A stretch of 64,000 bases of DNA from Acholoe squamosa. Lineage: Eukaryota; Annelida; Polychaeta; Phyllodocida; Polynoidae. The stretch lies in assembly GCA_949317995.1 (NCBI GenBank), contig OX439042.1:15355174-15419173 (forward strand), read 5' to 3'. Positions within the stretch are counted from its first letter, which is position 1. Each line of letters opens with the position of its first letter. Position numbers and translations under genes: made by a program. The notes under the pieces were generated by a model, which saw nothing but the letters and a program-made list of their open reading frames with translations, was not told where the DNA came from and ran no database searches. Shown here one piece after another: positions 1 through 64,000 of this stretch.

Positions 1-138
1 AAATTAAATTAATATAAATTTTAACACAACATAGAGAAATATTATTTTAATCAGGTTAATATCACAGAATTTAAATAACAGAAATGGTTTAATCATATTG
101 TTAAAAAACTGTTGTAAGTGACATTGACAAATACTCAC

Positions 139-940
139 CGAGCTTTGGGAGCAGGAGCAGTAGCTGGAGTAGTGGCGGAAGTAGTGGCGCTAGGGCCGAC
201 AGACTCCAGCTTCTTCCGCTTCTTCTCTGGAAGGGGAGCACTAGGTTTGGGCTTATCATCCTGGAGCCTTCCTGACCTTTTGCCTGGGCCCTTGCCTTTG
301 GACGATGGTCCCGCGACAGGCGATGCGGTAGCACCTTGGGCATCTGGTACGGCAGCTGGTGGGGCATCCTCCTCAGGTACCTCTTCAACTGGGTCTGCTG
401 CTGCAGCTGCAGCTGCGCCACCTGGAATGATTTTACTATATTCATCATTTCCATATAGATTGATACGCGGTCGTAGACGTGACCACTCAGTAGTTTCTTT
501 GGGCATTACCCACCCTTGGTCATTAGTCTACATAGGGAAGATTTATAAATTTATTCATTTAATTACTTACCTTCAGGCTTATCCTTGGCCTTTGCCCGCA
601 ACTCCCTCTTTGTCTTGGCTTTCATGGCCCGCCTCCTTGCTGCCTTATTCTCGGGCATGTCGCTTATCTTTGAGCGTTTCGCATTTGTCTTCTGCAAAAT
701 GGAACATATATATGTATATATGGATATAGATTTAGTGTATGCTCAGCTATTACACAACCCACACCCACATGTTAATAGCCTATACTATTTACATTATGTA
801 AAATAATATATGCTCACATCTTGAGAGATCTTGCGCCTTGCCTGGTACTCAGGCTTTCCTGCGTTGTCATGATAAATGGCACGCTGCCGCTCCCTCTCCT
901 CCTCGGCCTTAGCCTCAGTAAGGGGCCTACTTAGTGGCAT
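139..940 (-). CDS. Partial hypothetical K/R-rich, Ala-rich protein (three exons)
   Basis: I do not recognise a function. Three candidate exons on the minus strand are 818-940 (ATG at 940, donor GAT|GTGAGC), 571-691 (acceptor TTTTGCAG, donor GAAG|GTAAGT) and 139 to about 496-527 (donor CTCG|GTGAGT, strong). The gene would continue past the left edge. Exon 1 is charged (EEERERQR). Exon 2 is rich in Lys and Arg. Exon 3 has an Ala run, acidic and Pro stretches and a basic EKKRKK. One problem is that the obvious acceptor at 527 gives an immediate stop in the phase left by exon 2. Either a weaker acceptor near 496 is used, exon 3 belongs to another transcript, or the gene is damaged. Exon 3 also contains one copy of the 18-bp motif that recurs over the next 1.7 kb, which suggests a repeat-derived origin. 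Confidence 0.4.
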
Positions 941-2142
941 TCTGTGGATAACAAATAATTTATATATATTACATTTTCCCATGAAACACATATCACAGTA
1001 TGGCTAGACCTCACCTCTAGATAGGCATCAGCAGTATATATATTACTGAGCGCGTGGTCACGTCTACGACCCGCAAGCGTGGTCACGTCTATGATCCGCA
1101 CTGAGCAGCCCTAGCCTATATTTAACTACCTATTGGTACACAAATCGTCTTTCTGTGGAAGGGGGCCCACAGTCTAGATTTGTATAATTCATATAGGGCC
1201 TTATGTATCATTATATGGGGTAATTACATGTCTTATATGATTTATAGCATATTTACACCTAAAGTACCTACATCAAGTCTCCCAAAATGAGAGGGGAAGG
1301 GTGTTCTGTATACTATTCCACGTAAAAACATGTAAGGCCACCTGTTTGATACCAATTGTTCCACAAATTAGCTTTTATAAGTACTTTAAAACCAATATAC
1401 CATAGCCATGTACGAATACGTGGTCACGTCTACGACCTCATCCTCCGCTGGTTTGTACTATAGAAATGCTACAGAAAACATGATGGATACCAGCAAAACC
1501 AATTTTGAATCGATCCGGTACGTAAACAGACTGCCTTTATACACTTTTAAGCAGTTAAACCATCAAAATAACCTCACCAGTGTCTTCTTAAGGATATATT
1601 CCACTAATTTGGCAAATATTTTCATCAGTTTTAGGCTAAAAATATGTAAAAATCATCTTTTTCTCACCTGGTCTCTGCAGAGGACGAACGCCGACACCGT
1701 TTGACGCACGCTCGATACTCTAGGCGGCACCCCGGGCGAACAGCATATTAGTTCCTCAGTTTCCCGCCAGGTAGTAGACGTGACCACGGTCGTAGATGTG
1801 ACCACGCCAATGGTTTTCTTATGATACCTCTGGTTCTATGCAGAATCTATTAACCAAACTTACAGGGCTTATTGCTGCCATATAGAGGTATAAGGCCCAC
1901 ATAATAAGGATAGTTGAAAATAAAAAGCCTACATGTAATGGCAGCATGTATGGTCATAGACGTGACCACGCGTAAACTACCCCAAAATCAAATCATAGCC
2001 TCTGGGTCGTACAGTTCTATGGCTAGGTTCAATTTTTCTTGTATGCTCTATAGGTATATGTAAGGTCTGTACATTGTTAAATACATTAGTCCATGTCTTT
2101 CCTAGGGTAAGGAGACCTGAAAAAGGTCGTAGACGTGACCAC
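469..2142. repeat. Cluster of eight copies of an 18-bp motif, GTGGTCACGTCTACGACC
   Basis: Copies lie at 1054-1071, 1079-1096 and 1420-1437 on the plus strand and at 469-486, 1770-1787, 1788-1805, 1952-1969 and 2125-2142 on the minus strand. Most match the consensus exactly or with one or two changes, usually in the CTACGA part. Spacing is irregular, two pairs are nearly adjacent, and both orientations occur, so this is not a simple tandem array. The sequence between copies is unrelated and AT-rich. I noticed no copy elsewhere in the window. Confidence 0.8.
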
Positions 2143-4519
2143 TCGACGATTACACAAAAGGTTTTTTGCATCCAGTCACTACAAAAAGATAATGCAAAGA
2201 CCCCCAATTATTACCAAAAAATTCTCTACCCTAGGGTATGTGTCCCAGATGAAATGAATAAGGATTTGGCCCTTTAATTCTTTTTTGTAGCAATGGAAAA
2301 AAATTAGTTCCTCATTTTTACCCAAAAACCACCCTTTTTGGCTGTTCTGACCCCTACAGCTCACTTATTATGCCTCACAGATACATAGAACCATGGTTCC
2401 CCTCGAAGCTCTAAGCCTTAGGGACCAGAATGCATGAAAAACACAACTACATTTCTTATTTTGAAGAATTTATTGACTGAGAGGCAAAGGCAACCTAGTT
2501 GACGACGATCCATGGCTATTGGTCACATGGTTAATAAGCTGTACACATCTTTAAAAATATACAATTCACAAAACAGAATTATTTTAGTAACCTGTTATAT
2601 GCCTACAGTTCATATCCAAATCTGGATAAACACCACTCTAAGCTACTATGTACATTTATGCTGCCGCATTTTAAAAATGACGTTTTCCCTCTGGATTTCA
2701 ACAAGCTATAATGATATTACATATTTAGCATGCACACAGACGACCTTGCAGGGATTCTTTTCCTACCAATATGGATACTTTAAGTACTGCACTGAGCAGT
2801 GCATATTCCTGTCTTGCTTGCAAAAGAAATGACCTTTTGCTCTGTATGCTTCTCTGGAGAGTTATTTGCAAAAAACGCATTCAACGCGAAAAGGGTATGC
2901 TTTGCTGACGTTCTTACACATTCATTTTCTGGATCTGGGCATTAAACAAAGTCGTTTTGAACCTTGTCATACTATTCTCATCTAAAGTATGAACAAGGCT
3001 GTGATTACTTCACCAAAAAATGTAGGGGGCCTCAGCACATATTGGTGTCAAAAGCATGTGATTATTACAGAAAGGTCAATAAATAAATATATCTATAACA
3101 TTCAGATCGTTGCTTTTCTGTATAGATAGATTGTGGCAATAGTTTTAGTAGGTTACAATGATAAAGAGGGGTACATTCCAGGTGCAAACGATAAGTAATT
3201 AGGCGTTGCTTCCTTTCATGAAAGTAGTTCTGGAGGGCATTTCCCAAGATGGTACGATTGCACACTACTATTTGAAAGCCTCAAAACTCGAGTGGTTGAT
3301 CGGAGGCAGTGCCCTACCACTGCCTGGTACAATCAGCACTTCATGTACATGCACTTGCATATAGGGGTCTGGTCATACCATCTTGAGAAATGCATTCCTG
3401 GCATTCTGAGACAACAATTGTAAAGGCTCCACTAGCGTGACTGCTGCGCCCTCTGCAAAACTGCAAGATCCACTCGCACACATCAATGGTGCGACCCTGA
3501 TGCAAGCTTACCATGGTATTGACACGAAGCTGATGCAGAATGTAAATAAAAACAAATTGAATACTGGATAGAAAGGTGCCCAAATTGGTACATATACCTG
3601 TGTGTCGTTAGTACTCATATATTATGTGGATTTATTAATTACGTCTTTATAAAATCATCCGAATGAAAAGCTGCTGAATATGATACATGTAAAACATAAT
3701 TTGACACAAGCTTCTTTGAAAGTTTATCCCTGAGGCAATGTAATGAACCTTGAGACGTTGTACCATCCTAAAGCCAAATCTCTAAAAGGGATTGAGGAAT
3801 GCACAAATTATCCATATTTTGTAAGTTATCAGTAGTAATTGTGAATAACGTTATAACAGTGACTTGGCTTAGACATTGTATGATTGTATATAAAAGCCTT
3901 GATATGATGCGTTATAATGGAAGATTACCTAGTGCCTTTGCCAAATGATAACATCCCTCCATTATGCTTATAGAGTGTGGTGGTCAAGAGACGTTAAAGC
4001 CCTTACGGACCAATTAGTTGCTTGTGCTGGGTTACAATGAATGTAAACGAATCGAATATTGCATTTTTGTAATCGCTTTGTTTATCATTTGATTTCTTAT
4101 TCTGTTTTTTAGGATCATGTAAAACTACATTCCTATTACTGGTCATATGAATATATACACATTGTTAATTAGAAAACATGACCTTGACGGAATAAAGATA
4201 AGATGTTAAAAAAAGCCACACAGTGTATACTAATAATAAGATCCAGCCGACGTTTTCAAAGCATCGCAACTATATTCAGCCTCTGAAATTGTGTTTTCAA
4301 CTTTGTAATCACACATGGAACAGAGATTAGTGGTGGTCAGAGCTGAGCCCCTGAGTGCATGCTGACTACACCTTTAAGTACAGATTATCTTCGATAAGAT
4401 TGACTATGTGTCCTAACTGTCCTCGAGTTTCGGCCTGTGTTAAACTGTCAGGATTTAACTGGAAACCTGCTGAGTGTTCTTGTAGTTCTTCAAAAGAGTT
4501 GATGACAAATGGGAAAACA
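941..4519. other. No gene seen: AT-rich DNA between the left-edge gene and the carboxypeptidase 3' end
   Basis: Apart from the 18-bp motif cluster, I see no coding exon, RNA gene or element boundary. The ORFs here have no recognisable domain. The stretch must include the 3' untranslated region of the carboxypeptidase gene, transcribed leftward from 4520, but I could not place its polyadenylation site with confidence. Confidence 0.6.
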
Positions 4520-4819
4520 CTACACTACCACCCCCCTTATCACAAGGACCACAGCAGTTGCCAGAATCACCCAACAGGGGGCAGTATGGTGGTAGGCTGC
4601 ATTACCTTGGCCATTGATGACAACAGTGTTGGGTTCACATTTCTGGGGTTCCTTGGGCTGTTCACATTTCGCTGGTTCTTTTGCTTCACATGTGTGCTCT
4701 GGTGGTTTGAATTTTGGTCCATAGTCCATCCTCCTATTCATGGTGATGTTAACAATGGTCACTTTGCCCTCCTCCACGACAATGTCCTTATAGTTATCTT
4801 CATATGCTGTAGCAGTAAC
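4520..4819 (-). CDS. CPM: CPM-like exon 8: stalk and GPI-anchor signal
   Basis: The last 99 residues (399-497) and the stop at 4520-4522. It completes the transthyretin-like fold ([18 protein letters not shown]) and then has a stalk with repeated Lys-Cys-Glu / Glu-Pro units. A small-residue stretch (GQGNAAYHH) precedes a C-terminal hydrophobic tail with no cytoplasmic domain, the arrangement of a GPI attachment signal. The acceptor is CCAACTCAG. Confidence 0.85.
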   Translation of the reverse strand, partial: VTATAYEDNYKDIVVEEGKVTIVNITMNRRMDYGPKFKPPEHTCEAKEPAKCEQPKEPQKCEPNTVVINGQGNAAYHHTAPCWVILATAVVLVIRGVVV

Positions 4820-7800
4820 CTGAGTTGGATAAAAGATGGAATGAGTCAGAAAGATATCTTTGAAAAATGGGTCATCCGATTCATTTCATCAATTGATCAA
4901 TGTATTTTTTTCTTTTGGTGATATATTATGAATTGCAACAATCTTTACTTTTTAATCCAGGAAGAGGTATCCAACCTTAGTGAGAAAGGAGCAAGTTTCC
5001 TGGATTTGATTTTGTATTTCATTTATTGATCAATAAAATTTCTTTCTTTTGTTGGGTATATGCAAATTGCATTTATTCATTTTCATCTCGGAAGCGATTC
5101 CCAACATGAGTGAAAACAATTTTCAAAATGTTTCTGTGTATTTCTGATTTTTCAAAACACTACAAACATTAAATTAACATATAGTTTAGTCAACTTTAGG
5201 CCTACTTATACAGTGAAATACTATTTCAAAGTGATTGTTGTAACTTATGTTATATGTAAGAAGCACTGTGGACATTTACCATGAGTGTGTAGCGTCCTGG
5301 TAGAAGTAGACGCCAGAATTCACCATTTGGGGTTGTTCTGACCACAAAGAACTCCCTGCCTACAATCCGCACCTCAGCGTTCTTCATCTCCAGCTCCATA
5401 GTGTCCCTTATTGTGCCCTTGACACCTGTAAGACAAATGTGTCTTAGTCAATGACAAGGTGGATAGATTTTAGATGAATAAAATAACCTCCTCCATCCAC
5501 TGCTAATCATTAGTTATGGCTCTAATCAATCTCAGGCAGCAATGGTTGCACCTACTGAACAATGCAGGAGATCCCAATAGCATTACAGGCCATGTAGAAG
5601 TACCGGGTGATTAAGGGTGGTGTAGATCTATGCTAGGTAGTTTTGAAAGGTACATCGATATAATGACTGGGTTTACCAGTTACAGATTAATAATCGACAT
5701 AATACTAAACATACAGATCAATACTAGACATAGAGTACACCTTATAAACACAGAAACATACATCACAGAAACAACAGTCAATACAATTGACCAAATGGGT
5801 AGTGCTATTGTTCAGCAGTATTAATACTAATGGTCAATCGCATACATGACTTATAGGATAAGGTGACTGCAGAATCATTTTGTGTTTTACATCAGATAAG
5901 TACATCAGTGCTGTATGGTCAACATGATGCACGAATGTAGCCCTGACAAGTTACTCATCAGGGCTCCATTCAAGCATCATGAAGACCAATGGGCATGATC
6001 ATAAATTTAATGCATTCGTGGCCCTTAAGGAGGTATTTACCCATGTGCGCCTGGAACAGGTAGTTGATGAGTGCATCCTTGTTCTCCACCCAGGCAGTGG
6101 GGAGGTAACTGACAGGAGCAAACTTACAGCAGTGTACCTCCAGTGTCAGCTCCATACATCCTGAGAAGATGTAGTTATAGTCCTGCATACCTCCTGCAGA
6201 CAATGGTATTTTTGGTGGTGTCAGGCAAGTTTTAAAAAGGGATTTGGGTACAAGAGCTAATAAAAATGCCATTTATTTTTATGTTGTAAAAAGTTTGTTG
6301 AACATTGAAAAAAGTTAGTAAAGAAAACGTTTTGAATCTTTTTGTTAACTATCTTTTTATGTGAAAGTTATATTCTTAATCTTGTAATAAAAAAAAATTG
6401 TTGGGGGGAGTGAGTTATTACTACCCATATTTGTGCACAGTTACTACATTGTAGTATTCATAACATAAGCTGGGGCTCCACTAAACGCCTCATTTCTTTG
6501 AAAATTCGTTTGTTCTCTCTGTTTTATTGACACACAGCTTTGATCCAGCAATGCACTTCATAATATCAACTAAAACACACAGAACAATGGATTTAGCGTT
6601 TTGCAGACACCAGTGTCTGGTAGTGGACACCAGTGTCTGGTAGTGGAGGTCCGGCATAGAGCTGCAGTTGGATGCTATTAGAGGTCATGATGATCAGGAC
6701 AAGCGTTTTTGCACCACGGGGAGTTTGAAATGGAAAGCTCATTTGTCAAACCTATGGCAGTGCCATATTGCACTGTATCCACCTTAAACTTTGGGGTCAT
6801 CCACAAATGACGTCATGCTGGAGGGGCGGCGGTCAGACCTGGCATGACGGGAGAAATTTTTCATATACCTTGAGCATTGCAAAATTGGCAAAAAAAGAAA
6901 AAATATGACGAGGGGAGGGAGGTCAAAAATGGTCAAATTCGGCATGACATCATTTATGGATGGCCCCTTTGGTGCACATACCTATGATGGGATACCAAAG
7001 TGCCCCGTTGATAATGCCTTCAGGGAAGGCCCCTGCGTAGCTCGACATAGGACAGCCTTCACCCTTATACATATGGGAATGACTGTAGGAGTAGACTCTG
7101 GACAGGTGTTTGAACACATCATCATCTACACTAGCAGAGTAGTTAGACGCCTGGTGAACTGTGGTTGCTGAAATTGAATTAAGGAAGAAGTGGGTTAAAA
7201 TGGAAGGACATTGAAGGAGAATACCCAGATATGAGCAGATATAAGGTAATATACAATACTGCACTTGGTGATATAAGCCTAAAAATGAATATGCTGAGTC
7301 CTCAGAGGTCAATTCTCATGTCTGTGTTATTAGACCTTTGAAATACAAGATGGTGGCCATTTTTCAAGATGGTCATCCAAATAAGAACTCAAAACCTGTT
7401 TCTTGGATAGCAATAGATATAGTTCTTCAATTACTCTGATCCTGGTGTCAATTTCTATGTTTCCAAGTCTGCTGAGGCTGACTTTATTTAGCTTATGATA
7501 ACTTAAGTTAGTGTGCAAATAGGGGTTCGACATATATTTTACTACTAATAGACTCAATTGGAATTTGTGTTTTTGTCATAAGCTTGAATTGTGTAGACTG
7601 TGTCATACTAGTGATTGTGCATGATCAAGTTGTCATATGAGAAATATCATAAGACTAGTGGTATATAGTGTAAATATATTAAGCTCTCATAAAATAGTGT
7701 TATTTCCAGTTGTCACTGGTTTAATCAGCTTTAGGCAACATGTAAGAAATATCAATCATACAGTAATTAGTATGTAGGTAATTTGTACATACAGTAAATA

Positions 7801-10800
7801 TACAGTAAGTTATAAGGTATAATGTTCTGTTCCACTCCACCTGTGAGGTAATAATAATACAATGTCCAGCATAGTTCTAGGTGGGTTCCCACACCTAACT
7901 CCTGGCCTGCTGCTTAGAGGAATAATGTGATAATGAATCACTTTACCCTCTGGTGGAAGTCTTGAGGAAGATACCCCCTGGCCACTAATGATAGAAACCA
8001 ATGCCTGTCTAGCATAGTTTCACCATAGTGCAGTGGTATAGCAGGTAGCAGGAGATGACTGGAGATGTTACCTCTAGAGCGGTTCTTGGTGTTCTGTCTT
8101 CCTGGAGGTGCAGACAGGCTATTTGTAGCAAATCTTGGAAAAGCACCTCCAGACTGACTGCGGCCAGTAGCATCTGCCTAACTCTACAATTGTTAGAGGG
8201 GAGCCTTTCATGTGTCACTGAGTGCACAAAGGACCCCCATGGGCGCCGCTGTGTCCCCCATTGTCTTGGTCGGTTCTGTAACTTCAAACCCTCATAACTC
8301 GGTTGTTTACGCAGCTACAGCTGCCATTTTGCGCATGCGCGGAGTTGAATATGCCAAGTTTGAACTGCCCGCTGGATAGGCGCGTAACTCCTGCCAGTTT
8401 GTCTGTAGTGCACTCGGAGCTCCATTCAGTCTCCATAGCATAACTTCCTTAATAATGGGAGTTCCGCCTTGATCTTGGGCTCATTCTGACCGTCTAATTA
8501 TGGGCTTTCCATAAATGCTTTGATATTTGACCTAGCTTGCTCAGGAGCGTCGCTAGAGCGACCGGACGGTTATGGCGTCGTGCTTATGTAACCTATTGTT
8601 CAGTTATTAGAGTGCTCAGACACTCATGACGGCGTCAGTGGTGCTCAGGCACCCGTGACGGCCGGTTGCATTCACTTACAACTTATTAGTTTGTGCACTG
8701 GACCATGAGGTCGCACACTGAGACCCTCATTTTTATTATATTGTGCAGTGAACCATTAGGTCGGAGCCTTTGATGTCAGAGAGTGTGTTTGTAACTGACC
8801 TGGCTGGTGTGCAGTGGGGCATGAACGCTCTTATACAAAGTTTGAGCGCTCTTATAGCTCTTAGAACCAACCTATGTATTAATTTCATAGATATCCTTTG
8901 ATTAATACAAAATATGTTACAATTTATGGAATAATAAAATGGTATATCATAGAATACTCCCTCTCCCCCGAGAGAATGCGAAACTCCGTCATTTCGCCGA
9001 GGGAATGTACAATTTATACAATTTTTACCTTATTTTGGAGTTATATACTGTTTGTAAGAGGATTTGAAGTGATGGGGAGTGCTTCAAATGCAATTTTTGT
9101 GGTAGAGCTTTGTCAGTATAAACAATTTTCTCCTGGGTATAAGTACATTTCCGAGTTTCTATATCTTACCATACCTGAGCTTATTTGCTTATGTAACATC
9201 AATTTTGGGTACAATTTTCCATTTTTATGTACAACATACAATTTGGCAAATAGTGTGCGATTTTGGCATTCAATGTTCAATTTAGCGTGCAAATTGAACA
9301 TAAATGACAATTTTAGTGTGCAAATTTACAATTTCGCGTGTAATTGCGTTCAATTGACAATTTCAGTATGCAAATATATAATTTTTGCGTACATTTGGCA
9401 ATTTAAGTGTGCAAATATATAATTTTCGCGTATATTTGGCAATTTTAGTGTGCAAATATATAATTTCGCGTACATTTGGCAATTTTAGTGTGCAAATATA
9501 CAATTTCACGTACATTTGGCAATTTTAGTGTGCAAATATATAATTTCGCGTACATTTGGCAATTTTAGTATGCAAATATATAATTTCGCGTGCATTTGGC
9601 AATTTTTGGTGTACAAATATATAATTTTTTGCGTACATTTGACAGTTTTAGTATGCCAATATATAATTTTGCGTGCATTTGGCAATTTTTGGTGTACAAA
9701 TATATAATTTCTTGCGTACAGCTTGGATACACATAGAAATGTTGATTTCTAAAAAAAAATCTGATTTCAGTGTATGAATTGGGTACAGACATACAGTATA
9801 ATGTGCAACATACAATTCAAGTGTGTAAATTGGGTACAAACTTACAATCTAGTGTGCAAACATACAATTTTAGTGTGCAAATTGGGTACAAGCGTACAAT
9901 CTGGTGTGCACTATACAATTTTATGTGCAAATTAGGTACAAATGTACAATCTAGTTTACATTCTACAATTTTTTTTTTTATTTGGGATTTGAGACAAATT
10001 TTTCCGAGGACCGGAAAAACAAAGTACTTTATGTACAATAGGTTGTTTGTCTCTGAGTTACTCTTTGATTTTGCTATATGGGTGTATTAATTGGCAATTT
10101 CGGCAGTGGGCCGCTGCTTAATTGACTTTTCCCTAGCCTTCTTGAGTATGTGTCCCTGAAAGAGATTATTTGGTGAGTATCTTAAGTAAACATTTTTCAT
10201 GTCAACAATTTTTCTCAAAAAAATTTTTTTTTTCATTCATTTTTCAACAATTTTCTTGGATACCTAAAGTGTGTTACTTTAAGTAAATCTTGGCATAGTA
10301 TACAAGTGCTAGTGGGTACAAAAACTGTCTTAGTTATCTACCTGCATTCATGTATATTTGTGTTGGATTTGTACAATTTACAATTTTTAAATTGCAATTT
10401 CGCGCGTATATGCGCACATTAATCATCGATTTTGTGAGAATACCATAGATTTTCATATTATACATCAACAAGTGGCTGTGTATTTTTTTTTCTAAAAATT
10501 TTTTTCTAATACTTTGATAATTTCATTGACAGTGGAGGTGTGTCAGGAGTGAGATGTGAGTCTCCTCCCTGATGTGCTCATGCAGTGGTGGCACTTGAGG
10601 TGTTAGGTATGTGTCTGTGGCATGTGTCTGTGGCAGTGCCTAGCTTGGTGTCAGTGGACAGTTCAGGGTGGGGGGGGGGTGTGTGTGTGTCCATTTAAGG
10701 AGTGGGTGGCTGGTATTGGAGTATCATTTCCTCTCTGGAAACCTCTGCTGTCACACCATGGCCCACCTTCAAACTATCTTTGCTTTGCCTGTCTCCCAGG

Positions 10801-13800
10801 TGATGGTGGTGGGGAGTCCGGCTAGGGCTCTGGTGGAGGCCAACCAGACCATACATTATGGTTACATAGTGAGGAATTGTAGAGAGATCAGTGAGCATGG
10901 AGATGTGTTGGTGGACATGTATTCCTGCCAATATTTCTTGGGCTCAGCCTTGCGTCGGGGGGCCACTGTGGCCCTTTTGGCTAGGGCCTTGAGTAATCTA
11001 GGGTTCTGGCCCATGGACTCGAACTTCGGACCGCGGGAGCGAGTCTTGTGGGATTATTTGTTGGCCGTGTCCTTCATCGATCTCGCGGCATCCGGGGATC
11101 CATCCATGGCCGCCGAGTATGGACTGGGGATAATGGGGGCCCGGCTCGTTGAGTGGGAACAGGATCACGGCCATATGTATGGCTCGGACTCGGACTCGGA
11201 CTCTCCAATCGATGTTGAACCCGAGGATCTGTGGTAGGATCCCGACTGACTGAAACCTAGGGTGTAAAAACCCGCCATCCCAAAGGCCCTTTTCAGGGCC
11301 GGCAAATTGTCCGAAAAGTTCTGAATACTGTCTCTGATATGTTGTCTCCTGGTGGTGGACTGGGGGCAGTCTAGGCTGTGGGCAGTCTAGGCTGTTTCCA
11401 CAGTCACCGGGGAGGGCTGGTGGTTTAGAAAATTAGCAATAGTCTGCATGTTTGACCTTGCGGTCTCCTCCTGTTGATTGTCAATAATTATATCTGTTGT
11501 ATTTTCCAGTGCTGTCATGGTCACCGGGCTGGTGCCACAATCATTCTGGAGAAGCATGGAGTAGTACAGTCCTTTGTTTTTAAGGGCTGGTATGGTACTG
11601 AACCTAGTGCGCCAAGGTAGGTGTATCACCTGAGGGAGGTGATAAGCAAATTCTCCTCTCTGTGTTGTTATAACTGCTGGTCCATTCCAGGTAAATATAG
11701 CCTTAGGTAGTGGGAAGGTTTTAACCACTATATCCTTATAGGTCGGGGCAGCTGCTGATTTAATCTCATCAAATTCATGTGGTATTGGCCTCAGGGGTAG
11801 CGCGAAGTTCGAGTCTCCACAATATATTTTAAAATATATTGTGGGATTTGTGCGCTTGGCCACATTTTTCTTGCCACAGTGTGTCTGTGCAAATTTCTTA
11901 AGGTACTTCATTATTCTGTAGGCTGAGTAGATGGTCAGGGTGAATAATATAGCAATTATCAGGGTGTGAGTTTCCTGAATTGTGAGAACAGGGGTGTGGG
12001 TTTCCTCTGTAGGGGTTAATTTGGTAGGATTCTTATCTGGGAGCAATTTGTGTAGGGGCAGCTCGGTGACTAGTCTGAATGCTTTGGCTGTAGGCAGGTA
12101 GGCTACAGTCCCTCCTAGTCTGTACAGTTTGAGTAGTATGTATACTATGAAAATGTGAGCTGATATCCCTAGGATGAGTGCTAAGCTTTGGAAGATTGGA
12201 TGCTCTGTAACTCGACGTAGGTATGATTCCTCGTAGCGCGTTTCCATTTCCTTATTAAGGTTGGAGGCATCTTTTAATAATGTTTTGGCAAAGGGCTCTA
12301 AATTTAGTTGAGTAATATCATCCATGATCGGATTTTCCTGTAGTTTTTCTAAGGTTCTAGAAAGGTTTACTACTGGGAAATTTGGAAGATTCTCTCTTTC
12401 ATCTGGTTTGGTTTCAGAAATTTGGTTAAGTGCTGCCATGAATGGTAAATTAATTGTCTTGAGAATGTAATGAAATGATAAGGTTGAGTTACAGGGCAAC
12501 CTTGTGTTTGGAAGAGAAAATTCTCCTACACTGATTGTGCACCCATAGGGTACACCTATGATTGAGTAGGACTGGGCTTTTCGAGTTTCAGACGTTTTAC
12601 CATGGCAGTTGATAAAGTAATGGGGTTCATTAGTAGTGACCAGATACTCATCTTCAGAAATGGAAATAGCATGGGTGGTAGGTGCTTGCAGTGGTGAAAC
12701 TGTAAACTTGCAATGTTCCTTAATCTGTTGAGCCTGGTTAGTAAAAATGGCTACAGGGCATGTAGGCCTGTGCTTATAAATTCTACCATTTACATCTCTG
12801 CATACCTTTACTGTAGTACCTTCACATGCCTGCATATCTGCTGAGTCCAATTCGATGAATAATGATTCGTCGTAAGATACTGCTAGAAACTCAGTTGTGG
12901 TTTGTAATTTGGTGACTCCTCTGGTGGGGGTCTCCTGTGTGTCTATAGGCATGGGTGATGTAATCATTTGGTACAGTTTGAAGGTCGAGGTGGTAGATTG
13001 AATTATAATGTCCAGATGAATATATATATGGTGAGCTGAGTACGTGTATGAGGTCAGCTTCTGTGAATAATAGAAATCTAAGTCATTAATCGCGACTTGT
13101 GCTCCAGGGTGTGTAATCCTAAGTTTGCTATTAATGTCAATTAAGTATCTAGCAAGGTCTGAGGGTGGTACTATATCAGGGGTTAGGATCCCTGATGATA
13201 GCATCCTCAGGGCTGCGTTAGTCCTTTGCAGTGATTGAACTGTATTCATTCTTGCTGCTATGATAATTAATGCATCATTTAATACTTGCATCTTTTCCCT
13301 TTGAGTTTTCTCGTGCCTTGAATATGAGTCAAGTGACCTGGACATGTTAGAGGCCCACAGGTTGACGGTGTCACCTATGGTGTTGATTGTGCTGTCCAGT
13401 ACCTTCTTATCTTGGATGTATGCTTTAACAAACTTATCTTGTCTGTCTGTGATCTTCTCAATGAGACTAGCTGCTTCCTGATCTTGTTTAGCAAATTTCC
13501 TTAGTATTTCATCTATGTTCTTGAGCTGTCCCATTACTTGGTTTACATCTTCTACTGTGGCTAGACCTAGCACACCGCGAAACAGGGGTGCTAGAAAACC
13601 CAGTATGGCCTCTCTTTTGGCCTTGTCCAATGTGTTTATGGGGTTGGATAGGAACAATTTGATGGAGGCTAATGTTTCATTTATCTCCTTGTCTGCAATT
13701 TCCAGCAAGGTGTCAAGCTCTTTGGCTTGTTGGATAATTTGACCAGAGGTATGATCTTGTAGAGTAGGAGTGGTCAAATGGAGTATTCTATCCCTTATGG

Positions 13801-16800
13801 ATCCTTGGGTAATGGGTGCCCGAGGTATCTTGTAGGGGATAGCTAACAAAAGTGTTGTGGTTGTATGTCCATTGACCAATGGTTGAGGGCTAGGTTTAAA
13901 TACTACTCCTATGTTTTGTCTCACCACAGGTGTATAACCACTTAAGTGGTCTATAGTATATAATAACAGCATAGTTAGCAGTATGGGTGAAACTCTCAGT
14001 CTCCCCATGGTGCTTGTGTAAAGCAAGTTTGCTGTTTAAAGTCTTGTCAAATTTGTAGTGATTTGGTGCTGGTAAAGTCTAAGTGTATGGTGTAACACTT
14101 TAAATGAAGTGGTTCGAACTGTACCTTTGCAAGATTGAGCTGTCTTGGCAATATGTCCGGTGAGTCTATAGAGATTGACCAGTAAATGGTAAGGTCAGGT
14201 TGAAGGTGAAGTAGGTGTGTTCTTTATCCTAGTGCAGTCTCTCCTAATGGAGAAGTGGGCTGGCTAATTCCCAAGTGGGGTCCTGTAGACTTGTGTTCCA
14301 GACTGCAGCTGGATGAAGACTGATGGTGGGCTATGGTCCACAGTGCTTCTTATGTAGCCTACCCTACCCACATCCATTGTGGGCCTGGTATTGTTTCTCT
14401 GGAGTCATGTACCTAATCTCCAGTGTCTGCAACTGTGGGGTTCTATTGTGTAATCTGTGTACTGGTAATTAGCTCCTCCTGTCATCCAGGACAGCCATTC
14501 ATGACCGTCTAGACAGTTGTCTGAGTGTAGCTTATAAGGTCAATCGATCTCTATAGACTGCTGTGTTGGCATAGCGCGCTCTTTCATGTGGGGATTAGGC
14601 TTTAGACACTCCATTGTCTTACCCTTACTCTTCTTAGACTTCATGTCTGCTTTACTTGGAGGGTCCCAGTCTTTGACCATTCAGAGGCAATAACCTAGTA
14701 ATTCATTATCAGTCACACATGTCTTATGTGTGGATGAAGAGAATTTGTAATACATTTTGAAAATCTTATGTTCTTTTGGTATCTCAATTTGTTTCTAATT
14801 TCTTGAAACTGCACCACACCTAGATGTTTTTCTTAGTATGTGGTGTGCAGGCCTAGGCTTGATAGGGCCTATGCCTGTGGTTTCTTTTGTAAGGGTGATA
14901 TCATTTTTGTTCCTTACAATTTTGTTGTAGTATTTGGCTTCATGTGGAATAAGCCTGTGTGCAAATTCATTATTTCTGACAGCCACAACCTTTTTCAGTC
15001 TGTCTATGTGCACTGGTCTGGCCACCAATAGATTGGTGTCCAAGTTTTTGAGTTTGGCACTTGTCAAACTAGGTCTATCCACTACAACATATGGTCCCAT
15101 AAAAAGGGGTTGAAGTTTCTTACACTCTGTATTGGTCAGGATTCTTGGTATGTTTAGGTACACCATGTCGGTGACCTTGATTTCCTGTGGTGTAAGTTTC
15201 TTATCATATCTATCCTTCCTTTCCTTTTGTAGCTTGGCGACCCTTTCTATAGCTTTCCTCCTAGAGGTATCTTGATTTGTTATCATGTTAGCTACATGGT
15301 CTGCTACGGTGGATATGTCTTCCTGTATTCCCAGCCCTAAGTCCATTGGGGTGGCTGGGTTTCTTCCATGGAGTAGGAAGAAAGGGGTGAATCCTGTGGT
15401 TTGGGATTCAGTGTTGTTTAATGCAAAGGTTATGGGTTCAATAAATGAATCCCAATTGTTTTGGTGCTTTGAGCAGAATGCTCTGAGCGCTGTGCCTATG
15501 CTAGCATTGAATCTCTCTACAAGCCCATTTGATTGTGGCCTGTATGGTGAGGAGAATTTATGTTTGATCTTGAGGTGTTTGGTCAACTTTGTGAACTTTG
15601 CACCTGTATAACATGTTCCATTGTCTGTTTGAAGAGTGGCTGGTGTTCCATGATGACAAATTATATTCTTGTAGAACTCTGCTGCTGTTGTTTCAGCTTT
15701 TAAGTCAGTAGTAGCCCAAGCTGTTGCATATCTGGTAGCATAATCTATGCAGACTTGTATATGTTTGTTTCCCCTGGCAGTTGTGGGAAGTGGTCCCACC
15801 ACGTCGAGGTTTAGGAACTTCATTGGTGAAGCCATGTACTCTCTCACTGTCATTGGTGTTTTGTGTGAGTGTACTTGCCTTTTTGCTGTGAGGCATGTGT
15901 GGCAGGTGGAAACATATTTTGTTGTGTCTGCTAGCATAGACTTCCAATATACCCTAGGTCGGAGTGCTGACAGCATCCTACTTGAACCAAGATGGCCGCC
16001 AGTAGGTGAGTCATGGAAATACTGTAGTGTACTTGTTACCCATTGCTGTGGTATAACAATTTGAAGTGGTACAGTATTGGTTTTTCTCCAATTTATGGGG
16101 CATATATGGACTAGTGTACCATTTACCAAGGTGTATGTCTGGCCTTGGTTGATGATTCTATTTCCTTGTGCTTTTGGTGCAGGCAAGGTTCCATCCTCAA
16201 GATATTGTATGAGGGGCAATAGGTCCTTGTCCTTCCTTTGTTCCAAGCCAAGGTTTGTACCTGAGATGGATGTGTCGGGAATCTGATCCAGTAATTGATT
16301 TATATCTAGCACATGTTGTTTTATTCTGTCTCTGTCTTTTTCTTTTTCATCGACTATTGGCCTATCTTGTGCCTTTTGTTGGGGTGTGTCACTCTTGTTT
16401 TGGTGTGTAGGCTCCTTTGGAGGGCCTATTCTCGCCTTGATGGGAGTGGCAACCTTTTTCTTTAAAGGCACAATTTGCTTTTTGTCATTCTTCTTTGTCT
16501 CAGAGTTCTTTGATTTAGTAGATGCAGTGTCTTTTGTGACATTTTTCCTGGCAGGTGGGGTTTTGGTAGGTTTGTTTCCTGTGACCTTTTTCTCATTTAG
16601 AATAGTTTGTGATTGTGTGGGGGGTTTTGGTGTGCCCTCCTGAATCATTTCTCTAGTCTTTGAGCGTGTGGTCATAGGACACAAATGGTTTGATGTTTCC
16701 TCTCCCTGCATTGGTTCAAAGAATCTGACTGATTTGGAAGTTGCTTGAGTAATAGCATATATTGTGTCTTCTGAATCTTCATCATCTGAGTCAGGTGGGG

Positions 16801-19800
16801 TGAAGGGTGGCTCTTTAGGGGTTGCCTTCACCATCTGATTGAGTGATGAGAATTCAATAGGCTCGAAGTCATTATCTGGAAAGAGTTGTGAGTATTCTCT
16901 CTCACAGTGGCAAAACACATAATGTGTAGATTGCTTTAAGATACCCCTAATGGGTGTCTCTGGCCTTTCAATGGTGTTGGGTGGATCATCCCTTTTGAAT
17001 GGTACTTTCTTTGTTACTTTTGCAAACTTGGTTCTATTGGCTGCTCTAACTCTCCTTGGTGGGGGTGGAGGGTTAGTCATGGGTCCAGAGTCTGGGTATT
17101 CTCTTCTAGACATAGCATCTGGTGGTGTGTTATCATCACCTTTCACGTGTTGGATGGTGAATGAAAATTGCTGTATGTCTAGAGCCCATCTGGCCCATCT
17201 ATGTGTGAGTCCTGTATTGGTTAATAGTGGGATTAGGGCTGCATGGTCTGTGTATAATTGGAAGTGTCTAGTCTCTAGATAGTGTCTGAAGTGTAATACT
17301 CCGTACACTACTCCCAGTAGTTCTCTCTCTGTGGTATTGTAATTTCTCTCATGTTTGGAGAGGGTTCTACCTGCAAAGGCTACTGGTCTGAGCACTCCTT
17401 CATTATCTCTCTGTGAGAGTACAGCTCCTAAACTCACATTGGAAGCATCGGTTGCCAAACTGAACTCTTTCTCATAGTTTGGATATCTGAGAAGAGCATT
17501 GGTACAGAGGGCATGCTTTAATGTTTTGAAAGCATTATCTGCCTCCTCTGTCCAGACAAATGCTTTGAGATGTGTCTGTAGATCATATAATGGTCTAGCA
17601 ATTTGGGCATAACCTTTGATAAACTTTTTGAAGTATTGGCATAGGCCTGTGAAGGATCTGACATTTTTGACTGATTTTGGTGTTGGGAAGGTTTTGATTG
17701 ACTCCACCTTTGTGGGAGATGGTTGTAGTCCCATGGGTGTGACTCTCATTCCCAAGAAGTCTATTCTGTCTATGAAGTATTCACATTTTGATTTCTTCAG
17801 TTTGAGTTTACCAACTCTTAGGCTGTTGAACACATCTTCCAGGTCATGGAAGTGTTGTTCGATTGATGGTGATAATACCAATATGTCATCTAGGTATGGT
17901 AGGGCACATTTGTATTTGAGTTTGTTCAGAATTAATGTGACTAGATGGCAGAATCCCGCAGGTGCGGTCGCTAAACCCATCGGCATCCTTTCGTAGACAT
18001 ATTTTTTGTCATTTGCTATCAATGCGGTTTTATGCTGGTCCTCCTGTCTTATAGGAATTTGAAAAAATCCCTGTTGGGCATCTAGCTTACTGAATACTCT
18101 TGGTCTGAGTGACCCTATCATGTCTAGAGTGTCATCGGCCCGGGGTGTAGATAAGGCTTGATTTATCGTGTTTTGGTTCAAATAACGAAAATCTGTGACG
18201 AGCCTATGGCCTCCCGATGATTTTTGTACTAAAAAGGATCTGGAAGCCCAGGGGCCCTCAGCACATTCTCTCAGAATGCCTTGTTGTACTAGCCTTTCGC
18301 ACTCTTCCCCTATTGCGGCCTGTTTTTCTGGTGTTTGTCTATATGGTAGGAAATGACATGGCACTGCCTCAGGTTTTACATGTATTGAGTGGGTATACAG
18401 GTGTGTAGCACCAATGTCTCCATCTTTTCCTACAAATATATCATCATACTTGGTCAGCAGTGATTCTAATCTATCATGCTGATCTTTGGATGTGAGCACA
18501 GATTTTGGTGGAACATTCTCTTCCAATTCTGGCTCGAGGTCATGTGCCTCACTATGTATAGCAGCTATTTCAGAGAGTCTGATTGAGTTGGGTTCAGGGT
18601 CAGCATATGTGGACTCACAGTCTGACTCTGTGTCACTGAATCGAGTTACATCCTCAGGCCGTATGGCTGAGATGGATTGATCAGTGTGTGGGGTAGTGTC
18701 TGACACCTGTTGAGGTTTTTCTAAATCAGATTCCTTGACTTCCTGAAATAGAGCTATGATGGCACCCTTTTTGATTTTATGTGGGCGCCTGCTGGTGTTG
18801 AGTAACACTAGGGGATGTTTGTTATTTTCCCTGGGGGTTACTGCTGCCCTTTGAACTAGATATGGGGCATTGTTATTTCTTTGGAGGTTATCTACTACTC
18901 CAGTTTTGCCTTGCAGTGATTGAGTAGATGTGACTTTACCCAATACTGCAAGTTCAGAGAATGGAGGGATGGTAAAATCCCTCACTGCCCTAATGGGTTT
19001 GAGAATTTGTTCAGGATCAACATTAAATTCAATTTGAGATTTTGTAGTGCTTAAGAAATCTGTGCCGAGTACCACGGGCTGTGTGAGGTTGGGTATTACA
19101 GCGAATTGGTATTGGAATCTGACACCTTGGATTCTAAAGTTCAGCAGAGCTGAATGTCTAACATGACACACCGATCCATCTGCCAAATGGATGTTGATTT
19201 TAGATTTCCTCAGTTGGATATGGAATCTCTTTTGGAGATCCATGAGGAATGATTGTCTGACACAGGTGATAGTAGCACCTGTATCAACCAAACATTGTAC
19301 ATCTGAAACATCATATAGATTTGCATTGATACAGCCATTTTGAAGAAGTACAATAGAAAGCTTGGTACTCTCACCTGTATCCTTTGATGATGAATCTGGT
19401 GGGGTGATGTGTATCACTGATGGACGTCTCTGTCTGTTAGATGGTAGATTGGCACTAGCAATTGTCTCTGGTTGGATCTTTGTTGATCCTGATTGATTGT
19501 TTGTATTTGGGGTGTCACAGTGCACTGGCCCATCGGCACTGTGACATCCTAGTTTTCCTGGTTCTGTGGGGTGGTTGAGATGCTTGCCACCAGGAGCTTG
19601 GAGATTTGATCCATTACATGAGGTGGTATTTGGGGGTTACTGTGTTGGTTCCCCTGGTAACCTCTTGTGTCAGGTTTGTAATCCTCCTGGCGTGGGTTGG
19701 AACCCTGGTTATATTGACCAGAGTTGTTGGATCCCTGGTTGTTGTAGGACCCAGAGTTGTTATAGGATCCACTGTTGTAGTTCCTATGTGGGCTATGGCT

Positions 19801-22800
19801 TCTACTGTTGGATCCTTGATTATAGGATCCAGGGTTGTAGCTTCTATGTGGACTATGGCTTCTACTGTTGGATCCTTGATTATAGGATCCAGAGTTGTTT
19901 GAACCCTGGCTGTTGTTGTAGGATCCAGAGTTGTTGTAGGATCCAGAGTTGTAGTTCCTATGTGGACTATGGCTCCTACTGTTGGATCCTTGATTATTAT
20001 AGGATCTGCCATTACTTGGGGTTCTGTCTCTCCTATCACTGTATGAAGAGTTACCATTGTTGGAGTTGGAAGAGCTGTTGTCTTTCCTACTGTTGTGACC
20101 CCCCCGGTTGTTGTTGTTGCCCCCTCTACCTCTACCTCTATTGGATTGGTAGTTGGGGTCATAGTTGTTTCCTCTATATCTACCGGTAGGGTCTCTTGAT
20201 GTAACCTTAGCTTCCTGTTGCCTTACATGGGCACTAGACATTAGGTTAACATCTTCATCTGCACTAGTGCTGATTTCCTGGACCTTCTTCTTAGTAGGCT
20301 GTGGGTTAGACTCTGCCTCCCTTACCTTCCTAGATCTTTCTTGGGTCTCAACCTCTAGGGCTAGGTCTAGGGCTTGGTCAAAAGAGTCTATTTTCTTGTT
20401 CTCAAGAGCTACAGAGATCCAGGGCCTCATGCCTTGGGTAAATGCCTTGCTTAGGATTTCATCGCTTTGGCGTTGGGCGTTACACACTTTTCTGAGATGG
20501 CATGCATAGTCTAGGACAGGTTCATCTACCTTTTGTGCACGGAGTGCTGTCCTTGAGATGATATTGTCTCGAGTAGCAAAATACTCTTTTAATTTATTCA
20601 CTACATTGGTCCATGTCAACATATCAGGTGTGGCACTTTCCCTGAAGGATTCAAACCAAGCTAGTGCTTGTCCTTCAAGGTACTTGGGTAAATATGTCAC
20701 CATGGTGTCACTGTCTGTTACTTTGTACTTATCCTTTAGATATTCTGGGAATTTGTGATCAATAAATAATGCTGTTGACATGAGTGGTGATGGGTGTGAG
20801 AAAGTTTTGGGTTTTGTTACCTCATGTAGCCTGATCTTTCTGTCATCCTGTTGTTTTCTGTCTATGAGTTTGGTCATGTTGGACACCATGGAGATTATGA
20901 TGTCATCCTTGGATCCAGAGGCAGATGGTGTGACAACAGGTGTGATGGCAGGTGTGGGAGGCTGTGGGGTCTGGGATGATACCATCTTCATGAGATCTGC
21001 TATCTGTTGTTGTTGTCTCTCTAGGGACTTCCGCTGATCTTCCATGGCCTTCTGTTGAGCATCTATTGCTGCATTCCTCTCTGCCAGTTGTTGGTTGAGG
21101 ATCCTCTCCCTTTCCTCCTGCTGGGACTTTTGGTCTCTAGGGCAGTAACTGCATCTTGGATGGCCTTCTCATAGGCCCTTATCTTCTCAGCTGTCTGATT
21201 AGGTTGGGGGCCTTCATCGGTGTCCATGATGGAGGGTGTGGGAGAAGTGTCTCTGGAGGAGTGGCTGTCAAAGGCCGGAGCTGGGGTGGAGGATCTAGAT
21301 GAGGGTGTGGACCCACCCCCTGAGGCAGATCCTATTTCCCCTGAGGTAGATAGCGTGAGTTGAGCGTCCTGTAGAGATCCCTGGGAAATGTTGGATCCCT
21401 GAGAACTGGTTGTTCCCTGAGGAGACAGGGTGGGGGGTGTGGGATCTACTGAGTGTGGGTCTGTTGTATTGGAGGCTGGTTTGCCTCCCGTGGGCCTCCT
21501 AGATCTAGGTGGGAGGGAGACCTCTTCAACAGGCCCCTGACTACGTAAGGTCTTTGTGTGTTGTTCTGCCAGCTTGACTGATAAGACCTTGATGTGTGGG
21601 GTGGACCTCACTGACGTGTGGGAGACCTCGCTGATGTGTGGGAGACCTCACTAATGTGTGGGAGACCTCACTGACGTGTGGGAGACCTCACTGACGTGTG
21701 GGAGACCTCACTGACGTGTGGGAGACCTCACTGACGTGTGGGAGACCTCACTGACGTGTGGGAGACCTCACTGACGTGTGGGAGACCTCACTGACGTGTG
21801 GGAGACCTCACTGACGTGTGGGAGACCTCACTGACGTGTGGGAGACCTCACTGATATGTGGGAGATCTCACTGATCGTGTGGGAGATCTCATTGGTGTGT
21901 GGGAGATCTCACTGGTATGTGGGAGATCTCACTGATCGTGTGGGAGATCTCATCGATGTGTGGGAGATCTCATTGATGTGTGGGAGATCTCATTGATGTG
22001 TGGGAGATCTCACTGATGTGTGAGAGATCTCACTGATGTGTGGGAGATCTCACTGATGTGTGGGAGATCTCATTGATGTGTGGGAGATCTCACTGCTGTG
22101 TGGGAGATCTCATTGATGTGTGGGAGATCTCACTGCTGTGTGGGAGATCTCATTGATGTGTGGGGGATCTCACTGATGTGTGGGAGATCTCACTGATGTG
22201 TGGGAGATCTCACTGATGTGTGGGAGATCTCACTGGTATGTGGGAGATCTCACTGGTATGTGGGAGATCTCACTGGTGACCTTGGTGGGCATGGTGTCAA
22301 GGTCACTGGGTGGGTGGAGTGGGGTTTACTGTGTGTATGATTGTTTTCAGTAATGTTGCCAGCTTAATTTTTAGAGAGCATTGGGTAATTTGGGATCTTA
22401 GTAGGATGTTCTCCACCACTTTGTCATACTAGTGATTGTGCATGATCAAGTTGTCATATGAGAAATATCATAAGACTAGTGGTATATAGTGTAAATACAT
22501 TAAGCTCTCATAAAATAGTGTTATTTCCAGTTGTCACTGGTTTATTCAGCTTTAGGCAACATGTAAGAAATATCAATCATACAGTAATTAGTATGTAGGT
22601 TATTTGTACATACAGTAAATATACAGTAAGTTATAAGGTATAATGTTCTGTTCCACTCCACCTGTGAGGTAATAATAATACAATGTCCAGCATAGTTCTA
22701 GGTGGGTTCCCACACCTAACTCCTGGCCTGCTGCTTAGAGGAATAATGTAATAATGAATAACTTTACCCTCTGGTGGAAGTCTTGAGGAAGATACCCCCT

Positions 22801-25800
22801 GGCCACTAATGATAGAAACCAATGCCTGTCTAGCATAGTTTCACCATAGTGCAGTGGTATAGCAGGTAGCAGGAGATGACTGGAGATGTTACCTCTAGAG
22901 CGGTTCTTGGTGTTCTGTCTTCCTGGAGGTGCAGACAGGCTATTTGTAGCAAATCTTGGAAAAGCACCTCCAGACTGACTGCGGCCAGTAGCATCTGCCT
23001 AACTCTACAATTGTTAGAGGGGAGCCTTTCATGTGTCACTGAGTGCACAAAGGACCCCCATGGGCGCCGCTGTGTCCCCCATTGTCTTGGTCGGTTCTGT
23101 AACTTCAAACCCTCATAACTCGGTCGTTTACGCAGCTACAGCCGCCATTTTGCGCATGCGCGGAGTTGAATATGCCAAGTTTGAACTGCCTGCTGGATAG
23201 GCGCGTAACTCCCGCCGGTTTGTCTGTAGTGCACTCGGAGCTCCATTCAGTCTCCATGGCATAACTTCCTTAATAATGAGAGTTCCGCCTTGATCTTGGG
23301 CTCATTCTGACCGTCTAATTATGGGCTTTCCATAAATGCTTTGATATTTGACCTAGCTTGCTCAGGAGCGACGCTAGAGCGACCGGACGGTTATGGCGTC
23401 GTGCTTATGTAACCCATTGTTCAGTTATTAGAGTGCTCAGACACTCATGACGGCGTCAGCGGTGCTCAGGCACCCGTGACGGCCGGTTGCATTCACTTAC
23501 AACTTATTAGTTTGTGCACTGGACCATGAGGTCGCACACTGAGACCCTCATTTTTATTATATTGTGCAGTGAACCATTAGGTCGGAGCCTTTGATGTCAG
23601 AGAGTGTGTTTGTAACTGACCTGGCTGGTGTGCAGTGGGGCATGAACGCTCTTATACAAAGTTTGAGCGCTCTTATAGCTCTTAGAACCAACCTATGTAT
23701 TAATTTCATAGATATCCTTTGATTAATACAAAATATGTTACAATTTATGGAATAATAAAATGGTAACTGCTTCATATGGTGATATAAGCTTGAAAGTGAA
23801 TATGCTGAGTCCTCAGAGGTCACTTCTCATGTCTGTGTTATTAGACTTTTGAAATCCAAGATGGTGGCCATTTTTCAAGATGGCCAACCTTATTCGAAGT
23901 CAAAGCTTGTTTCTTGCACAGCAAGAAATTTAGTTCTTCAAATAACTTTTTCCTGGTCATTGTCTATGTTTCCAGGCCTAGTGAGGTTGATTATGTAGCT
24001 TATAGTCACTTAACCCTTTAAGGACTAGAATTGACTATAGTTGTTGTAGTGTTGTAGTGATTTACTGGTGACATTTATCATATAAAGATGATCTCCTCCA
24101 ATGGGAGCCATATACACATAACAATGACCAGAAATTTGATCATATCAAATACAGGACAAACAAAGACGCATTATCATATATGTTGGTTGGTTGGATACTG
24201 ATACTACGATGCCAGTTCTGCTGCAGTGAGCAAGCTGAAGAATTTTGCAATGTTCTCCTTGTGTTGTTGTTCTTTGGTGCATCTGTTCCAGAGCTGGTTG
24301 CCTCTATACAGTGGACTCCGTCGATAGATATCCCGCACCACTCTGCTGGTTTTCAGTTGGATTTTGCCATTGCTACCCAGGACTCTTGTCGGTTGTACTA
24401 TTTTATCCTCGTCCCTTGATATTTTGTACATATATGATAGCATGTGCCTGTTCCTTCAAGTATTTGTCAAGTCAATCATGCTTGCATTTCTGTGATCGCC
24501 TATCTTAGAACAGACTCTTAATGCATCATTTTGTACAGTTTGAAGCCTGTCGTCAACCCATGCTGGTCCTCCATCCAGTACTATTGGACAGTACTCAACG
24601 ATGGGCCTTACCATTGATTCGTACACTTGGCATGTCGTCCTTGCATCTGTATTTGCTCTTATGTTCTTCAGTTGGCCCACTCTGAGCCTGGCTAATTTCA
24701 GCACTTTCTTGCAGTGTGGTTTAAAGCTGAGCATGTTGTCAATTGAGACTCCTAGGTAATTGAATACCTCAACTGCCTCTAGCTTGCTTTCCTTGAAAAC
24801 TAAATCTTTTCCTGTCAAGTCTGGTTTTACATTGTTCCCATGGCTCCAGAGGATCTTGGTTTTGTCAGTGTTTATTGTTAAGCTATTTAGAGTACACCAC
24901 TCATCTAATTCGTCCAGAGCTGCATGAGTATTACATTCCTGTCAATAGCTGGTGAACTCGTGACCATAGCCAGGTCGTCCGCATATATGTAGTGGGACAC
25001 ATTGTTTAGCACTTGTTTCACATCATTGATGTAGCACAGGAACAAGAGAGGCCCCAAAATGGAACCCTGGGGGACTGTGCATGGGACCTCCCTTGTCTCA
25101 TATGCAGGTAGCTACTAATCCAGTCAACTGTTTTTCCATCACAGCCCATTTTTGCTAGTAGCCTAGAATAATTTACACAGTCAAATGCTTTGCACATGTC
25201 CACAAACAACTCAGGGTGAGGTCGCCTTTGTTTTGTGCCTCATACAGTTCTGTAGTTAGTCCAAAAACTGCATCTCCAGTGCAGGGCCCAGGAATAAAAC
25301 CATACTGCTTGTTAGATAGTATCCGGTTATTCATTAAATGAGCCGTTAGTTGTTGATGGACAACCTTCTTCATAACCTTGGAACATGTATTCAATGGTGT
25401 CACTGGTCTCCAATTCCCAACTAGAGACAAGTTCCCACCTTTTGGTAGTGGCACAATCAACCCAGTCTTCCATTCTGTTGGGAAAGTCGAGGTTTCTATA
25501 CTACAGTTTATGATTTTTTGTAGAATGAGTGGTTCCTTGCTTAATGCGTCTTTGATTATTATTGTCCGCCTGATGACTTTGTGGCGTCTATTCCCCTGAT
25601 TAACTTGCTTGTAGCAGCCAAGTCTATGGTATTGAGTTTAATTTCAGGCACAACTCCAGGCTGATTAGGGTCAAGATCCGTTGTGGTAACTGGTGATGCA
25701 AAGGCTGCATCTAGCTCAGTTGCTATCCTACTGTAGTACTCATTTATATAGTCAGCGGTGTCTTTCTGCTCTACATATTGTCCATTTGTATCTAAGTTTA

Positions 25801-28800
25801 TTTTCACTTCTGGATCCACTCCCTTCCAAATCCTGTTTAGCTCTGCCCAAAACCTCTTTGGCTCATTGCGATACTTATCAAGTAGTGCTGACACGTTGTT
25901 CCTTGCATTTTCATTCATTCTAGCTTTTATCACCTTATTTAGCCTATTGACCTCTCTCATCTACACTACTCTCAGAGCTGCACATGATTTCCTTGCTTTG
26001 CGGAATAATTTTTTTTTCTTTTTGGAGAGTGTTTTTACATTGTCTGGGAGTGGCTTCCTACCATTAGCTGGTATTTTGAAGGTCTTTATTGGGTGGTTTG
26101 CATCCAAATATGCTTTAACATAGCTAATCCCAGCTCTGTACAGTGTATCTGGGTCATAGTCTGGTGGTTGAACTTCCTGATTCCAGCCCTCCATGTGAGC
26201 ATGTAGTGATTCTGGGTAGTAGTTTTTGTAAGACCTCCCTGTGATTTCTTTCTTTGTGTGTCTCAATCTTACTTGCTTTTTGATCACAAAGAGGGGCACA
26301 TGGTCACTTTGGAGGTCATTAGCCAGCCCATGCTCTGAGCAGTGCTGTGCATCAGTGTATATATGATCTATCATTAACCTGCCAAATGGATGATAATGTG
26401 TTGGCGGGGTCTTGAGATATTATAAGTGCAGATCACGTAGGAATTTTGTCACATATTCAAATTTAACACTGTTTGTAGTTGTGGCATTGACGTTCATGTC
26501 ACCTAAAATCCATTTTTCCTTGCTGCTGCACACCGGAAGGTTTAACATATTCTTGAGGATCTTATAGGCAAACTTGGTATTCCCTTTAGGTGGTTTGTGA
26601 ACTGATATGACTACCCTTTTCTTTTGCCCAGGGTATGTCATGATTATTCCCACACTTTCAAGGTCTATACTCGAGTGGTGGAATTCATTGACCTCTCTAG
26701 TATATGGAGCATATGTATGAGCCACATATGAGGCTACACCACCGCCTTTTTCCCTAAGTGCCTCAGTCTATCATTCCTGTACATATGCAGGCCACCAATA
26801 TGCATTTTACCAGTGGGGGTGCTCTTTTTTAGCCAAGTTTCAGCAATACATAAGTAGTCAATGTTGGGTAATGCTGGCCTGATGGTGTTAATTTTACCTT
26901 TTAGGCTTCTTGTGTTCATAGCCATTAATCTGAGCCCCTTCTGTTCCCCTATATATTTCAGGGATCTGTACGACATCCTAAGTGGTTGGTGAAACAGTAT
27001 AGTGCTTTCACTCATTTGGATTGGTGTGTGGAAGTAACAAACTCTCCGTATCAGTACATTTAACAACCAACAAAACAACACAGATAACTTCATAGTTACA
27101 ACACAGTCCTATAGCCCACTGGTACGTCGGGGCATTACGTAGAAGATAAATGTTGGTTAATACTGGTTTTTATCCTAGAGATGCAAGTAAAGTCAATTTG
27201 GTCTCTTTAAATGCATGGTGTGCATTTATGCACTTGACAATCACATAGAATCAAACTATAGGAAATCATACACTGCAAAAATGGTGTTTAGATCCTAAAC
27301 ACAATTCTAAACATATTCTTGCAATGTTTTTGTAATCACATTAATGTCATAAACATGTTTAGCCAAACAATATGCTTAGCTCAAGTGTTTAGAAATCTAG
27401 GTGTTTAGGTTTAAACTTTGTGTTTAGATATCTATGAATTTTTGTGTTTAGATGTTTATGAATTTTTGTGTTTAGATGTCTAAATGCTTTGACGGAGAGT
27501 TAGGGTGTGCAGACATGTATACATTTAAAAAAAAGATGTCTTTTGTTTGTTTTCTCATTTACTGGGGGGGGGGGGGTATTCACATATCAAAGTCTCCAAA
27601 GATGTCAGCCACACCTATTTAAGTGTGCATGCATGTACACACTGCATCAGAATGAGAGACTTGAGAAAGTACAACAGCTTGGCAGGAAGGAAATTGCTTT
27701 GTCTATTCCAGAATAACATGAAATAGGTGTAAGTCATTGAGCTTATTGATTATTTCATGCTAATGATGGTGGTGTAAGGTCAATCTAGTCAACTTTCCAT
27801 TGCCCTTTCTCTTCTCATGACATTCAATGAATAGAAACTATAACAAACATGGGGTTTGGGTACATTTGTCACAAAAATTGATTATAATTGTGTAAAGATA
27901 GTCCATTCAAAGGTAGTGATGCTACCTGGTGTGGATTCAACATCCATGTATCTAAACATAATGATGTTTAAATCTAAACACCTACTATTCAACTGTCTCA
28001 ACTCTAAACATCTAAACATGTTTAGCAAAAATGTTTATGTAGTTAGAATAAAAGTGTTCATTTCCTAAATGTGTAGTCGATGAGACATCTAACTGACCTA
28101 TGTGTTTAGGTTTTAACGTGTTTAGACCTAAACACGTTTAAAATCTAAACACCATTTTTGCAGTGTAGCATGTTAACTTATGTATCTAGATCAATACAGT
28201 GAGGCACTCCTGTATACAGGGGCTCAAGCTATTTTTATTTTTTTTTTATTCGACACTCCTGTCATTCAGGTTTTCTCAGCTTTTTCACGTACACAGTGAC
28301 TTAAGAAATAAAGTAATAAATTGTTATCAAACCAGTCACAAAGCTGTAAATCAAAGTGTTTATCAATGTATGCGTAGCTCAATGGGCTCCCTCCAAAGGT
28401 CTTCAAACAATAAACTGCACATGGTCGTGTGTGTACAGTAATGCACTTCTCAAGCAACTGAACTGAAGTGTGCGTTTTGCTTTCACGCAACTTAATCTAG
28501 GCTTGGTGATAATGAACCACCATAGACCTGTATGGAGACTTACATTTTCCATGTTTGGGCAGCTATGCACTGATGATAAGCAGCCAACAGTACATTAAGT
28601 AGCCCGGTAATTCATTAAAGCAACTGGGAAATGCCATAGTGGTAGTCAACCACGTTGGCACTATTAAATCAGCCTCCTTTAGTCATTTAAATAGCACTAC
28701 TGATAAGCAACCAGCAGTACTAATCAGTCGTGTGGAACCAAGTAATCACAGCAACTGGATAGAAATTCCGTGATAAACAACCACAGAGTTCCTATTTCAA

Positions 28801-31800
28801 TCATATTCACATGTGTCAGGAGCCGTCTAACCATGGATTAAAGGTCCTTAGATTATTGCTGCGTCGCAGTCCTTTACCAAGCATGCCATTATCAAATCTG
28901 CTACCTGCCTTTGTACATAGCTATCAGGTAAATAGCCATCAGTCAGACCCGTATAGATGTGTTTCATTGGTCTCCCAGGGTGCATCTTGTGGCATACTCG
29001 CTGTATGAAGGGTGTATGCAGTCTGTACCTGCTATTAAGTCTCATAATACCCTCATTCACTTCACAAACTGTTTCATTTAGAATTACCTGGTGAGTGTGT
29101 GGTACTTTATCAGTACCTCCCCGAATCACTGACAGCTCACCCCCGTATGGTGTGCATATCAGGATTTAAACATCACCATTTACACTCATGGCACTCTCCA
29201 GTAAGGACTCATCGATCCAGTAGGTCTAGTTTTGCATAGTCCATGTATACCTGACGTAGTCTTAATTTAGTACGATCATCATTCATGGATACTAAGTCAT
29301 AAAAACCATGGTAGCTAGTCTTGACTATAATCCACCCTGGTAGGGCTTATATCGACTATAGTTGACAGACATCATATAGGATGTGTATAGGATTTGCAAA
29401 CAGGCCCATCCATATAGGTACTATACTTTTTTAGAGGCCACCCCCATGGCCAGGACAATCATTTCTGCTCTACCCTTTAATGGTTAAAAGCTGAAAAGCT
29501 GTGCAAATAGTGTGAAAATAGGGGTTTGAAATATATTCTACTCTTAAGAGATTCAATCAAAAATAAGCTTGACTTATGCAGAGGCAGACACAAAATCACA
29601 GGCCATTGCCAGCCCAGCTATAGTGTCTACTCCTGAATCTGTTGCTTTGGAATATGTAATGGAAAACCTCCGCAGAGCTGGAGGTTTTATGGCAATATAC
29701 TCCATCCACTGAAGTTTATGTAACAGTAAAACCATAAATATAACCATATTTTGACATAAATTGTAGAGGCCTAGAAGAGGATTTGAATCGTCTACACTGG
29801 TTGTGATACAAAGCTATGATAAGTATATATGGTGTTCAAGTCTACAATCGCCAGCAGTCTCAATAGTATAATGTCTGACTTTGAATCACAGAATGTGGGT
29901 TCAAGACTGCGTAGGAAAAGTGTTTTTAACTTACACATACAAGGTAAAAGGAGTCTTGTAAAAGGCCCCCCTGAATCCCCCCTTTGTCATTTTGCAACCA
30001 GAGGATGTTCATTATAATACATCATTTTTAGAATTTGTTGCAAAAATGACAGTGGTCAACCGAGAATAAAACAAAATCACACCAGGGGTTTGAACCTGTG
30101 TGGTCTAGATTTCTAGTACCAGGCCTTAACCACTTCACTAGACTGACCAGTCAAACTTTCAAAGTGAAATCACCCTGTTTAACTATAATTGATTACTCAG
30201 TCATAGAAGTAGCATATTGCCCTTCAGTAGATGTTCTAACATTCTGAGTATCAGCTGAGGACTCATGGTGTAATGGTTAGCACATGAGACTCAGGATCCC
30301 AGGACTGACTGGTGCGTGGGTACGAATCCCATATGAGACAGAATTTTCCCAAGAATTACATCTGCTGTTCAAAAATGACCTTTTTCATAAAATCTCCTGC
30401 TACGCTTGGCCTATTTCAGAAAACCTCCTCCCAGACCTGACCCAATTCACAAAACCTCCTGCTAGAATTAACCTAATTCATAAAACCTCCTGTTGGCCCC
30501 CAAACTGTTGAATATGGAAATAAACCTACAGTAGGAACAATAGGGTGCAGAGTGTCAATGGACGATTCTGGGTATTATTATTATTTTTCATATTTACTAA
30601 TTTTTTCGCCATATAAAACCCAAGCTCTGCTCACGATCCATACTCAACAATCTCCTGCATTCCTCAATAGGAACCAGGATCCTTTAGTCATCACAAACAC
30701 ATTTCCTCCATGAGGCTCTGTGACATAATGTAGACGTATGTAATTACATTCCAATCATATCTACACCCACACAGCCCCGCTGGAGGATGTGGGGTCCACC
30801 TGTGGTGCCATATTTGGAATGAGAGAATATTTCACAATCTCCTCTCAATCCTCATCAATATGATTAACACACAGGTGGCAATCTCTCCCTATGACACGTG
30901 TCCCTATTTCATTGAGCCACGTGTATAGAATATTTCACAACACCGCGAGCTGCTCAAGTCCTTCATATAAAAGGCAGCTTGAGCAGCTCCCAATCATCTC
31001 TCCCAACTTACACCTTACACCTATACCTAGAACCTACGACAGGTTGAGCTATAGGATCGGAGGCAGAGCTTAGATCTTGGGGAGTGTTATCATTGTTACC
31101 ACCTTTATGAAACACTCATGTCAGCTATGCAATAAAAGGATCAACTGAACTTCCCTGGATTCCGTGTACATTCACTTCACCACATGTAACTGTCCGTTGA
31201 CACGATGGTGGATGAACCCTCCAAGAATATCCCACTACCAACCTCTCATTAAACATGAGCAATAGTGAGACATCACCTAAGGAGCCAGCTTCAGAACAAC
31301 GCACCTTTACATCACCTGGGCTAGACGCGCCCAACCAACCCACAAGTGATACTACACATCACCTCCAGAGGCAAACTTCATCTCCAGATGCACTGACATT
31401 GGATCCAGTCTTACCTATAGCACTGCAGGCCCACGTATTACAACCTGTGAGTACCGGTATTGAGCAATTTTCCTCTACAATAGTGGACCACAATACTGGA
31501 GCACACACCAGTACCCCAGTATCACTACCTGCACCAGGATTAGACATCACCTTACCTGGTTACTCACAAGTAAATTCACCGCCACTAAGACTTTCTGGTA
31601 TAACTAGCCCAACCTCTGAAGTACCTGTGGACAATACACAGAGCCACTTGTACCTCGATCCACCGCTGGAGGACAGAACACCAGAGCTTCAAGCCGCCCT
31701 CCAGGATATCACTCCCCCACAACCCACAACACCTAGTGCAGCTGCATCTGCAGCACAGACTAACCCAGGTGTAACTTCACATAAACCACCAGTTTGTGAG

Positions 31801-34800
31801 GAGCCAGTGGTTGTGGACACAGACTCTGACGCTTCCCTAGACGCTGATTACTGGAGAGACAGAATCGGATCAGCAGTTTCTAGGTGGAGAGCAGCCTATG
31901 AAAACGGTGTAGGCAGGGTTTCCAATAACAACTCTGGACACCCGGTAGGAGACAATCCAAACTTCTCACTCAACATTAATAGACTATTGGATGAGTGGCT
32001 TGACCCTACTGTTACCCAGCCAAACCGATACCAATCCACTTCTGAAGAGGAGGACCTGTACCCCCCACCTGTGTACACACCTACACAGCCACTTAGAACC
32101 AGGTCAGTGAACTCACCACCCAGACAAGGCTCTAGATTTAGAAGGAGGGCCCAATCAAGCTCACCTCTTAGAAGAAGAACCCCCACTGGTAACAGACTAC
32201 TGAGAAGTGTGGACGGAGCTACAAGCAGGTCTCATCTCGTAGCTACAACCCCGCTACTCAATAGAGGCAATAGGACGCCTTACAACTCACCTCACCTCAT
32301 CGGTTCACCTGGAGAAGATACTGAAGTAACCTTTCCCCGCCGACCCAATATGGCAATGTCCCGAGGTCAGCCCCCTCAGTATGACCAGGAGGACATGAGG
32401 AGAAGTCTTGTCAGGGACTGTACTAACGCTGTCAGTGAATCTCTCTCTGAGCTATTAGCCAAACACGTGGGCACCCTATCCACTGAGATTAAAAATCATG
32501 GACAGGAACACTCAGATCAGTTGGCTAGAGTACACCTCAGGTTAGATGACATGGAACGCTGGAAGGAGCATATGGAAAGCAACACCGCCCACAACTTCAG
32601 GCAGGCAGAACAAGGCAATATGGAAGTTCTCAGAAGATCCGAGGATTTCACATATCAAATGACTGACCAGCTCAGCAAAAACATGGACTCAATGAGGCTT
32701 GACCTAATGAGGGCCATTCAAAGCCATTCTAACAATGCCGACACCACCAACTCCAGCCAAACTGCCACCAGCGCCCAAGGCAATCCAGGACACACACAAT
32801 CCACTCCTCCTTACCCCACGGCACCTGACTACAGCCCCAGCCATAATGACATGACAGGAGCAAGGCTGAGCCCACCACATGCCTTCAGGGACAACAGTAA
32901 CCAAAATGCAGCATCACATGCACTACACCAATCTCCAGCAGCTAGTGCACCAAACACCCACCAGGGGGCGATAACATCTTGTAACACAGCGCCTAATCTA
33001 AACCAACATGGTGGCCATGTGGTTAATGGTGTTTACAGTCCCCAAGGACAAACAAGCAACCACTCTGGACTACCATATCCTCCTAGGTATGATCATATAG
33101 CACACTCCACACCGGTAGTGCACCAGGGAGGATACCATGGCGCTGAGTATACCAGATTTTCCCCTAGTAGAATGGACAGCGACAAGCTCACATCTGCCCA
33201 GTTAGGCTCATTCAACAAGCCTGAACCTTTTGATAAACCGACGCCCTACAGGTCTGCAGCAAAATTTCTGACTGAATTTAAATTCTTCATAAGGAATGTG
33301 CACGCCAAGAGGCCCGACCTACATGCAACTTGCCTGTACACTTTTCTCAAAGGGAGGGCAGCTCAGTGGTTTTTCAGCAACATAATGGACAAGCCCATCA
33401 TGCAAAACAATGACGCCGTCTATGAAGCTTTCTTGGCGAGATTTGGCACTCCCGACCTCAGTACCATCCTCAAGGGATACAGAGCCAGGAAACAAAAGCC
33501 AAATGAAACCACTGAGGACTACCTTGCAGACATGACCATGTTGTTGTCCAGCAGCAGCATAGACAAGGCTTCACAAATGGACTACCTTGTAAATGGCCTC
33601 AGACCCGAGCTGAAAAATGTTGTTGTAGCTAAGTCTCCCAAGACCTTGCTGGAAGCTGAACAATTAGCCATAAATCAAGAACTGAACCTCGAGGCTATAA
33701 AAATCGCTCAGAATAGCTCAGCAGAGTTATGTGCAGTAGGCTACAATAAGGACGACAACAGATCCAGAAAGGATAAATATCAGCGCGACCACAAGAAAGA
33801 AGACAGACTGCCCAGTAGTAACTACAACAAGCAGTATGAAAATAAATTCAAAAACAGTTACAGAGGAAGGTCCAAGTCTTCAGACAGATCCAATCCCAAG
33901 GACTACAGATCTAATTCCAAAAATAGGTCCGACTATAAGTCCCCAGGAAGAGATAGGTCAAAAGACAGATCAGAACAAAGGTCAAGATCCTCTGATAGCA
34001 ACAAAAGTTTTGTCTTCATACCAGTTGCTGGACAGCCAAATAACAGTAAAAATGTCTCCTTCATGGTCCCAGCTGACTTCACCATCCCAGACAATTGGGT
34101 ACAACAATCATTGAAGAAGTCCAGAGACCCAACCCCAGGCAGGAACTACTCCAGAAGCCATTCAGGATCTCAGTCTGAGGCCGACAATGACAGCCCCAAT
34201 AACACACAAGATGAATAGGGATCAGGGGAAGGCACTCAAGCACCTAGTGACCCCGACCCCACCCGGACCACGACCATCAAATTATCCAAGGACACTTCTC
34301 GAGATGCTGATGCAGAAATGAATTCAGTAGACTCCCAATCATCCAGTTCGAATTATACCAACTTCTTGAATACCAATGAGAATTCAGACTCCAGTGATGA
34401 CGAGGACGAGTATGAGGACCAGAGCCAGAGGACTTCAATCCTGAGACTGAGGATCAAATCTGAGCAGTATGGGCAGCAAGGTAAGGCCATTTACGTTGAT
34501 ACAGAATTAACCAAAGGTGCAGTTTCTGTAGACATAAATAACCACTTGTATAGAGCTCTTGTTGACTCAGGCGCCTCACTTTCCTTTATTAGCCAAAAAA
34601 TGGCTGACAAAATCGCGAACACACCAAATTTTAGACACAGGAGACGCGCGCGACTGACAGTTTTATTGGCTGATAAAACCCCCATCCAAGTAAATCACTC
34701 CATGACTGTAACATTCCTCATTGGTGGCCATGAATTCAGATCCAGATTCCATGTGGTACCTGAACTGAACCATCCCCTAATTTTAGGAGTAAATTTCATG

Positions 34801-37800
34801 ACCAAATACAAAGCCAAAATTTCCTTTGGACCGACTCCCCCATCGCCCAACTACATCAGGGCAAACAAAAATGTTGATATTCCACCAAACACTGAAGCCA
34901 CTTTCAATGCGGTTGTGATAGGGAATAGCAACATTGTGGGAAAAACTGGATTGACTGAGAACTCAGGTTCTACCCTACCGGTACTTATTAAGCACGCCAT
35001 AGTTAAACCTAGATCAGACCTTAAGATAGTACCAGTAACAGTAGCTAACCCAAATGACTTCCCCATCAAGATAAAAAGACACATGAACCTCGGTGTATTT
35101 AGACTTTTCAACATCAAAAAGGCTGTACCCATTGGTGCACTCAATAGCGCCCATTCACTCAACAGTGTAACAACAGAAAAGGACTTATTCCCAATCAATT
35201 GTGGAGAGGATCCCATGGACCAACTCCCCAAATGGAATGAACCTTTGAAGTATAAAATCTGTGAAAAACTCTCTGAAATTCGAAGGCAACAGATCAAAAA
35301 CATCGTTGAGGCCAATAGGCAAGCCTTTGTCCTAAATGAAAGCGCCATAGGTCTCAATGTAGAAAATGAAGTTAAACTGGAATTAAAACCAGACTTCAAA
35401 CCCTGCAACAGACCGTCGTATAGGATGTCCCCTCACAAAGAAATTTTTCAAAGGGAACTCCTGAAAAAACATTTAGAACAGGGGATAATAGAAGAGTGTA
35501 CCAAACCCTGTGAGTGGAACTCACCTGCCTTTTTAGTGCCGAAACCACAAGGTGACAGGTCAGTAGCCTCTGGTTGGAGAATTGTAGTTGACTACAGATG
35601 GGTAAATGAGAATTTAAAAACTTTCTCTTACTCATTCCCCAGAGCTGACGACCTCATGCAGCAGATAGGCAGAACGGGCGCCAAATATTTTTCCAAATTG
35701 GATGTCTACAGCGCCTACCACCAGATTCCCCTAGCAGAAGAATCTAGGCCACTTACCACTTTCTCTGCCAATGGCACGAGATACATGGCCAAAGTTCTCC
35801 CTATGGGACTCAAAACTTCAGGCCTATCCTTTATGAATGTAATGGAACAACTCCTCATGAAATGCAAGTATAAAAATGCTGTAGCATATGTAGATGATGT
35901 AGCCATTTACAGCCCCACGTGGGAAAGGCACTTACAAGATCTGGACGAGGTTTTAAAACTTTTTATCAGAGGAAACATCAAACTGAAATCAGAAAAATGT
36001 GAATTTGGAACTACCAAAATGGAATTTTTGGGTTTCAACGTAGACCAGCATGGTTTGTCACCATCCCCGGACAAAATAGGACCTGTCAAAACCTTCCCCC
36101 CACCTAAAAACATCCATGATCTTAGATGTTTCAATGGTATGGCGCAGTTTTACAAAAGGTTCATCAGAGGTTTTGCTCATGTCATGAAGCCCCTTTATGA
36201 GGCGACAAAAAGCACCTTTAAATGGACCACTGAGTGTCAGAGAGCCTTTGAGAAAATTAAAGCTGCTATCTGCACTGAAGCTGTGCTAAAATTCCCGGAC
36301 TATAACAGACCTTTTGTCATTTTTACTGACTCGAGCAACTACAGCTTAGGGGCTGTAATCACTCAGGTAGACGACTATGGTTTCTATAGACCAATTGAAT
36401 TTGCAGGGAGGGGTTTGACACCTCAAGAGTCTAGGTATGGGATAACTGATAAAGAACTGTTGGGAATAGTTTTTGCAGTCAAAAAGTTCCACCATTATGT
36501 GGATAGAACTCACTTCAAAGTATACTCGGACCACACCGCCCTGGTTTCCCTTTTCAATAAAAAGGAAAATATAACCAATGGAAGGTTAGCCAGGTGGGTC
36601 GACACAGTCATGTCCTACGACTTTGAAGTCAGATACCTGCAAGGCAGAGCCAATATTGTGGCAGATTTTCTTTCCAGAAGAAAATACCCGCCCGGCTCTG
36701 ATGACCCAATTCCCATCAGGTCTCAAGGTAAAATAATACTACCTCCTAAATCAGTCAAATTCTCTGACATTACCATGACCAAAGTTTTCAAATCAAATGA
36801 CCCAATTCCCAAAAATCCAGTCCTCATGGGACCACCTAGGTCCATACTAAAAGGAGGACAGATTTGGGGTAGCACTTCCAAGAAGCCAAAGGGTGTGATT
36901 GCCAAGAAAGGTAGCTCTGAGAGAGAAAAACTCAGCTCCATTCAAACTGTGCCCGAGCTGTGCATTTTAATTCGATCTAAAGCCAAGTTACCAGACCCAG
37001 CCACACCCCTCAGCCCAGCAAATCAACCAGAAGTAAACAGACCCGCCCCCCTAAGGTCAAGGACACCAAGACCAAACCAAGGGGCCGACCACCCAAATCT
37101 AGGTCACCCAGAGTATCAGTGAAATTAGCTAATACCAGAAGGGCTAAGCTATCACACAAAGTGCTACCCATGGCTGAACGAGCGATAAGCCAGCTATGTA
37201 AACACCACTCCCTAACCCCATCCAGGGAGACACTGATACAGGCACAGCAGGAGGATGTTTTCTCAAACTCCATGCTGTCATACATCAATAAGGGTGAATT
37301 ACCAGAGGACCCCAGCCTTAGCAAACAGATACTGCTAAACCACGACCAGTTCATGATTTTAGACGAAGTTTTATTCAGGATCACCAAATCAACCTATGGA
37401 GACAGTTTAGAGCCCACACTACAAATAGTGATGCCAGAAAAGTGGGCAGAATCACTAATTGAGGCCACACACTGCTCACCATTAGGAGGACACTTTGGTC
37501 CCACTAAAACATACGCAGCAATCAGATCCAGGTATTATTGGCGTTCCATGTTCAAACATGTTTTTGACTACTGTGGCACTTGCCACACATGTCTCACAAC
37601 AAAGAAAAGACCAAAACACCTGAGAACCCCAATGACCCTGAGAGACCCTGTTTTAACAGCCTACACTCACCTCACCATGGATACCATCGGTCCTTTCACA
37701 CCTGCTGTGGATGGATCCTCATTTATCCATGTTGTCACAGATCATGCTACCAGGCACATCACTGTTTGGTCCACAAAGGATAACACCAGCGCCGAAGTAG

Positions 37801-40800
37801 CGCTAGGATTTTTCCAAAGGGTTATTTGTGTTTTTGGAACCCCATCAGTCCTGAACACAGATAACGCACAACAGTATGGTTCCAAATATTTCACATCTTT
37901 TTGTGATAAATTCGGCATCAAACATGTGACAGGGAGTGCACATTGGTCAAAATCACAAGGTCTATGTGAGCGTCAACATCAAACAATAGAATCTTCACTC
38001 AGAGCCTTTGTCTCCAAATCACAAAAACATTGGTCGACCTTCCTACAGGCTATAGCATTCAGCATAAACAACACTGTATGCAGCGTGCTAGGATACTCAC
38101 CCAATCTTTTAGTATTTGGAAAACAAACACATCTCCCAACTGAGTCCTCCCTCTCATTGGTCCAACAAACTGAAGAGATCAAAGACAAGGAAAAATTGGT
38201 TACCGCCCTACTCAGTTTAAGAGATGACATCCAACTTAAGGCAGCTGAGAGCATGATCAAACACCATAAAAAGATGAAAGCCAGATATGACGCCACTGCT
38301 TCTCCATGCACCTACAACACAGCTCAGCTTGTGTATTTACAAATACCTAACCTGTTGGTCAAACAAACGAGCAAAAAGCTGCAGCCCACCTATAGTGGAC
38401 CATACATCATAATGAAAATGACTTCACCAGTAACTGCAAAACTAAAAAGGCTACAGGATGGTAAAGTATTGAAAAAATCAATACATGTATCTAGATTAAG
38501 GAGACCAATCACCAAGGCTAGCGCCAAGGCTGTGATCAAAAGACTGCAGTCTGGGCCAGTTAACACCTTGTATGACCCTGATCTAGATTTCACCCACATT
38601 GGTGAACCAGAATCCCCCGCAGTCAAAAAGAAAAGAGGACGACCTGCAAAGAAAGGACTTGTCACCTTTGCCCCTTCCCCAAAAAAGAAGACAAAGAAAA
38701 AGTCCACGAAAAAGAAATAGATTTTCAGAAAACACACAATTTCCCCCCCCCCAAACACCCACCTTAACCCCCCCCCCCCACATTTACACATACCTCTCTA
38801 CCTTTACCTCCAACCGGTGGCAGTTTTGGCCACGTGTTATTTCGTGCAATGATGTTTTTCCCCACAATTTTCTTTTCTCGTCATTTATCATTTTTATTAT
38901 CCAAACCACATACCAATTACCTTTAACGTCACAATTTCTACACAAAACCCCAAAAGCCTTCTGGCTTATTTTTACTGATGGGACATTGTCAAGAATTTTA
39001 TCTAGAGTTTGAGACTCAGACAGTCATATAATGATTGATTAAGGTTGGCACGCCACATAAATTACCCAAGGTCACAGCGTATTCTCGGTTCTTGGATCCT
39101 AACTCTAGGAACACGCATGCGCCGGTTTGTTACAAGCTCAGGGCTCCTCTATACCCTAAAGTATTACCAAATGACCGCCTATTGTAGGAGAGCAGCACCT
39201 AGACATCCTGATCCGTGTTTATACCTCTGTTTACCATCAGTACTGGAAGGTTTGGTGAGACACTTAATAAAATAATTCAGCACAGCTCCCTGCTGTGTTA
39301 TCACAACAGGAACAAGTGCACCCCTGGTAAGCTGACTAACCTCAGCACCACAGCCATTACTCCCCTCTTAATTATATTCAATATTCAGATCATCCAATGA
39401 TCATCCGTCAGGAATGGAAGGTACCCCTCCTCAATCTGCATATCACAGGCATGTCATATGCAAAACAACCAATAGCTAGGCCTCGTGCCATATATGGGTG
39501 AGACATACCTCATCGGGAGGCATGTAGTGAGGAATTAGCCAACCTCATGAAGTGCTTATAAGCCTCACACCACCCCCATCTTAACCACTCTTATCAAATA
39601 CACCAAACTCACCACATCCAGCCGCTATGGAGCAAGCATCCGGAGACCACAGGACCCAAGTGTCGGGACTGCCATGCAACAAGCCCAGGTAGGATCGGTC
39701 TTATGTGTCCATTAGTACTGTCATCAATCGTTCTAGCATGACAATGATGGAATCTACCATCATGTTGCCCAGATACCCATTACATGCCAATGGTAGTGTG
39801 CGCCCAGAGTGCTTTGTAAAATGTGATAGTTGAATTTGCAGTCGTTTTTCAAAACCATGTATGGCAGCCTGATTTTTCACAATCTTATTTATCAACCTCT
39901 TGACAAAACCCCCCACCAGCCCATTCATCTATCTTAGTCTAACAACAAACCTATCAAACCTTTTCTTATTATTCACAACAGCCTTAGAGCCCCAGAGATT
40001 AGACATGGAGCCAACTCAGGGTGGACCATCCACAATCTTTTAGGCCCAAACGGCATCAAAAGTAAGGCCATGGATCTGTTCGAGATCAGAATAACTATCA
40101 TGGAGCACAAAGACATGATCAAACGTATATCCAGCAAAGACTTAGGTGTATACCTAAACAACAAAACAGTTCAAAAAGAGCTCACCCTACAAGACCCAAT
40201 TGTATTATCGGCCACCAAGGCCATGATATTCGATCTATGCAAAGATTTCCCCACAGTCCCATTGTGGGACAGATTCAGTGAGGAAACATCAAGCTATATA
40301 GCACTCCTATGTGCCAGAACCCTGATTACCTCAGAGAAACCACTTAAAGAGCTACCAAGATATGAAACAGGTATCGGCAGATACAATGTCATAATCCAAT
40401 CAACAAATCTCCAGACCCAGCTGGCAGCGTTTGAAATGGCTAGATACTCCCCCTTATACAGTTAAAAGCTATCAACCCTGAATTGACCCATTTTTCCCCC
40501 CCTACACATTTACGATGTGAAAAATCAATTACTTTCCTTCAAATTCCTTTTTTTTTCTCTTCTCATGACAATTTTTTTTTTAACATGACTAAGATGGAGA
40601 CATCCTTGCTGGTTAAGATATCAGCCTAGCAACCTGATAACCTTTTAAATAACACGTCCCACCGCACACAACCAAGCGACCCCCCCCCCACATGTATAGG
40701 ACACCCACCGCCCAATCTACACAAACATACCTCACACAAAGCCAACTCCCCAACCCAAAACCCTTAAAAAGACCCACCTCACCCCGGACAAACAGTCCTA

Positions 40801-43800
40801 TCTTAGTCTCATATGATCCATTTCTCATAAGCTTATCTAAATTTCTATTTTTAGAATAGCAGCCTCCTTGGCAGCACTCTTCCTAATTATGTGCACCCAG
40901 ACCCAACAGTCAGGAGCACAGGATTTTGTAACCAAAGAAGAGACCATCTTCAGGCCAAACTATGGTGTTTTATTCACTAAAATACCCCAGAAAATGATCT
41001 CAGGATATATGGATTACCCATTAGTTTTCGCTTTAGACCTATCCTTTAATCAATCCTTGCAGCGACCGGACAAATTAACTTCCCTAGTCAGCAGAAATGC
41101 CCCAAATTTTATCTCGGAAACCGCCCAATCTTTAGACCTAATTTTGACAAAACTCTACCAAAAATCTCAAAAATCTTTAGCCCTGTTAATAAAATTTTTG
41201 GAGCATCCCCAAACCAGAACACCCAGAGGCGCCCCAGGACAGATCATAGGTGATATTTTAAGAGCATCAATTGGTTTGAGCACGCAACCTGAAGTAGACT
41301 TGTTGAATTCTGAAATGTCCGACTTAGAAAAAGCCCTAGCTACTAAAATGCACATGGTAGAATTAGCCACACATTTTCTTTTGAACATTTCTGAATTTAA
41401 TTATCAATCTCTAAGCATTTTCTCCAGCATACAAAATAACACGGATGACGCCCTGTCTCTGCTCAGTTCCAACCTCCAGCTCTTGAGTAAGAATGTATCA
41501 AATATCTTATTCAACCTGGAACAACAGAGCAGACAAGACACCTATCATTCGATGTTATTTACCGCTGCTAACTCTCAGATTGAAGCGCTAATGAGCCTGC
41601 AAAATGATTTAGACACCCTTCTGGACTCACTAACCACTCTAATGAAAGGTGAGCTACCTCCAAAATTAATTCCCCATAAAGTTATGGAAGATGGACTTAA
41701 TAATCTATCAAGCTCCTTGTATGAAGCCCATAACGGTATCACGATTCTAAACGTACCCACCGGTTTCTTCTACAAGAGGAGAGTGCATGTGCACTGGCAG
41801 GACCAAAACAAACTTTACATCACAGTACCTATACCCATAGGACTGGGAGACAACACCTACTCCATATATAGGGCGGAGGCCTTTCCAGTCCCATTTGATA
41901 CCACCAATGTAAACACTACTGGGTTTACACAAGTACAGCCTTTGCCTGATTACATAGCTATGTCTGTGTCCCAGTCACACTACATTGAACTGGACCACTC
42001 TGACTTAGATCTATGTGATGTAAATGTTTTTATAACATGCAACCTGCCCCTGCCCATGTTATCTCCTAGGTACCCCACCTGCAGCTTATCCCTATTTTTA
42101 GACCTACCTGACGCTGTACATAACACCTGCAATTTTCGGGCCCACATGACAGCACAAATTCCCAACATTGCTAAGCCCATCTCCCAGAACTCCTATATGC
42201 TGATCACTAGCACTTCACCTTCAATAATACAATGCTCGAACTCAGGCCAAATCGAGATCAAAAATGCAGCCTACTCTATTATTTCAGTACCATGCCTCTG
42301 CTCACTTAAAAACAGAGGCATGATAATGATTAATTCCGATCTATCCTGCGCCCAAAACTTTACTCTAGAACCTATTGCCAAAGTGCCCGTCAATTTGCCA
42401 CTATGGCGGCATTTTGGTAACCCGCCAATCAACACATCAGGAGTAACCATAGCAACCACCCCGACCCATCTAGACCTACCAAATTTTCAGCGCCTGAAGC
42501 GCCTTCACAACCAAAAATTCCTACCCCTATTCAAGGACATTTTAAACTTAAAAGGCGCTGCCACCAAAATTCATGATAAGTCATCCATCCTGAGCACCAA
42601 CTCACTCATACATCTAGGATATCACCTGGAATTCTCCCCTTGGTTACACCTGTTGTCGCCAGCCATCACCATCTTGTGCTGCCTGATCACGTGTCGTGTA
42701 CACATGCGCGTGGTATACTTAGCCCAATTAATGACCATTCACAGTCGAGCAACGATGGCTGACGCAGCATCTTGGAATAAGCTTAAAGAAATGATCAGAA
42801 ACACCAACCAAAATTGGCCTACGCGGACCCCACCCCAGGAGATCACAACACCTGACTGGATTCAGATGCCAGGAAGGTATGATTCCATGATTGTCTTTCT
42901 AGGCATCATACTCAGCTTGCTATTCATCAGAGCGGCAGGGAGACGCTGTCTCAGGCATTGGCCCTACAGCAGACAGGACCCCGCCCCCGGCACCCCAAGA
43001 TTCGTGCTGAAAATACACTCTGGAGGGCACACATATGCTTTTCCAGTGGATTAATGGTGTATGGAAGGAACCTTTGGCCAGTCTCCATCTTGGCTCCCAA
43101 ACTAGCACCACCCAGGTTAACTTTCCCCCTAGCCCGTCATCTTGATGCGCATTGGAAGTCAGACGTCGGAATGATCATTGGTGGAAGGACGGTGAAGCTG
43201 GAGAGGTACCCCAGTTGCCCTTTGCTCTGGCGCATTCCCCTCGCAATCATCCTCAGATCCAGACCCCACACGGTCACCCTGGCCATTGTACAGGAAAACC
43301 AGCCTGACTTCCAACTCACACCAAGTGAATATGAACTATCGGCCAGCTACAAACCAGTGCCACCTATGACACGGAGAAAAGACCTACTCAGGCGGGAAGC
43401 CCCTAAAGCCTCCACCAGTGGGACAACTCCAGCAGAGATGGCCCTGCTACAACTCAGAGAAACCCAACCACCCAAGGACCTATACTTATTAAACCCTACA
43501 CTGGCTGAGAGGGCCATGAACACCATGGATGGTAGGTTTTTAAACATTTTAAACCATTAGTTTCGGCTGATGTGGGGATCGTTGAGAACACTCAGCATCC
43601 TCAGCGACCTCCACCGGCCACCCCCCGAGGTTCCTCCCATAATGGACTCTCCCCAGCGCCCACAGGCCCGGTGACAACACTGGACGGTACCACCACCCTT
43701 ATGTGGGGATGGCAGGTGCTGAACAGCGCTACATAGCAGACCGGATAGCCCTGAGACGCTGATGTGGGGATCCCCCTCCTATCCGCCGAGATCCCCGAGA

Positions 43801-46800
43801 CCCCCCAAGGACCCCCCATAGGGCCCCATCCCGACCTAATACCTAAAACCATGCCCACAAATTGCAATACCCCGCCGTTGTTTCACTTTGCACCTCACTA
43901 GATCTTATCAATGACGATGCAAAACCGTTCCACAACCCATAAACGCAGTCATAACGTCTCATTAATGAAAACGGTGATCAACAACGCGCGGCCATCTGGA
44001 AAATGAAGAACGCCTTGAACGATCTCCATCTTGCGTAACTACTGATAAGATAGCCGGCGCCCATATCTTATATAGGGCCAAGGCTATAGGCATCAAAACT
44101 CAAAATTTAATTCAAAATTCGCGACCCCCACCCTCAGAGTTCAACTGGCATACTGTTTGCCAGAATGCCAAAACTCAAACCTTTTTCGAGACCTTTCAAC
44201 CACTTTCGTGGAACTTTAGGCCACTATTTGAAATATTTTTCAGGAATTTTATCTGAATAATCAGGTTCGGCGCGGTGAAGCGACAGCTCGGTACCGCCAC
44301 CCAGCGTGATACAAATTAACCAACTAAGCTTGCTTAGTTACACTTACCGCGTTCTATTCTTGCAATCAAATTGAGCTCTGTCAAGTTAATATTATGTGTC
44401 AAACAGCAGAAATTTATAGCACCTATTGGTTATCCTGTATTGACAAGGCCACCAGCTGACCCAACCAGGATTTTACACCTCTGTTAATGGTTTGTTTTCA
44501 CGGCTCTCTTCCCTACAGACCCCTCCTCTGAAGACCTGGCAGCCCCACCATCCGTCGGCCCTCCAGCCCTGGAGACAGACGAGCCGGGGCAATCATCGTC
44601 AAGGAAGGCGACAGGAGGAAGAAGCAGGAGGGAAGAGGTCAGGCGAAATCCAACCCCACCAGCAGCGGACCCCGAGCCCCAGCAGCAACTTCCACCAGCC
44701 AGTGGAGGGAGCCAGCTAGAAAGCCCCATCTAACACCCAGGGGAACCTATGTGTCAGCAGCCTGTAGGCCTGGCACACCCATGCCCCCAACCTACAGGCA
44801 CAACAACAACTACTGCCGCCACATCAATGGGCAGGTATCCGCTGCCAGACTTTGCATACCGTGTTACCATCAACCAAATGGGTTCCTGTGCCCTTGTGCT
44901 TATGACAACAAACCTAAGCCAAGCGGCAACAGGCAAAGATCCACGCCCAGAACCATGTGGAAGCCCATGCCAGCTCGACCTACCCCTACCACAGAGACAG
45001 ATACCACCTCAGAGGACGGATCAGATGTGGCCACAGCTGGTGATTTAGCATCAGTATACTTAGACTTTTCTGACATTACCATCTCAAAATTCAGACCCAT
45101 CAGATCCAGGACCCATCGTAAAGCTGAAGGCAGGTTCAAGAATTTCAACATCAAAGAACATCAAAACCTACCTCCAAACAGCATACACCCTAATCGACAT
45201 TTCAGAACACACAAATAGACTTTTCACAGAATCAATTTTTGTACTACCTAGCCATTGAGATACGATTGTAAACAACCCCCCCATGCCTATACGTATTACT
45301 TGTTCTCTGAAAATGTAAAATTTTTTTTTTCTTTTTCTCTCAGCATGTCGAATCCTTTTCACTGGATTCTTTAAAAAGCCTGTTTTCTTTAGGCCAAATG
45401 TATATATTAACTTAAGATTCTTTCTTTTGATGAACATTATCAGACTAAAACCAAAATGGCCTTCTGGTTTACCTCTCTAGGCGTTATAAAGTTCATCACC
45501 TTCACCATTGTTTTTCAAGCTCAACTATGACATGTATTTATGAGTTTTAGTCAAATTAGTTATCCAATACATCCCATTTTTGTATATTTTCATGAAAATT
45601 ACCATGTTTCTAGTCAACAGTAACACTGAATACCACCTTGACTTATACCTTATACCCAACTGTGTAGCTGACCCTACACAACTTCAGTTATGAGCCTTGG
45701 TAATGTGGAGCCAAAAACTCATCACCCTTGCGTTGATTGTTGACCCCACAATACCAAGAATCACCAAGCTTGGTTAATTTTCATCTGGATATTTCATTGC
45801 GTATTATTGTATAAAACCAACATGTTATCAAACCAGAAAAATTTTCTTTTTCCCACGATAACGAACCGGTACATATATATTTTAAGCATTGTACATATCC
45901 CGGCATTTAAAACCTGTATATATACATTAAGTCACTTGATCCACACAAAACTTATTTTTGTAATTCCATAAAGGAACCTTTTTTTTTAATACTGATTATA
46001 ATGTCAAACCGGTCAGGTTTTTCACAAACCCAGTATTTGTATCATAATACCCATAATTGTCAATGGACTTGGCAAAGCCTCATCTCTTCTACTTATTTTT
46101 CTCCCTTTACACTCGTGCAGAGACGAGTAGGAATGTGGGGATTTGTCAATGGACCATTCTGGGTATTATTATTATTTTTCATATTTACTAATTTCTTCGC
46201 CATATAAAACCCAAGCTCTGCTCACGATCCATACTCAACAATCTCCTGCATTCCTCAATAGGAACCAGGATCCTTTAGTCATCACAAACACATTTCCTCC
46301 ATGAGGCTCTGTGACATAATGTAGACGGATGTAATAACATTCCAATCATATCTACACCCACACAGCCCCGCTGGAGGATGTGGGGTCCACCTGTGGTGCC
46401 ATATTTGGAATGAGAGAATATTTCACAATCTCCTCTCAATCCTCATCAATATGATTAACACACAGGTGGCAATCTCTCCCTATGACACGTGTCCCTATTT
46501 CATTGAGCCACGTGTATAGAATATTTCACAACACCGCGAGCTGCTCAAGTCCTTCATATAAAAGGCAGCTTGAGCAGCTCCCAATCATCTCTCCCAACTT
46601 ACACCTTACACCTATACCTAGAACCTATGACAGGTTGAGCTATAGGATCGGAGGCAGAGCTTAGATCTTGGCGAGTGTTATCATTGTTACCACCTTTATG
46701 AAACACTCATGTCAGCTATGCAATAAAAGGATCAACTGAACTTCCCTGGATTCCGTGTACATTCACTTCACCACATGTAACCGTCCGTTGACAAGAGCCA

Positions 46801-49800
46801 GGTGGAGTATAAACATGACAGATTCACCTCATATAACATAATATATTTAAGAGTTCAAGATGGTAGCCATTATCCAAGCTGGGCAGTCATTCTCTAGGAT
46901 GGCATTTCTAATCAGGTTACAACTTTACAAGTCATGCCAGAAGTACCCTGTATGATTAAATCACAGCCCAATCTTACAGAGCAATTGTCCTGTCTCCATC
47001 CGCACAGCCGTAGAGCTCAGTGTATTCCCCTTCTGTGCACAGTAGACCCCATTTCGTACAATTTCTCTCTACAACTAAAGTTCTTCTGAGGTGTAGTGGC
47101 TGTGGCTAGGGCTGTGTGCGATCAAGATTTCCTCTCAGATTGTATATCATAGCGAGCAGCATCTTAAGTACTAGCATGATGAACAGATGAAAGTATATAA
47201 GAAAATGAATGCAAGAGGCTACTCTCAGAAGGCAGAGATAAGAAACACAAACTGTTCAAAGACTCAATTGTGAAGAACTTTATATCAACACATGCCAAGG
47301 TGTGCATAGGAAAAGATTGACATATCTGTGAAGGTTTAAACATTATCTTATAAAGCATCAAAATGGATTATGTCTGTTAGAGTCTGTTTTGACCTTGAAA
47401 ACATTCTTTTTATTGATGGACTATTGAAAGAAACTACCCTGACACAAATGGTATGTCACATACATTGGCCCTTGCAGTGTATGGTCTAGTCCTTATTATT
47501 GTTTGTCTTATTATAACACAGAGTGATTCAGGTTCAGGTACACAAATGTTATATGGCTGATTCAGTGAGCCTACACAAAACTTGCAAATGTGTCACAACT
47601 ATCTGCATGTCATTGATGATATGTACAGCAGATTTCTTATCTCAATGTGAGTTCCCTTTCTGTGTGAAACAACTTTTCACCTGGGAGAGCTTAGAAATGA
47701 TAAGGAAGAGCCTAATACCAAACAATGTTCACATGAGGGTTAGCTTGGTATACCATTAGCCAATGCCTGATTCTCAAGTGATCAAATGGTCACTCCCTAA
47801 TATTGGCTATGAAAATCATGCATTACTTATTGCTTTATCTCCCCACATAATGGCCATTTTTCACTAAGTTATGTTGACATGGGTGAGAGCTATATTCATA
47901 TTAAATTACATTTTGTGGTCAGAATGTCATGTTCAAATTATCTCTGTTCCTTCTCTAACAGAGACTCCCTTCCTCTGATTATGATGCCTGCTTACCCCTC
48001 CCCTTCTATTAAACTTGAGGACATGTTGCTTCATTTCACTTCAATCCTTCTCGCCAAATAGCAGGTTTTAAGTGATAGGAAAGGCAGTGGTAGCCTATGA
48101 GCACTCTGATTTGAATATCTGGCAACAGAATTAAAAAAGGGTTCTGATGGAAGTAGAATCAGATTAGGATGGGTCTCCTAGATTCATGGCAAGCAGTGTT
48201 CATTTTTGATGGTTGAATCCCAACAGTCACCTACATGGTGACTGTTGATAAAATGAAAAAATACTGACTGTTGAGAAAATGATAAATATTTGAATGATTC
48301 CAGTTCTAAAGCAGCAAACAAACCCCCGTATATGGAAATTGACACTGAGTTTGATGACGTAGTGGGACATCCTGTTCCATAAACAAAGGTAGGCACTAAG
48401 ATTTTGGGACTTTGACCAAATGTGAACTACTGTAATCTCCCGCGTAGAAGGCGCAGCTCGCGTAGAAGGCACCCCCCAACTCAGAGAAGGCCTTTTCACG
48501 TAGAAGGCGCACATACCTCTTCTGGATCGATTTCGGAAAAACCCGCATATAAGGCGCCCCCCCAACTCACAGGGGGGCTGTTTTGCGTAGAAGGCACCCC
48601 CCTCCCCACCCCCCTATATGAGTTCAAGCTGTCATCGGCACACGGTCGGCGTCAAACCGCCGAGCGCCCGTCAACACCTCCCGGCCTGCCGCGCTGCTGG
48701 CTATATGAGTTCAAGCTGTCATCGGCACACGGTGTGATGGTCGGTGTCAAACCCGCCGAGCAAATCTACAGCGACCGGTCTGCCGCGGTGCTGGCTATAT
48801 GAGTTCAAGCTGTCATCGGCACACGGTGTGACGGTCGGCGTCAAACCCGCCGAGCAAATCTACAGCGACCGGGCTGCCGCGCTGCTGGTGCTATGAGTTC
48901 AAGCTGTCATCGGCACACGGTCGGCGTCAAACCCGCCGAGCGCCCGTCGACACCTCCCGGTCTGCCGTGCTGCTGGCAGCTGTCATCGGCACACGGTGTG
49001 ACGGTCGGTGTCAAACCGGCCGAGCAAATCTACAGCGACCGGTCTGCCGCGGTGCTGGCTATATGAGTTCAAGCTGTCATCGGCACACGGTGTGACGGTC
49101 GGCGTCAAACCCGCCAAGCAAATCTACAGCGACCGGGCTGCCGCGCTGCTGGTGCTATGAGTTCAAGCTGTCATCGGCACACGGTCGGCGTCAAACCCGC
49201 CGAGCGCCCGTCGACACCTCCCGGTCTGCCGTGCTGCTGGCAGCTGTCATCGGCACACGGTGTGACGGTCGGTGTCAAACCGGCCGAGCAAATCTACACC
49301 GACCGGGCTGCCGAATTGCTGGCTATATGAGTTCAAGCTGTCATCGGCGCATGGTGGGCCTTATCCCCGGCGAGCGCATCGACACCTCCCGGTCTGCCGC
49401 GGTGCTGGCGCTATGAGTTCAAGCTGTCATCGGTGCATTTTCCCAAATGAGATGTTGGAAAAACCCGCGTATAAGGCGCACCCCAAACTCAAGGCAATTT
49501 ACCTCCCGCGTATAAGACCCAGCAGCATTTTGTTTGGCGTAGAAGACGTGCCTTCTACGCGGGAGATTACGGTATGTCTATCTAAGAAAGCTAAGACTTT
49601 CAGAAAAATCTTGTATCCAGACCTAAAATTATAGGCCATTGGCCTCTTAGTGAGTGTTTGTGTCTACCCCTGCATAGAGGAGTATTTATAGATTTCTAAT
49701 GATGAAGCATTTTGGCAAATACATGTACTTTGGAAAATTATTCTAAAGCATTATAGCCAATAGTCAGATTCACTTCAGTAGGTTAAGAAATAAAAGAAAC

Positions 49801-52800
49801 TGACATTAAATCTGATCGACCAATAAGGGTGTGCATAGTTCTATTTTCAGTAAGTTGACTGTGCCAAGGGAGAGCACTTATAAATATGTGTAAACAACAA
49901 TCCAGCTAGTCATTGCTCCCTTCACACAAACATGATCCCTGACTTGCTGAGATGCACCTGAGAAATGTGGTACAGATCAGTGTCATTTAGTTCTATCAGA
50001 GGGTGGTGTAGGTAGGCAGCCATCTTGGAAAATGGCTGTCATCTTGAAAAAACAGCTGCCACCTTTATTTTGAAATGTCATATGAAAACGGAGAAGAAGC
50101 TATCATCTTAATACTAAAGCATCAGAAAAGATGTATTACCACATGACAAACCTATGACAAAATCATAATATCAGATCCAATCAATTTAGTAAAATATATG
50201 TCAGACACCTAACTGCACACATTTAAACTGCTCTAATGTGAATATTAGCTACCTGGAAACACAGAAAATGACCCCAGGATCAAGTTAATTGAGAAACTAC
50301 ATCCATTACTATCTAAGAAACAATTTTTTACTTCTTATTTAGGCAGCCATCTTGAAAAATAGCCACCATCTTGGATTTCATAGGTCTAATAACCAAAGAT
50401 ATGAGAAGTGGCCTCTGAGCATATCTATTTTCAGGCTTATATCACTAATTGCAGCAGTGTACATTACGTACATCTGCTCATATCTGAAAAATTACAGCAA
50501 AAATGGCAGCCATTTTGTTTTTGCAATTTCAGGGGGGGAAGTTAAAACATCAAATGTCATCTGGGAGATTTGAATTCAGCATACACAAATTACCCTAATC
50601 CAACTCCAAGAACACTTCTACTCAAAAATGCCCTACACTCCTTTATAGAGGGCTCTTTCTGAGATCTTGGTCCTGACTAACATTTAATTTCATCAATTCA
50701 AATATCAGTTAGACCGTTGTATTACCATTATTATAGCTATATTGAAGCGTCACTGTAACCCTATTTCTTTCTCGTGGTTTCTCAATTTATTTAATCAATT
50801 CAAATATCAATTACAAAATTGTATTACCATTAATGTAGCTATCTAGTGGGAAATTGGCTAGCAGTGCCCCTCCATGCAGGTTAGCTGACAGAACAAACTG
50901 GTACTGCGTTAACCAGTCCATGATGGCACGGGTCTCAGGTTGACGAGGATTGGAGTTGTGTCCGTCAAAGTAGTCTGGGAAGTTCCGGTTCAGGTCAATG
51001 CCATTTTTGTTAGCTCTGAAGGTAAGTTGATATCTATTTGTAGACTTCATCCAATTGCTATCTCTTCTGCCTAGATGATAATGTATTTTCATAGTTGCTC
51101 AATACCATTCTAATACTTCTATACGCTCAATAATTTACTCGCCTATAGTTTACTTATTACCACCATTCATCTCTAATTCTTATCCAAACCATTAACATTC
51201 CCAAACACTATACATATTTTGTCACCAAATGGATTAATATCACTTATCAACTTGAAGGGAGCTACCTACCTGCCATAGTAAAGTTCACAGATATATTCTG
51301 TAAGATTTGCGTTAGAGGACCCGTTCCATGTTCTATAAGTATCGGGAAACAGCGGGAGTTCTGTTGCATTCTTAGCACCATCTGGGTTCATAGTGGGCAT
51401 GATGTGAATTCTGGTATTGTCGAGCAGTGACGTCAAAGTCTTATTCTGGCCATAATTCTTGAGTAGATATTCTGATAGGTGGAGAAGTAGTTCTGAGTTG
51501 ACGATCTGGTATGAAGATAACAAGAGATTCAATGTTTAAATGTATCAAGATTTGGATCAGTTGAATTTCCTGGAAGATATGTTTGACATGTGAGCATCAT
51601 AAGTAGAAGGACGAAAACACATTCTAACTAAATCATTTTCTTGATTCTGAAAAATAAATCTGGGCTATCCCAAAGGTACAATAGAGGTCCAAGCGAAGGA
51701 AAGTGGGCTTGAATTTATTAGAGTCAATATCAACATTAGAAGACCAAAGATAAGGAAAAATGGACTTATAGACTTTTCAATTAACAAGTCACTTGAGGTG
51801 ATTAAATGTCTCAATGTTATAAAATGTGCTATTGGAACCACGCAGGGTAGATCAAACTTTATCCTGCAAATACAGAACTCCTTTGGCCTAAAATTGTTTT
51901 GGAGAAATCGTGTGGCAAATCTTAAAGGTTATAGACTTAATTACCCTTTCTTAAGGACCCCACAAGACAACATGTGCCTCCATGGGAAGTGCTCATCCTC
52001 CACTATTGACTCTCATTATGTTGTGCCATACGAAGACTTGTTATGGGCCATGTTGCATGTTAATCTTTTACATCATTCCCTATGACTGCGGGGATAATTT
52101 ACATTAATCAATGATTTGGATAATGATCTTTCTGTTGCTAACATGTTGATATTGGCCTTTCTGAAAAGCTTGCAACTGCATGATTATTGATGCCAATACA
52201 AATATTTCAACAACAACCTGGTAACTGAGCACTGTATAATGACGAAATAGATACATTTACCAAGAATAGTAGGAGCTTATACCTACCTCATTACCGTGCA
52301 TGTTTCCTACATATTTTACATCAGGTCGGAGGGGGACATATTCCCGAGGTCTGGACCCGAGTACCAGAACTGTCAGTTCTCTTCCTATGAAAAAAAGAAA
52401 TACTTGTTGTCAAGACATTCTGTACTTATATCTATACAGTTATTATCAAAAGGGGAGGATGAGAATTGCTCTTACTATCCATAACTTTGTTCTGTTTAAT
52501 TTCAGAGAACATAAGTGAAAGGAAATATCTATCAATACTTGAAGTATAGCCAGAAAAAAATGTATAAATGGGTATTCATTGAAGAAGCATTAGATTGTAA
52601 AAAATGAGAAGTATGTGGCTGTATACTCACACAAACCATAAACTTTCTATTATCAGAAATATTGATGAGATGATTATAAGATGCCTTATACATAATCATC
52701 TTACCCTGCACTGATTGGCCTATACTGTAGGTGTGTGATATGTTGGGGTACCTGGACACTAGGTCCATCACGAAGGCCTGCATCTCCTCATAGTTATGGT

Positions 52801-52891: not shown

Positions 52892-52993
52892 GTTGACCTT
52901 TGTTATTTCAAAATTGTGCTTCTCTCAGGGAATCTCCTTACTTCAACTGGAATATGGAGAACGCATACATTAAGGATCAAGCATTATACAAAT

Positions 52994-53003
52994 GTATATA
53001 TAG
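52994..53003 (-). promoter_or_regulatory. Candidate TATA box of the carboxypeptidase gene
   Basis: CTATATATAC on the minus strand, about 105 bases upstream of the ATG at 52891. It is the only TATA-like sequence close upstream. No initiator element could be confirmed. Confidence 0.3.
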
Positions 53004-53097
53004 GGACTCTCCAACCACCACAGACCAACTGAGTCAGACAAGTGGTGCACCAGTAATCTATTTATATATAAACATACGCGATCCTCATGCAAAGTGA

Positions 53098-53999
53098 GTG
53101 CAAGCAAAAATATTGCTTTTACTTTTTAAAAACTGAATGTTTGAGAAATTAGTCATTTCACTCTCTACCTCTAACTTTAGAGATGTCTTGATGTTGGCTG
53201 CTGGCTGTGGTTCAGGGTGTGGCCAACTTAACACGAATCTCCATGTACAGATTTAATTGTTAACAATTTATGGAACATTTGGTATTCTACTATATTAGAA
53301 TTAATCAATATACCCCCCATGGTCTTGTAGCATGAACCGTGATGGCCGCGCCCATGGCCTAATTTCAAGGAGCCCTGTAGGCACAGTGGTAGACCACAGA
53401 CTATTGTCCGAATCAGGGGTAAAAAACATTAATCAAGTTGCGATACCTGCAGAAATCATTCTGCATGTCATTTAAAGTGACAGGGTGTGACATAATTACC
53501 ATGGCTAACCTTCCGTATAGCAGGTAGGTTAATAGGCTTATTTTGAATGGCATGTAAGGTGTGCCTGTTATCAATTAGGCCGGGGGCTGGTAGGGCCCAC
53601 CATGCCCCCCCCCCACATCCCAACACGACAGGTTTTTTTTTTTGATCCTTAGGGTCCCCAGAACAAGATTCAAGATGTTAACATTGATTATCTTGGGATG
53701 CACTACCAGTTTTTGCCAATCCATGTGCGGGTTCAGACCACCTTTGGGTCAATCTTGCTACCATATTATTCAAGGGGTAGGCTCAATCCCTCAGCTCTAA
53801 GAATATCCGTCCATGCCTGGATCCTGAAGCTATTGGTCTTGTTGGAAAGAAGACATAATAAGCTTTTCATTAAACCCTTCAACTGTATTTGTACATATTT
53901 TTATTTTTGTTTTGTACATCTCTTGTATTGTAAATATTATTGTTTTGAACATGACCACACCTACAACTAGACTCCATGATTTTTTTGGGAATGAAGGGG
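53098..53999. other. No gene seen; 5' flank of the carboxypeptidase gene
   Basis: Upstream of the gene's TATA candidate. It contains short homopolymer runs and no recognisable coding segment. Confidence 0.5.
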
Positions 54000-54895
54000 C
54001 TGAAGATGGTACACCTAAATACTAGAAGCATGTTTCATAAAAGGCAGGAGATTTTTAATCATCTAGATGGGACGAATGTAGTATGTATAAGCGAAACCCG
54101 GCTGCATGAGGAATATTATGATGATTGAATCAATTGGAAAGATATGTACTTGTTCAGGCAAGATAGGCAGCATAAGAAGGGTGGTGGTCTAGCTGTCTAT
54201 GTGAGAGATGATGTACAGGCTGATATAACATTACGACATGATTTGAGTTGTTCAAACAAGCATCTTGAATGTTTGGTGCTGGATAATAAATTTAAGTCAC
54301 ATGTTATCCAAATTGAAACTCTATATAGACCACCATCTGGAAAGCATGATAAATTCTTTGAACATTTGGATGTATTAATGACCAGTGCTGATAAAGATGT
54401 TGAGCAATGGATCATGGGAGACATAAATATAAACACCCTGCGAGAAAAACTGAGTGGTACTATAAAGTTATCTGATGCTTGCAAATTTGAAGGTTATCAC
54501 AAATTAATTCATCAATGCACAAGGCCATTTAAAAAACCTGTATCATGCCTAGACAATATTTTAATTAATTCATCAATGCACAAGGCCATTTAAAAAACCT
54601 GTATCATGCCTAGACAATATTTTAACTATTTACAATGAAGAGACCACACATTGTGTTTTGAATTTTTTGGTGAGTGATCATCTACCTGTTTTTGTTGTTA
54701 AAACCAAAGAAAAGGTATTGTATATGAAAAGAAAATATGGGTAAGGAAATATAAGGGTTTTAATGAGGAGTTCTTTATTGACTGGCTTGCCATGGCTGAT
54801 GGGGACTATCATTATAACCTATCTGACCCTGACAAGGCCTGGAAATTTATACAGAATCATATTGTAGATTTTCTGGATGAATTTACTTCATGGAA
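54000..54895 (+). pseudogene. LINE fragment: APE-type endonuclease, broken
   Basis: The endonuclease begins near 54005 (MVHLNTRSMFHKRQ, then CISETRL) and continues through GGGLAVYVRDD, ETLYRPPSGK, QWIMGDININ and SDHLPVFVV. An in-frame stop lies near 54126. A 61-bp tandem duplication (54502-54562 and 54563-54623) breaks the frame. It then reads a post-endonuclease linker (EEFFIDWLAM) and stops abruptly near 54900, where the next LINE begins. Sequence differs from the endonuclease at 56534, so this is a separate element. Confidence 0.8.
54502..54623. repeat. 61-bp tandem duplication
   Basis: Two practically identical 61-bp copies starting AATTAATTCATCAATGCACA at 54502 and 54563, inside the LINE endonuclease fragment. 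Recent, because the copies are the same. Confidence 0.9.
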
Positions 54896-54917
54896 GGAAA
54901 TTGAGGTCGTTTTAAAT

Positions 54918-55373
54918 TAACTAGAAGCTCGCTTAAAATCCCAGGAATCTATAAATCAAGGCACGGTTCGGTTGCTACGCGGAATGGAACTCCGTCTGTT
55001 TGGCCCCAATGGCTTCCCAGCGAATGAGTCAATGTCAATACCTAAGATTGAACAAAAAATCACTGAAATTGAGGAATCGGTGTCAACTCATAGTGACAAA
55101 ATTGAAAATAATGTATCTGAGACAGTGAAAATTCGAAGTATAACTGATAAGCATGAAGACCAGTTCTCACGTATCGATGTAGATCGGAAGAAAAAAATAC
55201 TGATAATCGAAGGCCTGAATGAAGATAAGCCTGCAAGCTTAAGAGAAACATTGGACCAGCTCCTGAATGACCTCTCACTTGACTTTAACAATACTGCTGC
55301 TGAAGCAATATATCGTAGAGGTAAAAGGAAAACTCCAACCCCTAGCAGAAAAAGAATCCCCATTTCAAACTAA
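54918..55373 (+). CDS. LINE ORF1, N-terminal part: coiled coil and RRM-like domain
   Basis: Starts after a stop near 54915 and reads a coiled coil (IEQKITEIEESV) followed by an RRM-like domain with the RKKKILIIEGLNE strand and a RRGKRK end, as in L1/CR1-type ORF1 proteins, which bind the element RNA. The frame ends at TAA 55371-55373, but the homologous reading continues in another frame. A one-base indel near 55345-55360 (A-rich run) therefore splits ORF1. Confidence 0.7.
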
Positions 55374-56203
55374 CAAACCGACCAGTAGTTGTAGTGTTCT
55401 CCTCTGCTCAATACAAACTGAGAATGTTTGGAAATATCAAGAATCTTCAAGGAAACCCTACATGGAAGGGACTACACCTTGCAGACGATATTTCACCTGA
55501 GGATAAAAGAATGCAAAAGGACATAAGGGCTATACAGGCTCTAGCCAGGAACAAAGGTATTGACTGTAATGCAAAGGGTACAAACCTGGTGATTGAAGGC
55601 AAGTTATTCCCATACAAAGAAATTAACAATCTACCATATGATTTGTCCCTGAAGAATGCTAAGACGATTGAAACCCCAGACGGGCTAGCTTTCCAAGGAG
55701 AACATTCTATATTTTCTAACCTATACAAATGTCCCATCACATTTGAAAACCAGCAATATGACTCGGTGGAAAGAGCATACCATGCAAAGAAATGCGTAGT
55801 TAGTAACCAGATGAACGTCTTGAGAAGGGTCCTTGCTGCTAAAACGCCAATGGACAGTATGTATACAGCCAAGCAATGTAACATCTCAAACGACTGGTAT
55901 GATATTGAAGAAGATGTAATGAGCAGACTACTTGAAATAAAGTTCGCACAGCCAAACCTCCATCAAGAATTAATCAACTCCAAAGGAAAATACCTATACG
56001 AGGCCACCTACCACAGCACCTATGGTATAGGTTTTCATCTTGGTCAGCGAGACCAAATAACTATTAAAAATGTGGCCCTCAACCAACATGAATGTTCCAA
56101 TAGACTAGGGGAAATGCTCATGAAAGTTAGGTATAGGTACACAAATGAAGACCCACTACCAACATCAGAAGAAATACGGCTACAGGATGCTAGAAGAAAT
56201 TAA
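55370..56203 (+). CDS. LINE ORF1, C-terminal part with a NADAR (YbiA/DUF1768-like) domain
   Basis: The first part completes a typical ORF1 C-terminal domain (RMFGNIKNLQG, DDISPEDKRMQ). It is followed by a NADAR domain, with positions numbered from 55394: FSNLYKCPITFENQQ (107-121), DSVERAYHAKK (123-133), EIKFAQPNLHQEL (181-193), LYEATYHSTYGIG (201-213) and NRLGEMLMKVR (236-246). This is the family order of SNF, svEhaYqaxK, KFxqn, E-x-WGxG and NxLGxxLMxvR. The tryptophan of WGxG is Tyr here. NADAR proteins act on ADP-ribose / N-glycosidic bonds: YbiA on riboflavin intermediates, and DarT-linked members removing ADP-ribose from guanine in DNA. What it does inside an RNA-binding ORF1 protein is unknown. 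Confidence 0.82.
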   Translation, partial: LTNRPVVVVFSSAQYKLRMFGNIKNLQGNPTWKGLHLADDISPEDKRMQKDIRAIQALARNKGIDCNAKGTNLVIEGKLFPYKEINNLPYDLSLKNAKTIETPDGLAFQGEHSIFSNLYKCPITFENQQYDSVERAYHAKKCVVSNQMNVLRRVLAAKTPMDSMYTAKQCNISNDWYDIEEDVMSRLLEIKFAQPNLHQELINSKGKYLYEATYHSTYGIGFHLGQRDQITIKNVALNQHECSNRLGEMLMKVRYRYTNEDPLPTSEEIRLQDARRN

Positions 56204-56533
56204 TTATAATCTGTGACACCTATTATGCCTCTGTACCCCATCTATGCATTTATTTTTTACCTATTTTCTTTGTAGTTTTGTTTATTTTCTCTCCTGAGTA
56301 CAAGTATTATAACCGCTGTCATGCTGCTGTTATGGTTCAACCCACCTGTACCAACCGATGAAAATATATTACACCAATAGAGGGTGCGGCACTTAGGCCT
56401 ATGCCCCTTTTGTGGTAGATATTCTGAAAATTGTTCATGGAGTCTGGGGGGGGGGCTCTGATTGTACTTGTAAATGTAAACTCTATCTGATAACAATGTA
56501 TTTTGTATTTTCTAACATGGATTTATTTATGTT

Positions 56534-57541
56534 ATGCAACACACATTACTGACTGATCTAATTGGCACCAAGGGCCTACGCTTTATGCATATGAATGCTC
56601 GTAGTCTTAAATGTAATTATGCTAGTATTTGTGCTGAAATCTATCCTGCTAATTTTGAAATTTTTACCTTCTCTGAAACATGGTTTAAGAGTGTAGATGA
56701 TGAATCGGAATACCAACTCTCTGGCTACACACGCTATAGATTAGATAGGCAAGTCCTAGATGAAAAGGGTAATATCAAAACTGGTGGTGGCGTATGTATC
56801 TATATTAAACAAGGTCTGAAACATGACTATGATAAATTCTTCACACTATTTCATTTTGACTCCGACATAGAACTTCAATGTATTACTGATGGGTCTAAAA
56901 TAACTTTTATAGACACATTGATTGATACGGTCTCTACCATTGTTGATAAAGACCAATATGAAATTATAGCTATGGGAGACTTTAATTTCAATGTATCTGA
57001 AGATAGTGACCTTGTTCATGATCTATTGAATAAAATGAAGGGTATAGGTCTAAATCAGGAAATTAAGTCTGGTACCAGGAAAAAATCTATTTTAGATTTA
57101 ATTTTTACCAACTTAAGAGGAAACTATATCTATACCGGTGTCTGTAATAACACTATAACTGATCATCTACCGGTGTTCATGGTAAGAAAGAACTGGAAAA
57201 TAAAAAATGAAAAGACTTTTATTACCGGTAGGTCATATTCTAGATTAGACAATGATACACTACTGAGGGAATTTGATGCATACGATTGGACCGAATTTAA
57301 CAGTACTGATGATGTCAACTGTGCCTGGTCTCATATGGAAACAGCAATAAGAAAAATATTAGATAAATATTGTCCAGTTCATAAATTTCTGGTTAATAAA
57401 TATAGGGATCCGTGGATGTCCCAAAATGTGTATGAGATTATACCTGATAAAAATGCCAAACTTTGGAAAGCAAGACGATCTGGTAAAGAGGAAGACTGGA
57501 AATTACTAAGTGAAGCACGTAACAAAGCAAAAAAATTATAG
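56534..57541 (+). CDS. LINE ORF2, endonuclease part
   Basis: ATG at 56534. APE-type endonuclease with FMHMNARSLKCNY, TFSETWF, GGGVCIYIK, IAMGDFNFN and TDHLPVFMV. Between LQCI and FIDTLI about 20 residues, including the usual YRPP strand, are missing without a frame change, so an internal deletion is likely. The frame ends at TAG 57539-57541, just after a run of seven A (57531-57537). RT-type sequence continues in another frame, so this is an indel in the A run. Confidence 0.85.
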   Translation: MQHTLLTDLIGTKGLRFMHMNARSLKCNYASICAEIYPANFEIFTFSETWFKSVDDESEYQLSGYTRYRLDRQVLDEKGNIKTGGGVCIYIKQGLKHDYDKFFTLFHFDSDIELQCITDGSKITFIDTLIDTVSTIVDKDQYEIIAMGDFNFNVSEDSDLVHDLLNKMKGIGLNQEIKSGTRKKSILDLIFTNLRGNYIYTGVCNNTITDHLPVFMVRKNWKIKNEKTFITGRSYSRLDNDTLLREFDAYDWTEFNSTDDVNCAWSHMETAIRKILDKYCPVHKFLVNKYRDPWMSQNVYEIIPDKNAKLWKARRSGKEEDWKLLSEARNKAKKL

Positions 57542-59268
57542 ACAAAGCGAGGAAAAACTTTTTTAAGGATCAGCTGGAAACTTACAAGAATGATCATAAA
57601 AAATTCTGGAAAACCATTAATAATATATTACCGGGTCATCCAAATCACTCAAATAAAATTTCCCTGGTAGATGAAAATAATAATGCCCCAATTGAAGATG
57701 AAAAAGTATCAGACTTTATTAACCAGTACTTTGCCAATATTGGTCACTTGCTTGCCAAAAACCTATCTATACCATGGAAACCTTATGACGACTATGTGAT
57801 TAATCAAATTGATGATATTGAAACCAATGTCCAAGAGGTGGTAAAACTGGTACATGACATAAACACGATTAAATCTTCAGCCATTGATAATATCTCTTCG
57901 ACTATATTAAAAACTGTCTTCAAGCATGCTCCTTCAAAGTTAGTTAAAATTTTTAACCTGTCTTTTAGACAAAATTGTATCCCAGATTCTTGGAAAATAT
58001 CAAAAGTCACACCAATCCCCAAAATGGGAGATCAGAAATTAGTAAACAATTATAGACCAATTTCACTCCTACCCTTACCATGTAAACTTTTAGAGAAAAT
58101 TGTACATAATCATGTTTATGGTTTCTTGATTAAAGAAAATATATTAACATCGAAACAAGGTGGATTTAGATCTGGCTTTAGTACGATAGATACACTGGCA
58201 AAATTTACCGATGATATTAAAAGAAATTTAAATGTGGGTAATTCAACAGTAGCTGCTTTTATAGATCTCAAGAAAGCATTTAATACTGTAGACCATTCAG
58301 TTCTATTAACCAAAATACACCACTACGGCATTCGCTCCAATACATATCACTGGTTCAAAAATTATTTAGACCATAGGTACCAAACAACCTTTACAAATGG
58401 AATACTATCTGATCGAGCTAAAGTGTTATGTGGCGTACCCCAAGGCTCGATATTAGGTCCTTTACTATTTTTAATCTATGTTAATGATGTTATTAAATGT
58501 GTGAAAAATTGTGAGGTTAGACTTTATGCTGATGATACTGTTATATATTCATCTCAAAATATTTTTGAAAATGCTAAAGCACATTTACAAAATGACCTAG
58601 AGGCATATGAAACCTGGTGCATTCAAAATAAACTGTCTATCAATGCCTCTAAAACTAAAATTATGTTCTTCTCTTCTAGTACAAGGAGATTGAATACTTT
58701 AACTGCCAACATTAACCTTAACGATCAGCTACTTCAAGTGGTACCTAGCTATAAGTACTTAGGTGTTATACTGGACCCTCTTTTAAATTACAACCTTCAT
58801 TTAAGTAACCAAGTTAAAACTATAGCCTATAAGACTTATAAATTATGTCTACTAAGAAGATATCTAGATGTCAAACTGGCAATTCAAATATATAAATCTA
58901 CTATTCTACCCTATATGGAGTATGCAGACATCTGCTTCATGTCAACCTATGATAAGTATTTGGACCCTCTCCAATATGCCCAAAATAGATGTTTAAAAAT
59001 TTGTCTAAAAGCTCCTCATTTAACCAACACAAAATATGTGCATAATACTGCTGGAGTAAATATGCTAGAGGAAAGAACAAATGCTCATCTACTTAATTAT
59101 ATGTACAATAGATCAAGATGTGACATGTATAGAGATAAGAGAAATTTAATTACTCGTCTACATGATGCTCCTATTGTCAAATGTATTACCCCAAATTGTT
59201 TATCGTATGCTAGGAGTGTTGAATTTCATGGTGCCATCGCCATTTCAATTATCTCCCTCTTTATCTAA
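57541..59268 (+). CDS. LINE ORF2, reverse transcriptase part
   Basis: Open from the frameshift at 57.54 kb; the first listed ATG is at 57748. RT fingers and palm: [58 protein letters not shown], and the catalytic RLYADDTVIY. Thumb and C-terminal region: NKLSINASKTK and SYKYLGVILD. CR1/jockey-group layout. The listed stop at 59266-59268 follows another small frame change near 59230. The likely original end is the TAA at about 59320. Confidence 0.9.
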   Translation, partial: DKARKNFFKDQLETYKNDHKKFWKTINNILPGHPNHSNKISLVDENNNAPIEDEKVSDFINQYFANIGHLLAKNLSIPWKPYDDYVINQIDDIETNVQEVVKLVHDINTIKSSAIDNISSTILKTVFKHAPSKLVKIFNLSFRQNCIPDSWKISKVTPIPKMGDQKLVNNYRPISLLPLPCKLLEKIVHNHVYGFLIKENILTSKQGGFRSGFSTIDTLAKFTDDIKRNLNVGNSTVAAFIDLKKAFNTVDHSVLLTKIHHYGIRSNTYHWFKNYLDHRYQTTFTNGILSDRAKVLCGVPQGSILGPLLFLIYVNDVIKCVKNCEVRLYADDTVIYSSQNIFENAKAHLQNDLEAYETWCIQNKLSINASKTKIMFFSSSTRRLNTLTANINLNDQLLQVVPSYKYLGVILDPLLNYNLHLSNQVKTIAYKTYKLCLLRRYLDVKLAIQIYKSTILPYMEYADICFMSTYDKYLDPLQYAQNRCLKICLKAPHLTNTKYVHNTAGVNMLEERTNAHLLNYMYNRSRCDMYRDKRNLITRLHDAPIVKCITPNCLSYARSVEFHGAIAISIISLFI

Positions 59269-59320
59269 ATGGATGTTTTTCCATGCTAAATCTTTATCAA
59301 TTCTCCTGACTCCTATGTAA

Positions 59321-60848
59321 AAAAGGGTGCTGATTAAGAATATACTTGTTTCTACTTCATAAAGTTTAATGGCGAGGCTGTATAGAGCTGAAAATCAAAA
59401 TGGCCAACAATAGATTCAAATGTCACTTTGAATTACATATATGTGCAGTCTAGAAAGTATCTGGTGGGTCCTACCCCCTATAAATCAGCTTAGTAGAATA
59501 CAGTGGTGCTTTTGTTTTGTTGCTAGGTGGTGTGGTTGCCTAGCAACAATAGCTTTGCATAGCAACCAAGCCTGAAATAATGCTCGAATGTGCATATCTG
59601 CATGGTTTCCTTTCAGCAACATACTCCCCTGATGTAAACGTGCATATAACTCTTCTGTGACTCCCATCATAGACTAGGAATATAGGTGATAAAATGTTGC
59701 TAGGCTGTGTTGTGGCCTAGCAATAGCAGTTTTGCATAGCAACAATGCCTAGATTCTTACCTTTAGGCATATACTATGTCTTGTGCATAGTCTCCCCTCA
59801 AGGACATAGTTCACTGATTTCAAATTGCAAAAAGCTCCCTTGTGCACATCACACAGTATGAACATAGGTAGTAAATGGTTGCTATGGTATGTGGTTGCCT
59901 AGCAGTTGCAGCTTTACATAGAACCCCATGTCCAAATGGCCCATGTCTCGCCTCAGTAGTAGTAGTGTAGGTTGGGAAAAGGAACCTTGATGGTAAAGTG
60001 CATCTATAGTCATGATTATGCTGGAGCATTGTTTAAATAGAACAGAGATCTGGATAGGAACTACATGCTTACTTACCCTTACTGGGGACGATGAGTGCTA
60101 AGATCATTGAACAGATCTCATATGACAGATAATTTTTTAAAGTAAACCTACAGTATTAGGATTCTGAAGTGATCAGTGAGAGTCTGGCTGGGTTAAGAGA
60201 AAATCAATCCCAGAAAGTCTAGTTGTGTGAAATCATTGGTCACACAATAACACAAGAACAAGGTAGTAAATATGTGTTTGGCTGATGTAAGGGTTGTTGT
60301 TGTTGCAACTCATTTATTTATCCCAGCTCAAGCTAGAGATAGGGCGGGAAGGTTATTTTTTTCCCCAGATCCTTGGGAATAGTTCACTTAAACTCAACTA
60401 GATGGGAGTTTGAGATCTCCAATCACACTTTATGTTCCAAGTATCTGTATAGGAGAGACAGGTAAAGCATTGGGGTGATAGGGTGGCCCTTGTGAGTGAG
60501 GGCGAAAACAGGGGATGATTGACTGGTAACTTTTTGTATCATGTCTCCAATATACAGGCAGGTTGCCAATATTCTAGAATGCGTAGCTTGATCTCAATAG
60601 CTACTTGTTACTTTGTCCCTATTTGTCAGATGTCATTGATAGAGGTCACACATCCAAAAGACCTCCTATTAACCCAGATAACCCTAAAGTGGCAATTTTT
60701 GTCATAGAGTGCTTAAAATTGATAAGAAGACTGATATATGACCAAATATATATGTATTCTAAATGTGTGTTATCAGTACCAGCAATGCTAAATTTTGATA
60801 ATATGACAGTGGGCTATGTATCATGAGTTCAATGCAACTTTTGAGTTT
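59321..60848. other. No gene seen; tandem repeats with X-box-like motifs (59.46-60.03 kb)
   Basis: Three diverged units of about 175-187 bp carry a GTTGCCTAGCAAC-type palindrome (59535-59547, about 59709, about 59896). The rest is AT-rich with no coding signal. Confidence 0.5.
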
Positions 60849-62537
60849 GTCCCGTTCCCAACCACTTTTACATTTGGACTACTCCAAATCACGATAAATT
60901 TTGATATCTTAGGTTTTTATTGGCCCAGGAGGTTGTGTTAGTTGTGCCCTTTCAGAAGATGTATGATTTACCCTATTGCTTTGTTATTCTTTTGTTAAAA
61001 GGGGGCAATACATGTCCCAAATTCCATGTTTTTCATCATATTCCTCTTTTCAGTGATATAAAAAACAAATGCTAATCCACTATATGTAAGTGTTTTTGTG
61101 TTCATATTTATGTCTATACCATTGGCTATCATTTTAACCTATGGGCATGTTTTAGTAAGCAATCTGGTCAACATGGTATAGGTATATATGAGAAAATAGC
61201 AAAGTCCCATTCCCAACCACTTTTTAAAAGAGTCTTTAAAAATGAATGCTTCCCACCATATTTCTAATAATGATTTTCCTGAAGCTACAATAGTTGTACT
61301 ATAAGTGAAATCCATATGTCTCTGAAGCAATGCCCAATCTTTCCTAGCCTCTGTATCCTTATTTATCCATTCTCAGGATCTTCTAAACTTACCATGGTGC
61401 TTATGTCCCGTTCCCAACCACAAAAAATTAAGATAGTAGTATCTCCATAGTTTTCATATTTAACTGTTTGCATAATATGCACAATTTAGCCCTATTTGAG
61501 CCCTATAAGAAAATTTAATATAGAGCTTTTCTGGTCATTCATTTCTCTGCAACCCTTCATCAGTCACCACATGTGTCCTGTTCCCAACCACTTTTGTCCT
61601 GTTCCCAACCACTTCTTATAAGACACCATTGTTCAGTTCTACAATGCATTAAACTCACTCTAAGGCACATATTCCCTCCCCTTTGTTCTCCCATCCACTC
61701 ATAACATAAAAAAAAAAAAAAATGCCAGTCATTGTAATGATAATGTCCTGTTCCCAACCACTTGTGTCCTGTTCCCAACCATTTTTTTTCAAATGTAACA
61801 TTATTCAATCATAACTCTTGTGAGACTCAATCGCAATTACCTATCCCTTCACCTCGGTCGTCCCATTCACTCATGACATAGTATTGTCTCAGTATAATGA
61901 AGTAAATCACAGTCACTGTTATGATAGCATCTCATTCCGAACCACATTCTGTGTCCCGTTCCAAACCACTTTATTCTTGAAAGTGACATTCAGTTGTACA
62001 CCTCAATCACCAGCACCAATCCCGTGGCTACTGTCCCCCCATCCACTGATTGCATAGAATTATGTCAATTTATTGAATTACTCCTAGTCACTGTAATGAT
62101 TATATTTTGTTCCCCATTACTCTGTCCCATTCCCAACCACTTATGTCCTGTTCCCAACCACTTCTTTAAAGAAAAGTAACATTACTCAGTTTTTGTCATT
62201 CATGAACCTCACTCACAAGCACCTGTTCCTTTGGCCCCGTCCCTCCTTTAGCTCAGCACATGGAATTACATCAATATGATGAATAGACCCCAGTCAGTAT
62301 AATGATAATGTCCTGTTCCCAACCACTTCTTGTCCCGTTCCCAACCATATTTTAAATGTGACTTTGTACAGTTCTACCACACATGAAAATCACTTACCAC
62401 TGGCCATATCCTTTCCCCTTCCTTCATACTAACTCATGACAAATTTCTTACTATGTATCCTTTAGAATTTCACCCACATATATGTATATACTGATCATAT
62501 CCTGCTCCCAATCACCTTTGTCCCGTTCCCAACCACT
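60849..62537. repeat. Decayed satellite, unit about 175-190 bp, with paired GTCCYGTTCCCAACCACTT motifs
   Basis: The 19-base motif occurs at 60849, 61204, 61405, 61575, 61596, 61745, 61766, 61953, 62124, 62145, 62310, 62332 and 62520, with weaker forms at 61931, 62108 and 62500. From 61575 on they come in pairs about 20 bases apart, and the pairs recur every 170-190 bases. The DNA between pairs also repeats (ACATTATTCAGTT, ACTCATGACATA, GTAATGATAATG). No coding capacity. Confidence 0.8.
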
Positions 62538-62928
62538 TTACATGGTTGAGTATATTGAAATTTATGAAAACATCTTTGTGGATATGGTTCTCACCTAGGA
62601 TAACAATTTAAGGGGAAGGTTTTGCAGTATCCCTAGGACCAAAAGTATTACTCTGGCCCTATTTGTTTACCTTGTACAAAATTTCAAAGTTTAGTATAAA
62701 TTCTTGCAAAAAAAGGGGTGAAAATTCAAATTTAGGGAGGCTGGGGTCTTAAATCCCTAATGAGATAAGTGGAAAGGATGTTACAGCTATGAAGTATGTT
62801 TATGACCAAATAATTTTCCACAGAAAATGTATAGAAGGTTTGGATATTAAAGACTATCTATGAGGACAAAACAAAAGTGGTTGGGAACGGGACAGAATGG
62901 GGTACCATATGTCTGAAGAGGTGCCATG
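62479..62928. repeat. 450-bp direct duplication, copy 1
   Basis: Matches 63362-63811 at a constant offset of 883 bases with only scattered substitutions. It contains satellite 19-mers in both orientations at its ends. Confidence 0.88.
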
Positions 62929-63361
62929 CGGGAAACTAAATTCTCATGGGGGAAACTAAATTCTGGGGAAGATGTCTGTGTTGTGAAGTGTTTGAAATTT
63001 GCTTGTTTGTTTTTATGAATTCCCTTTTCTGAGTAAAGGCTAGATAACCATTACATAAATGTTGAGATACTGAAAGTGAAAGATGATCAGCCAGGTCAAT
63101 ATAGAGGTGCAGTAAACACAGTCACATCATGTACTTAACTACAACCTAGTACAGAATGTAACATATAACAACTCGCTCTGATTAACACAGCGTCAAATAA
63201 TATTTCTGTAGATGAAGCTATATAGTTACCCCTTCTGTTATACACAGTAGATCGAGTCTCATTCTATACAGGTTAATTACCCTGGGTTAATTACCAGACT
63301 ATACCTTTGGTCACAAATCATAGAAAGTGTGCATATAGGGCCTTATATGTCATTTCACCTA
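62929..63361. other. No gene seen between the duplicated blocks
   Basis: AT-rich sequence with no coding or repeat structure that I can support. Confidence 0.5.
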
Positions 63362-63811
63362 TATATGTATATACTGATCATATCCTGCTCCCAATCACCT
63401 TTGTCCTGTTCCCAACCACTTTACATGGTTGAGTATATTGAAAATTATGAAAACATCTTTATGGATATGGTTCTCACCCAGGATAACAATTTAAGGGGAA
63501 GGTTTTGCAGTACCCCTGGGACCAAAAGTATTACTCTGGCCCTATTTGTTTACCTTGTACAAAATTTCAAAGTTTAGTATAAATTCTTGCAAAAAAAGGG
63601 GTGAAAATTCAAATTTAGGGAGGCTGGGGTCTTAAATCCCTAATGAGATAAGTGGAAAGGATGTTACAGCTATGAAGTATGTTCATGACCAAATAATTTT
63701 CCACAGAAAAAGTATAGAAGGTTTGGATATTAAAGACTATCTATGAGAACAAAACAAAAGTGGTTGGGAACCGGACAGAATGGGGTACCATATGTCTGAA
63801 GAGGTGCCATG
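63362..63811. repeat. 450-bp direct duplication, copy 2
   Basis: Same as 62479-62928. Outside these limits the sequences diverge at once. Each copy begins with a plus-orientation 19-mer (62520 / 63403) and ends with an inverted one (62873 / 63757), so the unit resembles an inverted-repeat-flanked block. Confidence 0.88.
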
Positions 63812-64000
63812 GGGGGAGTGCACATATTTAAGAAAAAACAACCTTGTATGGTCATCTATCAATAAATATAGTTTACTCATACAGATGGATTTAAGCCTAC
63901 TACAGTTTTAGGTCTAACCCCTTCCCGATCCCTATGGATCCAAAAGTTGCATCAAACTCATGATACAGAGCCAGTGGTTACAGGAATTTGATATGGGGGG

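Follow-up and report, generated by a model that had tools for sequence, protein, structure and literature searches.

The window, the whole stretch of 64,000 nucleotides analysed here, contains on its forward strand a non-LTR retrotransposon (LINE) with a type II ORF1 that carries a C-terminal NADAR domain and is followed by an endonuclease-reverse transcriptase (EN-RT) ORF2. The first ORF1 frame, read from stop to stop at 54921..55370, holds the end of a coiled coil and the first half of an RRM (RRM/CTD profile match at 55194-55346). The second, at 55370..55690, holds the rest of the RRM and the C-terminal domain or CTD (profile match at 55370-55675), and belongs to an open frame of 277 residues at 55370-56203 that reads on into a YbiA-like NADAR domain at 55700..56134. 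The first-pass annotation had proposed a NADAR domain in this open frame, and the Pfam search that it had called for found one: PF08719 matched residues 111-255 of the window protein (profile positions 9-160 of 163) with an E-value of 1.6e-17 and a score of 64.6 bits, above the curated cut-off of 35.1 bits. An EN-RT ORF2 lies downstream, as had been annotated. Its endonuclease part is located at 56534..57541 (PF03372, E-value of 1.1e-5) and its reverse transcriptase part, in another frame than the endonuclease, at 57748..59268 (PF00078, E-value of 6.9e-40), where the translation contains an RT motif.

The RRM and CTD of these ORF1 proteins were revealed only by a profile search against the PDB. 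Neither RRM nor Transposase_22 is present in their Pfam results (for L027, among the best 25 of 33 matches), and a single relative, P0034, compared to L1-type ORF1p without a profile gave a nonsignificant E-value of 0.75. When a profile of the window protein and 20 relatives (profile A2) was used, the NADAR structure 8bau and YbiA structure 2b3w were matched with 83 and 78 bits, respectively, and the upstream part (profile positions 71-236) matched human LINE-1 ORF1p (2ykp/2yko) with an E-value of 1e-6, in agreement with the earlier description of this region as an RRM and a C-terminal domain. Coiled-coil adhesins were matched by the same profile too (E-value of 4e-5) and the coiled coil therefore makes up part of the ORF1p signal; the upstream part without the coiled coil matched 2ldy with an E-value of 0.006. 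On this profile evidence, the window ORF1 is assigned to type II, the L1-type arrangement of a coiled coil, an RRM and a CTD.

The ORF1-NADAR reading frame was confirmed, with corrections. The frame is open from 55370 to 56203 and the NADAR frame itself is intact, but ORF1 changes frame upstream, between 55346 and 55370, where its two profile matches lie in different frames, its 5' end is missing, and ORF2 is split over two frames. The missing 5' end follows from a comparison with close relatives, many of which have open frames of 507-538 amino acids around the ORF1-NADAR part. Being 5'-short and frameshifted, the window copy is a dead element.

The genome surveyed comprises 1.48 Gb in 63 contigs. 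A first look produced 3224 NADAR candidates, and all of the best 150, which were scored, exceeded the curated cut-off; the window family is absent from these 150 loci. A search with the window protein gave 3394 candidates, of which 140 were scored. Sixty-six of them, the window included, are at least 80% identical to the window protein, which makes 65 close relatives, and the other 74 form a sister family with 63-68% identity. All 140 loci extend into NADAR by 90 residues or more. Since no locus is common to both lists, the genome contains at least 290 distinct NADAR loci, only two of which (L001 and L002) look like ordinary genes. The expectation that other copies would carry NADAR was borne out, and a one-off NADAR-ORF1 fusion at the window locus is ruled out by the 290 scored loci and the 65 close copies.

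Outside of this genome, the window protein used alone as a query retrieved a single relative from public proteins, P0002, with 55% identity, and the pair used as a profile retrieved 22 relatives. No relatives were found in the viral contigs scanned with query A1 and with the window RT.

Two copies of the window family (G000:C1:2598 and G000:C13:3412) lie less than 3.5 kb from contig starts. In a post hoc count, 11 of the 66 copies are located within 2 Mb of contig ends, with 3.2 expected. The corresponding numbers for the sister family are 4 of 74 with 3.6 expected at 2 Mb, and 17 with 9.0 expected at 5 Mb.

ORF1-NADAR and ORF2 behave as parts of one element. Same-sense EN and/or RT sequence is found downstream at all 29 LINE loci covered for more than 5 kb downstream (20 and 9), although several of these are copies of one family and several ORF2s are broken, that of L029 being interrupted by another LINE. 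There is no ORF2 sequence within 1.5 kb downstream of L001 or L002. On the RT tree, the NADAR clade labels (A, D, E and F) require five changes, which is the minimum, compared to a mean of 11.0 for shuffled labels, none of 200 shuffles being as low. Clades A, D and E each remain one clade and F does not (two changes), on a tree in which 4 of the 15 inner branches are starred, 8 are drawn open, and L017 and L015 are flagged as long branches. With the RRM-CTD part of P0008 as the sole query, 34 ORF1 proteins were found, the query included. Twenty-seven of them continue into NADAR, seven end or lose their frame inside the CTD or at its end, and none of the 34 continues beyond a complete CTD without NADAR. 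The ORF1-NADAR fusion, its multiplicity and its match with the RT lineages are direct observations.

Sorting by RT motif shows that the NADAR elements of this one genome have three kinds of RT. Kind 1, to which the window element belongs, has the motif GVPQGSxLGPLLF, which suggests a CR1/L2/Jockey-like RT. The motif of kind 2 is GTRQGCCLSPFLF (L017 and L021, with L013 a near copy by its NADAR) and that of kind 3 is QGGVLSPKLFN (L015, L016, L022 and L024, with L023 placed here by its NADAR). The kind 2 RT of L017 scores 233 bits to human L1 ORF2p and 71 bits to R2, with a query longer than that of the window RT, and the kind 3 RT scores 91.7 bits to L1 and 71 bits to R2. With 54.7 bits to human L1 ORF2p versus 53.2 bits to R2, the window RT is not clearly closest to L1 and is not placed in the Tx1/L1 group, with human L1 and R2 as the comparators. 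The previously described Tx1 elements are possibly the counterparts of kind 2.

In the ORF1 of four kind 3 elements (L015, L022, L023 and L024), NADAR is followed by a domain that resembles a LINE ORF1 esterase. The best PDB match of this domain in L015 is the LINE ORF1 esterase 4c1b with a nonsignificant E-value of 0.049, and its Pfam match to SASA (E-value of 0.002) is below the cut-off. The RRM-CTD profile has no match in the ORF1 of these four elements.

An extra esterase-like ORF would be unusual in a LINE. Extra ORFs of about 220-260 amino acids lie between the NADAR ORF1 and ORF2 at L012:4452-5240 and 5359-6090, L018:4318-5055 and L026:4566-5288. Three of these four, L026 being the exception, contain a GGFND motif, and two have weak GDSL-lipase matches with E-values of 0.14 and 0.001, which are below the cut-off. 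The only match of the L026 ORF is to the NarE family (E-value of 0.001, also below the cut-off), which we take to be a family of ADP-ribosyltransferases, and this match is probably due to chance.

On the NADAR tree of 62 rows, the window NADAR clusters with P0002, P0004 and L027 (98/91), inside a larger set that consists of all 16 ENA ORF1 rows and six rows from its own genome (95/89). Prokaryotic NADARs are placed between the LINE clades. L001 and L002, the two best-scoring host-like NADARs, group with those of Paenibacillus and Bacteroidetes (99/97); the prokaryotic rows are near kin of L001 because they were found with L001 as the query. A host NADAR gene looks unlikely as a recent source, given that L001 and L002 are separated from the rest of the LINE NADARs. 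The L1-like element L017, however, is positioned beside their group on a long branch (99/96). A single clade of LINE NADARs is not rejected (p-AU of 0.224 for 47 rows versus 15, and 0.348 without L017), and the p-AU for the ten RT kind 1 rows as one clade versus 18 others is 0.084. The available part of PMC4120745 regards ORF1 modules as mobile between lineages of LINEs.

L001 and L002 themselves are stand-alone NADAR frames, which score 184 and 169 bits, respectively. With Paenibacillus NADARs, L001 shares 58% identity, and it is perhaps an old bacterial transfer.

Selection on the domain was estimated as pairwise Nei-Gojobori dN/dS over about 160 NADAR codons only, a measure that is saturated for most between-family pairs. 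In the window family, the ratio is 0.05-0.06 at a dS of 0.57-0.95 (window versus L114, L115 and L116), far below 1, the test for selection having asked for a value under 1. Four pairs from three other families are similarly low at 0.05-0.10: L028/L062 (0.05 at a dS of 0.40), L028/L047 (0.06 at 0.53), L064/L065 (0.06 at 0.63) and L027/L067 (0.10 at 1.20). Higher ratios were obtained for L062/L047 (0.22 at a dS of 0.19) and for L058 versus five copies of its own family (0.16-0.20 at a dS of about 0.2). Among pairs below 97% identity, those with a dS of less than 0.1 range from 0.16 to 1.94, as expected of young copies. NADAR in the LINE ORF1 is under strong purifying selection, which suggests that the jumping gene needs this domain.

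The active site was compared in the numbering of the P. nicotianae NADAR (PMC11543638). By alignment, Glu134 of the window protein (55769..55771) corresponds to E43, Lys141 (55790..55792) to the catalytic K50, which is K95 of the E. coli C7 NADAR, and Glu211 (56000..56002) to E125, the glutamate of the YbiA subfamily. Together with the Pfam score, these three residues place the window NADAR, as judged from its sequence, in the YbiA subfamily of the NADAR superfamily. The E43 and K50 residues are the same in L114-L117. The 33 families of its own genome are clusters of chosen loci at 75% identity, each represented by its majority residue, and are no census. E43, W89 and E125 are present in 33/33 of them and K50 is Lys in 29, Arg in 3 and Met in 1, counts that are biased upward because the loci were picked mainly by top Pfam score, which favours canonical residues. 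The Met belongs to L118, a lineage sister to the window family. Across 58 individual sequences from this genome, E125 is Glu in 57 (Gln in L058) and W89 is replaced only in L061, by Leu. In the 32 ENA relatives, E43 is present in all and E125 in 31, the exception (P0003) being out of frame before E125, whereas K50 is Lys in none (Met in 18, Leu in 6, Arg in 4, Cys in 3 and Phe in 1). The phosphate contact R79 is Asp in 19/33 of the own families and Arg in 19/32 of the ENA relatives. These tables exclude L009 and L055, which have a stop in NADAR, the bacterial P0023, and the ENA proteins that lack a whole NADAR (P0018-P0020, P0022, P0027, P0030, P0031, P0033-P0035, P0040, P0041, P0043, P0044, P0048, P0050 and P0051).

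According to the available part of PMC11543638, K95 (K50) is needed for efficient hydrolysis and Arg can replace it in vitro, D171 (E125) is required, and at E88 (E43) the alanine mutant has a minor effect in vitro and the glutamine mutant is inactive. Measured against these mutants, the families of this genome look catalytically able because they retain the key residues; the ENA relatives are not clearly so, and the absence of the lysine from all 32 of them leaves room for a binding role. The conservation of the active-site Glu and Lys had been raised as a check, and both glutamates and, in the window copy, the lysine are retained. None of the three outcomes that the first-pass annotation had named as fatal to its proposal (no HMM match, a one-off fusion and loss of the catalytic residues) occurred.

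What is known of reversible nucleic acid ADP-ribosylation comes mainly from toxin-antitoxin pairs of bacteria. The reading that we prefer, with a probability of roughly 45%, is that NADAR is a working ADP-ribosyl hydrolase, which ORF1p tethers to the LINE RNP and which removes ADP-ribose from guanine. ORF1p would coat the element RNA and thus hold NADAR on the RNP. There, NADAR would remove from guanine of the element RNA, the cDNA or the nicked target the ADP-ribose added by host ADP-ribosyltransferases, and reverse transcription would be unblocked. The RRM of L1 ORF1 binds single-stranded nucleic acids, RNA above all (PMC4120745, in part), and hence a NADAR fused to it would act on the element RNA or cDNA. 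Each of the four NADAR subtypes found in E. coli and its phage hydrolyses guanosine-ADPr in vitro, as does a YbiA from a myxobacterium, and thymidine-ADP-ribose was not reversed by the NADARs assayed on that substrate (available part of PMC11125620). The same source reports that E. coli K-12 YbiA rescues neither DarT1 nor YarT toxicity and that C. crocatus YbiA rescues YarT; the failure of the K-12 protein means that activity in vitro need not imply a given role. An N2-guanine DNA ADP-ribosylation activity is present in clams (PMC11209040), PARP1/2 are located at human L1 integration sites and aid insertion (PMC8535693), and the uptake of Macro and NADAR domains by animal RNA viruses has been proposed to act against host-made ADP-ribose adducts (PMC9503650), each as given in the available parts of these papers. 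The NADAR chemistry, the clam activity, the PARPs at L1 integration sites and the viral precedent make an eraser the best guess and a reader of ADP-ribose its main rival. A counter to host ADP-ribosylation would also fit what is available of PMC11543638, PMC11125620, PMC9503650 and PMC11209040.

A broader proposal is more tentative. In defence against transposons, animal hosts might use CARP-1-like or PARP enzymes to ADP-ribosylate guanine in the RNA or cDNA of retroelements. Several LINE lineages, with both L1-like and non-L1-like RTs, would then have gained or traded a tethered eraser, and the lineages without the lysine would have changed substrate or become readers. Were an ADP-ribose eraser on ORF1p necessary to animal LINEs, retroelements in these animals would probably be endangered by nucleic acid ADP-ribosylation, and this would be a defence of which we have seen no description. 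The elements are abundant and have relatives with open frames, and their two classes of active site, with and without Lys, offer a direct experimental contrast.

A reader would bind ADP-ribose that is attached to PARP-modified DNA ends, proteins or RNA, and would steer the RNP to a nicked or replicating target, and catalysis would be dispensable. Such a role would agree with the retention of the distal-ribose glutamates in 33/33 own families and in the ENA relatives (E43 in 32/32, E125 in 31/32), with the loss of the hydrolysis lysine in 32/32 ENA relatives (Arg in 4), and with the PARP1/2 at human L1 integration sites (PMC8535693, in part). However, a mere binder would hardly need Lys at the K50 position in 29/33 own families and Arg in 3 more, and the ADP-ribose contacts Y84, D86, R93 and R79 are not conserved, which makes us consider a reader rather improbable. 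It is unlikely that NADAR acts on small NAD-derived molecules, such as host-immunity signals or toxins, instead of nucleic acids, as a soluble substrate would not need the fusion to an RRM-CTD ORF1 that is present in most families examined (RT kind 3 excepted). No less doubtful is a role in RNA processing or structure without ADP-ribose chemistry, akin to that of the nematode SNA-3. A role of this type was guessed at for the Ectocarpus and oyster elements in the available part of PMC12477816, but the presence of E43, W89 and E125 in 33/33 families is not readily explained by it. Finally, a functionless passenger, captured once at the window locus from a host or bacterial NADAR, would suit the broken state of the window copy but is refuted by the 65 close copies, the 290 scored loci, the dN/dS of 0.05-0.06 and the match with the RT lineages.

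The fusion of NADAR to a LINE ORF1 is, as such, already known, because it was described for several Crassostrea gigas Tx1 LINEs in one sentence of the available part of a paper on Ectocarpus (PMC12477816). In the open-licence PMC literature, this paper alone, among the matches listed, was relevant to NADAR, YbiA or DUF1768 in retrotransposons. The Crassostrea gigas elements, whose NADAR is of the YbiA family, resemble the window element in having the domain within the LINE ORF1 protein, whereas the window RT is not clearly L1-like; copies, selection and residues are not given for them in that part of the paper. What that part does not contain are carriers with non-L1-like RTs, the occurrence of three kinds of RT in a single genome, the selection and the split of the active site. 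The same source describes Gypsy elements of Ectocarpus, which are also retroelements bearing a NADAR, but these are of the LTR type and have NADAR at the N-terminal end of Pol, whereas the window LINE has it in ORF1. The animal RNA viruses of PMC9503650 are similar in that an RNA-based parasite captured NADAR and counter-ADP-ribosylation was proposed in the part available, but the carriers are viruses and not a LINE, and the words retrotransposon, retroelement, transpos and reverse transcriptase are absent from that paper. The type II ORF1 of CR1/L2 elements shares with the window LINE, whose RT may be CR1/L2/Jockey-like, the coiled coil, RRM and CTD, but carries PHD and esterase additions, and NADAR is not mentioned in the available part of PMC4120745. 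The DarT1-NADAR toxin-antitoxin pair has a NADAR of the same fold family with known chemistry on guanine-ADP-ribose (PMC11543638, in part), but the DarT1-linked (BC4488-type) NADAR has Asp where the window NADAR has the YbiA-type Glu, which sets the window NADAR outside of that type. No DarT partner or other member of the ART family was found among the matches of the four window ORFs scanned.

Several other features of the window were noted. A probable endonuclease fragment of another LINE, judged by eye, spans 53980-54900, and an exact 61-bp tandem duplication lies within it at 54502-54625. Tandem arrays occupy 21590-22275 and 48642-49433 and consist of a 20-bp unit repeated 34 times and of 94/264-bp units, respectively. 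Two elements that resemble LTR retrotransposons, identified by eye only, are located at 11387-21611 on the reverse strand and 31255-43054 on the forward strand, and both appear to contain gag-like and pol-like ORFs and a third ORF that resembles a membrane protein.
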